Source: a virus. Taken from it: 64,000 bases of DNA. Position 1 is the stretch's first letter. Each line of letters begins with the position of its first letter. The stretch spans positions 1 to 64,000 of the IMG/VR virus record IMGVR_UViG_3300008012_000023; one strand, written 5' to 3'. This document shows positions 1 through 64,000 of the stretch, one piece after another. The position numbers and the translations under genes were made by a program. The notes under the pieces are model-generated. The model searched no databases. It saw only the letters and a program-made list of their open reading frames with translations, and had not been told where the DNA came from.

Positions 1-123
1 AAAAAACACAAAGTTGAACCTGTTATTTTCAACTTTAGGCACAGATATTTTTGGGACGGAGGAGTACACTGCATAACCCAGGATCTGTACAGAGAAGGCA
101 CACAGGAGGATTATTTTGGCTGA
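1..123 (+). CDS. 3' end of an upstream gene, product unknown
   Basis: Frame 1 is open from the window edge to a TGA at 121-123 and encodes the last 40 residues of a protein that starts outside the window. The tail is rich in aromatic residues and contains the string RYFWDGGVHCITQDLYREG, which reads like a folded, conserved C-terminus rather than random sequence. I do not recognise the family. The last eight bases overlap the TTG start of the next gene, whose ribosome binding site lies inside this frame. This is the coupling expected inside a phage operon and supports both genes being real. Confidence 0.55.
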   Translation, partial: KKHKVEPVIFNFRHRYFWDGGVHCITQDLYREGTQEDYFG

Positions 124-451
124 CATATATACCATTTACGCTGATCATAAAGAAAATATCACAGCAATTGATTTTGTATCAAAGATGTCTAAATTTTTAG
201 ACAGTCTAGTAGAAAACAAAAAAATGAGTTGTTATAGAATTACTAGAATGAAATTGGGTTTTCGTTCTATGGATTTACCAGAATTTAGAATAGATATGGA
301 ATTTGAAAATATGCAACAACTCGACGATGCTATGAACATCACTCTGACAAACAAAGATGTTGATAAAGCACACGTAGGATTCAATCAATTTGTTGATACA
401 GATACTATACAACATTTTCTATACAGAGATTTTCCAGACCAAATTGACTGA
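116..451 (+). CDS. Conserved small phage protein, unknown function
   Basis: A 111-residue protein starting at TTG (116), five bases after a perfect AGGAGGA ribosome binding site (104-110). The next in-frame ATG, at 186, would remove the well-formed N-terminus and has no such site, so TTG is preferred. The alternating beta/helix pattern and size would suit a ferredoxin-like alpha/beta domain, but that is a guess from texture. There are no catalytic motifs, signal peptide or membrane segment. It overlaps the upstream gene and is followed by the queE promoter. Function unknown. Confidence 0.7.
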   Translation: MADIYTIYADHKENITAIDFVSKMSKFLDSLVENKKMSCYRITRMKLGFRSMDLPEFRIDMEFENMQQLDDAMNITLTNKDVDKAHVGFNQFVDTDTIQHFLYRDFPDQID

Positions 452-472
452 TCTAAATAAGTGTAGTATAAT
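444..472 (+). promoter_or_regulatory. Early sigma-70-like promoter of queE, leaderless geometry
   Basis: TTGACT (444-449), 17-bp spacer, TATAAT (467-472). The queE ATG starts at 478, five bases after the -10 box, so transcription would begin at or next to the A of ATG. No Shine-Dalgarno sequence is present between the box and the start codon. Confidence 0.75.
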
Positions 473-477
473 ATTAT

Positions 478-1365
478 ATGGAAAAAATTAGATATTCAGA
501 AATATTTTATAGTGTACAAGGTGAAGGCAGATTCGTAGGTGTGCCTTCTGTATTTTTTAGAGTGTTTGGTTGTAACTTCAACTGTCACGGATTTGGACAG
601 GGCAGAGATAGAAGTAAATGGCTCAAACCAGAAGAGATGCCATATGCTACACAAGATCTTACAAATATAAAACACGTAAGAGATTTACCTGTCGTGGAAA
701 TTGGCTGTGACGCATCTGCCAGTTGGAGTTCAAGGTATAAACATCTTGTTGAATGGAAAGGCATAGACGAAATATCAAAAGAAGTAACTGGTTATACTCC
801 GGAAAATAAATGGACTTGTGACAACGGAAAAGATATACATTTTATCATCACAGGCGGAGAACCAATGTTATGGCAAAGAGAAACACAACAACTGTTGAGA
901 CAACCCGAATTCAAAGATCTTAAAAATTTAACAATTGAAACAAATTGCACACAACCGTTCAAGGAAGGATTTGACAAGTTCTTGCAGGGATTGGTCGCTG
1001 GAGATTATACAAAAGAACCTGTACACGTAACTTGGTCTACCTCTCCTAAATTATCGATATCAGGAGAAGATTGGAACAAAGCAATCAAACCCGACGTTGC
1101 GAGGCAATATGCCGAGATTCCTAACACACACTTATATTTCAAATTTGTTGTACAAGACGAGCAAGATCTTGAAGAAGTTGACAAGGCAAGAAAGCAGTAT
1201 GCCGATGCTGGAGTAGAGGCCGACATCTATCTAATGGGAGTAGGCGCCACTGTAGAAGGTCAGGCCAAGACGTCTAAACAGGTGGCAGAACTTTGTCTAC
1301 AAAAAGGTTACAAATATTCACCAAGGCTACACGTAGATCTATTTGGCAACAAATGGGGGACCTGA
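478..1365 (+). CDS. queE: 7-carboxy-7-deazaguanine synthase QueE (radical SAM)
   Basis: 295 aa. QueE converts 6-carboxytetrahydropterin to 7-carboxy-7-deazaguanine, the ring-contraction step toward preQ0, queuosine and phage 7-deazaguanine DNA bases. The N-terminus has the family signature SVQGEG (residues 12-17) with GVPSVFFR following, then C32-x3-C36. The third cluster cysteine appears to be C77 in IGCDASASW, so about 40 residues are inserted between the second and third Fe-S ligands, where ordinary QueE has CX3CX2C. TGGEP (about 125-129) is the SAM-binding loop. The start is an ATG with no ribosome site, directly after a strong promoter. The next gene starts on its stop codon (TGATG). Other Que enzymes are not in this window, so whether the product serves DNA or tRNA modification is not visible. 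Confidence 0.93.
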   Translation: MEKIRYSEIFYSVQGEGRFVGVPSVFFRVFGCNFNCHGFGQGRDRSKWLKPEEMPYATQDLTNIKHVRDLPVVEIGCDASASWSSRYKHLVEWKGIDEISKEVTGYTPENKWTCDNGKDIHFIITGGEPMLWQRETQQLLRQPEFKDLKNLTIETNCTQPFKEGFDKFLQGLVAGDYTKEPVHVTWSTSPKLSISGEDWNKAIKPDVARQYAEIPNTHLYFKFVVQDEQDLEEVDKARKQYADAGVEADIYLMGVGATVEGQAKTSKQVAELCLQKGYKYSPRLHVDLFGNKWGT

Positions 1366-2168
1366 TGTCAACTCTGTTGATAAGTGGTAGCAGTTACGAC
1401 GAAGTCTATTCGGAATTACATACAGAACTCAAGGACATTTTCAAAGTTAATGATGTTGTCAATCTAAGTATATCGGGTGCATCTCCACAAAGGCAAATAA
1501 GAGTAGCCATAGAATGGATAGCACAAAACGGAAATCCCGAAATATGTATACTGCCTGTGAGCCATCACAACAGATTTGACCTTCCAATAGCCAAAAATTT
1601 TGACAAGTTAAACAATCTACATTATAAAGCATCTTGGATACAACAATACAATCAAGAAGTATATGAAAAAGAGATCAATAAAATGGTAGACAGAGACACA
1701 CTCAACACCTTTCTCAGGTCCGGAGCACTGGTACACAAGGTAGAACACACAATACACGATGAACTGTTCGTAAAAATTCTTACATTTCAATCCTTCCTGG
1801 CTCAGCGAAAAATCAAACACATAATCTATGACGCAGGTAATTGCTACAAACCATTATGGTGGGACTACCTTTGTATAAACGACGACAACAGTGGGTATCA
1901 ACCAGGAATGCGTAAAAGAGAATTGATACAAAACAATCCTGGAATATATAAATTTTTTGATTTTTGTTCTAACGTATGGATGTATGACACAATGCAGGAA
2001 GAAAAGAAGAAAACACTGAAAGAATATTTCCAGCCTGTGAAATACCCATTGTCTGGTAGCAATGATGATATGGCAAGAAAAGCCACATTACACCATGACA
2101 AGCACGACACATTGAGATTGGTAAAACACCTGTTAGACAACAAGGCAATGTATGAAAATTTTGATTGA
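1365..2168 (+). CDS. SGNH/GDSL hydrolase-like protein
   Basis: 267 aa from the ATG at 1365, which overlaps the queE stop (TGATG). An in-frame start at 1293 lies inside queE and is rejected. The first residues, LLISGSSYD, give a small-Ser-x block like SGNH block I. NLSISGASPQRQIRVAIEW resembles block III, and a late HHDKHDTLRLV could supply the Asp/His block. The layout matches the two clearer SGNH-like proteins encoded at 16,749 and 22,614. In such enzymes the Ser/His pair deacylates or acylates glycans or lipids; substrate unknown here. The low overall similarity means a degenerate, non-catalytic fold is possible. Confidence 0.5.
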   Translation: MSTLLISGSSYDEVYSELHTELKDIFKVNDVVNLSISGASPQRQIRVAIEWIAQNGNPEICILPVSHHNRFDLPIAKNFDKLNNLHYKASWIQQYNQEVYEKEINKMVDRDTLNTFLRSGALVHKVEHTIHDELFVKILTFQSFLAQRKIKHIIYDAGNCYKPLWWDYLCINDDNSGYQPGMRKRELIQNNPGIYKFFDFCSNVWMYDTMQEEKKKTLKEYFQPVKYPLSGSNDDMARKATLHHDKHDTLRLVKHLLDNKAMYENFD

Positions 2169-2193
2169 TTTTGTTCAGGAGATAATATATAAT
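2165..2193 (+). promoter_or_regulatory. Early sigma-70-like promoter, leaderless geometry
   Basis: TTGATT (2165-2170), 17-bp spacer, TATAAT (2188-2193). The downstream ATG is at 2201, seven bases after the box, so the predicted transcript starts at the codon. The -35 box overlaps the stop of the preceding gene. Confidence 0.72.
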
Positions 2194-2200
2194 AAAGCAT

Positions 2201-2521
2201 ATGAAGGTTAAAAAAACTACAAAAAAAGAATCTAAAAAGACCACAAAAAAGAAAAAAAGCGAAGAACCAATGGTCAAGGTTCTTAACATGAATGTGAATC
2301 CCGACAACCCAAGGAACGGTTTCTTTGAACTTGACTGGAATGACGAGTTTGTCAATATGTTGAAACAAAACGGATATCAAGGCGAAACCGAAGAGCAAAT
2401 AGTAGACGGTTGGTTCCAATCACTTTGTAGAACAATTGGTAACGAACAAGGACTAGGTGATGTTACTGGTGGTTATGTGCAAATAAACAGAAGAAACGAC
2501 GGAAAAACCGAAGTTTCTTAA
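2201..2521 (+). CDS. Small phage protein with lysine-rich N-terminal tail
   Basis: 106 aa. The first 20 residues are almost only Lys/Thr/Ser/Glu (a flexible, strongly basic tail), followed by an acidic, aromatic-rich globular part with FFELDWNDEFVNML and EEQIVDGWFQSLC. The basic tail suggests nucleic-acid contact. I know the globular part only as a conserved hypothetical of marine T4-like phages and cannot assign a function. It is a single gene between two leaderless promoters, so it probably has its own early transcript. ATG 2201 follows the -10 box by seven bases, and no ribosome binding site is present. Confidence 0.72.
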   Translation: MKVKKTTKKESKKTTKKKKSEEPMVKVLNMNVNPDNPRNGFFELDWNDEFVNMLKQNGYQGETEEQIVDGWFQSLCRTIGNEQGLGDVTGGYVQINRRNDGKTEVS

Positions 2522-2549
2522 TTGACACACTACCAAAATCTGTTATAAT
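2522..2549 (+). promoter_or_regulatory. Early sigma-70 consensus promoter of the RNase H-type gene, leaderless geometry
   Basis: Perfect TTGACA (2522-2527), 16-bp spacer, perfect TATAAT (2544-2549). The ATG is at 2556, six bases after the box. This is the closest match to consensus among the promoters in the window. Confidence 0.8.
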
Positions 2550-2555
2550 AAGGGT

Positions 2556-3542
2556 ATGACTCATATACTCATAGATACTGCAAACACTTTTTTTAGAGCC
2601 AGACACGTCTTCCGTGGAGATACCTCGGAAAAAATCGGTATGGCAATACACATCACAATGAATTCTATTAAAAAAGCCTGGGGTGATTTTGATGGCTCAC
2701 ATCTTGTTTTTTGTTTGGAAGGTCGTAGTTGGCGTAAAGATGTATATGCTCCATACAAAAGAAACAGGAAAGAAACCATAGACGCCATGACACCAACGGA
2801 AAAAGAAGAGAATGATGTGTTCTGGGAATGTTATGATGATTTTTGTGAATTCATAAAAACAAAAACCAATGCCACAGTGTTACAGAATCCTGTGGTAGAA
2901 GCAGATGACTTAATAGCTCGTTGGATAGATAAACATCCAGACACAAAACACGTGATACTCAGCACCGACAAAGATTTAAACCAATTGATAGCACCTAATG
3001 TAAAACAATACAACGGTATTACTGAAGAAACCATGACCGTCGACGGTGTGTTCGACAAAAAAGGCAATCCAGTAATAGATAAGAAAACAAAACTAGAAAA
3101 AAAGATGCCGTCAAAAGATTGGATGATTTTTGAAAAGGCAATGAGAGGTGATCCATCTGACAATATTTTTTCTGCCTATCCCGGTGTAAGGAAAAAAGGT
3201 ACTAAAAACAAAGTCGGCCTTATGGAAGCATTCGAAGACAAAGAAAACAAAGGATTTGCCTGGAACAATCTTATGCTGAGCAAATGGCTAGACGCAGATG
3301 GAAAAGAACACACAGTATTGGATGATTACACTAGAAATCTAAAACTTATAGACCTACACGCCCAACCAAACGAAATAGTCGAGACACTAGATCAAACAAT
3401 ACAACAAGCAAAGGCAGAAAACAAAAGTATATCGCAAGTGGGAATCAGATTCATGAAGTTCTGTGGCAAGTATGATTTAAATAAAATCAGCGAACAGGCA
3501 CAACTTTATGTAGAGCCGTTCAATGCTAGATTGAACCAATGA
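2556..3542 (+). CDS. rnh: T4 RNase H-like 5'-3' exonuclease / flap endonuclease
   Basis: 328 aa, close to T4 Rnh (305 aa). This FEN-1/PIN-family nuclease removes RNA primers and flaps from lagging-strand fragments during phage replication. Visible metal-site residues are D7 (ILIDTANTFFRARH), the helical-arch segment EGRSWRKDVYAPYKRNR (about 55-71), E115/D117/D118 (VVEADDLIARW) and D138/D140 (LSTDKDLNQL). MRGDPSDNI with PGVRKKGTKNK (about 197-218) is the DNA-binding helix-3turn-helix region. The start ATG follows the promoter directly. The stop overlaps the next ATG by four bases (ATGA). Confidence 0.9.
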   Translation: MTHILIDTANTFFRARHVFRGDTSEKIGMAIHITMNSIKKAWGDFDGSHLVFCLEGRSWRKDVYAPYKRNRKETIDAMTPTEKEENDVFWECYDDFCEFIKTKTNATVLQNPVVEADDLIARWIDKHPDTKHVILSTDKDLNQLIAPNVKQYNGITEETMTVDGVFDKKGNPVIDKKTKLEKKMPSKDWMIFEKAMRGDPSDNIFSAYPGVRKKGTKNKVGLMEAFEDKENKGFAWNNLMLSKWLDADGKEHTVLDDYTRNLKLIDLHAQPNEIVETLDQTIQQAKAENKSISQVGIRFMKFCGKYDLNKISEQAQLYVEPFNARLNQ

Positions 3543-4696
3543 TATCGACAGACGAAGCAGTACCACAGATACTCAAAGACATCCTCAAAAACTACTACAC
3601 AGATATACACTTTATAGGAACCGAATTTTGGGGGGACAAATTTGGTGTTACTCCTAACAAGTTATACAACAAACTTTGTTCTTTAAACATTGAAAATCAC
3701 ATCAAAGAAAAATATAAAAAGACCGCAATCATTTTGTATCAAGGAGAAGCACAATATTTCGTGCCTGGATCTAAAGTCAGCCTGCAGGCAATCAATTTAA
3801 GAGATGCAGTCGTCAAAGCCGGTATATACTCTACAGATTTTTTTATAGTTGGTTATCACGAAGCAGAAAAATTAATGACAGAGTATTGTGGACACTTTAA
3901 TACCAGCAATAAATTTTATCATATCAACGTAGATTACTTTCACCATTTCAACGAACTTGTAGACAGCAAGGTCAATATTAATCTAGATCAATGCAAATAT
4001 AATTTCAGTTATATGGGGCACAATCACAGAATGCATAGAAAACTATTCAGCAAATATCTAATTGAAAAGAATCTTTATCAAGAAAATCTTGTCAGTTTTA
4101 CAAACGGAAAAATAGCAGGTGAAAAAAACAATCTCAAAAAAAGTTTTGAAACCAACAATGAATTCATAACATTTCCTTTATGGACTAAAGACGACTGGAA
4201 TTATTCTCATCAAATGTTAGATCTTTATGAAAGGGTTGAATTGTTTGATCACAAAAATAAAGATATTGAGGATAATCTTCCTGACAATTATCCCACCCAA
4301 CCATTCTTGCAAAAGGCCTGTATACATTTTGTTTGTGAAACATTGTTTGACTACACATATCCAAACCCTAATGAAAAGTTGATGCAGGCAATTACCGCCA
4401 AACGACCATTCATAGTTATCGGACCAGCAAGAACGCTCACGCACTTGAAATGTCTAGGCTTCAAGACATTCGAAGACATATTTGACGAAACATACGATCA
4501 GATCCGCGACCCAAATGAGAGAATGACCAGATTGATGTCCATGGTCTTGGAAATATCAAAAAAGCCTTTGGATGAATTGAAAGAAATGGTAAAGAAGGTG
4601 GAATACAATCTCAATTACAATTATGATGTGCTTTTTTTCAAGAGAAAAAACTTGGCAAAAAGTCTCAAAGAAAGTATAATAGAACTATGGGAATAA
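3539..4696 (+). CDS. Glycosyltransferase-like protein (exostosin-type C-terminus)
   Basis: 385 aa, translationally coupled to the nuclease gene by an ATGA overlap. The C-terminal third carries a pattern seen in phage and bacterial glycosyltransferases of exostosin type: FVCETLFD, then NEKLMQAITAKRPFIVIGP, then a LGFKTFEDIFDETYD string followed by R. There, the Glu-Lys/PF loop lines the sugar-nucleotide pocket. The N-terminal half (IILYQGEAQYFVPG) could be the acceptor-side Rossmann domain. No membrane segment, so a cytoplasmic enzyme is expected. Substrate unknown; modified DNA bases, host surface glycans or virion proteins are all possible. Confidence 0.62.
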   Translation: MISTDEAVPQILKDILKNYYTDIHFIGTEFWGDKFGVTPNKLYNKLCSLNIENHIKEKYKKTAIILYQGEAQYFVPGSKVSLQAINLRDAVVKAGIYSTDFFIVGYHEAEKLMTEYCGHFNTSNKFYHINVDYFHHFNELVDSKVNINLDQCKYNFSYMGHNHRMHRKLFSKYLIEKNLYQENLVSFTNGKIAGEKNNLKKSFETNNEFITFPLWTKDDWNYSHQMLDLYERVELFDHKNKDIEDNLPDNYPTQPFLQKACIHFVCETLFDYTYPNPNEKLMQAITAKRPFIVIGPARTLTHLKCLGFKTFEDIFDETYDQIRDPNERMTRLMSMVLEISKKPLDELKEMVKKVEYNLNYNYDVLFFKRKNLAKSLKESIIELWE

Positions 4697-5196
4697 ATGC
4701 TAAAACACTTGTAAAAGATAAATTTTGGATCGTTGAAGAAAACGGCCAGAAGATCGGAACACTTCAAAAACAGGAAGACAACGGTTGGATATTTTTAGGC
4801 AAAACAAAAAGACTCGAATTTCCAACAATGGACAGCATCTATGAAAAATTTGGTGCCGGGGTGTTCGCAAACGATATCACCATAACAAAAACACCAGAAC
4901 AAACAGAGGAGTCTGGTTTTGAAGTACACGGCTTTGCTTGTAATCAAAAGCCTTACAATTCTATGTTCAATGTTCAAAAACATCTACCCATATACACCAA
5001 AACTCCAAAATCAAAAAGCCTTTTTTGTGCAGGCTATTACATAATCTGTTTTGAAAAGGGATGGAGGAAAGCATATTGCCCAAAATTGATCACTCTGCAG
5101 AGATATCCTTATAAGGGACCGATTAAAACAAAATTAGAAATGCAACAGGTACTTAACAATGCAATCAAAGAACAAAATACAGACACAACCAATTGA
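4687..5196 (+). CDS. Conserved marine T4-like phage protein, unknown
   Basis: 169 aa overlapping the preceding gene by 10 bases. A short N-terminal beta-rich part (FWIVEENGQKIGTL) is followed by a dense, probably conserved core containing NVQKHLPIYTKTPKSKSL, FCAGYYIICFEKGW and YCPKLITLQRYPYKGP. Several Cys residues are present but do not form an obvious metal motif. I recall similar proteins only as hypotheticals in marine T4-like phages. It is part of a run of overlapping genes from 3,539 to 7,191, so it is co-transcribed with the glycosyltransferase-like and methyltransferase-like genes. Confidence 0.7.
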   Translation: MGINAKTLVKDKFWIVEENGQKIGTLQKQEDNGWIFLGKTKRLEFPTMDSIYEKFGAGVFANDITITKTPEQTEESGFEVHGFACNQKPYNSMFNVQKHLPIYTKTPKSKSLFCAGYYIICFEKGWRKAYCPKLITLQRYPYKGPIKTKLEMQQVLNNAIKEQNTDTTN

Positions 5197-5410
5197 GGAT
5201 TTCATCGGGAGAGTAAGGACAGCCAAGACAAGGCAAGACCAAACTATTACTTTGCCCATTAGAGAAGCAGAAAAATTGTCAGACAGTCTTGCACAGACGA
5301 TGACCAGGCTGGCTGGTATACAGGAAGAGATATTAGAGGCTTATAAATCCGCCAAAGAGGCACAGACTATCAATATAGAAATGGACGGTGGTGGATTTTC
5401 TAAAAAATAA
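5159..5410 (+). CDS. Small helical phage protein, unknown
   Basis: 83 aa, starting at ATG 5159 inside the end of the previous gene (38-base overlap). The sequence is mostly amphipathic helix, with a run TLPIREAEKLSDSLAQTMTR followed by a helix ending in a Gly-rich tail. No motif or membrane segment. Its stop overlaps the next ATG (TAATG). The length and coupling argue for a real gene despite the large overlap. Confidence 0.62.
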   Translation: MQSKNKIQTQPIEDFIGRVRTAKTRQDQTITLPIREAEKLSDSLAQTMTRLAGIQEEILEAYKSAKEAQTINIEMDGGGFSKK

Positions 5411-5928
5411 TGCGAACAAAAATTGTTAGCAACACATCATTATACAAATGGACAAAAAATTTTGCCAATCTACAAAGCAAATTCTACGCTGAAAAATACA
5501 AACTGAAACGTATCCACGACATTGAACAATTTATTGTGGAAAAAAAATTCAAGAGAGTGTATCACGTCGAGCAAACAAGATTGGATATCAATATACCTGC
5601 CTGCAAATCCTTTCAAGAATGCGACCTTGTATTGGTCACACACCAGGGCTACAGCAGATTCAGTTGTAGTGGACTAATAAAACAGATAAAACAGTGGACC
5701 AATAACGGAAAACACCTCTACATATGCCTTAACAGGCATTATTTGAACATTGACAATTCCAAAATTCCTCTCAAACTGTCGGATGACTATCAAACTGCCA
5801 TCCTTGAATGGCTTCAACAGAGTCTCGGAAATTACACTGTGCAGGAATTAAGTGATAGATACATAGACAAAGGCAAACATTTTACCTGGAGTGTGCCTGA
5901 CAAGCATTATTATATATGGAAAAATTAA
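5410..5928 (+). CDS. Conserved phage protein, unknown
   Basis: 172 aa, start coupled to the upstream stop (TAATG at 5408-5412). An N-terminal basic helical part is followed by an alpha/beta part with DLVLVTHQGYSRFSCSG and KHLYICLNRHYLNI, which look like two strands of a Rossmann-like sheet. No catalytic signature is recognisable. It overlaps the methyltransferase-like gene by 13 bases, and the two probably act together. Confidence 0.65.
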   Translation: MRTKIVSNTSLYKWTKNFANLQSKFYAEKYKLKRIHDIEQFIVEKKFKRVYHVEQTRLDINIPACKSFQECDLVLVTHQGYSRFSCSGLIKQIKQWTNNGKHLYICLNRHYLNIDNSKIPLKLSDDYQTAILEWLQQSLGNYTVQELSDRYIDKGKHFTWSVPDKHYYIWKN

Positions 5929-6605
5929 TAGAACATTTTGATCAATACCCTATGCTTAACAATGACCGTCACAATTATATCAGATATCGCATAGGCAGAA
6001 TAAAACACGAATATTGGTTGAGAAATAGAAAAAATAAACAAGAAAAATTGCTTGATAGTTTTGATAATTTTGTAATCAAAAATTTAAAACCGGGCAATAC
6101 CTGTGTTTATGGGTGTGCAGGATATTATCTAGAGGATTGGATCAAGGATCTCACTGTCGTAGAACAGTGGGACATCGTAAAGAAAATTTATCCAAAGGCG
6201 CACATCATCAAACAAAGGAAAGACCTTTTCAATACATTTGGTTGTAGTTTTGATAATTTCATCGTGACGAACGCCAGGGGTGATCATTGGGTGAATCTCG
6301 ATGGACTAGAAGAACACATAGGCTTTTACGCCAAGACTATCAAGGAAGACGGATTGTTATTTTACACTTTCCGAGATACCCAGATCCCAGAATGGAACAG
6401 GCTTACAACCAATCATTACGATTACTTCTTTGACTGGGCAATCAACATATGGAAGACGACTGGTATGCACTGTGTGTGGAAGGATATAAAATTTGCAGAT
6501 AGGACCAATCCATTTGCCATGGACGAGAACCCCGATACTACCAATGGAAACATCAAATTTATTTTTGCCAAAAACAGAGAATATCTTAAAATAAATTATG
6601 CTTAG
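5916..6605 (+). CDS. SAM-methyltransferase-like protein (degenerate)
   Basis: 229 aa. CVYGCAGYYLEDW (about 63-75) occupies the place of motif I of class I methyltransferases but lacks the acidic residue before the glycines. KAHIIKQRKDLF could follow as the nucleotide-binding acidic region, and FIVTNARGDHWVNLDGLEE plus TIKEDGLLFYTFRD match motifs IV-VI in position. The fold assignment is therefore plausible but the SAM site looks altered. It lies in the middle of an overlapping gene run. The role could be a modifying enzyme for the product of the neighbouring glycosyltransferase-like gene; this is inference only. Confidence 0.5.
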   Translation: MEKLIEHFDQYPMLNNDRHNYIRYRIGRIKHEYWLRNRKNKQEKLLDSFDNFVIKNLKPGNTCVYGCAGYYLEDWIKDLTVVEQWDIVKKIYPKAHIIKQRKDLFNTFGCSFDNFIVTNARGDHWVNLDGLEEHIGFYAKTIKEDGLLFYTFRDTQIPEWNRLTTNHYDYFFDWAINIWKTTGMHCVWKDIKFADRTNPFAMDENPDTTNGNIKFIFAKNREYLKINYA

Positions 6606-7191
6606 ACCGATATTATTCAGAGGCGGAATGTTTGGAGACCTCATCCTTGGTATGCTGGATCCAACAGCACTTCAAAAAAAATCAATATACCAAAAAGATT
6701 ACAAAAAGAACACAGTGGGTGGGTATCACATAAAGTACACAAGGACGCAACAGAAAAAATTCAGCAATTACACCCAGATCAAAAAAGAGATATACTACAG
6801 TAGATTCACGAAATTTGAACGTGATGTTTACATAGTGACTCATGACACCGATTTCAGCAAGAACTATCCTGATCAAACCATACAACTTGTGTGCAGTGAC
6901 CAAACCATTTTGACCAAGTTTGCGGAAAGATTCTACAGGCTACACAGGAAACAGGTGAGCGACGAAGCGAAGACATATCTCAAAGAAGACACAGGTGACT
7001 TTGTGTCTGATTATGCTCAGGACATTGTGAGATGGCAGGATTTCCATAAGTTTAAACACCGTTTTGACATACGAAACATCTACAACGAACAACAATTCCT
7101 ACAGGATTTTGATCGGGCATTCCCCCAGGCTGACCCGGTTTGGAGCCATCAACTGTACAAGGAACACTTCGAACAAGATAATATCTGGTAA
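6598..7191 (+). CDS. Conserved phage protein with Gly-rich N-terminal loop, unknown
   Basis: 197 aa, overlapping the preceding gene by eight bases. It begins MLRPILFRGGMFGDLILGML, a beta-loop-helix with a glycine pair that resembles a nucleotide- or PAPS-binding turn but does not satisfy the Walker A rule. The C-terminal half is helical and charged, with many aromatic residues. There is no membrane segment. I cannot assign a family. It is the last gene of the 3,539-7,191 overlapping run. Confidence 0.62.
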   Translation: MLRPILFRGGMFGDLILGMLDPTALQKKSIYQKDYKKNTVGGYHIKYTRTQQKKFSNYTQIKKEIYYSRFTKFERDVYIVTHDTDFSKNYPDQTIQLVCSDQTILTKFAERFYRLHRKQVSDEAKTYLKEDTGDFVSDYAQDIVRWQDFHKFKHRFDIRNIYNEQQFLQDFDRAFPQADPVWSHQLYKEHFEQDNIW

Positions 7192-7193
7192 AT

Positions 7194-7217
7194 ATAGTTG
7201 TATATTTTTACAACTAT
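7194..7217 (+). repeat. 9-bp inverted repeat covering the start codon of the next gene
   Basis: ATAGTTGTA (7194-7202) and TACAACTAT (7209-7217) are perfect reverse complements around a six-base TATTTT loop. The right arm ends in the first two bases of the ATG at 7216. No ribosome binding site is visible, so the hairpin could gate translation or serve as an operator. Confidence 0.6.
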
Positions 7218-7503
7218 GAGCAGACCAAAACCTACAGTGCTGTTATCAATCAGCAATAAAGAGACCTACAAACAGGAAGAAGTCCTGGCGGCAGAGGGCA
7301 TCTGGGCGGTTTTCTACGATGGTAAACCCATTAACTTGAAATCATCGAGTTTGGTTTCGAATTATCCAGGTCCAAAATACAAGAAGGTGTCTTTCTCAAA
7401 TCCAGGTCACGCGGAAAACCTGGCAAAAAAATTGAACGCACAGCACAAGACAGACAAGTTTGCTGTACACATTTTAAAATCAGGCGATATCTATAAAAGA
7501 TAA
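7216..7503 (+). CDS. Conserved marine T4-like phage small protein, unknown
   Basis: 95 aa from ATG 7216. A TTG at 7198 in frame would add six residues but lies inside the hairpin arm and gives a poor N-terminus. MSRPKPTVLL, WAVFYDGKPINLKS, YPGPKYKKVSFSNPGHAENLAKKLN is a compact conserved pattern that I remember from marine T4-like phages without a function. The composition suggests a small alpha/beta domain with a basic face. It has no clear upstream ribosome site; instead a 9-bp inverted repeat overlaps the start codon. Confidence 0.7.
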   Translation: MSRPKPTVLLSISNKETYKQEEVLAAEGIWAVFYDGKPINLKSSSLVSNYPGPKYKKVSFSNPGHAENLAKKLNAQHKTDKFAVHILKSGDIYKR

Positions 7504-7511
7504 TTACGAGT

Positions 7512-7904
7512 ATGGACACCAAGACTGCCTACACTCGTACCTTCATGGAGTTGTTGGAACAACCCATACACGACGAGAGCATCAAGACCAACTACTACAC
7601 TTGGTGGCAGAATGTACGTGAAAGTTACCAGGCACGAAGTTTGAGACTGACAAAAGATGGCATAGGTATCATAGAAAAACTTGACATCAAAACATACGAG
7701 ATCAAGTTTCCAGACAAGATTATTTTTACACCACAAACATATCTTTGGTTGGATGAATTTGTGGATTGTCCCTATTTTGTTGACAAGAAAAAGATAGTAG
7801 TAACACTAGAAAAAATGGCTCTGCAACTGATGATGTTCGCAGGAGATATCACAAAATATGGTCTAGCAAGGGCGATGAGCAAGGCGGACGAGCAAAAAAC
7901 CTAG
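7512..7904 (+). CDS. Conserved phage protein, unknown
   Basis: 130 aa, eight bases after the preceding stop. The sequence is helical with a hydrophobic stretch VVTLEKMALQLMMFAG near the C-terminus, too short and mixed to be a confident membrane helix. TYLWLDEFVDCPYF is the most distinctive string. No motif recognised. It is the last gene before the MoxR promoter. Confidence 0.65.
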   Translation: MDTKTAYTRTFMELLEQPIHDESIKTNYYTWWQNVRESYQARSLRLTKDGIGIIEKLDIKTYEIKFPDKIIFTPQTYLWLDEFVDCPYFVDKKKIVVTLEKMALQLMMFAGDITKYGLARAMSKADEQKT

Positions 7905-7926
7905 CAAAATAGCGACTTTTTCGAGG

Positions 7927-7954
7927 TTGACCAATAACACATTTCTGCTATAAT
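7927..7954 (+). promoter_or_regulatory. Early sigma-70-like promoter of the moxR-VWA operon
   Basis: TTGACC (7927-7932), 16-bp spacer, TATAAT (7949-7954). Unlike the leaderless set, this promoter is followed by a 33-base leader with CAGGAG (7974-7979) and ATG at 7988. The intergenic stretch 7905-7926 holds nothing else I can support. Confidence 0.75.
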
Positions 7955-7987
7955 GGTATTATAAACATTTAAACAGGAGTGTACTAA

Positions 7988-9088
7988 ATGGTAACCAAAA
8001 AAGAAAAACAAGCAGTAGGCACACAAACAAGAACTGTGACGCCGAACGAGGCCAAATCAGCATTACAACATTGTATAAAATTGAAGAGACCCATAATGAT
8101 GTGGGGAGCACCAGGTATTGGTAAATCAGATATCGTTAAACAGATAGGTGACGAACAGAAAAGAGAAGTGATAGATATCAGACTTCCATTATGGGAGCCA
8201 ACTGATATCAAAGGTATTCCTTATTACAATCAGAAAGAAAACAATATGGTATGGGCATCACCGGCAGAATTGCCAACTGATCCCAAGTCAAACGCCATAG
8301 TGTTTTTGGACGAGTTGAACTCGGCGGCTCCGGCAGTACAGGCCGCGGCTTATCAACTTATCTTAAACAGAAGAGTGGGGCAATACAAACTGCCAGACGG
8401 TGTAGCAATAGTGGCCGCTGGTAACAGAGACGCAGACAAAGGTGTCACTTACAGAATGCCGGCTCCGTTGGCAAACAGATTCGTACACGTAGAACTTAGA
8501 GTGGACTACGACGACTGGATGATATGGGCAACAAACAACCAAATTCACCCAGATGTTGTTGGTTATGTGACATTCGCCAAACAAGATTTATATGATTTTG
8601 ACCCAAAAGGATCGTCAAGATCATTTGCGACTCCGAGAAGTTGGAGTTTCGTATCAGAGCTTCTAACTGATGACCTGCCTGAAAGTACGCTCACTGACCT
8701 CGTAGCAGGCGCAGTAGGAGAAGGACTGGCCGTTAAGTTTATGAATCATCGTAAGGTTAGCGGTCAGTTGCCTAATCCATCAGACATATTGAGCGGCAAG
8801 GTAAAAGATCTAAAAACAAAAGAAATATCGGCAATGTATTCACTCACAGTTTCATTGTGTTATGAGTTAAGACAGGCTCACGAAAACAAAACAAAAAACT
8901 GGAACGATATGGCTGATAGATTCTTCAACTATATGATGGACAACTTCGAAACAGAACTTGTGGTGATGGGTGCCAAGATAGCACTTACAAACTATCAATT
9001 ACCATTCGATCCTAGCAAGTTGAAATCATTCGACAGGTTCCATAAGAAGTTTGGCAAGTACGTCATAACTGCTATGGAGTCTAAATAA
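7988..9088 (+). CDS. MoxR-type AAA+ ATPase
   Basis: 366 aa. Walker A is GAPGIGKS (40-47), Walker B is AIVFLDEL (D108/E109) and sensor 1 is AAGNRD (N146). LPLWEPTDIKGIPYY and PAPLANRFVHVEL fit the MoxR clade, whose members remodel or chaperone partner proteins together with a VWA-domain protein. The next gene is exactly such a partner and starts on the last base of this stop codon, so the pair forms one functional unit. The start is set by CAGGAG eight bases before ATG. The phage role is not known. Metal insertion or assembly of a multisubunit enzyme are options from cellular relatives. Confidence 0.88.
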   Translation: MVTKKEKQAVGTQTRTVTPNEAKSALQHCIKLKRPIMMWGAPGIGKSDIVKQIGDEQKREVIDIRLPLWEPTDIKGIPYYNQKENNMVWASPAELPTDPKSNAIVFLDELNSAAPAVQAAAYQLILNRRVGQYKLPDGVAIVAAGNRDADKGVTYRMPAPLANRFVHVELRVDYDDWMIWATNNQIHPDVVGYVTFAKQDLYDFDPKGSSRSFATPRSWSFVSELLTDDLPESTLTDLVAGAVGEGLAVKFMNHRKVSGQLPNPSDILSGKVKDLKTKEISAMYSLTVSLCYELRQAHENKTKNWNDMADRFFNYMMDNFETELVVMGAKIALTNYQLPFDPSKLKSFDRFHKKFGKYVITAMESK

Positions 9089-10302
9089 TGTCAGACGCAA
9101 GAATAATAGACAAACTTGTTACCGCTAGAATAGGACTTTTACTAAAACACCCTTTCTTCGGCAACCTGGCAACAAGACTGCAGATAGTGAATGCCGATGA
9201 ATGGTGTCCTACAGCGGCAACCGATGGTAGAAAATTTTATTTCAATACTAAATTTATCGACAGTCTTACCCCGAAAGAAACAGAGTTCCTTTTTGGACAC
9301 GAAGTACTGCACTGTGTTTTTGATCATTTCCTAGGCAGAAAACAAAACCGTGACCATCAGTTATGGAACATAGCGGCGGACTATGCCGTGAACCAAATTC
9401 TCATAGAAAGTGGAATAGGCGAGATGCCCAAAGATGACAAAGGCAAGGACAAAGGTTTCCATGATGACAAATACAAGGACTGGCCGGCAGAAAAAATCTA
9501 CGACGACATCTACAAGAAAGCAAAGAAGCAAGGATACGACTTAAAAAAGTTGGGAGAACTGTTGGACGAACACATTGATGTAGATGGCGAATCTTCAACA
9601 CCAGCAGACGGCAAAGGTGAAAAAGGCAAGCCTAAATATTCCAAAGAAGAAATAAAAAAGATCAAAGACGAATTAAAAGAAGCAATGATCAGTGCCGCAC
9701 AATCGACAGGCGCTGGAAACTTGCCTGGTGCTATCCAAAGATTGATAGGTGACCTTACCGAACCTAAAATGAACTGGAGAGAGATAATCCAACAACAAAT
9801 AGTTTCAACAATGAAATCAGATTACACATTCACGAAACCTAGTAGAAGGAGTTGGCATATGGATGCAGTTCTACCAGGAATGATTAACACTGATAAAATA
9901 GATATATGTTTGGCTCTGGACGCATCTGGTTCTATATCAGAAGAGCAGTGTAAAGAATTTTTGTCTGAGGTAAAAGGTATAATGGAACAATACAAAGATT
10001 TCAACATCCACCTTTGGAGTTTTGACACAAAAGTTTTCAATCCAAAAGTGTTCACTCCTGACAATATGGATGAATTAGAATCATACCAACTAGGAGCAGG
10101 CGGTGGTACAGAATTTGAATGTAATTGGGAATATATGAAAGAGGAAGGTATCGAACCTAAAAAATTCATTATGTTCACTGACGGTTGGCCATTTGACAGT
10201 TGGGGTGATCCCGACTACTGCGACACAGTATTTTTGATAAACAATCCATACGAAAGGAACATCGAGGCTCCTTTCGGACTAACGGTACAGTACGATGATT
10301 AA
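9088..10302 (+). CDS. VWA-domain protein with N-terminal metallopeptidase-like domain (DUF2201 type)
   Basis: 404 aa, coupled to the MoxR gene by a one-base overlap. The N-terminal domain has HEVLHCVFDH (H71, E72, H75, H80), the HExxH zinc motif of the putative peptidase domain that accompanies this VWA type. A charged linker (about 140-210) is rich in Lys, Asp and Gly. The VWA domain begins near 270 with DASGS (D278, S280, S282 of the MIDAS) and continues with GGGTEFE and FTDGWP, which can supply the remaining metal ligands. It is probably the substrate adaptor of the MoxR ATPase. Whether the protease-like site is active cannot be told. Confidence 0.85.
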   Translation: MSDARIIDKLVTARIGLLLKHPFFGNLATRLQIVNADEWCPTAATDGRKFYFNTKFIDSLTPKETEFLFGHEVLHCVFDHFLGRKQNRDHQLWNIAADYAVNQILIESGIGEMPKDDKGKDKGFHDDKYKDWPAEKIYDDIYKKAKKQGYDLKKLGELLDEHIDVDGESSTPADGKGEKGKPKYSKEEIKKIKDELKEAMISAAQSTGAGNLPGAIQRLIGDLTEPKMNWREIIQQQIVSTMKSDYTFTKPSRRSWHMDAVLPGMINTDKIDICLALDASGSISEEQCKEFLSEVKGIMEQYKDFNIHLWSFDTKVFNPKVFTPDNMDELESYQLGAGGGTEFECNWEYMKEEGIEPKKFIMFTDGWPFDSWGDPDYCDTVFLINNPYERNIEAPFGLTVQYDD

Positions 10303-10420
10303 TAGACAACTGTTATCATTGCTTTGGGAGACCTTCAAGGATTGGTTCTTCAATGAGGTATCAATATCAATAATGAGTTTTGGATTATTGATAATAGCAC
10401 TTTGGAGTTATCTCACGTGA
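10295..10420 (+). CDS. 41-aa single-helix membrane microprotein
   Basis: ATG 10295 lies inside the end of the VWA gene (eight-base overlap). It encodes an amphipathic N-terminal half (SLLWETFKDWFFNE) and then a hydrophobic stretch SISIMSFGLLIIALWSYL, a plausible single transmembrane helix close to the C-terminus. The stop overlaps the start of a second tiny hydrophobic ORF. The coupling on both sides supports translation. Function unknown; a holin-like or envelope-targeting partner of the MoxR/VWA pair are possibilities only. Confidence 0.5.
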   Translation: MINRQLLSLLWETFKDWFFNEVSISIMSFGLLIIALWSYLT

Positions 10421-10503
10421 GAAATTTTTTTCAAAACCCAATAGTGTTGGCCGTCATAATCGTCGGCATATCATTGTTGATAATGCAGATAGGGTTAGGA
10501 TAA
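10417..10503 (+). CDS. 28-aa hydrophobic microprotein
   Basis: GTG 10417 overlaps the preceding TGA by three bases (GTGA). After a short polar start (RNFFQNP) the rest, IVLAVIIVGISLLIMQIGLG, is almost purely hydrophobic and would span a membrane. The stop at 10501-10503 is eight bases before the next gene's GTG. Together with the 41-aa ORF it fills what would otherwise be a 200-base gap. No function can be assigned. Confidence 0.42.
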   Translation: MRNFFQNPIVLAVIIVGISLLIMQIGLG

Positions 10504-10510
10504 TTCACGA

Positions 10511-10774
10511 GTGAAAATAAATCCAAAAAATTTTTTTAATCGAAGGATAGATGAATTCCAAGACAATTGGGTATCTACTATTACCAAACAACAGGGTGAA
10601 TACAAAGAACAACAGATAGCCAACTGGATCTTCAACAACTGCAATGGAAGATTCTGTATGAAAAAAGATGTACACTATGATCGAAGTGGTGTAAAAACAA
10701 TTACCAGAATTGCTTTCGAAATACCCAGTGACCTGACATTGTTTTATCTAAGTGGCCTGGCTCAAGAACAATAA
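10511..10774 (+). CDS. Small conserved phage protein, unknown
   Basis: 87 aa beginning at GTG 10511, with AGGA nine bases upstream. The sequence is basic and aromatic, with NRRIDEFQDNWV, IANWIFNNCNGRFCMKKDVHYD and FEIPSDLTLFYLSG. It looks like a compact alpha/beta domain without a known signature. It is the last gene of the moxR operon; a new promoter follows 10 bases after the stop. Confidence 0.6.
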   Translation: MKINPKNFFNRRIDEFQDNWVSTITKQQGEYKEQQIANWIFNNCNGRFCMKKDVHYDRSGVKTITRIAFEIPSDLTLFYLSGLAQEQ

Positions 10775-10783
10775 CAACATCAT

Positions 10784-10813
10784 TTGACAGCACTAACTAA
10801 TTTATATTATAAT
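10784..10813 (+). promoter_or_regulatory. Early sigma-70-like promoter
   Basis: TTGACA (10784-10789), 18-bp spacer, TATAAT (10808-10813). A 35-base leader follows, with AGGAG (10836-10840) eight bases before the ATG at 10849. It drives the three-gene set 10,849-12,013. Confidence 0.75.
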
Positions 10814-10848
10814 ATACGTATATAATTGCAATTATAGGAGAAATAAAA

Positions 10849-11160
10849 ATGGCAAGTAAAAAGAAACAACTTAAAAAAGGTTCCGCCAAAACAAAAACAG
10901 AGGCGCAACCGCAACAGGCACCGGCAGGACAACAGGCAAATATCCAGTCTGATCCTGGTACGTTGGCTGTAGGTGATTTGAGAAATCTAGCAACAATCAT
11001 CGACGTGGCTTCAACAAGAGGTGCCTTCAGAGCAAACGAAATGGCTACCGTTGGAGCGATGTTTAATAAATTACAACAGTTCTTGGCCAAAGTGGCGCCA
11101 GAACAAAAACCAGAAGATGCCAAAGCAGAAGCACCAGCAACTGCCGAAGCAAAGAAATAG
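10849..11160 (+). CDS. Small phage protein with basic and Ala/Pro-rich tails
   Basis: 103 aa. The N-terminal 40 residues are Lys/Gln/Ala/Pro rich and probably disordered. A helical centre (LRNLATIIDVASTRGAFRANEMATVGAMFNKLQQFL) follows, then a Lys/Glu/Ala tail. The centre is the conserved part in marine T4-like phages as far as I recall. AGGAG at 10836-10840 sets the start. The strong promoter in front suggests an abundant early product. The tails and helix would suit an adaptor that binds a larger protein, but nothing proves it. Confidence 0.7.
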   Translation: MASKKKQLKKGSAKTKTEAQPQQAPAGQQANIQSDPGTLAVGDLRNLATIIDVASTRGAFRANEMATVGAMFNKLQQFLAKVAPEQKPEDAKAEAPATAEAKK

Positions 11161-11169
11161 GAGAACACA

Positions 11170-11694
11170 ATGGTACAACAAATGATGCCAATGGATGTTG
11201 AAGGCACAAAAGAAACTGTGGCTTCTAACAGAAAGCAGATCAAACACATAGGAAAATTGAAAGACAGTGGTGCCAATGTTGCTATAATATTTAGAACTGT
11301 TCCAGACGAACCAACAAACTGCTTGGTAATGGGTCCTAAATTTTTAGACAACAACTATCACGATTCATTCATGAAAGTGCTTGAATCTCCGGAAGGCCAG
11401 GCTAGTTTTGAACTTGGTAACTTTTTATCTAGATCGAGATTCAGCGATGGTGTGGAAATGTTGCCATACTTACACCAAAACAATTTTCTTAAAAAAATGC
11501 CAACCAAAGACGTAATAGTCACAATGGGTGCTGGCAACCAAGGTGAAGTTCAACTGGACGAATTGAACAAACTTATTGCCAAGGAAAGAAAAGTAGAAAT
11601 TTCTGATCTTGCATTTGTAGAGTCAAGCGAGGCAAAACCAAAGACTAGTAAAGATTCGGATGACTCCAAAAAGAAAGCAAAAACCAAAAAGTAG
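11170..11694 (+). CDS. Conserved phage protein, unknown
   Basis: 174 aa with AGGAG overlapping the previous stop, so it is co-translated with it. NVAIIFRTVPDEPTNCLVMG and LPYLHQNNFLKKMPTKDVI indicate a folded alpha/beta core; the last 25 residues are Lys/Ser/Asp rich and flexible. No catalytic motif. The combination with the preceding gene appears repeatedly in marine T4-like phages in my memory, always unannotated. Confidence 0.7.
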   Translation: MVQQMMPMDVEGTKETVASNRKQIKHIGKLKDSGANVAIIFRTVPDEPTNCLVMGPKFLDNNYHDSFMKVLESPEGQASFELGNFLSRSRFSDGVEMLPYLHQNNFLKKMPTKDVIVTMGAGNQGEVQLDELNKLIAKERKVEISDLAFVESSEAKPKTSKDSDDSKKKAKTKK

Positions 11695-12013
11695 TCCGAC
11701 CTGGGTAGAACTTACAAAAGATTTTGTTAAGGAATGGCCAGAAATTTTAGATGGACTGGAATATAGAAACTTGCCAATCAAGTATGTCAAGTGGTGCGAA
11801 CTACATCTAAAAAACAAGATCACTATAAAATTTGATATCGAAAACGATCTCAAAAATAATAATCAATCCAGAATAGTTCGCACACTTAGACAGCACATTT
11901 TACAGAATAGAAAAAACATCAAGGCAGTACAGATGAAGTTCAATATTCAGCGTCTCAAATCGGACATGGAAAGTAAAACAGAAAAACTACTGACCAAAAC
12001 TTTCAAGAAATAA
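11660..12013 (+). CDS. Conserved basic phage protein, unknown
   Basis: 117 aa beginning inside the flexible tail of the previous gene (35-base overlap). It is basic (many Lys) with PTWVELTKDFVKEWPEIL, NLPIKYVKWCELHLKNKI and a long C-terminal helix. Its 3' end overlaps, tail to tail, the minus-strand gene ending at 11,987 by 27 bases. No terminator hairpin is visible at this convergent junction. Function unknown. Confidence 0.65.
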   Translation: MTPKRKQKPKSSPTWVELTKDFVKEWPEILDGLEYRNLPIKYVKWCELHLKNKITIKFDIENDLKNNNQSRIVRTLRQHILQNRKNIKAVQMKFNIQRLKSDMESKTEKLLTKTFKK

Positions 12014-13273
12014 TCTGTCTACGAATTCCCAATCAAACGTTTCAAGCAATTTATCTAGACTATAATTGTGTCTGCTACAGAAAGTTTCAGCATCAGTGCA
12101 GGCCTTTTTGGTAAAAATATTGTCTACCGACTTCCATTGTTCCAGTATAAAATCACCCTCAACTGTGGGTTTGGTATGTTTTTGATACAAAAGTTTAACC
12201 ACTTCTCTAAAAGTAGTTCTATAATTTACTTTAGAATCTTTGAAAAAATTAGTGTAGCCTGACCTTTCATTAACGTATTCGTGTGGTGAATGAAGTGTGA
12301 AATCCAAAACTCCAGAAGGCGTGTTTAACACTGCCTCTTTAAAGTAGAGCACCACTGCCTGATGTCCGTACATATAACTTATTAGTCTATTGTAACATCC
12401 AAAAATGTAATGTCTATTTGATTTGAGTGTGGATGGTGTGTAATTAAATTTGAATTCTGGATCTATCTCTAGTTTGGCGGGCACCACGTAGAAGTACTCG
12501 CTGGTAGAATTTTTGGCACAATGCCTTAAGGCATTATCTCTTCCATTGATACCCGATACAACTTTAGGTTCCCTTCCTATATGGCCTAAATGTTCCTTTA
12601 GCACACTGAGATTAGCAAGGGCCTGTGGTTCATTGTTGTGTAAGAAAAAAATATCAAATTTGGGTGGTTTATCAAATTTATCAACAAAATATATCCTTTC
12701 ATACTCGTACAATTCTTTTTGAAACTTTAATTTGGGAATGGTGAGACAGGTATGCTCATGATTGTTGACATAGAGTTTTTTGTCTTCCCACAGGCTAGGT
12801 TCGGACTTAGACGTGGATTCGAAAAAATAATGAGCGTACAAACTTTTTTGATTTTTTACCTTTTGGTACAAATTAGAATATTCAAATTTGTACTCTGGCC
12901 ATTTATGTGATTTGATTTCCACTTGGTGGTAATTTATGTCAGCAAAATCTCTGAGATGTTTCAGTTGGGGTAACTGTTTCTTGAATTCGTTTGTTGGTAT
13001 CAGGAACAAATTGCCTTCTTTCTGTTCGGCATTGTGCCAGAGATGTATTTGACTATCTTGATGCTGTTCCGGGACAAAATCAAAATCAAACGTTGAAAGG
13101 TCATCTAGTGTTGTCAAAAACCAAAAGTGAGATGTTTTTATTTCGGATATGTAAGACTTTAATATATCAAAGTAGGAATCAACAAAAGGAGTAAATTTTG
13201 CGTGTGGAAATATTTTTTCTATTTTTTGTCGATTGCTGTCAATATTGAAATCCACACAAACACAATCATACAT
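11987..13273 (-). CDS. Glycosyltransferase-like protein (GT-A type, two-domain)
   Basis: 428 aa, last gene of the minus-strand cassette. The C-terminal half has FDIFFLHNNEPQALANLSVL followed by GINGRDNALRHCAKNSTSEYFYVVPAKLEI, which follows the order of a GT-A sugar transferase: strand, helix, R..A...A..S.s.Y..v.D-like. The usual DxD appears as PAKLEID, so the metal site is not clear. The N-terminal half (HFWFLTTLDDLSTFDFDF) looks like a duplicated, degenerate version of the same domain. The ATG overlaps the stop of the 49-aa ORF (TAATG). Sugar and acceptor unknown. Confidence 0.6.
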   Translation of the reverse strand: MYDCVCVDFNIDSNRQKIEKIFPHAKFTPFVDSYFDILKSYISEIKTSHFWFLTTLDDLSTFDFDFVPEQHQDSQIHLWHNAEQKEGNLFLIPTNEFKKQLPQLKHLRDFADINYHQVEIKSHKWPEYKFEYSNLYQKVKNQKSLYAHYFFESTSKSEPSLWEDKKLYVNNHEHTCLTIPKLKFQKELYEYERIYFVDKFDKPPKFDIFFLHNNEPQALANLSVLKEHLGHIGREPKVVSGINGRDNALRHCAKNSTSEYFYVVPAKLEIDPEFKFNYTPSTLKSNRHYIFGCYNRLISYMYGHQAVVLYFKEAVLNTPSGVLDFTLHSPHEYVNERSGYTNFFKDSKVNYRTTFREVVKLLYQKHTKPTVEGDFILEQWKSVDNIFTKKACTDAETFCSRHNYSLDKLLETFDWEFVDRLFLESFGQ

Positions 13274-13422
13274 TAGAATTCTGCCTTTACTCCCACTTGA
13301 GGATTTTCAATACAACTATCCTTGATCTCTTTCATCGTTTCCTTTTTTAGATCAACACCACACGTGGCAGAAGGTTTTATACCACAACCTAGACAGAATA
13401 AAAAAATAATTAGATATCTCAT
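13273..13422 (-). CDS. 49-aa lipoprotein-like microprotein
   Basis: The start ATG (13422-13420) overlaps the carbamoyltransferase stop (ATGA) and the stop TAA overlaps the next ATG (TAATG), so it is translationally coupled on both sides. The N-terminus MRYLIIFLFCLGCGIKPS is a short basic-hydrophobic signal ending in CLGC, near but not equal to the standard lipobox (Leu at -2 instead of -3). The mature part is about 36 residues, charged, with two more Cys (C21, C37). A membrane-anchored lipoprotein or an Rz1-like outer spanin are possibilities; no inner spanin partner is visible. It is too short for ordinary gene callers. Confidence 0.55.
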   Translation of the reverse strand: MRYLIIFLFCLGCGIKPSATCGVDLKKETMKEIKDSCIENPQVGVKAEF

Positions 13423-14885
13423 CCTAGTACTTTAACTCCGTACTTGTTGGTAAATGCTTTACCATCCTCTCTATCGTTCACGATTGGTTGTCCTTTTATG
13501 TTCAAACTGGTATTCAAAAGTATGGGGCAACCAGTCTGTTTTTTCCATTCTGTGAGCAGTGCGTGGAACCCTGGATTATCCGTCTTACGCACGGTTTGAA
13601 CCCTACTTGTGTGATCATGGTGTATTATAGCAGGAAAGTCTTTACCAGCAGTACAAGGCGCTGTAAATTGCATATAAGGGGTGTTTTTAACGGCTTTAGG
13701 AAGGGTGAAATAGTCGTTCACATCCTCTTCTAATATGGCTGGTGCGAACGGTCTGAACTTCTGTCTTTTCTTGATACTGTTTACCAAATCCTTTATCTCG
13801 GGTCCTCTAGGGTCTGCCAACAGTGATCTATTACCAAGTGCCCTTGGGCCAAATTCCGCCCTGCCACTTGCCACTCCCACCATCTTGTTTTCCTTTAGTT
13901 CTTTGATCAAACTGTCAACAGGATACTCGCCGTCTATGTTGTGTCCCAGAAAAGGATGTTGCCAGTTCAAGAACATTTTCTCATTGGCCGCTATGCAACC
14001 CAAACTTGATCCTGCGTCACCGGGATTGGGTATTATCCAAATGTTATCGAAAAAATTCATATCTGCTAGAACTCTGTTTGCGGCACAGTTCAAAGCAACT
14101 CCTCCCGCATAAACAAGATTCCTTGATGAGTATCTAGATGCCCTCATCCACAAATCTGCCAGGCATTCTTCTGTGACCTGTTGTATGCTGGCCGCGATGT
14201 CCATTACGTCTGCTTCGGGGTGCCATTCTCCCAAACCCCTGTGTAGATTCTTTTTCAGCCTGAAAGGTGACTGTTCCACAAAGTCGTTGTAGATATCATC
14301 TTTGTATTTTGGCTTGCCGTAAGCGGCCATACCCATGAGGATATACTCCTCCTCTGCTGGTTTCAATCCACAACGGTGTGTGAACGCCGAATATAAAACT
14401 CCTATAGAGTCGGGATAATTTATTGTTTCTTGTGTCCTGATTTGTGTGCCTTCGGCCGTGGATATGGAAACAGTGTTCCATTCACCTATCGCATCCACTG
14501 TGAGGATAGTGGCATGAGTAAAAGGCGAGGTGTAATATCCGGCCGCGGCGTGTGAGTCGTGATGTTTGACATACTCATCTATCTTAATATTGAAATGATC
14601 CAGGTGCCATTGTGGCATTTCTGTATAACTCATTGCCAACCCATACTGTCCTGCGTAGAACTGTCTTGTCTTCTTCAAAAAAGGCTTTTCATAATACACA
14701 ACCTTGTCAAAAGGTCCGTAAGTGTTTGCCTCGTTCACTATACCCCAGTTGAGGTAGTGATCGTTTTTGACTTTGGAGTATCTTTCCGAGTGTGCGGCCC
14801 ATAGTATTTCTCCTTTGCCGTTGCTAAAATCCACAACAGACATAGCGGCGTCGTGGTTCATGCAGTTAATTCCCAGTATTCTCAT
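13419..14885 (-). CDS. NodU/CmcH-family carbamoyltransferase
   Basis: 488 aa. This family transfers a carbamoyl group from carbamoyl phosphate, through carbamoyl-AMP, to a sugar or antibiotic hydroxyl. The N-terminal Kae1-like domain starts MRILGINCMNHDAA and has VKHHDSHAAAGYYTSPF (metal His residues), LTVDAIGEW and VYAGGVALNCAANRVL. The C-terminal YrdC-like domain carries GRAEFGPRALGNRSLLADPR (about 345-364), the adenylate-forming signature. Length is slightly below the usual 550-600 residues. It overlaps the neighbouring genes by four bases on both sides. It probably decorates the product built by the glycosyltransferases upstream in the cassette. G+C is somewhat higher than in its neighbours. 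Confidence 0.9.
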   Translation of the reverse strand: MRILGINCMNHDAAMSVVDFSNGKGEILWAAHSERYSKVKNDHYLNWGIVNEANTYGPFDKVVYYEKPFLKKTRQFYAGQYGLAMSYTEMPQWHLDHFNIKIDEYVKHHDSHAAAGYYTSPFTHATILTVDAIGEWNTVSISTAEGTQIRTQETINYPDSIGVLYSAFTHRCGLKPAEEEYILMGMAAYGKPKYKDDIYNDFVEQSPFRLKKNLHRGLGEWHPEADVMDIAASIQQVTEECLADLWMRASRYSSRNLVYAGGVALNCAANRVLADMNFFDNIWIIPNPGDAGSSLGCIAANEKMFLNWQHPFLGHNIDGEYPVDSLIKELKENKMVGVASGRAEFGPRALGNRSLLADPRGPEIKDLVNSIKKRQKFRPFAPAILEEDVNDYFTLPKAVKNTPYMQFTAPCTAGKDFPAIIHHDHTSRVQTVRKTDNPGFHALLTEWKKQTGCPILLNTSLNIKGQPIVNDREDGKAFTNKYGVKVLG

Positions 14886-15292
14886 CCTCTAATGTCCTCT
14901 ATAGATTCTATATATTTTTTAAGTTCTTTGTCCTGTACATCATTCGGTATTTCATTCTTATAAAATATTTTGTAACTGTCACTTCCATATTTTCCTATAC
15001 CATAAAGGTCACTTGCCTCTTTTCCGTCCCAGGTGAGATAATCTACGCTCATTTGTCTCAACCTTTTTACTCTCACACTCCACATACCCAACGGTTTCAA
15101 CATCTTTTCCTGTGCTTTCGCTCGACCCCTAATAAATTTTACAGGATCTGGATATCTCTTGAACAATTTTGGAAGTATCTCTTTGACCTGTTTCCTATAG
15201 GTTTGATTGAGACATATCACGCCCACCATGTGTTGCCACACGCTATTAACCTGTTGTTGTACCATTAGGTCATCTCTCATTTGATACTCCAC
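14882..15292 (-). CDS. Mini HhH-GPD DNA glycosylase-like protein
   Basis: 136 aa. GVICLNQTYRKQVKEILPKLF, then LKPLGMWSVRVKRLRQMS, then DLYGIGKYGSDSYKIF (about 95-110) and VQDKELKKYIE (D121) follow the order of MBD4/EndoIII-type base-excision glycosylases. DLYGIGKYG is the helix-hairpin-helix and D121 the likely catalytic Asp. It lacks the Fe-S cysteines of EndoIII and is at the lower size limit. Such enzymes remove mismatched or modified pyrimidines. A DNA-repair enzyme inside a glycan/radical-SAM cassette is unexpected. It overlaps both neighbours, so it is an operon member. Confidence 0.68.
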   Translation of the reverse strand: MEYQMRDDLMVQQQVNSVWQHMVGVICLNQTYRKQVKEILPKLFKRYPDPVKFIRGRAKAQEKMLKPLGMWSVRVKRLRQMSVDYLTWDGKEASDLYGIGKYGSDSYKIFYKNEIPNDVQDKELKKYIESIEDIRG

Positions 15293-15864
15293 TTAATTTT
15301 ACTGAATTTTTCTTTCAATTTTTCTACCCTTTCTTGCCATTCCTCTAGTGTGATGTCGTATTCATAATTCACCGTTGTGGCATTTTGTTGCAGACAGGTT
15401 GCTCCGTTTCCGAGATGAAACTTTTCTGCCATTTCTGTGATGGGAGATAAAGTCACCAAACGATCTATGTGATTTTCTCTTTTAAATTTTTTATATATCT
15501 CATTCAGGATGTGTTTGCCTCCTCCCTTCATCTTGGCCCATACTGTGTAAGCCACAGCGACTCTACCCACGAGATTATTTCTCAACACCGACTGCAGATG
15601 TGCGTCCTTGCTCATGTCTTTTAACTCCTTAACACTTTTAGGAATTTCGTTTGTAAAGGCGATGCATATTATAGCCATTAGGTTTTTATCCTGATCGAGC
15701 AATCCAAAAATTTTGCGTCCATATGATGTTCTGAATTCCAAATCCAATTCGGGTCTTACAGGATCTTCCTGCACATCTATTTCCACTAATTCTTTCAGAT
15801 CAAATCGTTGGTCTTTTTTGAACCAGTTTTTGAATTTGTCTTTTATTTCCGCAAGTGTATTCAT
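15277..15864 (-). CDS. GNAT acetyltransferase-like protein
   Basis: 195 aa. The centre has a strand (FGLLDQDKNLMAIICIAFTNE), a second strand RVAVAYTVWAKMKGGGKHILNEIYK where GGGKHIL replaces the acetyl-CoA loop, and RLVTLSPITEMAEKFHLGNGATCLQQNATTVNYEY as the C-terminal GNAT strand-helix-strand. The fit is to GNAT folds in general, not to a named subfamily. The N-terminal 40 residues are basic and helical. It starts four bases before the stop of the 34-aa microprotein and overlaps the glycosylase gene. A role as acyl donor enzyme in cassette product decoration is inference. Confidence 0.55.
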   Translation of the reverse strand: MNTLAEIKDKFKNWFKKDQRFDLKELVEIDVQEDPVRPELDLEFRTSYGRKIFGLLDQDKNLMAIICIAFTNEIPKSVKELKDMSKDAHLQSVLRNNLVGRVAVAYTVWAKMKGGGKHILNEIYKKFKRENHIDRLVTLSPITEMAEKFHLGNGATCLQQNATTVNYEYDITLEEWQERVEKLKEKFSKIKWSIK

Positions 15865-15867
15865 GGT

Positions 15868-15972
15868 TTACTTGTAGATAAAAGGATCTTTCTTTTTAAG
15901 TTCTTTTATTCTTTTCCTATACTCAATCTCTTGTTTTATTTTGAGATATATTTTTTTAATCCAACTAAACAT
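15868..15972 (-). CDS. 34-aa microprotein with C-terminal KKDPFIYK motif
   Basis: Starts at ATG 15972, five bases after a strong ribosome site (AGGAG at 15982-15978 on the minus strand, within GAAAGGAGA), and ends with TAA at 15870-15868. The peptide begins MFSWIKK, continues as a very basic amphipathic helix and ends KKDPFIYK. A second ORF at 16,657-16,764 encodes a clearly related 35-aa peptide ending KKDPYLYR; the methyltransferase gene lies between them. Such similarity between two tiny ORFs, each with its own ribosome site, argues for real products. Function unknown; peptide substrate, membrane-binding peptide or protein-binding tag are options. Confidence 0.62.
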   Translation of the reverse strand: MFSWIKKIYLKIKQEIEYRKRIKELKKKDPFIYK

Positions 15973-16660
15973 ATTTTCTCCTTTCAAGTTTGTAAGTTGT
16001 TAATCCTCCACTGTTTGCCTTCCATACAAGATGAAAGTTAGGGAATATTTTTGATATGATCGGATACGATGCTGTCACTTTGTAGTCGTCAAACATATCC
16101 TGAACATCTTTGTGGTCAAAACCAATTTCAAACGGGCATTCCATTTGATCTTTTTTTAATATCTTGCTTTCAAAAAAAGACAAAGGAGCAATCTTTTGTA
16201 AAAGTTTTACCCATTTATTATAGACGCCCAATAGTATGATTCCGTTTGGCTTCAACAAAGATTTGATTTTGGTTACAGCCAGTTTGTAATCTGGCATATG
16301 GTGTAACACACCCTGGCATAGAATGACGTCATATTTTTTGGATTTTTCCATTTCAATAAAATCTTTCTGCATCCATTTGATATTTTTGTTGCCTAGTTTA
16401 TCAGAAATTTTTTTGGCAATCGCTACACCGTTGCTGAAATCAACACCGGTTATTTTTATGTCTTTGTTTGTGTAGGCCAAAAAGTTTGAAATATATCCAG
16501 TTCCACATCCTATATCAAGCAAAGTTTTTCGACCTTTGGTTTGATCAACAATAAAATTTATATATTTGTTATCTCTGTGTTTTTGCTGTGTCAGGAAATT
16601 TTTTACCGAGTAATTGCCCGGAAAAGGATTTCTGTCATAGAATGTTTTTACTTTGCTCAT
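15965..16660 (-). CDS. Class I SAM-dependent methyltransferase
   Basis: 231 aa. The N-terminus KVKTFYDRNPFPGNY is typical of a broad group of small-molecule/glycan methyltransferases. Motif I is LLDIGCGTGYISNFLA (about 47-62), the acidic ribose-binding residue is in ITGVDFS, and VILCQGVLHHMPD and LLKPNGIILLGVYNKW are motifs IV-VI. A complete, probably active SAM domain. The start ATG overlaps the stop of one microprotein (ATGA) and its end overlaps the start of the other by eight bases. A methyl group on a sugar, lipid or peptide made by the cassette is the likely product; the exact acceptor is unknown. Confidence 0.85.
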   Translation of the reverse strand: MSKVKTFYDRNPFPGNYSVKNFLTQQKHRDNKYINFIVDQTKGRKTLLDIGCGTGYISNFLAYTNKDIKITGVDFSNGVAIAKKISDKLGNKNIKWMQKDFIEMEKSKKYDVILCQGVLHHMPDYKLAVTKIKSLLKPNGIILLGVYNKWVKLLQKIAPLSFFESKILKKDQMECPFEIGFDHKDVQDMFDDYKVTASYPIISKIFPNFHLVWKANSGGLTTYKLERRKYV

Positions 16661-16764
16661 CTGTATAGATACGGATCCTTCTTTTTCCTTAACTTTTTAA
16701 GTTTTCTTTTGTATGTAATGTCACTTAGGTATTTTTTTATTTTGGCAATTAGTTTTTCAAACAT
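16657..16764 (-). CDS. 35-aa microprotein with C-terminal KKDPYLYR motif
   Basis: Starts at ATG 16764, inside the end of the SGNH gene, with GAAGGAGA about ten bases upstream on the minus strand, and stops at 16659-16657 overlapping the methyltransferase ATG (ATGA). The peptide is a basic helix beginning MFEKLIAKIKKY and ending in KKKDPYLYR. It aligns with the 34-aa peptide encoded at 15,868-15,972 (shared I-x-Y-K/R-K/R, L, KKDP-F/Y-x-Y-K/R). Overlap and coupling on both sides support translation. No function is known to me. Confidence 0.6.
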   Translation of the reverse strand: MFEKLIAKIKKYLSDITYKRKLKKLRKKKDPYLYR

Positions 16765-17552
16765 TTTAAAAAAGTCTCCTTCATTAATTTTACAGCATCT
16801 TGGTGCGCCTCGTCTAGTGGATGAGTCGTGGCGTACGGATATTCATTCATTTTGGCCCATTGGTTAAAACCCATCATTCTTTCACCAAAACTGAACCATC
16901 TGGTAAAATCTATTTCGTTATACAGTGCGGTCAAAAGACTGTCCTCTTTGTGGATAGGCTTTTTGTCATTGTAAAAAAGGCTGTTATCGGCAAGTGTGAA
17001 CATATATGGTATTTTCTTTTTCTCCAAAATGTTCTGCAACCAAACAATAGATTTCCAACTGAGATATGCTTCGTGGTATTGGTTGGCGGCATATTTGTAC
17101 AGACTGTCAGCGAACGGTCCTATTCCTGTTTCTTTGTAAAGATGCTGTCTCTTTTTGAATTCGTCCATCACAGGTTCACTGTGGCCGATTGTGTTTTCTA
17201 CTTCTTTTTGTCGTAGATTTGTATCCCATGGTGTTATTGTTGCCCATCTTGTCCTTTCCAGGTTGCTGTTCCTTGCCATTGCCCAATCGTATCTGCTGAG
17301 GAATGTCCACATCACAACTACAATTATTTTTTCTTCTTTTCTGTTTGCCACATAGTCAAAGACTCTCCTAGCAATTCCTGAATTTCCCAAACCTCCTTTT
17401 GCCACACAAAAATAATTTCCTGCAACTGTATCATTCAACCTAGCGGCCCAGGTCTTGCTACTGTAATTTTTACCTGTGTCATCGCTGAGCTCGTTGCCAT
17501 AAGTGAAACTACAACCGCCCGATAAAACTGTTTCTTTTCCTATACTACTCAT
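16749..17552 (-). CDS. SGNH/GDSL hydrolase-like protein
   Basis: 267 aa. VLSGGCSFTYGNEL (about 9-22) gives block I with S15 as the nucleophile, VAKGGLGNSGIARRVFDYV is block III (GxxN), and THPLDEAHQDAVKLM near the C-terminus supplies the Asp/His pair, so all SGNH blocks appear present. No signal peptide, so a cytoplasmic deacylase or acyltransferase is likelier than a secreted lipase. It lies between the last radical SAM gene and the microprotein/methyltransferase set. A related protein is encoded at 22,614-23,348. The substrate is probably an acylated sugar or nucleotide-linked intermediate (inference). Confidence 0.7.
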   Translation of the reverse strand: MSSIGKETVLSGGCSFTYGNELSDDTGKNYSSKTWAARLNDTVAGNYFCVAKGGLGNSGIARRVFDYVANRKEEKIIVVVMWTFLSRYDWAMARNSNLERTRWATITPWDTNLRQKEVENTIGHSEPVMDEFKKRQHLYKETGIGPFADSLYKYAANQYHEAYLSWKSIVWLQNILEKKKIPYMFTLADNSLFYNDKKPIHKEDSLLTALYNEIDFTRWFSFGERMMGFNQWAKMNEYPYATTHPLDEAHQDAVKLMKETFLKCLKN

Positions 17553-18711
17553 AAACTTTCAACATATTATTTAAAATTGGAAATGCTTCACTAAATTTTT
17601 CACCACGGTGTTTGTCCGCCAGTAAAATTCTATCTCGACGCTGTTTGTTCATTTCCTCCGAGTACCTGTCACTGCTGTTCATGTAATCAATTATGCCTTT
17701 GAATTCTTTTATCTGGATATATCTGTCTGTTGCTATATTTTTGATCTGTCTCGGCAGGGTTTGTATGTTAAAATATTCTGGATCAAAACAAGTGTTCACA
17801 TAGAAAAATTTTGGATCAATCTGTTTCACCCAATAGGCCAATTTTGCCAGACTGAAAATATTGAAGATGTTTATGGTGCTACAAATTTGGAAATCTATAT
17901 TTCCCGGATTATATTCTTTGAACTTCTGGATGTTTTCATTCACCTCTTTCCATTTTGCTGGGTGCCTTTGATATTCAAACTGTTCTCCCACATCATCTAT
18001 GCTGAATGCTATCTCAACTCTCTTAAAGTGTTTCCACAACCAAAATACATTTTTCGGAGGCAACTGTGTGCCATTGGTATTGTAATGTATGTCTTGATTT
18101 TTGGCGTAACCCTGCTGTACACAATATTCCAAAATTTTAAAATGATTTTGTATCATGAAAGGCTCTCCTCCGGTGAACTCAAAATATTCTACATCTTTCA
18201 ATACATCTTTTATTTCCTCAAAAAATTGCGGGTGTTTTTTCGGCCATCCGCCTTCTTTTAAATTTTTTCTTGCCACTGGATTCTCTCCGTAATCTAATTC
18301 TTCCTGTGCCCATTTGGATGAGGACCAAGAACCACATATCCTGCACTTAAGATTACAAACGTTGCCCAGTTTAAAGTCAATGAACTTCAAGGTTGGCTCG
18401 CTATCGGGTGTCCAATCTTTGAGACTTTTACTCAGTTTATAGATCGAGTTTTGTCTTTTAGAAACTTTGCCAGCATTTTCTTCTGCCCAACAACTTTCGC
18501 ACCCGTTTGGTCTTTGTCCGCTTTTGAACTGCTTACGTAAGGAATTCATGTATTCGCTTTGCTGTATCGTTTTAAGATCAGTTTCATAAACTTTAAAATC
18601 TTCGATGTTGCCTTTGTACAGACAGCAAGGTGATGCTGATCCATTTACATCCACTTCCAGATGTGTCCATGGCAGAGGACATATATTTGATTTTAGATAT
18701 CGTTCCACCAT
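17545..18711 (-). CDS. Radical SAM protein with N-terminal twitch domain (paralogue 1)
   Basis: 388 aa, the shortest of five tandem paralogues. Before the radical SAM core lies a separate cysteine domain: C11 in CPLPWTHLEV, C29/C30 in ASPCC and C71/C74 in GCESC, expected to hold an auxiliary Fe-S cluster as in twitch/SPASM domains. The SAM cluster motif is C119-x3-C123-x2-C126 (CNLKCRIC), followed by FTGGEPFM. Enzymes of this type usually modify peptides or carry out difficult C-H chemistry. It overlaps both neighbours by a few bases. The target is unknown. Confidence 0.85.
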   Translation of the reverse strand: MVERYLKSNICPLPWTHLEVDVNGSASPCCLYKGNIEDFKVYETDLKTIQQSEYMNSLRKQFKSGQRPNGCESCWAEENAGKVSKRQNSIYKLSKSLKDWTPDSEPTLKFIDFKLGNVCNLKCRICGSWSSSKWAQEELDYGENPVARKNLKEGGWPKKHPQFFEEIKDVLKDVEYFEFTGGEPFMIQNHFKILEYCVQQGYAKNQDIHYNTNGTQLPPKNVFWLWKHFKRVEIAFSIDDVGEQFEYQRHPAKWKEVNENIQKFKEYNPGNIDFQICSTINIFNIFSLAKLAYWVKQIDPKFFYVNTCFDPEYFNIQTLPRQIKNIATDRYIQIKEFKGIIDYMNSSDRYSEEMNKQRRDRILLADKHRGEKFSEAFPILNNMLKVYE

Positions 18712-20009
18712 TTTAAAACCTCTGTGTTTTTTTCAAATATTTTTGTAATGTCTGTTCCTCTAATTTTGTCCAAATATAATATTCTTTTTTTGCCTCTTTT
18801 CAATCCCTCACTGTACTCCTCTTTGGAATATTTCTCTTCTAGAGTTTTATGATTTTTTATATCTTTCAATCCTTCTATGAAAGACAAATTAAACATTGTT
18901 GTTTTATCTTGAATTTTTTCCAATACACCATCAATAATAGAATGTAAAAGATGTTTTGGCAAGCACAAAGGTGTCCAAAGATTGTCTGCTGTAAAACTAA
19001 AAACTTTTTTACACAATAAAATCAGTTTGAGATCTTTACTTAAATTGTACATATTTTCTAAATCAAATAAACCAGGCAATGTTACTGTCAGATCTAATTG
19101 CAACTGTCTTGGATGTTTCATAAATTTTTTAGCATACTTTATATTTTCAAGCCATTGCTCGTACTTCAATCCTGTTCTAATATATTCACCGATATGACCA
19201 GTCCCATCAATCGAGGCATTGATTTGCCAGTCTTGAAACTTCACAAGTAAATCATCAAACAGATTTTTTCCGTAATAATCTATCTTGCTAAAATTGGTGT
19301 TATACCTTGCATACACTTGGTCGGCATAATCCAAATCAATCACTCTCTGCATGGCCTCCCAATGTATCTTCCACATCAAAGGTTCACCGCCACACCAATA
19401 AAATTCACGTAATCTTTTTTCTTCTATGGCTTCTGTAAACTCTTTGATTACTTGTTGATCAGTAAATTTTTGTATCTGCTCTTTGATGTCTTTTCTACCC
19501 CAAGGGTTTTTATCATAATCAAAATTATCGTGCCTTTTGTTTTCTGTTTCCCAACTACTGCTTAACATATCGCCGCACATTCTACAACTAAAGTTACATA
19601 GATTTGAAAATCGATAATCAAAACTAGTAACTTGTAATTCTGTATGTCCGTTTTCGTTGGTTTTTTCAAAAGCCTCATCTATCAATCCACTGTACATTCT
19701 GTTGAAATGCTGACGATAAACTTGACTGTTCAACAGTTTATGATTACAAGTAGCACACTGTGGTATTTCTTCTCCTGCCATAAGTTTTTTTCTTACAGAT
19801 TTCATATAATCACTGTTCCAGTGTTCTTCCAAAGTTGTAAATTCCACAGGTTTTCCTTCTGGATTTTTTGTATCAATATACTGTTTGAAATTTTGAGATT
19901 CTTCCAATGAAGCACAACACAATCTTCTTTCCATCTGTGGAGAAAGATAGGTATGAGTCCACGGAGCCATACAGAATGTTTTGTTTCCTTGATTAGGCTT
20001 TATTTTCAT
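18693..20009 (-). CDS. Radical SAM protein with N-terminal twitch domain (paralogue 2)
   Basis: 438 aa from ATG 20009, just after GAGGA. An upstream in-frame ATG (20045) has no ribosome site and lies deeper in the previous gene. The N-terminal auxiliary motif is C13 (FCMAPWTH), C31/C32 and C85/C88. The radical SAM motif is C138-x3-C142-x2-C145 (CNFSCRMC). WCGGEPLM is the SAM-contacting GGEP loop. The C-terminal part is Lys-rich and ends near the start of paralogue 1. Compared with paralogue 1 it has a longer loop between the two cluster domains. Confidence 0.85.
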   Translation of the reverse strand: MKIKPNQGNKTFCMAPWTHTYLSPQMERRLCCASLEESQNFKQYIDTKNPEGKPVEFTTLEEHWNSDYMKSVRKKLMAGEEIPQCATCNHKLLNSQVYRQHFNRMYSGLIDEAFEKTNENGHTELQVTSFDYRFSNLCNFSCRMCGDMLSSSWETENKRHDNFDYDKNPWGRKDIKEQIQKFTDQQVIKEFTEAIEEKRLREFYWCGGEPLMWKIHWEAMQRVIDLDYADQVYARYNTNFSKIDYYGKNLFDDLLVKFQDWQINASIDGTGHIGEYIRTGLKYEQWLENIKYAKKFMKHPRQLQLDLTVTLPGLFDLENMYNLSKDLKLILLCKKVFSFTADNLWTPLCLPKHLLHSIIDGVLEKIQDKTTMFNLSFIEGLKDIKNHKTLEEKYSKEEYSEGLKRGKKRILYLDKIRGTDITKIFEKNTEVLKWWNDI

Positions 20010-21288
20010 AGTCCTCGAACAGTTCCTTCCATTCTGGGAAAACATCTACTGTGTTTTCATTTCTTATACTGTCATACTTTCTTGTTTCGGCAAAAAATGT
20101 AGGTAGAAATTTTGACATATCTCTCCTAAACAAATAATCTAGACCGCTTTCAAAACCCATGGTTGCCCTTGTCAATTTGTCTAATGGCTTCAACCAGTCT
20201 ATATGAGATTCGTATTTTTCTTTGACTTGTTCTTTGTATTCGTTGGGCAACAAATCCATCCTTTGCCAATTTGGAAATTGCAGTAGATTGAAATTGAAAT
20301 CTTGTGGTTTGATTAAACCCAACTCAACCCAGTTTTTATGGAAATCAGTTACGTGTAAACTGTTCAACAACCCTACAGTAGAACTGATATAAAAATCTAC
20401 TTGCGGACAAACATCTAACATTCTTTTTCTATTTGCTACAATATCTTCCCATACAGTACCTTTCCTCATTAGTTCTGCTCGTGGACCTTCAGCGTCTAAA
20501 CTTGCTCCTACTGAAACTGAATCAAATTTGTTCCATAATTCTAACACATCCATATCTTTGAATGTGGTTCTACTGAGATTGCTGTTGTATATCAATCTTA
20601 CGTGATACATTTTTCTACGATCTAATTCTTTCAAAATATTATAGTGCTCAGGCATTATTAAAGGTTCACCGCCAGCAAAATAAAACTGTTCAACGTGTTC
20701 GAACTGTTCTAACATCTGTTTCCAAATATCATCACTGTCTCTTCCTACTCTCATAATTTTTGGATGATTGGGTGGTTGTCCTGTCAATTTTTTATGATCT
20801 TCATACCAATTGGACGAGAACCAAGTGCCACAACTACGACAAGCCATATTACACAAATTGCTGAACCGGATATCCCAATATTTGATTATAAAATCTGCTG
20901 ACCCATCTTCTTTGGTACTGTTAATCAATCCAATATTATGTCCAAAATGTTTGTTGGAACTTAAACGTAAAGAAAAGAAACCTGACTTTTCTTGATCATA
21001 ACATTTTATACACTCTCTTGATTTTTTGTTGTTCAACATATTCAATCGCATTTGTTTCATTTTTTCACCATTGAATACTTCCTCCATGCTTTGATTGTTT
21101 AAATTTCCTACATCAAATTTGTCAAAAGCAAAACAACAAGGATATGCTCTACCGTCCGGAAACGAATGTAAATGCATCCATGGCAACATACAAAAAGTCT
21201 CCGAATCAATCAGCAACTCCTTTTCTTTAGGAGTCATATCTTTTATTTTTAATTTCTCAGGCTCTTTGGCCCCGTACTCATATGCCAC
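19993..21288 (-). CDS. Radical SAM protein with N-terminal twitch domain (paralogue 3)
   Basis: 431 aa. After a 30-residue charged leader the auxiliary motif FCMLPWMHLHSFPDGRAYPCC places C33 and C51/C52, with C93/C96 following. The catalytic cluster motif is C146-x3-C150-x2-C153 (CNMACRSC), and YFAGGEPLIM is the GGEP loop. FPDGRAYPCC matches the Gly-x4-Cys step of SPASM domains, but here it precedes the core instead of following it. It overlaps paralogue 4 by 11 bases. Closest in architecture to paralogues 1 and 2. Confidence 0.86.
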   Translation of the reverse strand: MAYEYGAKEPEKLKIKDMTPKEKELLIDSETFCMLPWMHLHSFPDGRAYPCCFAFDKFDVGNLNNQSMEEVFNGEKMKQMRLNMLNNKKSRECIKCYDQEKSGFFSLRLSSNKHFGHNIGLINSTKEDGSADFIIKYWDIRFSNLCNMACRSCGTWFSSNWYEDHKKLTGQPPNHPKIMRVGRDSDDIWKQMLEQFEHVEQFYFAGGEPLIMPEHYNILKELDRRKMYHVRLIYNSNLSRTTFKDMDVLELWNKFDSVSVGASLDAEGPRAELMRKGTVWEDIVANRKRMLDVCPQVDFYISSTVGLLNSLHVTDFHKNWVELGLIKPQDFNFNLLQFPNWQRMDLLPNEYKEQVKEKYESHIDWLKPLDKLTRATMGFESGLDYLFRRDMSKFLPTFFAETRKYDSIRNENTVDVFPEWKELFEDYENKA

Positions 21289-22624
21289 TGTACCATTCTC
21301 CTATAATTGGAAAAGTTTTTGCTAGGTCTTTTCCTCGTCTTTTATCATATTGCCCATAAAAATTTTTGAAATCTTTTTGTAATTTGTCTATTTCGGCCGC
21401 ACCCGCGTGTGGTGATGTTACTTCTTGTAAATATTCTATCAATCTTTTCACGTGTTCTTTTTCCATCGGCTCAATATCGCTCTCATTATCTGAAAGCCAT
21501 TCTATCAAATTTTGCCTAAATTTCTTTTTGAGTTCTGTTGGAAGGACAAGTGGTGATTGGAAACTAGGAAACCTCAAAATGTTAAGAGTAAAATTGACAT
21601 CAGAGCCAAATGCTTGACGATAGGATTTTTTGAACTGCACAATCCTGCTTAGAAATTCTGGTAGTGATTCCAAGCACAACGCATTCACAGTACACATCAC
21701 GTGAAATCCTTTTGGTTGTAAACGAACCATAAGATTAACAAAATTTGAAAACCATTCTGAATACTTCATTCCATCTCTTATGTAATCCGCCTGATCAAAC
21801 ATGGCTTCATTTGATGTGTAGATATGAAGATTTGGAATCCGGCCACATCTATCTAAAAATTTTTCAAACAAATCTGGTTTTGGCACAAGGTTAGTGTTCA
21901 CAGCAAATCTCATATGAGGATTTACTCTATTCTTCTCGTCAGCGAACCAATCTAGCAAACGCCAAAAATGAGGAGACATCATAGGTTCGCCGCCTGTGAT
22001 CCTTAATTCGTCTAGACTTCTATGTAAGTCTGTTTGCCACCAAGTAAAAAATGCTTCTACATATGGATTTGTTTCTTCTAGTTTATACAATTGAGCGGCA
22101 TTATGAGGATGTGTAAAATGATTTCTACCATCTGATTTTAAATCTGTATATGGACCATTTGTTTTGATATCTCTCACCCATGTGGTACTGAATGCTGGGT
22201 TACAATACGAACAGGCAAAATTACAGGTCCTATCAAAAGCAATTTCTAAAGTTTTCAAATTCCAATCTGTATCAATACTGCTGGATTTTGCCTCACTCAA
22301 TATCGACTCTGGATATATTTTAGATTTGTAGGTCCTGTCAGACACAGAACCGTTGTTCATGTCTTCGATCTTCCAACAATATTCACAACCTTTGGGCCTT
22401 TCTCCGCACTGCATCTGCCTTCTGTGTTCTTTCTTTTCTTTGGTGTTGTGCAGAGCACTTGGATTGTTTTTTATTTCATTTACATCAATTTTATGAGCCG
22501 GTGGATGATGGCAACTTGTGGTCATACCTGATCCTAACCATATAGTTGCATTGAACCATTTGGCTCCACAAAAACTCGGAGAAAGTTTATCTAATACTTG
22601 TTTCTGATATTCGTTATCTTTCAT
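21278..22624 (-). CDS. Radical SAM protein with N-terminal twitch domain (paralogue 4)
   Basis: 448 aa. Auxiliary cysteines are C19 (SFCGAKW), C38 (TTSCHHPPAH) and C80/C83 (GCEYCWKIED). The radical SAM motif is C134-x3-C138-x2-C141 (CNFACSYC), followed by RITGGEPMMSP. It shares with paralogue 5 features absent from 1-3: the CHHPPAHKID/CYHPPLHEID string, NPSALHNT/NPAALHNT and a KRRGK/RRRGT C-terminus, so 4 and 5 form a subfamily. It overlaps the SGNH gene by 11 bases. G+C is ordinary for the window. Confidence 0.86.
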   Translation of the reverse strand: MKDNEYQKQVLDKLSPSFCGAKWFNATIWLGSGMTTSCHHPPAHKIDVNEIKNNPSALHNTKEKKEHRRQMQCGERPKGCEYCWKIEDMNNGSVSDRTYKSKIYPESILSEAKSSSIDTDWNLKTLEIAFDRTCNFACSYCNPAFSTTWVRDIKTNGPYTDLKSDGRNHFTHPHNAAQLYKLEETNPYVEAFFTWWQTDLHRSLDELRITGGEPMMSPHFWRLLDWFADEKNRVNPHMRFAVNTNLVPKPDLFEKFLDRCGRIPNLHIYTSNEAMFDQADYIRDGMKYSEWFSNFVNLMVRLQPKGFHVMCTVNALCLESLPEFLSRIVQFKKSYRQAFGSDVNFTLNILRFPSFQSPLVLPTELKKKFRQNLIEWLSDNESDIEPMEKEHVKRLIEYLQEVTSPHAGAAEIDKLQKDFKNFYGQYDKRRGKDLAKTFPIIGEWYSGI

Positions 22625-23348
22625 ACTTGTCTTTTATATCTTGTGTTCTAGTAATTATTGATTGTTCATATTCGTCGGGTAATTTTTTCTCGTTTCCATA
22701 AATTATCTGTTTTGTCCATTCGTAATGTGCTTTAGGTAAAGGGTGTTCGTCACCATCAACATAATCATTTGGATAATTTTCTTGAGCAAATTCCCACAAA
22801 CCTTTTTTGTCTTCATAAAACAAAAATTTTTCCCAATTGATTTCGTTGTATATCATTTTTTCTGCCACAGACTTTGGATTATGTTCTAGGACATCTTCTT
22901 TAAATATCATCATTGTGTAGTCTATATTTTTTGATTCAAGATGCTTTTGTGTATACCAAATTCTCTCGAGAGTTCTGAACCTATTTTGGTCTTCGTTCAA
23001 GAAATATTTTTGATAGTATTTGTGATGCTCTTTAACAGGGTGTCCCCCGAACCAAACGTGCCACTGGAAATCCGGATCCCAACGCGAGTATGTGGCATCA
23101 GCAACTTTTTCAAACAGTGATTGATTTTCTATAATTTCATATCTGTTGTATCCGGACCACATAATATACATCTTATTGATATTTTTGAAACGCATTGAAC
23201 TATTCACAGCCATACGAGATATTGTCTCGTTTCCACTTGCCGACATTCCTAAGTTTTTGACAGGTGTATCTTTTTCAAAAAATTTGATGTAGTGCGGCCA
23301 GCACTCCCATCTATACCTTGTAAATGAGCAACCATGTGTGATTATCAT
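22614..23348 (-). CDS. SGNH hydrolase-like protein between two radical SAM genes
   Basis: 244 aa. MIITHGCSFTRYRW provides block I (S8), NLGMSASGNETISRMAVNS is block III, and YVDGDEHPLPKAHYEW supplies a late Asp/His block. IMWSGYNRYEI resembles the strand preceding the catalytic Asn region. It overlaps the radical SAM genes on both sides, which ties it to their pathway. No secretion signal. As for the protein at 16,749, a deacylase or acyltransferase acting on a cytoplasmic intermediate is the best guess. Confidence 0.65.
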   Translation of the reverse strand: MIITHGCSFTRYRWECWPHYIKFFEKDTPVKNLGMSASGNETISRMAVNSSMRFKNINKMYIMWSGYNRYEIIENQSLFEKVADATYSRWDPDFQWHVWFGGHPVKEHHKYYQKYFLNEDQNRFRTLERIWYTQKHLESKNIDYTMMIFKEDVLEHNPKSVAEKMIYNEINWEKFLFYEDKKGLWEFAQENYPNDYVDGDEHPLPKAHYEWTKQIIYGNEKKLPDEYEQSIITRTQDIKDKYER

Positions 23349-24712
23349 AAATTTTTACACTCCTTCCAAAATTCCAGCATTTCGGGAAATGTGTTTTCAA
23401 AACTTGTTCCGCGTCTGCGATCGTGTTCGTTAAAAAATGCGTAAAAGTTCTTTTTTTGTTCTATGCTATTTGCGTAATTTTTTTTCCAGTACGCTAGATT
23501 GCGAAGCATTTTTTGTACCTCGAAGTCCTTGAATTGACTGTAGTTGTCTTCTCCAGAATTCTCCCTCATCCATTCTGTGTTGCTTTGATGTATGGCCTGG
23601 TATGCCTCTGGTAACAGCGTTATCTGTTGCCAGGCTGGTTGCCTCAGCAGTGGCACATCGAACCACACACGCTGATAGGTGCTGGAGTGCTTCTGCCTCA
23701 GTTGTTTGATGTCTTCCAACAGGTCCCTCATACTGGTTACGCTGAGGTTGTTGTATGTGATAATAAAAGTGACGCTGTTGCGTACAGGTATCCTGTCCAG
23801 GAATTCGTCAACATTGTCTATGAATCTGTTGTAGTCCAGTCCGTTCCTGATGTATTCCGCTTTCCGGCCATGGGCATCCACACTGACGAACTGCATGAAA
23901 TGTTCCACACTGCCATCTAGGCATATCCTTTTCACCTGGTCGAAATACTTGTTCTTTAACCTGTCGTCGGGCGGACACATATTGCTGGTCACGTTGAGAT
24001 GGAGGTCGGGTTTGGGATTCTTGATCACGTAATCAAATACCTTGTAGGTGTTGTTGTCCATCATGGGTTCTCCTCCCGTCATACGGAAGTGCTTGAGATT
24101 TTTGTACAGTGTTGGCCACCATTCCCAGAACGCCTTCACATATGGGTTATCCTCGCGGTTTGGTATGGGTCTTCGCCTGCCCTGGAAGTGCTCGGGTGCG
24201 TTGTGGGGAGGAGTGGTTGGATATTGGCCGTACCTTTCCACTTCCTGCCCCCACTTGGTCGAGAACTGTGGCGAACAGTAACTGCACCTGAAGTTACAGG
24301 CGTTGTTGAAGTTCACCTCCACGTATCTCGGCGTCCAACTTTTTGTCATTGGATTCTGTAAAATCTCGTCAAAGTCCTGCATGGCCCAGGGCTCACCGCT
24401 CCTGTAGTGCCTGTCAGACATGGCTCCTGTGTCCTCTATCTTCCAGCAGTAACTACAACCCGTGGGTCTGTCGCCCTTCAGCATCTCTTCACGCTGTCGC
24501 AGTTTTTCCTGGGTGTTGTGCAGTGCCGCGGGATTGTTTTTCAATTCTGTGGCATCTATCTCGTGCAGGGGTGGGTGGTAGCAACTGTTTGTCAGACCCG
24601 TGGGCAGGTGTAGGCTGACCTGGTTCCACTTGGCCAGGCACATTGTGGGTGATACCTCATCCAGTTTCACCCTGGCCCTGTCCGCATCTGACTGATACCT
24701 ACTGGTACTCAC
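23345..24712 (-). CDS. Radical SAM protein with N-terminal twitch domain (paralogue 5), high G+C
   Basis: 455 aa if started at GTG 24712, which has AAAGGAG nine bases upstream and gives an N-terminus equal in length to paralogue 4; an ATG at 24781 would overlap the previous gene by 83 bases. Auxiliary cysteines are C25, C44 and C86/C89. The SAM motif is C139-x3-C143-x2-C146 (CNFRCSYC), and FRMTGGEPMM is the GGEP loop. Most of the gene is far richer in G+C (about 55% on one hand-counted line) than its closest paralogue beside it, which suggests separate acquisition together with the adjoining glycosyltransferase. Confidence 0.86.
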   Translation of the reverse strand: MSTSRYQSDADRARVKLDEVSPTMCLAKWNQVSLHLPTGLTNSCYHPPLHEIDATELKNNPAALHNTQEKLRQREEMLKGDRPTGCSYCWKIEDTGAMSDRHYRSGEPWAMQDFDEILQNPMTKSWTPRYVEVNFNNACNFRCSYCSPQFSTKWGQEVERYGQYPTTPPHNAPEHFQGRRRPIPNREDNPYVKAFWEWWPTLYKNLKHFRMTGGEPMMDNNTYKVFDYVIKNPKPDLHLNVTSNMCPPDDRLKNKYFDQVKRICLDGSVEHFMQFVSVDAHGRKAEYIRNGLDYNRFIDNVDEFLDRIPVRNSVTFIITYNNLSVTSMRDLLEDIKQLRQKHSSTYQRVWFDVPLLRQPAWQQITLLPEAYQAIHQSNTEWMRENSGEDNYSQFKDFEVQKMLRNLAYWKKNYANSIEQKKNFYAFFNEHDRRRGTSFENTFPEMLEFWKECKNL

Positions 24713-25592
24713 GATCCTGAACTCCTTTGTTGACCCACACTCCCTGGCAAAACTTGAAAAATCTGCTTTCGTCCTCGCCATAATCTGCTATGGGTACGCC
24801 TAATCTCTGCCTCAGGCTGTTGCCATATTTTTTAATATCGTCTTCTGGTTGTATCTGTAGTTTGCCAAACAGGTCATTTAGATGTTCCAGACTGCTGATG
24901 CGTTTGACATCCATTCCCTTGATCACTGTCATCCAGCATCCGATACGGGCACCCAGCATGGCGTACATACCATGTTCCACATCTGCCCCCACGCTCATCC
25001 ACGTGGTCAGTGTTCTAAGATTGGTTGGCTGTATATTTTTCACGAACTGCGATGGAGAAATCACTTTGCCCCTGTCCAGGCTCATCTTGACACCTTCCCT
25101 GTATCCTGCGACAAAGGCCTGTTGTGGAGAACTGTTTATCACGGTGTCAGAGTAGACGTTGTGTAAATTCTCGTGTGGCACTCCCCAACAGAAGTCGATG
25201 TCGTTCTGCTCGTTGTCCGAATTTTCGTGTGTCTTCATGGAAAGACAGGTGTCTTTGTGCCAACCCACCAGGCCACCGTTGCCGTATACCAGGCCATTCA
25301 CGCTGTTCCTGGCACGCCATCTGTGTACCGCTTTGGGATCGGTCTTTGCGAAATCTAGTGTTTCCATCAAAAATTTTGGGTCTATGACGTTGTCACCGTC
25401 CACGCTAATGAAGAAGTCGGTCTCCGCCAGTTCTGCCGCGGCCTTGTGTGCCGAATCGAATCCAACAACACCATCAACACGCTTGGCCCATGGCACCTTG
25501 TCCAGTAGGTCCGCCCAGTTCTCTTCCTTGTTGGGCTCTCGGAAACTTATGAACACAAAATCCAGATCGCTTGTCCTCATTCTGCCTTCCAT
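24699..25592 (-). CDS. Family 2-like glycosyltransferase, high G+C
   Basis: 297 aa. LDFVFISFREPNKEENW begins the nucleotide-sugar domain, GVVGFDSAHKAAAELAETDF is the region before the DxD, and FISVDGDNVIDPKF holds D65/D67, a clear metal-binding DxD. GNGGLVGWHKDTC fits the acceptor loop. AAGGAGG six bases before ATG 25592 supports this start; an alternative ATG at 25580 would give the ATGA coupling with the preceding gene. Base composition is markedly G+C-rich like the next gene, unlike the other two glycosyltransferases upstream. Confidence 0.78.
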   Translation of the reverse strand: MEGRMRTSDLDFVFISFREPNKEENWADLLDKVPWAKRVDGVVGFDSAHKAAAELAETDFFISVDGDNVIDPKFLMETLDFAKTDPKAVHRWRARNSVNGLVYGNGGLVGWHKDTCLSMKTHENSDNEQNDIDFCWGVPHENLHNVYSDTVINSSPQQAFVAGYREGVKMSLDRGKVISPSQFVKNIQPTNLRTLTTWMSVGADVEHGMYAMLGARIGCWMTVIKGMDVKRISSLEHLNDLFGKLQIQPEDDIKKYGNSLRQRLGVPIADYGEDESRFFKFCQGVWVNKGVQDREYQ

Positions 25593-25864
25593 TTGTATCC
25601 TCCTTGCCCGTTAGATTTTACCCAATAGGGATTTCTCGAAAAGAAAATATAACCCTTGTCGTCTTTGTGTAGCAACGGATATCTAACCGATTTGGGTTTC
25701 TTCAACTGTATAACCGAATCTTTCACGAAGTACTTGTCCTCGCCATTTTTTATAATTTCAATTTTTTTCTCAAGGCTGACTTCGTGTTGCCTGCCTTGTA
25801 TGGTAACAAAATGACGTTTGCTCTTTTTACTCCTGTTGTTTAATGCTTCAAAAAATCCTGGCAT
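25577..25864 (-). CDS. Small basic phage protein, unknown
   Basis: 95 aa, overlapping both neighbours. The sequence is very basic (RSKKSKRHF) with a beta-rich C-terminal part (GYIFFSRNPYWVKSNGQGGYKW). I recognise no domain. It sits between two glycosyltransferases. A role as adaptor, or as a substrate carrying the Ser/Asn/Lys residues that a glycosyltransferase or radical SAM enzyme could modify, cannot be excluded and is untested. Its G+C is low, in contrast to the next gene. Confidence 0.6.
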   Translation of the reverse strand: MPGFFEALNNRSKKSKRHFVTIQGRQHEVSLEKKIEIIKNGEDKYFVKDSVIQLKKPKSVRYPLLHKDDKGYIFFSRNPYWVKSNGQGGYKWKAE

Positions 25865-26642
25865 TTAATTGCTCCATTGTTTTTTTGTGATGATAGTGCC
25901 ATATTCCACACAGCCTGTGACTTCCAACATATAGGTCATTATTGATCAACATAGGATTCAAATATTCATTGTTGTCAATGGAATGCCTGATACCGTTTAT
26001 GAGATTTTTGTTGTGTACAATCTTGAACCAGTCAAATTCAACGTGGTGTTCATCCAATGGGTCAAGCATTTTGTACGCCAAAGCATATACCTCGTCGGTA
26101 GTGGGACTATCGTTGTCGCAACCCACTAGACATTCTTCTCTGATTGTGTTCCAGTTTTTTGTTATGGCTCCGCACAGTTTATAAAAATTTTCTGCCAGTT
26201 TGCTTTTTCTAAAATAGGTAAGGCAGTTGTAGATGTTGGGCAAAGAGTTGCGTCTGAACAATTCTCTGTAATGCTTGTCCACCACTTCCTCGCCTTTGTA
26301 GTTCAAACAATTCCTGCTTGTCACCATATCGTGCCGACATAGATAATTCCACCACCAATCTATATTGCCACACACAACCATGTCCGCCTCCAATTTTATG
26401 CTATGAGTAAACGGCGACAGGCCAAATATCCTGTGTTCATTGTTGAAGGCCAGATGTGAAGGATTTTTCATAGTGACCACGTAATCAAAATATTTGTCGT
26501 GTTGTATTTTCTTGTCTGTGATCACGCAGATCTTGTTGATACTGTTGTGCTTTTTGATGCTTTCTGCTAGTTTCCTACTGAGATCGATATAGTCAACACT
26601 GTCGGTGTTGGTTGCGAACCAAATAAAACCTTTATCGGCCAT
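25848..26642 (-). CDS. GT-A nucleotide-diphospho-sugar transferase-like protein
   Basis: 264 aa. FIWFATNTDSVDYIDLSRKL and NKICVITDKK begin the Rossmann-like domain. HSIKLEADMVVCGNIDWWW contains E85-A-D87 at the place of the DxD motif. A LLVGCDND segment and HLVEFDWF-like region follow. It resembles GT8-like enzymes and its upstream neighbour (26,632-27,396), so the two are probably an old duplication. Cytoplasmic, no membrane segment. Sugar and acceptor unknown. Confidence 0.65.
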   Translation of the reverse strand: MADKGFIWFATNTDSVDYIDLSRKLAESIKKHNSINKICVITDKKIQHDKYFDYVVTMKNPSHLAFNNEHRIFGLSPFTHSIKLEADMVVCGNIDWWWNYLCRHDMVTSRNCLNYKGEEVVDKHYRELFRRNSLPNIYNCLTYFRKSKLAENFYKLCGAITKNWNTIREECLVGCDNDSPTTDEVYALAYKMLDPLDEHHVEFDWFKIVHNKNLINGIRHSIDNNEYLNPMLINNDLYVGSHRLCGIWHYHHKKTMEQLNARIF

Positions 26643-27396
26643 TTACAAACTCCTTGTCCAATAGATGCACATCGATTCCCTGCAGGTAACCTACCCTTTT
26701 GTCATATCTGAACATCAGTCCAGAATCATCTATGTCCAACACGTCGTACTCGTGCGGCAACATAAACATAGGCGCAGGTATAAAATTTTCCACAGGGATC
26801 ATTCCATTCATCTGATGCAGGGCCACCGCGAAAGCAAAGTCGTTCCTGTAATTCCTATGTCTGATCCTGTACAAATTTCTGTAGTGTTCATAATTTTGTT
26901 GTATGTGTTTGACAAGTGCGAAAATCCTCTCCGTGCGTTCACACTTCCTAAAAATAATCACCGTAGCCCAAACTATAGGCAGTACCGATTCATTGGTACC
27001 CAATATTACATTTTTTCCTGTGATATCCAGAACTTTGTCGTGTACCAGAAAATCATAGTCGGTATCCAGATACTTGAGGAGATTATCACTGAAACAAAAA
27101 TAATCTATGTCCATGAGGATAGTTTGGTCATAAGGACTATGGGATAACGCATTCACCCTTTCAAGGTTGTGCCATGAAATATTTTTTCCACGATAATATC
27201 TTGTGTTGCCTTTTCTATTTTCGATAATCCTAAATCCAACATCAAGATGTTTAACAAAATTGTGCGTTTCACTATTTGTTACCACAGTTATGGGTAACTT
27301 TAGAAAAGTTTCAATTTGTCTCACACATTTGATAAGGAATCTATGATATTTCACCTCGTCGGTGTCAAAGCAATACAACAACACACCCTTGGTCAT
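26632..27396 (-). CDS. GT-A glycosyltransferase-like protein with DxD
   Basis: 254 aa. GVLLYCFDTDEVKYHRFLIK and LPITVVTNSETH form the first strands, and YDQTILMDIDYFCFSDNL carries D96/D98, a proper DxD. WATVIIFRKCERTERIF and NDFAFAVALHQMNG are the later GT8-like elements. It is the first glycosyltransferase of the cassette, starting immediately after the 27,397-27,708 gene with no gap. Likely expressed from the promoter at 27,743-27,715 and, if read-through occurs, from late tail transcripts. Confidence 0.7.
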   Translation of the reverse strand: MTKGVLLYCFDTDEVKYHRFLIKCVRQIETFLKLPITVVTNSETHNFVKHLDVGFRIIENRKGNTRYYRGKNISWHNLERVNALSHSPYDQTILMDIDYFCFSDNLLKYLDTDYDFLVHDKVLDITGKNVILGTNESVLPIVWATVIIFRKCERTERIFALVKHIQQNYEHYRNLYRIRHRNYRNDFAFAVALHQMNGMIPVENFIPAPMFMLPHEYDVLDIDDSGLMFRYDKRVGYLQGIDVHLLDKEFVNGR

Positions 27397-27708
27397 CTAT
27401 CTTCTCTTCAGTTGTTCAAGAAGTTTACGGTATGCGTTGAGACTTTCTTGATTTTTTTGTATTAAAATTTCAAGGAAATTGTCAGGATTTTCTATTTGGC
27501 AGGGATTTTGGTTCGTGTCAAGTATTGTAAAGGTCTCGGAATATGATTTAAGTGTGCTGACTAGATTGATAGTTTCTGCATCCGCTTTGAATAGTTTTCC
27601 ATTGTAGGCAAATATCTGGTTTGCTCTGCATTTTTCCAACGCATTTTTCTTGGTCAGCGCCAGATCATGAGCGAGGTCAGAATACTCTTTAATTTTGCCA
27701 ATATCCAT
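27397..27708 (-). CDS. Conserved marine phage small protein heading the accessory cassette
   Basis: 103 aa, all helical, with the distinctive block LALTKKNALEKCRANQIFAYNGKLFKADAETINLVSTL that I recall as a conserved hypothetical of marine T4-like phages. LEILIQKNQESLNAYRKLLEQL is a probable coiled coil. No catalytic motif. The start codon is six bases behind a TATAAT box with no ribosome site, so the mRNA is predicted to be leaderless. It is the first gene after the tail fibre operon. Confidence 0.72.
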   Translation of the reverse strand: MDIGKIKEYSDLAHDLALTKKNALEKCRANQIFAYNGKLFKADAETINLVSTLKSYSETFTILDTNQNPCQIENPDNFLEILIQKNQESLNAYRKLLEQLKRR

Positions 27709-27714
27709 AACAGT

Positions 27715-27743
27715 ATTATAACACTAATTATGGATTTTCTCAA
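27715..27743 (-). promoter_or_regulatory. Early sigma-70-like promoter of the accessory cassette, leaderless geometry
   Basis: On the minus strand, TTGAGA (27743-27738), 17-bp spacer, TATAAT (27720-27715). The ATG starts at 27708, six bases after the box. It is the only promoter I can support for the 16 kb minus-strand cassette. No terminator hairpin separates it from the tail fibre operon that ends at 27756. Confidence 0.72.
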
Positions 27744-27755
27744 CCTGTGGAAAAA

Positions 27756-28742
27756 TTAATCTGCGTTGTTAGTTGTGTTGGAAACTGAAGCAACCACAAC
27801 ATTTGTATATACTGTTGAAAGTCCTTCTGCTGTTGTTGGATCCACTGTATGGAAAGCAAAATCAGTTGGGCCGATTGCCTCTTCCTCTACCGCAATACCA
27901 TCAACGTTGTTGGATGTGTAGTCAGCAGTGACGCCATCGTTCTGTAGTGCAGAACATTTTACCGTTACGACTTCACCGTTGTTGTTCCTGCCATCTGCGT
28001 GAGCAGTTGACACTTTCGCCTCTATCTTGATAGCGATGTTTCCTGAATATGTTCCTGAGTCTTCAGTCAGTTCTAAAAGTGTTGTGTAACTAGTACCCAA
28101 ATCGTAATAGCCATTTGCCAGACCGTTTGTTGTAACAGTTTCACCAGACCCTGATCTTGTTGACACTTTTGAACCAATGTCGAAATTTCCCAAGGCACTG
28201 ATCAAAGCACTCATTGATGTGTCTTTGGCTGTGCTGTTTGTTGCCGTGTTTGTTAATTTGATTCTAAGTTTACCACCTGCGTTGAAGAACCATCTTGCTT
28301 CATCTCCACCATCAAATGTGTAACTTGCCTCGACAACGTGTGATGTATCGAACGGTCCTGTTGCCGCTAATGAAAGATCTTCAGAACCTTCAGACACTGC
28401 TGTGGCGCTTGTAGATCCACCACCCACTGATGTGGACAATGTGGCTAGATCGGTTGCCAGTGCCGCAATGGCCTGTACCGTGTCGCCCGCTGATCTCTGT
28501 GCTGTTGAAGTTAAACTGTCGTTTGTGTGATTGGCAGTGTTGTCCATTGCCGTGAATAATGAATTCCATTGTGACGCAGTGATCGAGTCGCCGGCTGTGA
28601 CTGTGGCTACCGCAGTTTGTCCTAGTCCCTGGTCACCATCACCAGTTCCGATAATATGGTTGATGCCATATGGTGAACTTGAACTGTTCACAAAATTGTT
28701 GTATTCGTCATCTAGTATTGTGTCACCTGCTGTATATGCCAT
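27756..28742 (-). CDS. Virion structural protein, tail fibre-associated
   Basis: 328 aa, rich in Ser, Thr, Ala and Gly with few charged patches, as in trimeric fibres. The N-terminus AGDTILDDEYNNFVNSSSSPYGINHIIGTGDGDQGLGQ followed by VTAGDSITASQWNSL is a pattern of structural proteins in marine T4-like phages. The C-terminal part is beta-rich. AGGAG lies about 12 bases before the ATG. It is the last gene of the late module. Position after the fibres suggests a fibre, adhesin or capsid-decoration role; this is not settled. Confidence 0.65.
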   Translation of the reverse strand: MAYTAGDTILDDEYNNFVNSSSSPYGINHIIGTGDGDQGLGQTAVATVTAGDSITASQWNSLFTAMDNTANHTNDSLTSTAQRSAGDTVQAIAALATDLATLSTSVGGGSTSATAVSEGSEDLSLAATGPFDTSHVVEASYTFDGGDEARWFFNAGGKLRIKLTNTATNSTAKDTSMSALISALGNFDIGSKVSTRSGSGETVTTNGLANGYYDLGTSYTTLLELTEDSGTYSGNIAIKIEAKVSTAHADGRNNNGEVVTVKCSALQNDGVTADYTSNNVDGIAVEEEAIGPTDFAFHTVDPTTAEGLSTVYTNVVVASVSNTTNNAD

Positions 28743-28746
28743 AAAT

Positions 28747-30306
28747 TTATTTAACTCCTATCACGCATTCGTGTAATTCTGTTTGTTGTGTGTATTTAGC
28801 CTTGAGCAACCTTCCTAGGGTGTTAAAAGCGGTACATTCCTCAAGATTTGCCACCATGGCTTCGCCATTTCCGGCGCTTACTAAACGGTCACCTGCTTTG
28901 CCCGTGCCTTTGATTTTGACCCTTACACGCCCTTTGAGTGCTATCATTGGATGTGAGTCATCATTTCCGGCGTCTTTGTTCATCAAAAATGCCGGTGCTT
29001 CGGACACCACGCCAAACACAGCGTCGTCTAATGCTTTGACGCATTTAGTAATTTCTTTATCACCGCCCAATATGACAACATCTCCCGCTTCAAGTGGCGT
29101 GTCAGTTTCGTATCTTTCTGCTAGGTCGGCATATTGTGCCGCTGTCGATGTTGCGTGAACTATGTTTGCTCTAATGTCCACCAATGTAGCGGCGGATAAT
29201 TCGTCATCACCACCACCTGATTTAAATGCTGTCCAGGCACCACCGGCGTTGCCGTAGATTGTGGTTCCGTCGTCTGCGAATGTTTCATCCCATACCCAGT
29301 ATAGATCCTGTTCAGTGGCAGATGACGTCCTACCTCTGTTTACTTTCATACCCGTGTAATTTGGCATTCCAGCCGCTGTTGAAATATTTCTGTTCAGTTC
29401 AATTATGTTATCTTCTATGGAAAGGTTTGAAGTGTTGACAGTTGTTGTTGTTCCCTGTACTTCTAGATTGCCTTTCACTTTGACTGTGCCGGTACCTGTG
29501 GGGTCTATTATTATGTCTCCACCACTGTTGATGTTTTGTAATGTGACGTCACTACCGCTTACGGTAATAGTGAAATCTGAACCAGCACCCACAGTCAATC
29601 CGGAGTCGTTCAATACTCCCAAACTACCTGTAGTGGTATCATTGGCATTTGACACCAAGAAACTGGCACTGCTGTTTCCACCAAGTGCATCTGAATCGGT
29701 TGATGTGCCTGTCAACTTGTTGGACGCCACCGCCGTTGATAAATTGATACCTTGACTTATCGTGGCAAATCCTGAAATTGCTGTACCTGGAGTGAATGCC
29801 TCTCCACTTACGATTGCCACCACCGTGTCGTTGGTTACAAATTTAAGTATGGATTTATTGACTCCAACATTGTCTGCGATTGTTTCGCTGACCACTTGTG
29901 TCACTCCCGAACCTGCCACTGTGGTTGGTCCTATCAGTGTCCATGCAGTTCCGTTGTAGACGTACAACTGGTTGTTGGTTGTGTCGAACCATGTGTCACC
30001 TGTGTTGGCATTTGTCGGGGACGTTGATGAATTAGTGCTGGAACCTACCGGTTTCCATTTTGATCCATTCCATACGTTGATTTGATTGGATAATGAATCA
30101 TACCACAACTGGCCTTTTTGTTTGTTTTGTGGTGACGAAGTGTTTGCGAAGTTTTCTAGTAATTTTACTAGGTTTTCATTAAGCCTTTCTCCAAAGCCGG
30201 CGTATCCTTTACCAAAAAGTGTAAGGTCTGTAGTGGTCGTGTCGATCGTGCCATCGGCCAAAGTGACCAGTGTTGTTCCAAAAGTGTTGTTAATGGTATA
30301 CGCCAT
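28747..30306 (-). CDS. Tail fibre protein (paralogue A) with C-terminal chaperone-like domain
   Basis: 519 aa. The N-terminal module (TDLTLFGKGYAGFGERLNEN to WYDSLSNQINVWNGSKWKP) is shared with two further proteins encoded at 31,921 and 33,371 and probably attaches to the baseplate. A beta-rich shaft has repeated G-x-x-T/S steps. The C-terminal 130 residues begin QYADLAERYETDTPLEAGDV, followed by GVVSEAPAFLM and ALKGRVRVKIKG, resembling the Peptidase_G2-type intramolecular chaperone of other fibres. It is probably a host-range protein. Confidence 0.78.
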   Translation of the reverse strand: MAYTINNTFGTTLVTLADGTIDTTTTDLTLFGKGYAGFGERLNENLVKLLENFANTSSPQNKQKGQLWYDSLSNQINVWNGSKWKPVGSSTNSSTSPTNANTGDTWFDTTNNQLYVYNGTAWTLIGPTTVAGSGVTQVVSETIADNVGVNKSILKFVTNDTVVAIVSGEAFTPGTAISGFATISQGINLSTAVASNKLTGTSTDSDALGGNSSASFLVSNANDTTTGSLGVLNDSGLTVGAGSDFTITVSGSDVTLQNINSGGDIIIDPTGTGTVKVKGNLEVQGTTTTVNTSNLSIEDNIIELNRNISTAAGMPNYTGMKVNRGRTSSATEQDLYWVWDETFADDGTTIYGNAGGAWTAFKSGGGDDELSAATLVDIRANIVHATSTAAQYADLAERYETDTPLEAGDVVILGGDKEITKCVKALDDAVFGVVSEAPAFLMNKDAGNDDSHPMIALKGRVRVKIKGTGKAGDRLVSAGNGEAMVANLEECTAFNTLGRLLKAKYTQQTELHECVIGVK

Positions 30307-30310
30307 AATA

Positions 30311-30490
30311 TTAGTTTGGTGCGTTATCTCTAACGTGCACCAAGAAACTTACATCTCCAAGTAATTTTATCAAAATTTCTGCTCTCTCAGGAGTCAACAT
30401 TTCATCCAATTCGGCAATCTCTTCCGAAGATAAAACAGATTGATAATTGGCATTTATGTAATCTGCCACGTTTTGTTTAGTTGTTGCCAT
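30311..30490 (-). CDS. 59-aa acidic helical protein between fibre genes
   Basis: Too short for a 60-residue cut-off but well supported: ATG 30490 has AAAGGAGC about six bases upstream on the minus strand, and the stop at 30313-30311 is five bases before the next gene. The product is helical (NVADYINANYQSVL, SSEEIAELDEMLTPERAEILIKLLG) and acidic. Without it a 200-base hole would remain in an otherwise gapless operon. A fibre-assembly chaperone would fit the position, but that is inference. Confidence 0.62.
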   Translation of the reverse strand: MATTKQNVADYINANYQSVLSSEEIAELDEMLTPERAEILIKLLGDVSFLVHVRDNAPN

Positions 30491-30510
30491 TCTTGCTCCT
30501 TTTTTACTAT

Positions 30511-31917
30511 TTAATTGATGTCGGGATCATAAATCTCCAACCATTTTCCAAATCTTTGTTCTACAAACGGTCTTACTATCACACCCACAGTCCAACAGAA
30601 ACTTTCACCAATCAATCTTGTGAAAATTCCCAAAATATCTCTCTTTTTCTTGACTCCCATGGCATATGCCAACTCGTTTGCTCTTGCTTGGGCCAATGCC
30701 CTTATAACTCTTATGACTAATTTACCAAATTTGCTGTTGTTTTTATCGGCTTTGGTCATGTAATTGACCAACGGCACTGCCCAGAACCAATATCCTATTT
30801 TGGTATTTCTTGAAATGTATTTCACACTGTACTCTGTGTCAACCCGCAGATCTTCTGCTGAGAACATTCCTTTGTTCTGTAACCAAGTACAGATCACACG
30901 TCCGCCACCACCACCGCCGCCACCTGATCCTGGTGTGCCCGAACTAGATCCGCCCGAAGAATCTCCAAACCCGGCCGCTGTTGATGTGAACGTTACTCCT
31001 GAATTGAACAATGCTTTCCATACTCCGCCGACCTTATAGTAGGCCGCTGTAATATTTTTCCATGCTCCGCTAACTTTGTATTTGATTGTGTTAATATTTT
31101 TCCAATCTCCTGAAACTTTATATTTTGCCTGTACACTGATGTTCAAAACAATTACCGCTTTTCCGTTACCGCCTGTGCTTCCAGCACTGCCACCCACCGC
31201 AATTCCTGATGAATAGAAACCAGATCCTGTTCCTGATGGTGTTGTTCCTGAACCTGCGGCTCCTGTTCCGCCTAATGGTACAAGGTTAGAACCCGAATAT
31301 CCTCCAGTACCTCCATTATCTCCTGAACCACCGTTACCGCCACGGCCTCCGTCATCACCGCCACCACCGGCACCACCACCTCCACCGTCACCGGTATGAT
31401 TGGCTCCGTTCTCTCCCAGTGTACCTGGAGAATTTGATGTTGCTGAATTGCTATTGATTCCGGCACTACCTGCTGAGTCACGACCGTCACCTGCACCACC
31501 GCCACCGCCCGCGGCAATGGCTATTTCGCCACCATTGATAGTGACAACAGTGGCTCCTCCGCCACCGCCTCCAGAACCTGATGATCCTCGAGGACCAGAT
31601 GTTCCACCTGCTCCGCCTGAATAACCTGTTAAACTTTTTCCGTTGCCTCCACCTGGTGCTGATCCTCCACCGGTACCTCCTGCTCCACCGCCGCCCACAG
31701 CGACTTTTAAAATTTTGCCTATATGAGAAGTCATGTCTATGCTGGTTGCTGTGACATATCCTCCAGAAGCACCGACACGACCAGGACCCCCTTGGTCACC
31801 ACCGCCACCGCCTCCGGCGCCACCCCAAAGGTGTACGTCCATAGAAGTAGTTCCTGGCGGAATTGTTAATACTTGAGTAGTACCTGTGTACGTGAAAGTT
31901 TTTGTAATGGTAGGCAT
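30511..31917 (-). CDS. Glycine-rich tail adhesin
   Basis: 468 aa. Residues about 30-250 are a polyglycine-rich region with runs such as GGAGGGGGGDQGGPG, like T-even gp38-type adhesins whose Gly-rich loops bind host receptors. Three near-repeats follow (YKVSGDWKNI, YKVSGAWKNI, YKVGGVWKAL, about 259-303). The C-terminal 130 residues (CTWLQNKGMFSAEDLRVDTE, GYWFWAVPLVNYM) form a separate helical domain seen at the ends of several marine phage tail proteins. GGGAGG lies seven bases before the ATG. It likely determines host recognition. Confidence 0.78.
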   Translation of the reverse strand: MPTITKTFTYTGTTQVLTIPPGTTSMDVHLWGGAGGGGGGDQGGPGRVGASGGYVTATSIDMTSHIGKILKVAVGGGGAGGTGGGSAPGGGNGKSLTGYSGGAGGTSGPRGSSGSGGGGGGATVVTINGGEIAIAAGGGGGAGDGRDSAGSAGINSNSATSNSPGTLGENGANHTGDGGGGGAGGGGDDGGRGGNGGSGDNGGTGGYSGSNLVPLGGTGAAGSGTTPSGTGSGFYSSGIAVGGSAGSTGGNGKAVIVLNISVQAKYKVSGDWKNINTIKYKVSGAWKNITAAYYKVGGVWKALFNSGVTFTSTAAGFGDSSGGSSSGTPGSGGGGGGGGRVICTWLQNKGMFSAEDLRVDTEYSVKYISRNTKIGYWFWAVPLVNYMTKADKNNSKFGKLVIRVIRALAQARANELAYAMGVKKKRDILGIFTRLIGESFCWTVGVIVRPFVEQRFGKWLEIYDPDIN

Positions 31918-31920
31918 TGG

Positions 31921-33360
31921 TTACGCCTCCCTAACGAACCAAAAGTCCCCATCGCTTCCGTCCCCAGATGTTGGTTCTGAAGTGGAAACGGTCTTAGCAG
32001 ATGAGCCCCATTTTGGTTGCTCACTGTTGATTAAGTTTACTACTGCGCCTGTTGTTGGTAAGTCTGTAACAGTAGTATTTGATGTTGTAATACTGCCAAC
32101 AGCCGGTAAGGTGAAATATGTTGCGGTAACTCTTCCATTTGAATCTGTTTTCAAAACTTTTTCTTTGTTAGAATCTCCGTCTGTTGTGGCATCCGACAAA
32201 GTTATGATTTGGGAGTATACTCCGTTTTCTCCTGCTACCCAATCGTTCTCTGATACGTCATAAAACAATCTAGCATCATCTGTGTCTGTAGTTTCAACAA
32301 TGATTCCAGCGTCTGCTTCCGAATTTCCTGAATTCAATTTAATGAAAGCATTTTCGATAAGATTGATTGCCGATGATAATTGTGTGTATTCTCCTGTTAC
32401 ACTCAAATTACCTGTAATTTTTACGTTACCTGTCACTTCTAATGGCACTGTAGGACTTGCTGTGAATATACCAATTCTAGAATTTGCCGCATCAATTTTG
32501 ATAGGTGTCACTGTTGATCCACCATCATTGACCGTGAAACTCAAATCTTTGTCTTGTCTAGTTTGTGCTATCGTGATATCTCCAGAACTTGCCGTAATTG
32601 TTAGTTCTTGTTCGTCACCTATTATTACACCAGCATCTGCGTCAACAGTGATCGCTCCCACTGTGGTCTGGGCAGTGTCTTTCCTCATGAAATTACCGCC
32701 TGCTATCACACTGGCACTGGTGTTTGACGTGCCAGAGATGTTTACGTTAGATGTTGTAGTTGTTGAACCACTGAATGTGGCACCTAGTGTTGAATTAAGA
32801 TTGAAACCAGCACCTATTGTGCTGAAACCTGTGATTGCCACTTGAGGAGTAAAAGATTCTTTAGATAGGATCGCTGTCCTTGTGTTGGCCACATACATTG
32901 ATGAAATAACTTTGGCATTACCGCCCGAGTCATTTATGGATTCTATTTTCCAACCTGAGAGTGTTTGGCCTTTTGTGTAGACCGGACCCACTAACACCCA
33001 GGCAGAGCCTGTGTAAATGTATACCTGATCGTCATCTGTGTCGTGCCATATGTCACCGGCACTAGGTGATGTTGGTTGTGCTGACTGAGATTTAGCACCT
33101 CCGGTTGGTTTGAAACTTGTGCCATCGTATACCTTCAACTGAAGAGTCGAGGTGTCGAACCATAATTCTCCATCCAACGGAGCAGTAGGTGCCGAACTTG
33201 ATGCTGAATTTTCTAGTAACTTGACGAGGTTTTCGTTTAGGCCTTCACCAAATCCCGAATATGATTTTCCGAACAACTGTAAAGAAGTGGTGTTATCCAC
33301 TGTACCATCAGTGATTGTGGTGATTGCTGTGCCTCTTGTGTTGTTAATTACGTACGCCAT
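31921..33360 (-). CDS. Tail fibre protein (paralogue B)
   Basis: 479 aa. It shares the N-terminal attachment module with paralogues A and C (TSLQLFGKSYSGFGEGLNEN, WFDTSTLQLKVYDGTSFKP, DIWHDTDDDQVYIYTGSAW). The shaft continues with ADAGVIIGDEQELTITASSG and VPLEVTGNVKITGNLSVTGE, the latter typical of trimeric beta-structured fibres. Unlike A and C it lacks the YADLAE chaperone-like C-terminus and ends in a short PTSGDGSDGDFWFVREA tail. It therefore either folds without that domain or is trimmed differently. Confidence 0.76.
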   Translation of the reverse strand: MAYVINNTRGTAITTITDGTVDNTTSLQLFGKSYSGFGEGLNENLVKLLENSASSSAPTAPLDGELWFDTSTLQLKVYDGTSFKPTGGAKSQSAQPTSPSAGDIWHDTDDDQVYIYTGSAWVLVGPVYTKGQTLSGWKIESINDSGGNAKVISSMYVANTRTAILSKESFTPQVAITGFSTIGAGFNLNSTLGATFSGSTTTTSNVNISGTSNTSASVIAGGNFMRKDTAQTTVGAITVDADAGVIIGDEQELTITASSGDITIAQTRQDKDLSFTVNDGGSTVTPIKIDAANSRIGIFTASPTVPLEVTGNVKITGNLSVTGEYTQLSSAINLIENAFIKLNSGNSEADAGIIVETTDTDDARLFYDVSENDWVAGENGVYSQIITLSDATTDGDSNKEKVLKTDSNGRVTATYFTLPAVGSITTSNTTVTDLPTTGAVVNLINSEQPKWGSSAKTVSTSEPTSGDGSDGDFWFVREA

Positions 33361-33370
33361 ATACCTATAT

Positions 33371-34855
33371 TTAGTGTTTTCCTACAGATACGAAGATCAC
33401 GCCCTGACCCGCAGATTTGTGGTTTTCCATAGCCTTGCCAATAATAGATCCAAGTTTTGGTTCTATTGCCTTTTTGGCGTGGCCCGCATTGTTGCCACTG
33501 GTTGTTAATAAATCTCCTTTTTCGATCATACCTTCCACTTTACAAGGCACTTTTCCCACAAGTGCGACAGCAACACCTTCTGACTTATCATTCATTAGGT
33601 AGGCTGGATTTGTGGAAACGATCCCCGCCACTCTTGTATCATTTGCGAAGTTGGATATCATGATTTCTTTTGGTCCTCCGAATATCACAACAGTGCCGGG
33701 CTGATAAGGATAATCAGATTTATAAATCTCTGCCAAGTCAGCGTACTGTGCCGATGTTGCCTTGGCGTAGACAGTGTTGTAACCCAATAAACTTGTTCCT
33801 ATATCATACGTGGCGTCTGCCGCTGGTTTGATATCTTTTGATGTCAATGTGCTGTTCATCGACAATGTGTTCAAAGTGCTGGCTCCTGTGGTATCTGTTA
33901 CTGCACCCGACAATGGTCCTGAAAATGCCGTTGCTCTTACTGTACCCGAGACATCAACTTTTGTGGCAGGACTTGTGGTACCAATACCAATTCTTGACGA
34001 GGCTCCGTCCAGTGTCATCACAGTGGTCGTCGTGCCACCGTCGTTTACTTTGAATGTAATATCACCGTCACTGATAACGTTTTGTATCACCACTCCCGAA
34101 CCGTCCACAGTGACCTTTAGATCATTGTCCGCACCAACTGTTAGACCAGAGTCGTTTACAATACCTAAAGTACCAGTGGTGGTATCATTTGCATTAGATC
34201 TTAGATAGTTTGCCGCGGCGACACCACCTAACTTGTCCGAGTCAGTGGCTGTTCCGGCAAATTTCAAATCTGCTATTGCCGTAGAAAGTGTAATTCCTTT
34301 TGTGATGGAAGCAAATCCAGATATGGCAGATTTTGGTGTGAATGAATCTTCAGAAATTATTGCTATTAAATTTCCATCATTGTACCATTTTGTTATATTT
34401 TGATCTGCGTCTGTGGAATCCTTGATAGTTTCGTATATAAATCCGTTGTTTGTTCCTGTGGATGCCGGTGGGCCCACTAATATATTATTTGTTCCGTTGT
34501 AAAAATATAATTGTCCAGTGTCTGAATCGATCCAAATATCTCCAGCCTGTTGATTGGACGGAGCCGTAGACTGATACCTAGCACCTCCCAATGGATTGAA
34601 TGTTGAACCGTTGTATACCTTGATCCTGTTATCTGCCGAGTCATACCATAACTGTCCGATAATTGGTTTGCTAGGTGCTGATGTGTTGGCAAAGTTTTCT
34701 AAGAGATGCAGAAAGTTTTCGGCAATTACTTCTCCATATCCTGCATAACCTTTACCCACAAGGCTTAGATCGGTTTGTGTGTTGATCACATTGTCTTGTA
34801 CCGTGTACTGGTTTGGTGATGCCGATGAGTTTGTTTTGTTTACTGTGTATGCCAT
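33371..34855 (-). CDS. Tail fibre protein (paralogue C) with C-terminal chaperone-like domain
   Basis: 494 aa. N-terminal module TDLSLVGKGYAGYGEVIAEN and QLWYDSADNRIKVYNGSTF is shared with A and B. The shaft contains GIGTTSPATKVDVSGTVRAT, a fibre repeat. The C-terminal domain starts QYADLAEIYKSDYPYQPGTV, followed by GIVSTNPAYLMND and ALVGKVPCKVEG, matching the ends of paralogue A and resembling Peptidase_G2-like intramolecular chaperones. The start is only five bases after the upstream stop. With A and B it forms a set made by tandem duplication and divergence. Confidence 0.78.
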   Translation of the reverse strand: MAYTVNKTNSSASPNQYTVQDNVINTQTDLSLVGKGYAGYGEVIAENFLHLLENFANTSAPSKPIIGQLWYDSADNRIKVYNGSTFNPLGGARYQSTAPSNQQAGDIWIDSDTGQLYFYNGTNNILVGPPASTGTNNGFIYETIKDSTDADQNITKWYNDGNLIAIISEDSFTPKSAISGFASITKGITLSTAIADLKFAGTATDSDKLGGVAAANYLRSNANDTTTGTLGIVNDSGLTVGADNDLKVTVDGSGVVIQNVISDGDITFKVNDGGTTTTVMTLDGASSRIGIGTTSPATKVDVSGTVRATAFSGPLSGAVTDTTGASTLNTLSMNSTLTSKDIKPAADATYDIGTSLLGYNTVYAKATSAQYADLAEIYKSDYPYQPGTVVIFGGPKEIMISNFANDTRVAGIVSTNPAYLMNDKSEGVAVALVGKVPCKVEGMIEKGDLLTTSGNNAGHAKKAIEPKLGSIIGKAMENHKSAGQGVIFVSVGKH

Positions 34856-34860
34856 CTAGT

Positions 34861-35544
34861 CTATTCCGTAAATGTTGTCAAACTTTGTATTCTTATTGTG
34901 TAATCTATCTGTATCAATCTGTTCAATGATTTCTGCACCGGATGGAATATCACGTGTGTCAACAATTTGTTTGTTGTGCCATTTTCCGTTCCTTCCCAAC
35001 TCTTCAAACCCAGTTCGTCAAATACATAGTCGCCATTGAAATTTGTCGTGTTATCAAATGCCGCTTGTCCTGTTGGTTCTCCATAATCCAAAGTACAGGT
35101 TACAACAATGTCTGTATATTTGTTGCCGGCTGTGTGCCTCACTTCCATTTTGTTACGTGAGGTATCTTTATTTGTTGCCGAGTTATCATCAATTACTTTG
35201 TAATATGATTGATTATATAAAGTTGCGTTTGTTCCTGTAGAGTTTGGTGTGAGGTATGTTATTATACCTGTGGGATCAACAGTTGTGCCTCCATTTCCAA
35301 AAGCCATTTCGTGAATAAATCCTGTTGATTTATTGGCCAGGCTGTTTGCTAACGCTGTACTCATGTTTTCGTAATGAATAGCGTTCCTTTTATCTACCAG
35401 TACCTCTCCCGACTCAGGATCCCAAATTTTAATGTGTCCCTGCATCATGACTCCGTTTTCTTCTCTCATCGAATCTTTTGAATCTTTTTGTTTTTCGTTG
35501 TTATCTGACTTTTCTTGCATCTCGTTGTATTTATTCAGGTGCAT
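34861..35544 (-). CDS. Virion structural protein, probable baseplate wedge component
   Basis: 227 aa. The start at 35544 is supported by AGGAGA eight bases upstream. The conserved core begins [20 protein letters not shown], then [38 protein letters not shown] and [11 protein letters not shown], ending with [20 protein letters not shown]. This arrangement is common in marine T4-like phages in a gp8-like position, but I cannot prove orthology to T4 gp8. The first 32 residues are charged and precede the usual start of such proteins. An AATAAATA sequence (35535-35528) near the start resembles a weak late box. Confidence 0.66.
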
Positions 35545-38500
35545 TTGTTGGTTCTCCTGCTATGAATCTGGCTTGGTAGGTATTGGCTTTTTGTAGTCCT
35601 TTACCATTTGCGGCAGTGGAAACACCAGCATCATACCAAACTGATCCTGTTTTTTGTATTATTTTTATTTGTACTCCCGAAGCAGGAGGTGTTATCAATG
35701 TTACATTTGCTGTGGATCCATCAACTATGTAGTTTACTGTGCTACCGTCCTCGCTTGTGAGCAACAATCGTTGGCCACCAATGAATATGTCTAACTCACT
35801 AGCGGAAGACGGAGCCGTAGTTGTGGCAAATGAAACTGTACTACCATCACCTGTATATGTTTTAGATGATATCGTATCAGCATAAGGCACCGTTTGTTGT
35901 CCAGATGCGTCTACCACGTCTGCGCCACTGGCGTGTACCTTAATTCCTGTTCCCAATGTACCACGTCTCAGTTGTCCAAGAGTGTTACCTGTTTTTGAGA
36001 AATATTCTATTCTTTCTTTGTCGACAAAAATTACGCCAGGCATATTTGCGGAAACATTTGGTTGTCCTAGTATTGTTCCGTCCTCCACCGTGATCGTGGT
36101 GCTGTCAACAAGAAGATCTTGTGTCAATTTTGTTGTGTGTGTTTTGCTAATTCTTTTATAGAATGTCCTGTTCAACATATCTTTGAATATCCTGAATCCT
36201 GTGGCACCCGTGTTGCTCTCGATAGCGAAATACATCACATCCAATCTATCAGATGTCGTTATGGTCTTGCCAAAAATTGTTATCTTGTTGTTTTCAATAG
36301 TGTAATCATTATTGGCAACTAAAAGTTCTTGATTCAGTGCCACGTATGTGTAATCACTGTTGAACGGATCTGCTGAAAGATAAAATTCTCCATTTGTTCT
36401 GCCTTCGAGCACCTCTCGCCTTTGCCTCATTCCAAAAGCATTATTGAATGTGGTGACCACAAACTTGTCTCCCTGACTCAATGAGATAGAGTCCGATGAA
36501 ATTTGTGAGGTATCTATGACTAGATCGGATCCTGTGACTGTGTAGTGCTTGTCAACTTTTGTTGCTATAACAATAATGTCGCCAGATGCTGGCGCCAAAA
36601 CAAAACTCACATTTTGCTGTGCGATATCAACAGTGTAATCTGTGTTGAGTAATTGTTTGCTTCCATTTTTATAAACTTCTATCTGGCTATTTGAAGTTAT
36701 TGTCTTGGCAGGATCCACTGTACTGCCATCACTTAACATAGTAGACACTCCGTAGGTGAATGTTGCTGTACTGCCATCACCTGAATAATAGGTGTTATCT
36801 GGACCTCTCAATAACGAACCGTTCAGTTCTACCAATGTAAGGCCTGCGTATGGACCAATAGCGCCGGCAGGATACGTCAAAGGATAAGTCAATGTAGAAC
36901 CGTCATACTCAATTTCTTGTGTTCTAACTTCCGCGTATGCTCTGCTTGTTGAATCTTGATTGAAGCCTGCTACCTGTATACTGTCACCTGAAGCAGGTGC
37001 TGATGTAAAAGACACAGTAATTTTTTTGTTCGATTCTGATGTTGTGTAGTCAGTACTAACTGTTTGAGGTACTCCATTTTTTGTAACATACAGAGTAGGT
37101 AATGCACTGTCTAATTGATATGTGTCTCGAGATGCTGTTTCAAAATCAGTTGTTGATCCATCACCTGTAAATTCATTTAACACAACATAATTTGATCCTG
37201 ATACAGCAAAACTTCTAACGTTGATCACAGCACCAGTCACCGGAGTGGTTGTTAATGTTATTGTTTCATTTTCAACATCTACAGTAAAATCAGTGTTCAA
37301 TGTTTGAATTGTATTGTTCACTGTTACAAAAACACCCGCTGATGTTCCGGGTTTTTGTCCAATGCTAAATGTAATAGTGCTGTCATCACCAAAATAAGTT
37401 TTATTGACTATGAACGGCACACCCGAAAGAGGTGTTGTATAAACTTTTATGTCCAGAGTATCAAATATTGAACCAGGAACGTTCTCTTCTGGAGCAAAAC
37501 TTGTTTCTGGCGTGACGAAGGCATCGCCTTCTACAATTATGTCCGATGGACTTTGACCTAACACACTGCTGAAAAGACCTCCAGATAATTGAGTGTCAAG
37601 AGTCCTGTCATCTGTTGGTGTCAATACTTTATCATCATCAAATGGAATGAATTCGACTTTAACACCATTGCCTGGTGCAGAACTCAATGTAAATGAAGTT
37701 GTTGTTCCGTCACCTCTGAAAACTTCGCTGGTCTGTCTTGTTCCATCAAAGTACACTGTGTAAACTTCTGTGGTTGCTGGTGCGGTGTCAAAACTGAATG
37801 TTACTGTTGATCCATCGCCGTAGAATGTTTTGCTTCTGCTGGTTCCATAATTGTCCCATGGGTTTTCATACCAGTTCGATTTATCCCACCCTTGGTCATT
37901 AGTGAAGTCTAGTCCAGTGACCATCACTCCGCCATAATCTATTCCTTTCATCAACTGTGAAAGTTCGTTGCCTGGCATTTCTGTTGTTGGTGTGTAAAGT
38001 CCTAGTGTTCTTTCAGTTGCCGTGATATAACTTTCGTCACCACGTAATTTCTGCACACTTCCTTCGTTATCGTCGAAGTCCGTGGTTGAGGTGAATCTGT
38101 TCGTGGCACGGTAAAGTTCGTTGTTGAATCTAATCAATGTTCCATACTCGTAAACCGTATCGCTTGTCCAGTCAAGGACCGTGGCAGTTTTGCTGATCCT
38201 ATCAAATTTGATTGTTGTCTGTATGTCTCTGACCTTGGCATTTCCTAATCTTACAGATGCCTTGGCCTGGTTTGTTGGTGTGCTTCCGCCACTCTCGCCG
38301 CCTGTTATCAACACAGTTGGTGTGCTGGTATATCCCGATCCCGCATTGGTCACCGAAATACTTTTGACACTGCCATCACTGACTACTGCTGTTGCTGTGG
38401 CTCCTGATCCACCTCCACCGGTTATTGTCACAGTCGGAGTCTGTGTGTAACCAGATCCGGCATTTGTAATAACTACCGATTGAACAAATCTTTTATAGTT

Positions 38501-41500
38501 GTCATTCCAGAACTTCCAAGGATACTGTGTAATTCTTGTAGCGTCTGCTGGTCCATCTGGATCAATACTTCTAATCTTTCCTTCGTTTGTGTCATAGAAA
38601 GCAGGATTATCAAAATCTGTGTTTATTGAATCTTGTGTATCAAGAGATGTGTATCCAAGATTATACTCTCTTACTTTAGTGTGGAAAGGTTTAACCTCAT
38701 TGATGTAACTCTCAACATATGAATCTGTGCCCACAGTGTATGTTTTACGCTGATCCAAAGATCTAAAAGAGTTACGGACATTGATAAAACTAGATTTGAA
38801 TAGCCAATCAACATAGTTCGATTGTTCTAAAACCTCCCTCAGAGATATGAAGAAAATGTTGTTGTATTCAATTTTCAGGTCTCCGACAAATATGTCATCT
38901 CTCAGTGCCTTCAACACATTCCTTGTTTCTATAGATGGTTCTGCGTCAAAGAAATTTTCATCAAACGTGTCGTCTCCGGCGTATCCAGTGTTAAGAACGG
39001 AATAGTCATACAGACTTGCTTCTAACTGTATCGTTCCGTTTTCTGTTCCTACGTTCTCCCAACCTTGATTGGTCTTCATGTACAACTTCCAGCCACCAGT
39101 ATCTGCATTGGTCACTTTGGCGTGTTTACCTACTTCCAAATCTAGTTCATCTAGCTCATATTCGTACTTGACCTGCTTGTCTATAAATGTGTTTTCGTCG
39201 TGTGTCATCGAACCGTCGACTTTGTACCAGTCAACTAGTTTATAGTAGGTATCTGTTTTGTATGTTTGAACTCTGGTACGACTAAATGATGTTCCGTCCC
39301 ATCTATAGATTGCCCAATACCCGTTTGAATTTTCATCTGCACTAACCAAGAAGTCAACGGTTCCACTGATGTCTCTGGTGTCTTTGTAAGTTAGATCAGC
39401 ATATGTGTCAACTTTTTCGTCCCATAGTCCCGATTGTGCTGTGGGCTCTGGTTCTTTGCTGTCAAGATTGGTGTAAGAAATACTGTTTGCTATCTGATTT
39501 TTCTTCAACACAGAATTGGTATATGTTATGATCTCTTTGAGAGGTCTGAACCTATCAACGTACCAACTCTGCCTTGGTCTCAAATTGTTTCCGTAACGTT
39601 GGTTTACCGGAAGGTCGATGTCAGGCACACTGTCTCCCGCTTCGTTCTTGCCTACCAGGCTGTTCCACCATCTAGTTTCTATTTCTAGATTAGGCCTGTC
39701 GTCCTTGTTGCCTTCCTGCACTATCTTCCAGACAGCATTTGATTCTGCCTCACTCAAATTTTCTTTGTAATCTATGTTCAAGATAATATTATCATTGAAC
39801 AAGATGTTTTTTACATTGAATGTCAGCAATTTGTTGGTGTCTGTGATAGCATAAAACTTTTTGCCTGAAGTTAACGGGTCTCTTATAATGTTGCTTACAA
39901 AAGAAGTTGTGTTCTTCCTGACCACTGATGATTTATTTGGATCCGGTAGATTGACACTGTTCTTGACCCAAAAATAATAATAATTGACCAATGTGTCAAT
40001 TTTAGAATCATATTTTTGTTTTATACTGTACACAGTGTCATCTGAATTCAGAGGCTGACCTGATATGTTCTGTGCCAATCCTTGAGGTGTGTCTGCCAAT
40101 ATGGCCCATTGCGAAGGCAGTATAGTTGATTCTGTCCATTCGTACACATCTATTTGCGACCCAGGAAAAATTTTACCCCAGTTCTTGGTCCTATATTCTT
40201 GGGAGCCTTGCTCATACCATAACCATTTTACTGTAGATAGGTCCCACCACACTTCACCGATGTGATCGTCTGTCCATGATATCGAATCATTGACATTATT
40301 GGTTTCACCTCCCACATTGTACACAGCAGGATCCCATTCGGACTTAACATTTATTTCTCTATCTGCTATTCCCAATATGTTTCCTTTCACAGGATCATAC
40401 AAATCCAAGTAATCTATAATTTGGCTTTTGGCTTTGTCGAAAACGAATGCCGATGTTAATTTCCTGTCGTCGATTAAATTTTGTTCAGTTACTATAGGTT
40501 TCCAGGCATAGACTCCTAGTTCGTTAAGATCAAAACTAGACACCGTTCCGTCGTTGCTTACTCCACTGTCGCTATCGTCTGACGGTGATCCGGCGAACAC
40601 ACATCCGTCTATGGCAAAAACAGATTTTCCAAATTCATCATTTGCTGTGACCTTTGCTGTGACCAACTTGTCATCTATCACATAGTCTGTGTCATACATC
40701 GTGGCTGTGAACACACCGCCCGATTCTTTGTTGATGTCAACAATGTGAGTGTCTTGTAAGTCGAAAGTGGTCGCACCGTTGTCAAATTTCATGTTTCTTT
40801 TTGTATTGAATTTACTAGCGCCAATTATAATCCTACTGCTGTCAGGAGTGATATCGATTGACGTTCCGAATTTCATGTTAGTCTGTGTTTCGGGAGCATT
40901 CAGGGTCTGTTGTAATGTATATGTGTTCGTAGAACCATCGGCGTTCCATTTGTAATAGTAAACAACACCCGCATCGTCTTGTAGATCGTTGTCAAAACCA
41001 GGAGCAGTTATCAAAAGTTTGGTTCCGTCTCTGCTCATGGCAAGGTCAAAACCGAACTGATTGTTCTGACTGCTACCGTCCGAACTTACCGCTGTCAATG
41101 TTTGCCTATGTGTCCAGGTGTTCTGTGTGCTACCATCATTGCTCGTGCCACCTCTTGTGAAAATTTCTACCTTGCCGGCTGTGCCAGACGAAACCGATGC
41201 TACTGCTAAGATATCACCATTATCATTCACTGCGATCTTGTTTCCAAAACGTTTGCCAGAACCTGGATCGTTACTTGTTATAGTAACATCCTGAGTCCAG
41301 GTATCATATGTTGAACCATCATTTCCTGTACCCCACGTGTACATATAAACTGCACCTGAATCTGAAGTCTTGCCCGGAGCACTCACAAAAAGGTATTTCT
41401 GTTGTGTGGAACGGGTGCTGTTGGCTCCCGGTTCTGCCATGGCAATGTCCCAACCAAAATTCTGTCCTGTTTCATCCGAAGGCGGTGTTATAGTGTTAAG

Positions 41501-44500
41501 TTGTGCGTAATTCTTTGCTGTGGTGTTCCACAGATAAGTTTTGACCAGACCCGAGTCGGAGAACCTTGTGCTTCCGTCTAGACCAATAGTGTTTGTATAT
41601 GGCGCTCCTGCCATAATGAAGTTTTCATCTGTGCTTATCCTTAAACTCTCACCCAGTCTGCTGGTGTTATCGTTGTTGTCTGTCATGGTCAGAGACGATT
41701 GTATCTGAAAAGCGTCACCGGGAATATTGTCTCTCCTAAATAAGAAATGAATTGTTCCTTGTCCTGTATTAGGTGCACTGATTGCCATAAATCTTCCATC
41801 ATTTCTTGCCACAACTTTGTATCCAAATTCTTGGTCATTTGTTGTCGAAGGACTTTCGATTACTTTTAATGTATATGGATCACACTTTTCATATATCGAC
41901 CATTTGCTGTTGCCGTTATTGTCTACAAAAACTCTGTCACCGTTTACTGAGTTCAAATCGTCTTTGTCTTGGTATTCGCTATAGCTCAACAAAGAGTTCA
42001 CGTTGTTCATTGACGACAACCTTACTGAAACAAATTTGTACACATTGCCATATGAGTCCAAAGTCGATCCGTCTGCCAGCGTGCCAAATGTTTGTATTCC
42101 TGTTTCTTCAAAATCAAAAACAATATTTTTATGGTCTGGAACCGAAGTTATTTTGTATACTCCGTTAAGTTCTGTGAACTGACTGTTACTGATCAGTACA
42201 AAATCGTTTTTGCTGAAGCCATGGCTGTCACTGAAGGTCAATCTCAATTCGGTCTGATTATTCAAAGGTTGTATAGAAATAATGTTGACGCCTGTGTTTG
42301 TGATTCGTTGCACGTCCCAATCTGTGTTTTCTTTTTTAGCAATCCATATTAGATCGTTGTTTGATATTCTATTGACATCTAAATTCAACAAGTCATTGAT
42401 ATTGAATGCTGTGTGCTGTACATCTTCCTGTCTGGCATATCCGGCAGTTTTATATTTTTGAACAACATCGCTGTCAAACCCTTCTTTGGTATAATCGTAT
42501 TGAGCAAAGGTTGTTCCTGCTGTGTAATCTATTGGTTTTTGATAAAAATTTTCTTTCAATACAACAGCAGATCTGGCAAAATTTTTACTTTCCGTATCCG
42601 AATCTAAAAGTTCGATTGATTGAGTGTTGTAAAGGAATTTGTTGTCATCCATTTCAAACTGTATTGATTTTTTATTATCAACATTTCCTATTTCGCCGGT
42701 CTTGATCATCCATTCAGGATAGATGTCTAAACTGATATTTTCGCCATTGAACTGTGCTTTGACCAATTTGTCTATGGCATTAAGAGTTCCTTTTTCTCTT
42801 ATAAAGCCTTGATAAAATTTATATTGCGTAACATCATTGACAAAAAGGTTTTCTAAATAATCTCGAGATTGATAGCCTATCAAATGTTGGGCGAGTGTTT
42901 GTTGTGACTCATCAAAATTGTTTGTTTCCAAATTATAGAAATCGTTGAACTGCGAAATTTTGTAGTCGAAATTTGGTATCAACTGAGCATTTGGTTTCTC
43001 TTTTTTGATTTGCCAATTTTCGTTCTCGAAACTGTCTCTACTGTTGTGGTTAACTTTTGCTACATAGAAATTATTTTGGTACTCTACTGTGTCTCCAATA
43101 TTGTAATCTTTGTTGTTTGTCCATAAATTTACTTTCGCCTCATCAAAAACAAATCCCGGAGAATAATAATCACCGTTCCAGTCTCCGGTCTTCCATCCTA
43201 CCAATTTCAATCTCTGCTGTCTGAAACCCGTGGCAGGATCGTATATGATATCACTGAACACAGTTTTATTGTCAAAAAGTATTAGGTGTTCTTTCTGCAC
43301 AGCATTCATTACAATATTGAATATGCCTTGTTCAACGTTGGTTGATTTTATCTCGAAATTTGTTCCTACTCGTTTAGTGCTGATATCTTTTGTTGATAGA
43401 TTCCTTCCTTGCGAATCAAGGACTGTGTACTCGCCTACTAAATTATTCAACTTGTTGACCACAGAATTTTTTGTGGTAACACTAAAACCATCTGCTCCAG
43501 CGGACATTGTAATAGCCGAACCTGCCGCCCACCCCTGTGTGGTCCAGTATAAAAATTCTCTAGCGGATGTTTTCCATTCATTTACTTCTTTCAATTCTCT
43601 GCTATATGACTCAAACGCAAATCCTCGACTTTTCAAATATGCCTCATATCCAAGCAAGAAATCAACCACGTCCTGTTTGGTTTTCAAGACAGATCCGTAA
43701 GTTAGTTGCTTTGCGGTAGTATCAAAGGTGTTATAGAATATTGCCTCTGTACTTCCTATAACAAATTTTGTGCTGTTGCTGTTCTTGATGGGAGAAAAAT
43801 ATTGGAAATATGGTCTTAATTTATTGTAACCTATCACTTTGTATCCACCAACTAAAGTTGACCCATCGTCTGCAATATCAGTGTTCGCTTCGATCAAGAC
43901 ACCCGAATAATCAAATCTGTCAACAGGGTTCGAGGTTCTAAATATTATTTTGTAATTTTCGTCTGGCACGAACTGTGACCCACTAGTGGAAGCAGGAGAC
44001 ACCGAATCGGTCAAAATCTTTATATTTTCTTTGTCTGTGAATCCTCCTAGTTTGTAGGACAACTGGACATTCAAATTTTTCATTTTGTCGTAAAAGAAAA
44101 CAGCAGGATCCAAATTATTTTTTATGAGATAGTTCACAACAAAAGGTTGATAACCCGCTGTCTGATATCTTGTTGTGATCCCCGTTACAGTATCGGTAAC
44201 TGTTTCAAGGTGGTATCTGCTAGTGGATAATCTTTGTCTTATTCCTGTTCGAGAGTCTACTAGGTTTCCAGCGGTGTTAGTGCTCAGTGCTGAATTGTCC
44301 AAATACTGCCCAAAGAATTGTGCTGGTTTTGTAAGAGCCAACATCCTCATCACAGCAAAAGGATATTGAGCACTTCTCCTCCAGGCTGTCTCGCCCGGAC
44401 CTTGGTCTCCAAATACCCAACTTTTCCTAATGCCTATAGCATCATATGATTGTAAAAGTTTTGCTTTTATAGGATTTAAAAGATTGCCGTTTTCGTCTAC

Positions 44501-47500
44501 GGGAATGTAATTTGTCAAACCTTCACGTATATAACGTTCCTTGGTTGTTTGAGTATGCTTGTCAAACCCTGCCTCTAGATCTTGCCACATCACAGTATTT
44601 CCTGCAGAATATGGCGCCGGGCCGTAGTTTGTTTCCCACGAAGAAGGTTTTTCTGAATACCCTAACATCTCCCATGGATGAGTATGCGGCCTATCTGTGT
44701 CATAAAAATATTTAAAAATGCCTCTCCAATGTCCCGGAAGGAATTCATTTGCCAAAGAACTCTTTGCTGTAGAATAATTGTAAGTGAAAGGATCACCGTC
44801 AACAAAGTTCTGTTTCTGATATTGTACGGCATTTATTCCTGCCCAATTGTAAAAATCCAAGGCAAGAATACTATCGACTTCGTTGTTGCTGTATTCTGTT
44901 TCGGTAAAGGCGGATGGTTTGACATCGCTCTCATCTAACAGAGTCGGGTCGTGCTCTACTTTTATATTGTTGTAAATTCTTTTTTCAAATTCTAATAGCA
45001 AGTCGTCTCTGTAGTCACCATAGGCAATAGTCCTCGAACCGTCGTGACCGATGATCACATTCTTTGTGGTTGTGTAGGTGTTGTCGCTAACCAACTCAGG
45101 TTTGTATTTTGGATACATACCCATTTTTGTAGGAGTAGGTGGAACAAAACTTGCGGTTGTGTCTGCATAATCCTTTATCACTATCTTGTCACCCACAGCG
45201 AGCGTGGTCGTGATGTTTATGCTATCGTCGGTTGTGTCAAAAGTAAAGTCATGATCCCTGACCAACTGTGTGTCATTCAAGTAAACATACACTGCCCTGT
45301 TGGAAAGTGATGTCACATCAAACTGGCTGTCTATCGCATAATCCACTTCTGACGAATCCTGCACCGTGTACGTTCTAACAGATACGTTTTCGCCATACCC
45401 CATCATGTCTTCATAAAAGAATGGAAAGGTATTATTTTTATTTTCTTTAAGTTTTTCAATTATTTCATCTAGTCTTTGTGATATGGTTCCGTCATAATCG
45501 GTTCCAACCTGATAATTCAAAATACTTTCTTTGAATTTTTGATATGATGAACTACAATAATCCAAGGCACTGATAAAATTGCTAGGTGTATCTATCAAAC
45601 TGAACAGAGCATTTGTCAAAGGTGACGAATGCTGAATAATTGTTCCACCCTTTAGTCTTACATCTGGCAAATCTCTTAGGTTGGTGTTTCCCGGAAACTC
45701 CGCGCCAACTATATCAATATTTTTCTCATGAATGTCATGCAGATGATTTAGTATCTGTCCGTATGTCAATTCATCAAGACTTGCGTTCAAAGGATTAGTA
45801 GAAAGGTTTTCGGGCACCTCGTATACACCCTTGCCTGATAATTTTTTTGAATTACTATGTGTCGTAATTTTTACTAGATTGCCAACCGCAAGTGCTTTAG
45901 TAAATTTAACATATTTGTTGACAGTTCCATCGACTAGTGTGTAGTCTGTGTTTAGATCTTTTCTTTGATGGTCGACATCAACACTGACTTCCAGGTCGGT
46001 CAATGTTTTGCTGTCTTTGTAAACGTCAATAGCAAAAAGTTGTTTTTCATCCGCTGTGACATCATATGTTCTTATCACCCGTTGTTTACTTTGTTCCGAT
46101 CTTTTTATCCATCCATTTTTGCTGTTGTGAGTTGTCAGTCCTGTCGTATAGTGTAAGTGCCCGGATCCAAGAAATTTGCTTACAAACTGGTCACCACTTT
46201 TATATTTGAATGTACCTGATAGAAGATCAGATGTAAAAACAATATCACCCACATTCTGCACTGTGTTGTATTTTACCCTCAATCCCAACACTGTGTCTAA
46301 TGGTGCCGAATCAGAAATTTTATATTCAAAAACCTTGGCTCCAATGAAATCACTGTTTGGATATGTTGTTGAATTATCAAACGAAATGTGAGAATTATCA
46401 AACATACCAAACAACGGTTGTTGATTCAGTTTTGTTTTTTCCTGTCCAGTGGCCCACTCGGTTGTAGCAGACTTGTAATAGAATGTTTTTCCTTGATTCA
46501 CAGTACCAAATTCTACAAACACATTGTCACCATTTGTTGGTGTACCATCTGACTCTAAAGTAAGATTGATTACACTTGTGGAGTTGAATGTAACAAAATT
46601 CACTTTGTAAATTTTATTTTTATATTGGCTGTCTGGATCTGCTGTGAACAAAACTCGCATTCCGTCTGTGAGGGTGATGCCATCCACAATGTAACCTGTG
46701 TTGTTTACGATTGTAGACCCAACATCTGTTGTCACAGAATCAATAACTGTTACACTGTTCTTGGCAACTACTCCATGGTCATACAAAGAGAGTCCAGAAT
46801 CAAATTCAATTATGGGTCTCTTGGCCCTGTTTTGTTCCAGAAGGTCCAGTTCCAGGCCGTTAATGGTCGCTGTGTCTTCTATCATTGCTCTATGGAACCA
46901 TCGATTGTACCTGCTCCAGGCATTGCCGTCTATGCTATCTCTTTTGATAGTGATGTAATCAGGATCGGTTGGCCTATAAAATGCAATCGAATAAGGTCGA
47001 GAATCATAGGCGCTCTCGTCGTACAATGTTGTTGTCTCTTCTGCATAGGATTCTGGTGTTATCAATTTGGTCGTGTCGGTTAATGTAATTTTTTCTCCAA
47101 CACCCTCGACATAAAATTCTTTGTTAGCGTAGGTTTCTGTGTCTAAGACATTGTTGCCAAATTTGATCTTCATTCCATTGGACAATGCTGTGCCGCCGCT
47201 GAAAGTATAATTTTTAAGATTTACTATCTGCTCTGCTACATCTATCTTGGTTGCATCATTGATATCCTTAATTTTTATGATGCCGTTCATGGCAGAATGA
47301 GAACCACACTGATAATGTAGTGTATCTGGAGCATTTTCCGGAACCACAAAAGTTAAAGTGCCTTTTTTTACCCCATTGTTTGTAACACCATTATCATACA
47401 GCACACTTGTTGAGCCATCGACAGCAATACCTGTCTTGAATGGTTCCGTCATGATGTAAAAAGGATGAGATGTGGTATCTTTGACAAATTTGTAAGTGTT

Positions 47501-48127
47501 TCCTCTGTAAAGTGTTATCTGGGGATTGTCGGTGTTGCCGTGTGTTCCAAATCTGTATGATGTCGAACCGTTGGCAGTGACATCTATCTCATAACTGATA
47601 CCTGGTCCTATCGTTGACACAAGGATAGGATTTGGACCTTCTGGCAACCAATAGTATTCTCTATAATTGATCAACTTATCTAGGTCGACCGCAGAGTTCC
47701 AACTGTATACATCTTCTTTGGTCAATCTGTCATGGTTGTCAACTATACCGCCTAGGTATTCGATTTGATTGATAAAGTCATCATAAGTTGCTGTAAATTT
47801 TACTCTATCTTCAGGATTCACACTGCTTGTATCTTTGTCGATATACGTGACAGTAGGTTCTAATTGATAATTTTTCCTTAGTTCACTTGTGGCACTTACG
47901 TATTTGTCAGCACTTTGTCTTGTGTAAGCATATGGCCTTCCAATATAACCGTCTAACCTTTGTAGATTGCCTTTCTGGACCAAAGGATCAAGTGTGCTTG
48001 ATAAAAATCGTTGGTTGGCATCTGTCCTGTAGTAGGCAGGTAGATGAGCCACTGTTCTTCTGTAGTTCCTACCCTCTTTGTCTGTGACTACTTCTAGATT
48101 TCTTGATGATTTGTTATCTTCCGCCAT
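35531..48127 (-). CDS. Giant 4198-aa tail/baseplate structural protein
   Basis: A single 12.6-kb frame without interruption, in the place of gp7 after gp6. Its N-terminus ([40 protein letters not shown]) is a recognisable virion motif. Domains visible: a cupredoxin-like domain at about 183-290 with H221, C274, H277 and M280; seven-bladed-type FG-GAP repeats at about 2095-2545; two NAGSGYT repeats at about 3215-3280; and a string of GDGST beta-repeats from about 3425 to 4120. The protein is probably secreted into the virion as an elongated wedge or fibre connector. Only the gene position suggests gp7; sequence does not show it. Confidence 0.8.
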
Positions 48128-48129
48128 CT

Positions 48130-51100
48130 TTAGTATCCTGTACCACTACTGCCGGAACTGGAGTTGCTTCCAGAACCGTATGTTGTCGAGGTAACCGATG
48201 ATACTGCCGATGATGATCTTGTTGTGTTTGTTATTGACGTGGTCGATGTTACAACTGTTCCAGAAGCCTCTAGTTGGTTGGCTCCTAGAGCATCTATGAT
48301 TGTAACATCATCAACGGTGGCCCCACTGATGAAAATTTCGTCTGATGCTGAACTGATTTGGAACAGAGAACCAAATCCTTGTCCTGATTGATTAGGCACG
48401 ATGACCACCGTGAGTAGGTCTGGTGCCAATTGATTGTGTATGTAAGCCGCAAGTTCCGTAAAATAGAAAGTGTCACCAAAGTTCCAATTTTCTAAGGCAA
48501 AAAATCTATTGATTGCCTGAATGACTTTTGTTTTGATTATTGCATTGCTTACATTTGTTTCGGGATTTTTGACAACCTTGAATGTTGACTGTAATTCTTC
48601 GTTGGCATTTGTGCCAAATAAGATTTTATATTTTACCGGACGGTATATAATTTGATCACTCAAACTTTTTACAGGATTAAGTTTGCTTCCATAACTTATT
48701 CTCAACTGATCACTTGTGCTTGGTGTAGGCCGTGTTCCACCTTCAGAAAGCCAATTTCTAAAATTGATATCATAAGTTCTTTCCAACATGAAAATATCTA
48801 TCACGTTGCTTACACTTGGATCTATTCTCGATCCTTGCCCTGCATGATGCTTGTACTGGAAATCGATAGTAGATCTACCAGATCTGGCAATATAGTCTGT
48901 GGTTGTGTTTAAAGTTTGTGTGGACGAATCATATTTTTTGATCACGTCTTCGCTGGGATCTCTAAAATAAAAAAGTTGGCCATTTTCGTATGTTCCGGGT
49001 AAAGTTATATCTGACTCATTTGCTGTCACAATAAAATTAGTAGAAGCGTAAGGTCTGAATCTTTCTATGTTGTTGTAAGACAAATATTTTTCAAAGAACA
49101 CATACTTTGTGTTGGGAGATGTTGTGGGTTCAACAATAATATCAAAAATTTCAGGATTATCTACAACGCCATCGTCGTCGCTATCGAAAAAGCCAACTTC
49201 AACTTTTCTATTGTCCTGGTAACCGTCTGCTTCTTGTATGGTGTTTACAACTTGCCAATATATAGGATACCCTACAGATGTTGAACTTGATAATATCAAA
49301 TTATTTTTTAATATTTTTACAAAATCTTTTACTAATCTTCCAGTTTTATAATCATAGATTCTTTCATCTATATCGTAATGAAATTTGTTTTGACCTTCTG
49401 ATTCGAAAATATATTTCAAAGATCTGTACTCAACTGTGTATGTATTTCCGTCATTTGTAAATTTAAACCACCAACTGGCGTCCAAACTAGTTTCGGAAGT
49501 GTCGCCCTCGTTGTCGAGACTGAAATCATCTGAGGTGTTCAAGTTGGATGATGTGATCACCTTCCATTCTGTGTTTTCTGAATCAAATCTCAAACCAAAT
49601 GTCTCATACGCTTCTATTCTATTTTGTATGTCTTGCTTCAACGCTGTGGTGAATGTGTTAAGGAAAGGTGGTATGACCGCATTTGCCACGGCGTTTGCTG
49701 GAATAATATTCGCTAAAGTAACCGGACCAACCCCTGACTCTAGATTTCCAACTCCGCCATTTGCTCCGTCTGCCACTACCGAAGTAACTTTGGCCCATGA
49801 CCTATCTTCTGCATTGTCTGTGCCACTGGTGACCAACTTGCCGTTTAAAAATTTTCTTGTATCTGGCGAAGTGAATTTCACCAAAGATCCAGGTTTTACA
49901 TACTGCAGATTGCTTGTGCTGAATTCCCCAAGAACCAGAGGCCCGCCTGCATTAAAATAACCTGTGTTTGTATTTGTTCCGGTTGTTGTGCTTACCCAAC
50001 TCGCAGTAAGGCTTGATAAATCTTTTGCATCATATTTCAAGTAATAGAATTGCCTCGAATACGCATTTTTTAATTTTGCCTCAACGCTGGTGTTTATTGT
50101 GTTGAGAATATCATTCCTGTTTGTGAAAGTAAAAGTAAAAGTAGGTGATGTTTCTTCTCTGTAAACTATGCCATCTTCAGCAATAGTGCTTACCTGAGAA
50201 TATGCACCAGTTGGATCAATGATATCCTTGGCCCTGGAAATGCCAGATGCTGTTCTGTTCACTGATTTTATTTTCACTATTTCCTGGGATGCACCCAAAG
50301 GAACTATGTTGTAATCCTCTGCCGTAATCATTCTATTCTGTGAATAATAAACCTGAGGTGCCTTCTCCCTGATAGAATCGTTTGATTCTGTGGCCGATGA
50401 ATTATACACTGATTGTTTCAGGCTGACACTTATTGTTGCCACCTGACTGCCACCATTTTTGTCAAGATACGGAAGATCTATTTGAACGTTTTGTATGTCT
50501 GTTGCCTGGATAGAATACTTTTCGTTGTCGCTAACTCTGTGGTACACCCTAAAAGCACCCGATGGCAAGTTAGCAAAATTGCCATCACCGAAGACCAAAT
50601 CAACTGCGTCGTTATTTTTCGTAATGACATTGTAAACATCTCTTTCGCTTTTAGACAAACTGTTGTATATTGTGTTGTTTCCGGCAACGCTCGGAACCTT
50701 GGTCCATAATTTTGAAACCTGATTGAGGTTGTCAAGACTGTATAACCAAACATCTGTGTCATTGATGCCATTGACATTGATGTTCTGCACAAAATTTGTA
50801 ATGCCTTGTTCGATAGAAAATTCGGTGTTTGTCAATCCTCCCTGTTTGAACAACACAAAGAAGCCTGTATTATTCGAACTGTCTCCTGCGCCATCTGTTC
50901 TGTATAGATAACTGAAACCATCACCCGGTAGAGGTGCCTTTTCATATATAGATTCGCTCGAAGATACAGTTGCGGGCACAACTTCGAAATTTCTAGTTAC
51001 TCCGTTGACCGGTTTTATGAATTTGAAAATTGGAAGGTCTGTATTGATACTGTTGGATGTGTATACTTCAGTAGTGATACCACCAATTATGGCCGACTCC

Positions 51101-51621
51101 AAAGGCTTTCCGAATTTTTGATCTGTAAAATTTAATGCGTTGAAAATGCTGATAAACTGTTCTCTGTAATTGGCATTTGTTGGATCATTCCATACCACTG
51201 TGGTATTGGCTAAATTAGTGCCTGACGAATCTGTCACTGTTTCTGTTGTTGAAACAGAATCTATCTTTAACAAACCAGATGCACACTGGTTCCTACGAGC
51301 ATTGTAATTTATAAGTCTTGCCAATCTTAATACAGAATTTCGTCTTTCTGCGGTTTCTAAAAAATTTTCTCTGGCATTCAAATCAACTCTGAACGATAGG
51401 GACTGTGCCACATAGGCTATCAGATCGATCAGGGCAACATATTCAGAACTCTCAACAAAATCATTGAAATCATCTGGATAGTTTTCCTTGATGTAGGACA
51501 CCATGGTCCTTCTTATGGTCTCAAAATCGTATGATTTGAAATCTGCTTTTTGAAACGCCTGATAGATCTTACGCCAATCTTCTGCAATCAATAATCTATT
51601 TTGTCTATCTGTAGTGGCCAT
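48130..51621 (-). CDS. gp6: Baseplate wedge protein gp6
   Basis: 1163 aa, nearly twice T4 gp6 (660 aa). The N-terminus ([60 protein letters not shown]) is the gp6/J-type baseplate signature. Gp6 forms the wedge ring that binds gp25 and gp53. The extra length is in the C-terminal two thirds, which has an insertion-rich beta domain and ends in a Ser/Thr-rich tail. A late promoter box lies 16 bases upstream of ATG 51621. It sits beside gp25 as in T4. Confidence 0.9.
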
Positions 51622-51636
51622 TATGTATAATGTAGA

Positions 51637-51644
51637 TATTTATA
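51637..51644 (-). promoter_or_regulatory. T4-type late promoter for gp6 and downstream tail genes
   Basis: Forward TATTTATA at 51637-51644 is TATAAATA on the minus strand, the consensus recognised by gp55. The gp6 ATG is at 51621, about 16 bases downstream, so the leader would be only about ten bases and no ribosome site is present in it. Confidence 0.7.
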
Positions 51645-51664
51645 TGATTATAAATGTGCGTATA

Positions 51665-52069
51665 TTAAGATAGACGTATCGTGCTATTTTGATCAAAATC
51701 TAACTGTAACTTTTCGGTGATATTGTAAGGAAGATAACTGATTGTGGCCTGTATTGATATGCCATGATCTTCTTCGGATACCAATATTTCTTCTGTGTTG
51801 ATCCTGGGATCGGCGTTTAAATTTCTGGTGATATCATCGGCTATGGCCTGTCTGAGATCCTCGGTCAGAGGTTCAAACAGTACATCATATATTATAGTGC
51901 CAAATTCGGGGTTTTCCACACGCTCTCCCTTACGAACACTCAAACGGTTCAACAAGTTTTGTTTGACCAATTCAAAATCATACAGTTTGTAATTGGTCCT
52001 TGACGCCTGACTGCTAAAACCTTTGAATGTTTTGGATTTTGGTATTGTGTTTTTTCCTGTGTCTGCCAT
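51665..52069 (-). CDS. gp25: Baseplate wedge protein gp25
   Basis: 134 aa, the length of T4 gp25 (132 aa). The family pattern is clear: KLYDFELVKQNLLNRLSVRKGERVENPEFGTIIYDVLFEPLTED, followed by AIADDITRNLNADPRI, as in gp25/TssE-type proteins of contractile tails. Gp25 links the wedge to the inner baseplate and helps trigger sheath contraction. It is flanked by gp5 and gp6, the classical neighbourhood. The start ATG is the only one near the conserved region. Confidence 0.92.
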   Translation of the reverse strand: MADTGKNTIPKSKTFKGFSSQASRTNYKLYDFELVKQNLLNRLSVRKGERVENPEFGTIIYDVLFEPLTEDLRQAIADDITRNLNADPRINTEEILVSEEDHGISIQATISYLPYNITEKLQLDFDQNSTIRLS

Positions 52070-52071
52070 TT

Positions 52072-54633
52072 TTAGTTCAATCTCCTAAACTCAACATCTG
52101 TTTTACTATAGTCTACTTTATAGTATCCTGTATCAGTCATTACACTTGCCCATGGAACCTCTTGTGCCATTACGCCCTGATACGTTCCAGGCTGTTGTTT
52201 GTATTTAAACTGATAGATGTTAATTCCACGTGGTGATTTTCCAACAAGTGTAATTTCTTCTTTTAACCTTTTGTCGCTCCATTTAGAGAAAAAGCCTCCA
52301 ACCGCTGATGTAACAGATGCAAAAGTTTTTCCTATATTTGTGCCAAGGGTGCTGACCATTGATTTGACATTTGTGACCGCAGTCACTTTGCCTCCCATGA
52401 TATTCTTGTAAGTGTTTTGTACAAATGAAGCACCTTTTGAATATATTTCTAATTGTGATTTTCCTGTTATGGCACTTGCTACTTCTACACCTTTGGCTCC
52501 GATCTGCAGACCTGTGTTCACGGCATTGTACGCTTTATTGAATTTGCTAGAGTTGGATCTGAGTATTCCTAGTCCGGCCTGTGTGAGTCCAATTTTGTCA
52601 ATTTTGCCTGCACCTGCGGCTGTGTCAACGAAACTCAAAGCAGTATCTGGAATTCCCGCATTGTCCTGGAATATTCCTGCGATGGTGCTTGTCGACGACG
52701 TGGGAGACGAAAGGCTCTCAATCACCTTGCTGGCAGTGTTGCTGACTTTCTGAGAAAGATTTCCTGCCGTGAAAAGCACACCGGAATCTTTGACAAATAT
52801 TTGGTCTTTCAAAGTTTTGGATACCTCGCCTTTTATCGAACTTATGGTCTGGTCGATGGCATCGTTTACTCCTGCCGTTATCGGAGACATGGGATTGTTG
52901 GTCACACTATAAAGTGTATTGTAACTGTTTGTGAAATCGTCGGCGGCTTTTTGTATTTTTGCTATGGTGCCCACACTGGTTGATTTTTTTGAAATTTTGC
53001 TTGTGGCAGAATCTACTGTTCCTAATCCTATGCTTTCGAGGTGCGCCTGGAGATCTGCCTGGAACTGTCCTATCCTGATTGTGGGATTTTCGCTGGTTCT
53101 ATTTCTCTGAGCGATAAATTCTGCTGTGCCAGGAATTTTGTCATTTAGGCTTGGCCCCAATCCAACGAATGAAACAATTTTATCGTAGTGATAAGGAAAA
53201 GGTTCGTGCGTTGGCACTCTCATACCCGACATTGAAACGTTTCCTTCCACAGTCACTTCCAATGGACCTGCTTGATATTTTTCCATTGGGTTGACATCTG
53301 GCACGAACACGTGTCGCGTTCCTGTTCCAAACGGATTTGTATCTGTGGCATTTGTCCTTTCAAGGTTATTGAAAAGACTAGAATTGGTTCCAATACTGTT
53401 GAAATGCACCTGACCACCCGTCAAGTGATGTTGGCCTGATGCCATGTGTATCTGTTGTTGTCCTGCGTAACTCAATATAGAGCCGTTGGGTGCTTTTTCA
53501 GTGATGCTACCTGTGGTTGCCTGTAACTGAATGTCTGTGTCTGAGTATTGCTGTATCGCTCCGCCGTCTATAACCATTTTGTTCAGAGAACGTAATTTTA
53601 TCTGATTCCTGGCAAACATATTGATGTCAGAATCACTGTGAAGATTTAGATCTCCGCCTGCCCTGATGTTTACCGAGTTTCCGGCGTATATGTCAATTGC
53701 TCCGTTGGCGGAAAATTCCATCCAAACATTTCCTGATCCATTTGCTAGATATACAACACCGGCCGAGTCATTCAAAAGCAATTGATGTCCTGAAGCACTT
53801 CTCATCCTGACTAGTTGATTTTCTCCGGCACTGTCACCATCGTCCATGACGAAAGTGTGACCAGTCAGTCTATCCACTATCTCCTGCTTGATCGAATCAA
53901 CACCGCCTATTTTTCGTTTTTTGCCTCGCGGGTCTTTCCTTCCCGGTGTGCTTATTCCGTAGACCTGGCTTGGAGATTCTCTTCTGGCGCTAGATGTGGT
54001 TGTTCCCCTGACCGCGTCCTGTATAAGTCCTTCCTGCCTTAATGTTTCAGCGAAAGGATGCACAGGCTGTTTGATGTTGCCGGGGGAGTCCGCCAAAAGA
54101 CGTGTGTTGATTTCTCCGGCCGGAACCTTGTCTGTGCCATACAAGTCTTCTTTGGATAATTGAAAATCACCCATGGCATCAACTTGCGTATTGGTGGATG
54201 CCGCTATTCCAGGAGTCATAAAATTGTTGTTTGGTTCTGGTATACACCCTATCCAGTAGGCCTGGCTGGCGTCGCCCTCGACGAATAAAACCATGACTCT
54301 GGTTCCCACATCTGGTGGTACCATCCACATTCCATATGAGTGCCTGGATTGGCTGTAACTACCGGGTGCATCACTGTTGTTATAACTGCCTTCTGTGTGT
54401 TCGGCACCTTTGGTTCCATAAAAAGGAGTCATATATCTGCATATAACTTCGTGCGATTGGTAGGTTTTTGTTGTTCCCACCGATGCTTCTATTATTATCG
54501 CTATTCTACCCAATCTTTCTGGGTCTCTGTTATTTGTAACCAACCCCACATAAGGACCAGAGTTTTTTTCCACCATCTTCTGTAACTGAAGACTTGGTTT
54601 AATTGTTGAAAAATCTCCGAATTGAGTTGACAT
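52072..54633 (-). CDS. gp5: Baseplate hub/spike protein gp5-like with S74-type C-terminus
   Basis: 853 aa. The N-terminal OB-fold has GPYVGLVTNNRDPERLGRI and YGMWMVPPDVGTRVMVLFVEGDASQAYWIGCI, as in T4 gp5 and VgrG. A beta-helix-forming region follows (NSVNIRAGGDLNLHSDSDINMFARNQIKLRSLNKMVIDGG, about 320-390, quoted in parts elsewhere). No lysozyme domain is visible between them, unlike T4. The last 68 residues start SDKRLKEEI (S786, K791) and contain YQGVMAQEV and YYKVDYS, a peptidase S74/endosialidase-type autoproteolytic chaperone normally found on tail fibres. Confidence 0.86.
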   Translation of the reverse strand: MSTQFGDFSTIKPSLQLQKMVEKNSGPYVGLVTNNRDPERLGRIAIIIEASVGTTKTYQSHEVICRYMTPFYGTKGAEHTEGSYNNSDAPGSYSQSRHSYGMWMVPPDVGTRVMVLFVEGDASQAYWIGCIPEPNNNFMTPGIAASTNTQVDAMGDFQLSKEDLYGTDKVPAGEINTRLLADSPGNIKQPVHPFAETLRQEGLIQDAVRGTTTSSARRESPSQVYGISTPGRKDPRGKKRKIGGVDSIKQEIVDRLTGHTFVMDDGDSAGENQLVRMRSASGHQLLLNDSAGVVYLANGSGNVWMEFSANGAIDIYAGNSVNIRAGGDLNLHSDSDINMFARNQIKLRSLNKMVIDGGAIQQYSDTDIQLQATTGSITEKAPNGSILSYAGQQQIHMASGQHHLTGGQVHFNSIGTNSSLFNNLERTNATDTNPFGTGTRHVFVPDVNPMEKYQAGPLEVTVEGNVSMSGMRVPTHEPFPYHYDKIVSFVGLGPSLNDKIPGTAEFIAQRNRTSENPTIRIGQFQADLQAHLESIGLGTVDSATSKISKKSTSVGTIAKIQKAADDFTNSYNTLYSVTNNPMSPITAGVNDAIDQTISSIKGEVSKTLKDQIFVKDSGVLFTAGNLSQKVSNTASKVIESLSSPTSSTSTIAGIFQDNAGIPDTALSFVDTAAGAGKIDKIGLTQAGLGILRSNSSKFNKAYNAVNTGLQIGAKGVEVASAITGKSQLEIYSKGASFVQNTYKNIMGGKVTAVTNVKSMVSTLGTNIGKTFASVTSAVGGFFSKWSDKRLKEEITLVGKSPRGINIYQFKYKQQPGTYQGVMAQEVPWASVMTDTGYYKVDYSKTDVEFRRLN

Positions 54634-54638
54634 ATGAA

Positions 54639-57005
54639 TTACTTACTAAAAAATTTTTTAATTTTTTGGGTTATTGAGTTGAAAAGATCACGTATGCTAG
54701 GTCCTTCGGGAATCTCGCTATCGTCCACGATGCCCCGCCATGCGTCTAAATATTTGTCTTTGCTGGTTGGTACGTTACCAAAATTAGTTTTAGTAAACTC
54801 GTCTGGCAATGGATCTTTGACCTTGATTCCTTGGTTCCTAAATCTTGCCATGTGAAGCATTTGTCTAAATTGTCCCCTATCAAATATATTTTCTATTCTA
54901 AAAATCCTGTACAACCCACTGAACGGTATTCTGTCTCCCTGATTCAATTTGTAAGTACCTGATTCGCTGTCTATGTCGACAGGAAATCTAAAGTCCAGTG
55001 CCACATATGGTTCTGCCATGTTCAAATTATAACTTTGAGAATTTTCATCGAACGCATTGTATGACCCATCGTTTACGCTTCTGTTTTTGTTGTTCCATAC
55101 TCCCGGTCCAGAAAGATCATTTATGCTTGGTGTAAGCAAGGGTGCGAATTGGTTGTTACTTAGATAGACAGGATCACCCAATATTTCCATCTCTATCTTG
55201 ACCATGTCACCTTCGGGGTTACTGAATGCATCCTGGAATTGTACTAAACTTTCATTTACTCCCGACACTCCTGTTCCTGCTGTTTTTCCTCCGCCGGGAT
55301 ATGCGGCATTTGGCAAGTCGGGTTCAACATTTTCTGTGTCATCGGACAAGTTTCCCGTCTGTCCCGATCCTGGCTTGACCACTGTGGCGTACTGTTGCGG
55401 AGCAAGTGCCTTGTATCTCGGATTGTAGTATGCCACATTGTATCTTAAATTTAGATTTAATATTTCTGTATTTTCTCCAGTGAAAACATATTGATATTTT
55501 TTCCTTGCTAAAAATTTGTTATTGATAGCAACAAAGTTCCTAAATTTAGAATGCAGACCAGGCTGTGTGTAATTCAAAATGTGTATTTTGATCGGCTCAA
55601 TATGGAAATGAATTATTTTTGAATGCTGTTTTGTTTTTATGTCTATTGTTGATTTTTGTTTTAGGTTTGTAGTGACCTTGAAATACCTGACATAAAATTT
55701 GTCCTCATTATCCATTATAAATTTTGCTTTGGCCTCTTCGCTTACTAATTTGTCAATGGTGTCACCTAGTTCACCGTTTGCCTTGACTGCCCAATCTCTC
55801 AATCTTTCTTTATCATTGTTGTATGGTGGTATCAATTTCATTACTTCGATAAGATGCTGACTAATACCCGTGCCCTTGTCGATGGTCGCTAATCTGTTGG
55901 CCAGTTGTTTGTTTGTGTTAAATTTTTTTTCATCTGCATTGTTTTCGGTCAAAGAGTCGTCGTCTACATCTGTGGGTGAAAGTCTCGTGTAATTGATGTT
56001 GCTGGCTTTGTCAATAACAAAACTTGCGTCTAGTGTGGGATCGCAGGTCACCAAATACTGGTCTGCTGTGTCTGGTCCAAATTGTTTCTGGTCTATTTCA
56101 ATTTTTATCATTTCATTAAGTGCTTTTGTTAGGTCTTTGCAGTAATCGGAAAGTTTGCCCCCACTTTTGATGTCAACACTAATGGGACTTCTTGTGTAAT
56201 TGAATCTATTCATGAATGCGTATTCGTTGATAGGCACGGCATTCACGTTGTATTGTGCGCCTCCTTGATTGACGTCGATCTGCATCTGGGTTATATGAAT
56301 CGGTATTGAACGTTTAAGGTTATCGCCGTTGACCAAAGGTTTTCCGTGACTGTCGTACCCTTTGTATTCCACTGTCAACAGGAACGGTGCTGTCACGTGA
56401 TCCTTGAATCCCGAAGCGTTTGCGGCGCCTCTGACCTTTGTCACTAGGCTGAGACCATATGGTTCTGCGATGCTCATTTCAATATTTGTCACTGACGTAA
56501 ATTGCCTTGATGGGTCGGCAACAGGCACTGTTGTGATATTACAGGTTTCAATAAAAAAATCATGAGCCCTTGTAAGGACTGATTTGGCAAAGTCAGTAAT
56601 CTGTCTCTGTTCTACTGTTCTTGCCGATGCGTCGCTGGTCATGGCATCCGAGTTCTCGTTGACCTGTGCTTCTGGAAAAATGCTGTTAGACTGATCAATA
56701 AAGTTTAGACTGCCATTTATACCACCGGTCCTTGCTATTACATTCCTGGGCCTGTATCCTCCCTTCAAATAGGCCACCGACTCCAGTTCTTCTCTGGTCA
56801 GGGCACTCAGGGTGAATATGCTGGAAAAACTAGAAAAACGTGCCAGCGGATTGTCGTAATTTATTTTTGCTCTTTGTTGTGTCGAATCTACTTTTACAAC
56901 TGTCTTGCTCGAGAAAGCATTTTCGTTGAAAGTATTGATTTCTTCTTGAATCTTGATCTTTTGTTGATCTTTTATTTTCTGTCTTTTTTCGTAACGTGTA
57001 ACCAT
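54639..57005 (-). CDS. Baseplate hub-associated structural protein
   Basis: 788 aa. The N-terminal 40 residues form a charged coiled-coil-like helix (KRQKIKDQQKIKIQEEINTF). Middle segments such as AEPYGLSLVTKVRGAANASG, APFLLTVEYKGYD and SIPIHITQMQIDVNQGGAQY are those of a large hub-like protein seen beside gp5 in marine T4-like phages, likely the counterpart of gp27. The protein is much longer than T4 gp27 (391 aa). Its position between gp53 and gp5 supports baseplate function. Orthology to a named T4 protein is not proven by what I see. Confidence 0.72.
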   Translation of the reverse strand: MVTRYEKRQKIKDQQKIKIQEEINTFNENAFSSKTVVKVDSTQQRAKINYDNPLARFSSFSSIFTLSALTREELESVAYLKGGYRPRNVIARTGGINGSLNFIDQSNSIFPEAQVNENSDAMTSDASARTVEQRQITDFAKSVLTRAHDFFIETCNITTVPVADPSRQFTSVTNIEMSIAEPYGLSLVTKVRGAANASGFKDHVTAPFLLTVEYKGYDSHGKPLVNGDNLKRSIPIHITQMQIDVNQGGAQYNVNAVPINEYAFMNRFNYTRSPISVDIKSGGKLSDYCKDLTKALNEMIKIEIDQKQFGPDTADQYLVTCDPTLDASFVIDKASNINYTRLSPTDVDDDSLTENNADEKKFNTNKQLANRLATIDKGTGISQHLIEVMKLIPPYNNDKERLRDWAVKANGELGDTIDKLVSEEAKAKFIMDNEDKFYVRYFKVTTNLKQKSTIDIKTKQHSKIIHFHIEPIKIHILNYTQPGLHSKFRNFVAINNKFLARKKYQYVFTGENTEILNLNLRYNVAYYNPRYKALAPQQYATVVKPGSGQTGNLSDDTENVEPDLPNAAYPGGGKTAGTGVSGVNESLVQFQDAFSNPEGDMVKIEMEILGDPVYLSNNQFAPLLTPSINDLSGPGVWNNKNRSVNDGSYNAFDENSQSYNLNMAEPYVALDFRFPVDIDSESGTYKLNQGDRIPFSGLYRIFRIENIFDRGQFRQMLHMARFRNQGIKVKDPLPDEFTKTNFGNVPTSKDKYLDAWRGIVDDSEIPEGPSIRDLFNSITQKIKKFFSK

Positions 57006-57011
57006 GACATC

Positions 57012-57311
57012 TTATATTCCCAGATCGTCTTTTAGACTAGACAATTTTGGCAGTTGTATGGTCACTCCTGGAGAGAAGTCATATATGGGATCTTCTATCT
57101 CGTCTGGATTCCTTTGTGCAAAAACCCACCACAATCTCGGAGATCCATACAAGTCATATGCCAACAAGTCCGGCCTGTAAGCATAAATTCTGTCTATGGT
57201 ATAACTGACGTCGTCGTCTCTCGCAGTTATTGGTCTAGGAACAAAAAAATCTAAATTTAAATTGTTCTGTGGCGTGACAGCGTACGGTGAGGTATTGCTA
57301 TACTTTGCCAT
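57012..57311 (-). CDS. gp53: Baseplate wedge protein gp53-like
   Basis: 99 aa. YTIDRIYAYRPDLLAYDLYG followed by SPRLWWVFAQRNPDEIEDPIYDF is the LysM-like core of gp53-family wedge proteins (PRLWW.. and NPD..I.DPI). T4 gp53 is 196 aa; short versions are usual in marine relatives. It links wedges to each other through gp6. Its start is one base before the stop of the upstream gene. Confidence 0.82.
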   Translation of the reverse strand: MAKYSNTSPYAVTPQNNLNLDFFVPRPITARDDDVSYTIDRIYAYRPDLLAYDLYGSPRLWWVFAQRNPDEIEDPIYDFSPGVTIQLPKLSSLKDDLGI

Positions 57312-58210
57312 TAAATGAATCCTATTTGTTCTATGTTGTTTCCAGAATCTTTACCTGTAAGTTTTCCATTTGCGAACTCCTGCAGACTGAATCCTTTTAC
57401 TGCTTCCCTGCTGTAGATAGGTTGTATCTGCACTGTGAAGATGCTAGAAGTTGGTGCCCAGGTTTCTGGAATCCTTGTAGAAGTAGACGAATACGATCCT
57501 TCACTTGCTTCGGGTAGATCTGCGCCTTGCGAGGTGCAGATATAATCAACGTTGTTTGTCATTTCAACCGTGAAGTTAGTGACCACCACTGGTATATTTT
57601 TGAACACGTGTTGACCGTAACCGTTTAACAACAATATAGGCGGTGGACTTCCTTTGAAATTTTCTTCTCCTCCAAAAAACATTTTTGTTACTGTTCTTAG
57701 AAAGTGCAGTGTTGCTACCCAATGCTGGGCATCGTCTTGATTTTGTACTGGAAACTCTCCAACTATTGTCATGTTGCTGGTTTCTGAATTTTGGTATGCG
57801 TAAAAAGGATAATTGTTGTGGACCATCGCCATTGGATTGTAAGCGGCCTGGTGCTGTATAATCACGTTTGGCGTCAATGGAAAAATAATTCCTCCAGTAT
57901 CTGATAATCTAGAAAGTATGCTGTATTTGGTGCCACCGGTTGTCTTGTCCTGTTTCTGTCCGTCTCCAAACATTACCTGTCGCAGATATGTGTTCGCTGT
58001 AGGAACTGTAAGTCTTACACGCCAGTCTGTCTGAAAATCTCTTCGGGTCCATGACGCATCCGCTCTCTGCCTCAAAGGCGATTCTGCGCCTTGCTGTAAT
58101 CCGGCACCCAGTAACCTGCCCAATGTTCTGTTGAAAACATTCGAGGCTACACCGCCTATCACATTGGCTAGTGATTTACCATCTGGGTTTGTCAAATTTG
58201 ATTCACTCAT
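57311..58210 (-). CDS. gp48: gp48-like baseplate tube initiator/cap protein
   Basis: 299 aa from ATG 58210; a GTG at 58264 in frame would overlap the promoters and is rejected. FQTDWRVRLTVPTANTYLRQ, GGIIFPLTPNVIIQHQAAYN, NNYPFYAYQNSETSNMTIVG and TLHFLRTVTKMFFGGEENF are the hallmarks of a tail-tube-like protein in myophages, placed with gp48/gp54 in T4-like genomes. It would sit on the baseplate hub and start tube polymerisation. It is the first late gene after the TATAAATA box at 58,252-58,259. Confidence 0.72.
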   Translation of the reverse strand: MSESNLTNPDGKSLANVIGGVASNVFNRTLGRLLGAGLQQGAESPLRQRADASWTRRDFQTDWRVRLTVPTANTYLRQVMFGDGQKQDKTTGGTKYSILSRLSDTGGIIFPLTPNVIIQHQAAYNPMAMVHNNYPFYAYQNSETSNMTIVGEFPVQNQDDAQHWVATLHFLRTVTKMFFGGEENFKGSPPPILLLNGYGQHVFKNIPVVVTNFTVEMTNNVDYICTSQGADLPEASEGSYSSTSTRIPETWAPTSSIFTVQIQPIYSREAVKGFSLQEFANGKLTGKDSGNNIEQIGFI

Positions 58211-58216
58211 TTTTCG

Positions 58217-58245
58217 TTGACTTAAATGTTTAAATTTTGTATAAT
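58217..58245 (+). promoter_or_regulatory. Early sigma-70-like promoter of gp55
   Basis: TTGACT (58217-58222), 17-bp spacer, TATAAT (58240-58245), followed by a 77-base leader with GGAGA (58315-58319) just before ATG 58323. The -35 begins seven bases upstream of the divergent gp48-like start codon (58210). The -10 box lies where the divergent late transcript should begin. Confidence 0.75.
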
Positions 58246-58251
58246 CAATAG

Positions 58252-58259
58252 TATTTATA
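58252..58259 (-). promoter_or_regulatory. T4-type late promoter of the baseplate/tail module
   Basis: Forward TATTTATA at 58252-58259, TATAAATA on the minus strand, an exact match to the T4 late consensus. It lies 41 bases upstream of ATG 58210, so the transcription start would fall near 58245-58240 and coincide with the -10 box of the opposite gp55 promoter. Confidence 0.75.
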
Positions 58260-58322
58260 GGCACAATTATAGGCGCACTTTATATCCCCTTCAGGCTCTA
58301 ATCGTTAATAAAACGGAGAAAT

Positions 58323-59261
58323 ATGAAAAAAGTAAACTATTTGAACAATCGAGACCTGATGCTCGAAATCCACAGGAGCAAGAACACCTACTGTTCATAC
58401 GTCGGAGAAGGCGACGACCAATACGATATTATCTTGACCGATGTGAAAAAAATTAATCAGCCAAACATCGCCAAAGCCAGAAAAGCACGTGCCAAAAGAA
58501 TGACGCAACAGGCATGGGAAGAAGCCAAGTCTCAAGGCATCAAGAGAGCAAAAATGAGCGACTACGAAGTTTCTCCCAGAAAAATAGACAAGACTGATCT
58601 AATTTTTAGGGTGATGTCTTTTGATCACATTCCGGTCGATTCCGAAAGGAAGAAAAATCCAAAAACACGTGCGGACCATCACGTGAAGATAAACTTTCCT
58701 CCATTCCAACACTTCAAACTTGACAAAAAAGGAAAACCAAGATGTGTGGGGAAAAGTCACTGGGTGGGAGGAATGAGCAACGGAGAATTTAAACACGACC
58801 ACGGTAAAATTACTAACAAACTGGCATTGATGTTCATGAAACTGTGCGAAAGATATGGCACAAGGTCAAACTGGAGAGGTTATACCTACAATGACGAAAT
58901 GCAGTCACAAGCGTTGATGCAATTGAGCCAGATAGGACTACAATTCGATGAATCAAAATCTGAAAATCCATTTGCGTACTACACCGCCGCAATCACAAAT
59001 TCATTTACTCGAATACTGAATCTTGAAAAGAAAAATCAAAATATCAGAGACGACATAATGGAGATGAATAATTTGATGCCTAGTTTCACAAGACAGAATC
59101 AAAACGAAGTAGAGGCAAAAAAATTTGCCGGCAAGTACAGAAAAGAAAAGCAAGAAGTTGCGCCTGTGAAAACTTACACAAAAAAAGCAATTAAAGAGTT
59201 GAATAAGAGGTTAAAAAATACAGGTAAAATTTCTGCTAACGATTTCGAAGAGGTAAAATAA
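58323..59261 (+). CDS. gp55: Late-transcription sigma factor gp55
   Basis: 312 aa against 185 in T4. The sigma-2-like core is in the second half: ITNKLALMFMKLCERYGTRS, YTYNDEMQSQALMQLSQIGL, FDESKSENPFAYYTAAITNS and LEKKNQNIRDDIMEMNN match gp55-type proteins in order. Gp55 joins the host RNA polymerase core and directs it to TATAAATA late promoters. The first 150 residues are a basic extension that T4 gp55 does not have. The gene order gp55-gp47-gp46 is conserved with T4. An early promoter with a GGAGA ribosome site precedes it. Confidence 0.82.
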   Translation: MKKVNYLNNRDLMLEIHRSKNTYCSYVGEGDDQYDIILTDVKKINQPNIAKARKARAKRMTQQAWEEAKSQGIKRAKMSDYEVSPRKIDKTDLIFRVMSFDHIPVDSERKKNPKTRADHHVKINFPPFQHFKLDKKGKPRCVGKSHWVGGMSNGEFKHDHGKITNKLALMFMKLCERYGTRSNWRGYTYNDEMQSQALMQLSQIGLQFDESKSENPFAYYTAAITNSFTRILNLEKKNQNIRDDIMEMNNLMPSFTRQNQNEVEAKKFAGKYRKEKQEVAPVKTYTKKAIKELNKRLKNTGKISANDFEEVK

Positions 59262-59264
59262 ACT

Positions 59265-60287
59265 ATGCCATTATTCAAAAAGGCGGCCTGTTTCACAGAC
59301 ATACATTTTGGGCTAAAAGGAAATTCTCGTGTACACAACGACGACTGTGAATCTTTTATCAAATGGTTCATACAACAGGCCAAAGCACAAGGTTGTGAAA
59401 CCTGTATTTTTCTAGGCGACTGGCATCACCACAGAAGTTCCACAAATGTATCCACAATGAACTACACAGTGTCAAACATGGAAAGACTAGGTGCGGCATT
59501 TGAAAAAGTTTATGTGATAATGGGCAATCATGATCTTTTCTACAGAGAAAAAAGAGAAATCAATTCCATGGAATTTATAAGATATATTCCAAATGTGCAT
59601 ATTGTCAACGAGTGGCTTGTCGACGATGAATGTGCTATTATTCCTTGGATAGTCGAAGACGAATATAAAAAAATACCCGAAATGAAACAGAAATATATCT
59701 TTGGACATTTTGAATTGCCATATTTCAAAATGAATGCCATGGTAGAAATGCCGGACGTGGGCACAATCCAGGCCGATCATTTTGTTAACCAAGAATATGT
59801 TTTTACAGGACATTTTCATAAAAGACAAATTAGGAAAAACATTCACTACATTGGTAATGCTTTTCCGCACAACTACGCAGATGCCGGTGACGACGAACGT
59901 GGCATGATGATTCTTGAGTGGGGCGGTCAGCCCAAATACTTTAATTGGCCCGGAATGCCAAAATATAGACACTATAAAATAAGCAACCTACTAGCAGACA
60001 CCGACAGGATGTTGGAAGAAAGGATGTATGTAAGGGTGGGTCTAGACATAAAAATTTCCTACGAAGAAGCCAATTTCATAAGAGAAACATTTATCGAAAA
60101 ATACAAATTGAGAGAACTACAACTGATACCCGAACAATTGGATCAGGCAGAGGCAAAACCTGTAAAAGTTGAAAAATTTGACTCAGTTGACCAGATTGTG
60201 ATCAAACAGTTGGAAAGCGTTGATTCAAAAACTTTTGATAAAAATATTTTAATGGCAATTTACAACAACTTAGATGTCAACAACTAA
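59265..60287 (+). CDS. gp47: Recombination endonuclease subunit gp47 (Mre11/SbcD-like)
   Basis: 340 aa, as in T4 (339 aa). Metallophosphoesterase motifs are complete: FTDIHFG (D12, H14), FLGDWHH (D52), MGNHD (88-90), GHFE (about 147) and GHFHKR (about 183). With gp46 it forms the nuclease-ATPase that resects DNA ends for recombination-dependent replication and degrades host DNA. Its last 14 bases overlap the 58-aa ORF. It starts four bases after the gp55 stop. Confidence 0.93.
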   Translation: MPLFKKAACFTDIHFGLKGNSRVHNDDCESFIKWFIQQAKAQGCETCIFLGDWHHHRSSTNVSTMNYTVSNMERLGAAFEKVYVIMGNHDLFYREKREINSMEFIRYIPNVHIVNEWLVDDECAIIPWIVEDEYKKIPEMKQKYIFGHFELPYFKMNAMVEMPDVGTIQADHFVNQEYVFTGHFHKRQIRKNIHYIGNAFPHNYADAGDDERGMMILEWGGQPKYFNWPGMPKYRHYKISNLLADTDRMLEERMYVRVGLDIKISYEEANFIRETFIEKYKLRELQLIPEQLDQAEAKPVKVEKFDSVDQIVIKQLESVDSKTFDKNILMAIYNNLDVNN

Positions 60288-60450
60288 AAAAAGAATAACA
60301 AAAAAGAAATTAATGGAGATATTAAAAAAAACTCCAGAAGAACACAGGTTCATTGACGATTTTTTCACACGTAAAAGAACACACAAAGAGTGGTTACAGG
60401 AATACTGGAGATGGAGAGCAAAAAAGGAAAGACACGATGCTGACAATTAG
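60274..60450 (+). CDS. 58-aa basic protein bridging gp47 and gp46
   Basis: ATG 60274 lies inside the gp47 end and the stop TAG (60448-60450) lies inside the gp46 start, with 14-base overlaps on both sides. The product is basic and helical (STTKKRITKKKLMEILKKT) with an aromatic end WLQEYWRWRAKKE. T4 also has very small genes around 46/47, but I cannot show homology. The double overlap suggests coupled translation and perhaps a role in the complex. Shorter than usual cut-offs. Confidence 0.6.
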   Translation: MSTTKKRITKKKLMEILKKTPEEHRFIDDFFTRKRTHKEWLQEYWRWRAKKERHDADN

Positions 60451-62206
60451 GACTCTCACTGTAAAGAATTTCTTGTCTGTTGGCAATCAGGCTCAGGCCA
60501 TCAATTTTGACAACAAAAATTTAGTTTTAGTAATAGGTGAAAACATGGACCTCGGCGGTGATGACGCAGGGGCCAGAAACGGAACAGGAAAAACCACAAT
60601 CATTAATGCGATAAGTTATGTGTTTTTTGGCGATGCTCTCACGCAAATCAGGAAAGACAATCTAGTCAACAAAACAAACAACAAAGAAATGCTAGTGGCA
60701 GTGGAGTTTGAAAAAAATGGTACCAAATACAAAATCGAAAGAGGCAGAAAACCTCAGGTTTTGAGGTTCTACGCAAACGACATCGAGCAGGCATCCAACG
60801 AGGCACAAGGAGAGAACAGGGAGACTCAGGCAGAGATCAACAAACTTTTAGGTATGACTCACGCTATGTTCAAAAATATAGTGGCTCTAAATACCTATTC
60901 CCAACCGTTCCTGTCTACAAAACAAGCAGAACAAAGAGAAATCATAGAACAATTATTGGGAATAACACTTTTGAGTGAAAAAGCAGACATACTCAAGGAG
61001 CAAATGAAAGCAACAAAACTTCAATCAACCGAAGAAAAATATAAAATAGATTCCACCATTGCTTCAAATGAGAAAATAGAAGACTCGATAAAAAATTTGA
61101 AATTAAGAAATTCGGCATGGCAGTCAGCACAGAAAGAGGACATTAAAAAGTTTAATTCTGCTATTGAGGAATTGGAAAAGGTTGATATAAAGAACGAACT
61201 AGAACTACACAAAAAAATACAAAAGCAACAGGATGATCTCAAATCCCTTAGAAGTCTTGAAAAAGAACGTGCATACCACGAAGATAGCCTTACTAAGACT
61301 GTAAGACAACTGGATCTAAAAAAGAAAGACATAGATTATGCAAATGATGCCAAGTGTCCAACCTGTGAACAGTCACTGCACGACGAGAAACACCAACAAC
61401 TGTTAAAAAAACTTAATACCGATCTAGAAGAACTACAGAAAGACGAACAAAAACTATCTAATGAATTGAAAGAAATAAACAGTTCGATAGAAAAAATAGG
61501 TGATGTTGGTCCTTTACCAGACACTTTTTATGACTCAATCGATGAAGCATACAATCATCAGGGTACCTTGAAGGATTTGAAAAGACAACTGGAGCAAACA
61601 GAAAAAAAAGAAAATCCTTATCAAGAACAGATAGACGACCTAACAGATTCTGCCTTGCAGAAAATAGATTACACCAAACTAAATGAGTTGGAAGACCTAT
61701 CGAGACACCAGGATTTCTTATATAAACTACTGACGGCGAAAGATTCTTTTGTGAGAACAAGAATAATAGAGCAAAACCTAACATATCTAAATCAACGTTT
61801 GGCTTGGTACCTCAGTCAAGTAAAACTGCCACACACAGTAATTTTCCAATCCGACCTCACAGTGCAGATAGAAGAGCTAGGCAGAGAATTAGACTTTGAC
61901 AATTTGAGTCGAGGCGAAAGGAACAGATTGATTCTAAGTATGAGCTGGGCATTCAGAGACGTATGGGAGAGTCTGTATCAACAGATCAACTTGCTGTTCA
62001 TAGACGAATTGATAGACGCAGGTATGGATACATCGGGCGTGGAAAGTTCAATGGCAGTGCTAAAAGAAATGGCACGTACACAACAAAAAAATATATTCCT
62101 TATCTCACACAAAGACGAACTGGTAAGCAGGGTCAATTCTGTGCTTAAAGTGATCAAAGAAAACGGTTTTACAAATTACGCCAATGACGTGGAAATTGTC
62201 ATATGA
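60437..62206 (+). CDS. gp46: Recombination endonuclease subunit gp46 (Rad50/SbcC-like ATPase)
   Basis: 589 aa from ATG 60437 (AAGGAAA upstream); the longer frame from 60353 lies across the 58-aa ORF and is rejected. Walker A is GARNGTGKTT (about 45-54), the zinc hook is C307-P-T-C310 between two coiled coils, the ABC signature is LSRGERNR (near 489) and Walker B is LLFIDELIDAGMD (about 519-531). It is the SMC-like partner of gp47 and tethers DNA ends. T4 gp46 has 560 residues. The last four bases overlap the next ATG. Confidence 0.93.
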   Translation: MLTIRTLTVKNFLSVGNQAQAINFDNKNLVLVIGENMDLGGDDAGARNGTGKTTIINAISYVFFGDALTQIRKDNLVNKTNNKEMLVAVEFEKNGTKYKIERGRKPQVLRFYANDIEQASNEAQGENRETQAEINKLLGMTHAMFKNIVALNTYSQPFLSTKQAEQREIIEQLLGITLLSEKADILKEQMKATKLQSTEEKYKIDSTIASNEKIEDSIKNLKLRNSAWQSAQKEDIKKFNSAIEELEKVDIKNELELHKKIQKQQDDLKSLRSLEKERAYHEDSLTKTVRQLDLKKKDIDYANDAKCPTCEQSLHDEKHQQLLKKLNTDLEELQKDEQKLSNELKEINSSIEKIGDVGPLPDTFYDSIDEAYNHQGTLKDLKRQLEQTEKKENPYQEQIDDLTDSALQKIDYTKLNELEDLSRHQDFLYKLLTAKDSFVRTRIIEQNLTYLNQRLAWYLSQVKLPHTVIFQSDLTVQIEELGRELDFDNLSRGERNRLILSMSWAFRDVWESLYQQINLLFIDELIDAGMDTSGVESSMAVLKEMARTQQKNIFLISHKDELVSRVNSVLKVIKENGFTNYANDVEIVI

Positions 62207-62688
62207 AAACTCTAGTCACGGGTGGTAACGGCAGGTTTGCCTCTCAACTAAAAAAATACCTCAACGGTGATTATCTTGGCAAAAACGAACTTGACCTGGG
62301 TAACATAAAAGATATTGCTAAATTAAGTGAATACGATTGTGTAATACACACGGCCACGGGCACACCATCGGTCAATCAGAATTTACTTTTTTTGATTTAT
62401 AAAACCAAGGCCAAAAAAGTTTTTCTCTTTACCAGCAAACAAGGCACATTTTTGAATTGGAAACAACCCGGAAACATGATGTATGGTATAGAAAAACTTG
62501 TGATGAATTTTATGATTTACAGATTCAACATGGAACACGAAAACTGCCAACTAGTCGAACCCGGACATATGGGCACCGAACAGGATTACGACACCATGGC
62601 CCAAAAATTCAAGAATTATATAGATACTTGGAAATATTCTAAAAATCAAATATACGATCTTGCCAGAGACCGTTTCATTGCTTATTGA
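62203..62688 (+). CDS. Short SDR/epimerase-like NAD(P)-binding protein
   Basis: 161 aa, coupled to gp46 by an ATGA overlap. MKTLVTGGNGRFASQLKKYL has the glycine-rich Rossmann loop, YDCVIHTATGTPS the next strand, and YGIEKLVMNF the catalytic YxxxK of SDR enzymes. It lacks roughly the C-terminal substrate half of an extended SDR (about 300 residues). It may be a minimal reductase or a scaffold. It converges on the 2OG-oxygenase gene with a seven-base overlap and no terminator. Confidence 0.65.
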   Translation: MKTLVTGGNGRFASQLKKYLNGDYLGKNELDLGNIKDIAKLSEYDCVIHTATGTPSVNQNLLFLIYKTKAKKVFLFTSKQGTFLNWKQPGNMMYGIEKLVMNFMIYRFNMEHENCQLVEPGHMGTEQDYDTMAQKFKNYIDTWKYSKNQIYDLARDRFIAY

Positions 62689-63245
62689 TACCTAACGTAC
62701 AAACTCTTCCTATCGCCGGATTTTACAGGATAGGCCGTGGAATGATAGGTATTTTTGCCGCACAACAAACTGTATCCTCTGTTTACCTTGTAATCAAAAA
62801 TTTTGAAAGGCATGTCGTCTTCGCTGTAGTGGAGTGCAGTGCCTGGATGCACACCTGTAGACAGGTAGATCTGCAGGCTTAACTTTATTGATGGGTCATC
62901 CACATGAGTTTTCAATACGTAGGGCGGTTGATCATACCAAATGTCCAAAGAGGACAATGTCAACTCTGTTTCAAACGCCTCTTCCAGTGCCTTTATAAGT
63001 TTTGCGTTGGAAAAAATTATTGTCAATTCTCTTACCAGCAAATTGGAATAGTCTGCCTTGTGCCTGTTTTGGTTTTCTTGCCCGCGAAGTTTTGATTTTT
63101 CCAAATTGTCAACGTTGGAATTGATGTGTTCCAGCATCTTTTCATCGAAAAAGTTTTCATATTCTTGGTAAACAAACTGTGATTTTTTGGTAATTGGTGT
63201 TTTTTGTATTGACTCGACCAAGAATTTAGTGCTATCATTGTTCAT
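62682..63245 (-). CDS. 2OG-Fe(II) oxygenase-like protein
   Basis: 187 aa. LKTHVDDPSIKLSLQIYLST supplies H-x-D, GKNTYHSTAYPVKSGDRKSL the distal His, and R in DRKSLYVRY the 2-oxoglutarate contact, so the HxD...H...R set is present. Such enzymes hydroxylate proteins, nucleic-acid bases or small molecules. Common in marine T4-like phages; substrate unknown. It is divergent from the gene at 63,285 and contains that gene's promoter near its 5' end. Confidence 0.75.
   Translation of the reverse strand: MNNDSTKFLVESIQKTPITKKSQFVYQEYENFFDEKMLEHINSNVDNLEKSKLRGQENQNRHKADYSNLLVRELTIIFSNAKLIKALEEAFETELTLSSLDIWYDQPPYVLKTHVDDPSIKLSLQIYLSTGVHPGTALHYSEDDMPFKIFDYKVNRGYSLLCGKNTYHSTAYPVKSGDRKSLYVRYQ
63209..63238 (+). 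promoter_or_regulatory. Early sigma-70-like promoter inside the oxygenase gene
   Basis: TTGACT (63209-63214), 18-bp spacer, TATCAT (63233-63238), on the strand opposite to the oxygenase gene. It is followed by a 46-base leader with AAGGAGA (63272-63278) and ATG 63285. One mismatch in the -10 box. Confidence 0.55.
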
Positions 63246-63284
63246 ACGTTAATTAATTAGCGTGAATAACAAAGGAGATCAAAA

Positions 63285-63482
63285 ATGTCTGAGACACATG
63301 ATCAAATAATGTCTACAATTCAAACCTACTCTGAGGAGAACTCAAAGTTCACAGATAAAGGTGTGAAGGCTAGTGCCACAAGAGCAAGAAAGGCACTTGC
63401 AGAATTAGGCAAATTAATAAAAGCAAGAAGAAAAGAAATCCAAGAAGTAAAAAACGCGGCGAAAGAATCAGCGTCTGCGTAA
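63285..63482 (+). CDS. Small basic helical (histone-like) phage protein
   Basis: 65 aa. After an acidic start, KFTDKGVKASATRARKALAE and ELGKLIKARRKEIQEVKNAA form one long basic helix. This is a common small protein in marine T4-like phages and recalls histone H1/Hc1-like helical DNA-binding proteins; DNA binding is suggested only by charge. AAGGAGA lies six bases before ATG. A strong terminator follows 25 bases after the stop, so the gene is monocistronic. Confidence 0.68.
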   Translation: MSETHDQIMSTIQTYSEENSKFTDKGVKASATRARKALAELGKLIKARRKEIQEVKNAAKESASA

Positions 63483-63507
63483 CTTATTTTAATTGGATCC
63501 AATTTAG

Positions 63508-63538
63508 AAAGCCTCTACAATTTTTTTGTAGGGGCTTT
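63508..63538. terminator. Bidirectional rho-independent terminator
   Basis: AAAGCCTCTACAA (63508-63520) pairs with TTGTAGGGGCTTT (63526-63538) in 13 positions (one G-U in RNA) around a five-base T loop. T-runs flank the stem on the right (63536-63542) and A's on the left, so it works for both converging genes. The minus-strand gene's stop codon (63517-63515) is inside the stem. Confidence 0.88.
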
Positions 63539-63937
63539 TTTTATCACATTACCATGAATACGAACTCTTATGTGTCCGTTGTAATATTCGTCGCTTTCAA
63601 GAACTTTCCTGGAAAATTGTTCTCTGGCCTCGATGTAATTGCACTCTCCTCTGGTCCTACAGAAAAATAATATTTCTCTTACAATGTTGTTTGTTCCTTG
63701 CGACTCTATGTCTTTGAGCAACTCGTCGTTACTGCCGTAATAATCTCTCCAGTCTGATTCTATCTTGAACCTTCTCTTGTTTTTTCTACCTTTCAACGGC
63801 GGTCTTGATCTTTTGAATTTTGCCAGTTTTTTACCAATATATTTCCGTCCATTGTTTTTGTTCAGTATTTCATAGACAAAACCTTCACAATCTTTTGGTA
63901 ATTCTTCCACTGCGTTTCCTTTGTAAATCCAAGACAT
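63515..63937 (-). CDS. GIY-YIG-like small nuclease-fold protein
   Basis: 140 aa from ATG 63937; an upstream ATG at 63982 adds an unlikely hydrophobic leader. GFVYEILNKNNGRKYIGKKL has the spaced Y...YIG pair of the GIY-YIG domain, followed by a basic loop (FKRSRPPLKGRKNKRRFK), SDWRDYYGSNDELLKDIES and CNYIEAREQFSRKVLE (E as the possible metal ligand). It may be a free-standing endonuclease or a domesticated homing-type domain. TTTAAATA just upstream is a one-mismatch late box. Its stop lies within the terminator stem. Confidence 0.65.
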   Translation of the reverse strand: MSWIYKGNAVEELPKDCEGFVYEILNKNNGRKYIGKKLAKFKRSRPPLKGRKNKRRFKIESDWRDYYGSNDELLKDIESQGTNNIVREILFFCRTRGECNYIEAREQFSRKVLESDEYYNGHIRVRIHGNVIKKAPTKKL

Positions 63938-64000
63938 CGTGGTATTTAAAGCCAAAAAGATTGACTCGGAAAGAAAACTCATATAAACAAGTGCGATAGG

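Follow-up and report, generated by a model that had tools for sequence, protein, structure and literature searches.

Five radical SAM genes of an uncultivated virus, each with an auxiliary cysteine domain ahead of the catalytic core (N-twitch architecture), may be central to a cytosolic pathway, expressed early, that tailors a sugar or glycan and is encoded in the host-recognition region of T4-like viruses, a reading to which we assign a probability of about one half. The genes are intact, constrained and co-inherited, and their glycan-type partners are conserved in viruses and in bacteria. They lie in a stretch of 64,000 nucleotides (positions 1 to 64,000 of IMGVR_UViG_3300008012_000023, hereafter the window):

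17545..18711, minus strand: gene 1, N-twitch radical SAM, subfamily 1 (388 aa; NF033640 376 bits, PF04055, PF13186)
18693..20045, minus strand: gene 2, N-twitch radical SAM, subfamily 2 (450 aa; NF033640 310 bits)
19993..21288, minus strand: gene 3, N-twitch radical SAM, subfamily 3 (431 aa; NF033640 400 bits, PF13186 48 bits)
21278..22624, minus strand: gene 4, N-twitch radical SAM, subfamily 4 (448 aa; NF033640 299 bits)
23345..24781, minus strand: gene 5, N-twitch radical SAM, subfamily 5 (478 aa, or 455 aa from a GTG start at 24712, the end coordinate given previously; NF033640 325 bits)

All five are intact minus-strand open reading frames whose neighbours overlap or almost abut, in agreement with the near-gapless array described in the first-pass annotation. 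Their products are members of the radical SAM superfamily: the Pfam profile PF04055 scored above its cutoff in each, and the NCBIfam profile NF033640 (N_Twi_rSAM) was matched over nearly its whole length at 299-400 bits (curated cutoff, 170 bits). The SPASM profile PF13186 matched the N-termini, above cutoff for genes 1 and 3 and slightly under it for gene 2. Columns invariant across the five comprise four auxiliary cysteines (a single C, the last C of a C/CC, and CxxC; C11, C30, C71 and C74 in gene 1), CX3CX2C and GGEP; the auxiliary domain ahead of the core and the GGEP loop, as reported earlier, were found in every gene. The predicted four-cysteine ligand set of a twitch auxiliary [4Fe-4S] domain is thus present in all five, while the proteins fail as classical SPASM enzymes, in which the domain follows the core and holds two clusters; here it precedes the core with a single four-cysteine set. 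Among 792 full-length homologues each of the seven cluster cysteines was kept in 782-790 and CX3CX2C in 788, a near-invariance that therefore excludes chance; the loss of cluster cysteines in most homologues, named at the outset as evidence against a dedicated pathway, was not observed. The N-terminal placement had been presented as if new, but NCBIfam already names this architecture.

AF2 models of the proteins encoded by genes 1 and 4 (pLDDT 95.8 and 94.2, respectively) aligned with radical SAM structures, the nearest folds being SkfB, CteB, SuiB and anSME, together with viperin. No solved structure aligned over a whole N-twitch protein, with TM scores of at most 0.43 by query length.

The genes were compared across 162 loci, comprising the window and 161 others; virus counts derive from searches seeded from close relatives, and the loci are not independent. 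Five deep orthologous clades were resolved, with clades 1 to 5 present in 144, 131, 129, 157 and 155 loci, respectively, which rules out a recent tandem duplication. The earlier division into genes 1-3 and 4-5 was correct but understated this depth. Two gene orders were usual, 5-4-3-2-1 (42 loci) and 5-4-3-1-2 (31 loci), and natural 3+1 gene fusions were found in four loci. Family members occur in hundreds of related viruses, and most relatives examined carry the set in near-identical order beside glycosyltransferases. Median dN/dS values of 0.045-0.079 indicate strongly purifying selection and, together with the retained cysteines, rule out pseudogenes. Conservation among the five is highest for gene 4, with a median pairwise identity of 59%, and its relatives in viral contigs are 48-100% identical. 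When one of the five proteins served as the query, only 3 of 50,697 isolated phage records contained a match. An origin as ordinary SAR11 host genes was not supported: N-twitch genes were found in 1 of 247 genomes, on a contig that has the viral five-gene order and was taken as viral. Single copies, whose frequent isolated occurrence had likewise been named as contrary evidence, were the exception in this sample, and the co-occurrence of the five clades, their conserved order and their shared partners support the dedicated pathway suggested by the first-pass annotation.

The partner genes, listed in the direction of transcription and headed by the fibre gene that lies directly upstream, are as follows:

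27756..28742, minus strand: TF5, tail-fibre-type protein, outside the cassette
27397..27708, minus strand: t105, first cassette gene, conserved in 107 loci
26632..27396, minus strand: second glycogenin-like (GT8-type) glycosyltransferase, same family and profile as the next
25848..26642, minus strand: glycogenin-like (GT8-type) glycosyltransferase; profile A3 matches glycogenin, E 1.5e-4
25577..25864, minus strand: small basic protein c9 in the GT8-GT2 slot, filled by c10 in other loci
24699..25592, minus strand: GT2-like glycosyltransferase family; PF00535 sub-threshold, E 0.0015; DxD-like VDGDN
22614..23348, minus strand: SGNH-like protein between genes 4 and 5; PF19547/DUF6071-type, with GCSFT, GN and HP..H motifs conserved
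16749..17552, minus strand: SGNH-like protein directly after gene 1; same cluster (c3) as the preceding, 84 loci
15965..16660, minus strand: class I SAM methyltransferase, variable cargo; PF13847, 86 bits
15277..15864, minus strand: conserved protein, cluster c14, 27 loci
14882..15292, minus strand: HhH-GPD-like small protein, variable cargo; PF00730 slightly under cutoff
13419..14885, minus strand: NodU/TobZ-type O-carbamoyltransferase; PF16861, PF02543, phrog_1601; PDB matches to the novobiocin, GdmN and TobZ carbamoyltransferases
11987..13273, minus strand: second GT2-like protein at the unit end, same family as 24699..25592; cluster c1

Same-strand partners in the 162 loci included GT2-like (148), GT8-like (131), carbamoyltransferase (103) and SGNH-like (84) genes. 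For the window proteins the GT2-like and GT8-like assignments are remote similarities. The carbamoyltransferase carries both diagnostic domains above cutoff (PF02543, 144 bits; PF16861, 185 bits) and is homologous to TobZ, of tobramycin, and to novobiocin O-carbamoyltransferases. The association also held from the opposite direction: starting from the carbamoyltransferase, N-twitch genes were present in 46 of 60 loci, with exactly five in 38, and starting from TF5 they were present in 50 of the 53 loci having at least 8 kb downstream. The cassettes of relatives additionally encode sugar aminotransferases and epimerases, and one relative of the cluster-c13 aminotransferase matches ArnB. The SGNH fold is indicated at the motif level and by weak profile matches (7 of 14 members match PF19547 DUF6071 and one matches PF13472, the latter at E 0.09; the match to 4rsh has E 0.0076); the interleaving with such genes described earlier amounts to the two listed above. 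A Pfam scan gave no informative family for clusters c0 and c2, and a profile search no PDB match for c2. The cassette itself encodes no nucleotide-sugar pathway, and sugars would therefore come from the host. In a simple hydropathy scan none of the cassette proteins showed a convincing membrane segment, one GT8-like protein peaking at 1.69. A QueE-like gene is also present in the window.

Links to glycan metabolism were also observed outside this virus group. In three species of Bacteroidota an N-twitch gene overlaps a NodU gene. Next to these Bacteroidota NodU genes lie genes for glycosyltransferases, an epimerase, an ABC-2 exporter and a GDSL protein, the context being that of O-antigen-export loci. 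N-twitch genes of Bdellovibrionales adjoin a phage-type GT2 gene, and in Vibrio phage K566 five N-twitch genes are interleaved with two PF01501 GT8 genes; a K566 protein used as a viral query returned no match. Against a glycan link, several cellular N-twitch genes (L178, L179, L181, L183 and L173) had no glycan enzymes near them.

Although the cassette lies directly downstream of tail-fibre genes in most loci, it appears to form a transcription unit of its own, with a candidate promoter next to its first gene:

27715..27743, minus strand: sigma70-like promoter TTGAGA-17-TATAAT with extended -10, the -10 lying 6 nt from the t105 ATG

Sites with at least 10 of 12 matches precede t105 in 42 of 85 loci, as against 3 in shuffles, and no comparable peak was found before the other clusters tested. 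Furthermore, a terminator-like hairpin separates fibre gene and cassette in 16 of 80 loci. In this genome late motifs stand only before structural genes, whereas sites of the sigma70-like type stand before non-structural ones. Together with the site at t105, this distribution would argue against transcription from the late promoter of the fibre genes, though some read-through may occur. The conserved sigma70-like site also weakens fibre co-transcription as evidence for virion modification.

We infer the reactions, their order, their timing and the target as follows. Bound by CX3CX2C, a [4Fe-4S] cluster would cleave SAM to a 5'-deoxyadenosyl radical, which would abstract hydrogen from a C-H bond. 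By analogy with SPASM/twitch enzymes, the [4Fe-4S] cluster held by the four N-terminal cysteines would serve as electron relay or substrate anchor. The substrate would be a sugar or glycan intermediate assembled by glycosyltransferases of the cassette, namely the glycogenin-like pair and the GT2-like type. Each of the five subfamilies would catalyze a different step on it, such as deoxygenation, epimerisation, oxidation or a comparable reaction, and these steps would probably follow one another. That they probably act stepwise is suggested only by the five co-inherited paralogues and the 3+1 fusions. The NodU-type enzyme would then O-carbamoylate the product, and the final target may be a host envelope glycan, perhaps for superinfection exclusion, or a phage protein.

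The first-pass annotation had left the substrate between peptide and sugar, and partner genes in several separate contexts now favour sugar. Twitch/SPASM enzymes often act on peptides, however, and the nearest folds (SkfB, CteB, SuiB and anSME) include sactipeptide maturases. The five enzymes could accordingly act on a ribosomal peptide or on a protein of the virion (TF5, t105, c9/c10) by thioether, epimerisation or C-C chemistry, and both the position of the cassette after tail-fibre genes and the conserved small protein in the constant GT8-GT2 slot of cassette variants would suit such a role. We consider this unlikely: the glycan-enzyme partners recur, an early-type promoter of its own seems to serve the cassette, and in the window proteins the twitch domain begins no later than about residue 45, leaving little room for a peptide-recognition domain. 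Moreover, among the clustered open reading frames, which were of at least 60-70 aa, no short gene with a hypervariable core was found; c9 and c10 are conserved throughout, and neither they nor t105 made a convincing RiPP precursor.

The same sugar chemistry could instead end with a cytosolic transfer of the glycan to a protein of the virion, such as a tail fibre, altering adsorption. Consistent with this are the resemblance of the GT8-like enzymes to glycogenin, a protein-glycosylating enzyme, the lack of a flippase or a clearly membrane-bound enzyme in the cassette, and the adjacent fibre genes; the sigma70-like promoter and, in some loci, the hairpin that part the cassette from the fibre gene and the polysaccharide-export context of cellular relatives nevertheless make it an improbable outcome. 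DNA hypermodification, or synthesis of a viperin-like nucleotide, is very unlikely. Soluble enzymes, an early-type promoter, viperin among the best structural matches, and the QueE-like and HhH-GPD-like genes in the window would fit, but the viperin alignment covers the generic radical SAM core only (TM at most 0.43 by query length), and carbamoyltransferase, epimerase and O-antigen export point elsewhere.

Radical SAM enzymes perform chemistry open to few other enzymes. Carried further, the sugar-tailoring reading would make the cassette a viral assembly line on which five dedicated enzymes each carry out a distinct C-H reaction on a single sugar or glycan and so yield a carbohydrate not known from cells. 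T4-like viruses in numerous environmental contigs would keep it as a fixed unit, and predatory Bdellovibrionales would share part of it; this extension is speculative and we hold it doubtful. The cassette is common in uncultivated T4-like aquatic viruses and rare in isolates, suggesting a widespread viral biosynthetic pathway. The links to O-carbamoylation and O-antigen export provide a testable substrate class, and Vibrio K566, an isolated phage with N-twitch and GT8 genes, makes the question accessible at the bench. If the sugar-tailoring reading is true, it would explain the purpose of the 'radical SAM cassettes' that lie in the host-recognition islands of pelagimyophages.

With SPASM/twitch enzymes (anSME, SkfB, CteB, BlsE and MoaA) the five proteins share the core fold, an auxiliary cluster domain and SPASM profile matches, but their auxiliary domain precedes the core. 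All five belong to N_Twi_rSAM, whose family entry, as shown, gives neither function nor substrate and whose identifier, NF033640, had no match in a literature search; the present analysis contributes the operon and the division of its N-twitch genes into five orthologous subfamilies that are inherited together. NodU/TobZ O-carbamoyltransferases are conserved cassette partners in viruses, and the overlap with an N-twitch gene in Bacteroidota extends this link to cells. That one phage should invest so heavily in radical SAM enzymes had seemed novel, but there is a precedent: the T4-like Campylobacter phages CP220 and CPt10 carry 11-12 radical SAM proteins and a five-gene interchangeable module (PMC2853527). 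Similarly to our cassette, the module of CP220, an isolated phage, combines five radical SAM genes with genes for an amidinotransferase and for proteins of the nucleotide-diphospho-sugar-transferase fold, and it lies close to baseplate genes. Three of the CP220 radical SAM proteins and the CP220 amidinotransferase match families in or beside N-twitch cassettes. In contrast, none of the module radical SAM proteins tested is convincingly N-twitch (best score, 37 bits to the N-twitch profile) and three of them score 88-112 bits against the ordinary rS20 family, which rules them out as N-twitch-type homologues. Multi-radical-SAM phage modules are thus already known from CP220, and the cassette is a variant of them. 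In those parts of the pelagimyophage host recognition cluster paper that bear on the radical SAM genes (PMC7029224), these are not analysed further; relative to those parts, the conserved order, the subfamilies, the candidate promoter and the carbamoyltransferase link are new.

The N-terminal placement of an auxiliary cysteine (twitch) domain defines a family that is already named (N_Twi_rSAM, NCBIfam NF033640), and the five tandem genes that the first-pass annotation had proposed to be radical SAM enzymes of this kind proved to be intact members of it. All five proteins scored 299-400 bits against NF033640 (cutoff 170 bits) and passed PF04055 in a profile search. Four auxiliary cysteines precede the CX3CX2C and GGEP motifs, all among the columns invariant in the window five.

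17545-24781 (to 24712 if gene 5 starts at GTG), minus strand: genes 1-5, intact open reading frames encoding N-twitch radical SAM proteins of 388, 450, 431, 448 and 478 residues (455 for gene 5 with the GTG start)

A further, QueE-like radical SAM gene (478-1365, plus strand) lies outside the five and was missed by the PF04055 search.

Scanning viral contigs with all five genes gave at least 593 related stretches among the 600 pattern matches listed, and scanning with genes 4 and 5 gave 474 related out of 599. The 80 best loci per scan, one annotated phage locus and the window made up 162 loci; since these are best matches to two queries, the counts below describe the sample and not all viruses. 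The sampled loci held 819 N-twitch reading frames, with the full cysteine pattern in 787 of the 807 long ones, and in 81 loci the flanking sequence covered contained five copies, no more and no fewer. A phylogeny with these homologues, as the annotation had proposed, placed each window gene in its own orthologous clade: clades 1 to 5 comprised 162, 133, 140, 172 and 157 tips from 144, 131, 129, 157 and 155 of the 162 loci, respectively, and 43 tips fell into no clade. Of the loci, 42 had the gene order 5-4-3-2-1 and 31 had 5-4-3-1-2, the remainder being mostly insertions or truncations. A fusion of genes 3 and 1 occurred in four loci, and one of a 1-like with a 2-like gene in a single locus. 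The co-inherited genes are also constrained (median dN/dS 0.045-0.079), and the loss of cluster cysteines that would have spoken against the proposal was not seen, each of the seven being retained in 782-790 of 792 proteins. The five genes mostly covary in pairwise identity (Spearman rho 0.32-0.81), the pattern expected from largely vertical inheritance. Subfamily-3 proteins of many loci (L070, L139, L043, L023 and others) carry an additional, alpha/beta-looking N-terminal domain of about 130 residues.

The window, 64 kb out of a 93 kb virus record, has its genes in a T4-like order. Tail-fibre-type genes (27756-34855) and a gene for a 4198-residue structural protein, probably the VrlC counterpart, lie upstream of the cassette, which is on the minus strand. 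Elsewhere in this virus, a sulfotransferase-like gene and a further SGNH-like gene lie among structural genes (L005:12045-12758 and L005:13190-13834; record 76045-76758 and 77190-77834). The neighbourhood search for companions that the annotation had called for recovered GT8-like (glycogenin-like) and GT2-like glycosyltransferases and an O-carbamoyltransferase as recurrent partners. The typical operon reads TF7, TF5 (both tail-fibre-type), t105 (the first cassette gene, 27397-27708), two GT8-like genes, a small protein, GT2-like, [5]-[4]-[3]-[2][1] or [1][2], carbamoyltransferase and GT2-like, with SGNH-like, GT-type and further genes interspersed. The GT8 profile matched glycogenin in the PDB (E 1.5e-4), and the carbamoyltransferase matched the novobiocin, GdmN and TobZ enzymes. 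Accessory genes in relatives encode an ArnB-like sugar aminotransferase, a SAM synthetase, an HsvA-like amidinotransferase and a TM0487/TTHB138-type protein, which we take to belong to the MIP18/SufT (DUF59) iron-sulfur family. Searching from the partner side, N-twitch genes were found at 46 of 60 carbamoyltransferase loci, and at least 4 of the other 14 start almost at the carbamoyltransferase gene. Downstream sequence of at least 8 kb was available for 53 TF5 loci; 50 of these had N-twitch genes, 42 had at least three copies and 52 had the GT8 family. Clusters c9 (window 25577-25864), c10, c36 and c37 are small proteins that share the GT8-GT2 slot and are possible acceptor proteins; profile comparison shows a distant relationship between c9 and c10.

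The TF5-t105 gap holds a sigma70-like promoter sequence, TTGAGA-17-TATAAT. Sites with 10 or more of 12 matches precede t105 in 42 of 85 distinct loci; shuffled copies gave 3. Before the remaining partner clusters and each of the five radical SAM subfamilies, any excess was small (10 sites against 2 for subfamily 4, 7 against 1 for subfamily 5). The -10 element of the t105 promoter mostly ends 6 nt before the ATG, so the transcript would be leaderless, and 16 of 80 TF5-t105 gaps contain a terminator-like hairpin. In the window genome, sigma70-like sites scoring at least 10.5 precede seven genes (t105 and six that are not structural-looking), and the late-type motif NATAAATA lies upstream of seven structural-looking genes. 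From these motifs, the cassette therefore appears to form a transcription unit of its own, early or middle in type. Sigma70-like promoters lie about 34-35 nt before the start codons at 478, 2556, 4687 and 27708, a spacing that would yield leaderless early messages; that of the QueE-like gene is near consensus and positioned for a leaderless start.

In cellular genomes, the N-twitch family exceeded the cutoff in 0 of 14 controls, 2 of 396 Bacteroidota, 5 of 87 members of a single Bacteroidota order, 1 of 247 of the SAR11 order and 45 of 141 Bdellovibrionales. The SAR11-order contig was taken as viral because its five-gene order matches the viral one. Viral cassette contigs inside four GTDB bacterial MAGs (L168, L169, L170, L171) are probably misbinned virus. 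In three Bacteroidota species a NodU-type gene is overlapped by an N-twitch gene, with glycosyltransferase, epimerase and sugar-dehydrogenase-like genes coming after the pair; in one of the three, profiles confirmed a GDSL protein and an ABC-2 exporter. Bdellovibrionales N-twitch genes have as neighbours the phage-type GT2, at 196-328 bits, and members of an ordinary radical SAM family. In Vibrio phage K566 two PF01501 GT8 genes are interspersed among five N-twitch genes. No glycan enzymes were seen in the neighbourhoods of the cellular copies L178, L179, L181, L183 and L173. Several Bdellovibrionales genomes (G482, G483, G506, G514 and others) encode at least 12 N-twitch genes each, an expansion for which we know of no function.

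The best reading of the cassette is a cytosolic pathway that tailors a sugar or glycan. The glycosyltransferases would assemble an intermediate, whose C-H bonds would be altered at different positions by the five radical SAM enzymes before O-carbamoylation of the product. The analysis shows that the genes are inherited together and under constraint, with recurrent partners and a promoter-like site ahead of them; how each enzyme uses its radical, in what sequence the steps run, when the cassette is expressed and what it acts on are inferred. For genes 1 and 4 the predicted structures are confident (pLDDT 95.8 and 94.2). In Foldseek they aligned to PDB entries chiefly through the radical SAM core (best matches viperin, CteB, SkfB and anSME, with a query-length TM no higher than 0.43), and these model-based matches favour neither a sugar nor a peptide substrate. 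As the enzymes are soluble and no flippase is evident in the cassette, a host surface glycan and a virion protein are both possible targets of the proposed glycan pathway.

The papers that our literature search turned up describe neither this five-subfamily N-twitch cassette nor its set gene order or promoter, and its chemistry is probably unusual. Modules with multiple radical SAM genes are already known: Campylobacter phages CP220 and CPt10 encode 11-12 radical SAM proteins and have an interchangeable module of five genes next to baseplate genes (PMC2853527). A T4-like environmental genome is also reported to carry 12 radical SAM genes (PMC5332604). The CP220/CPt10 module has an ordinary radical SAM family and an amidinotransferase in common with the N-twitch cassettes but not, among its proteins tested, the N-twitch enzymes.
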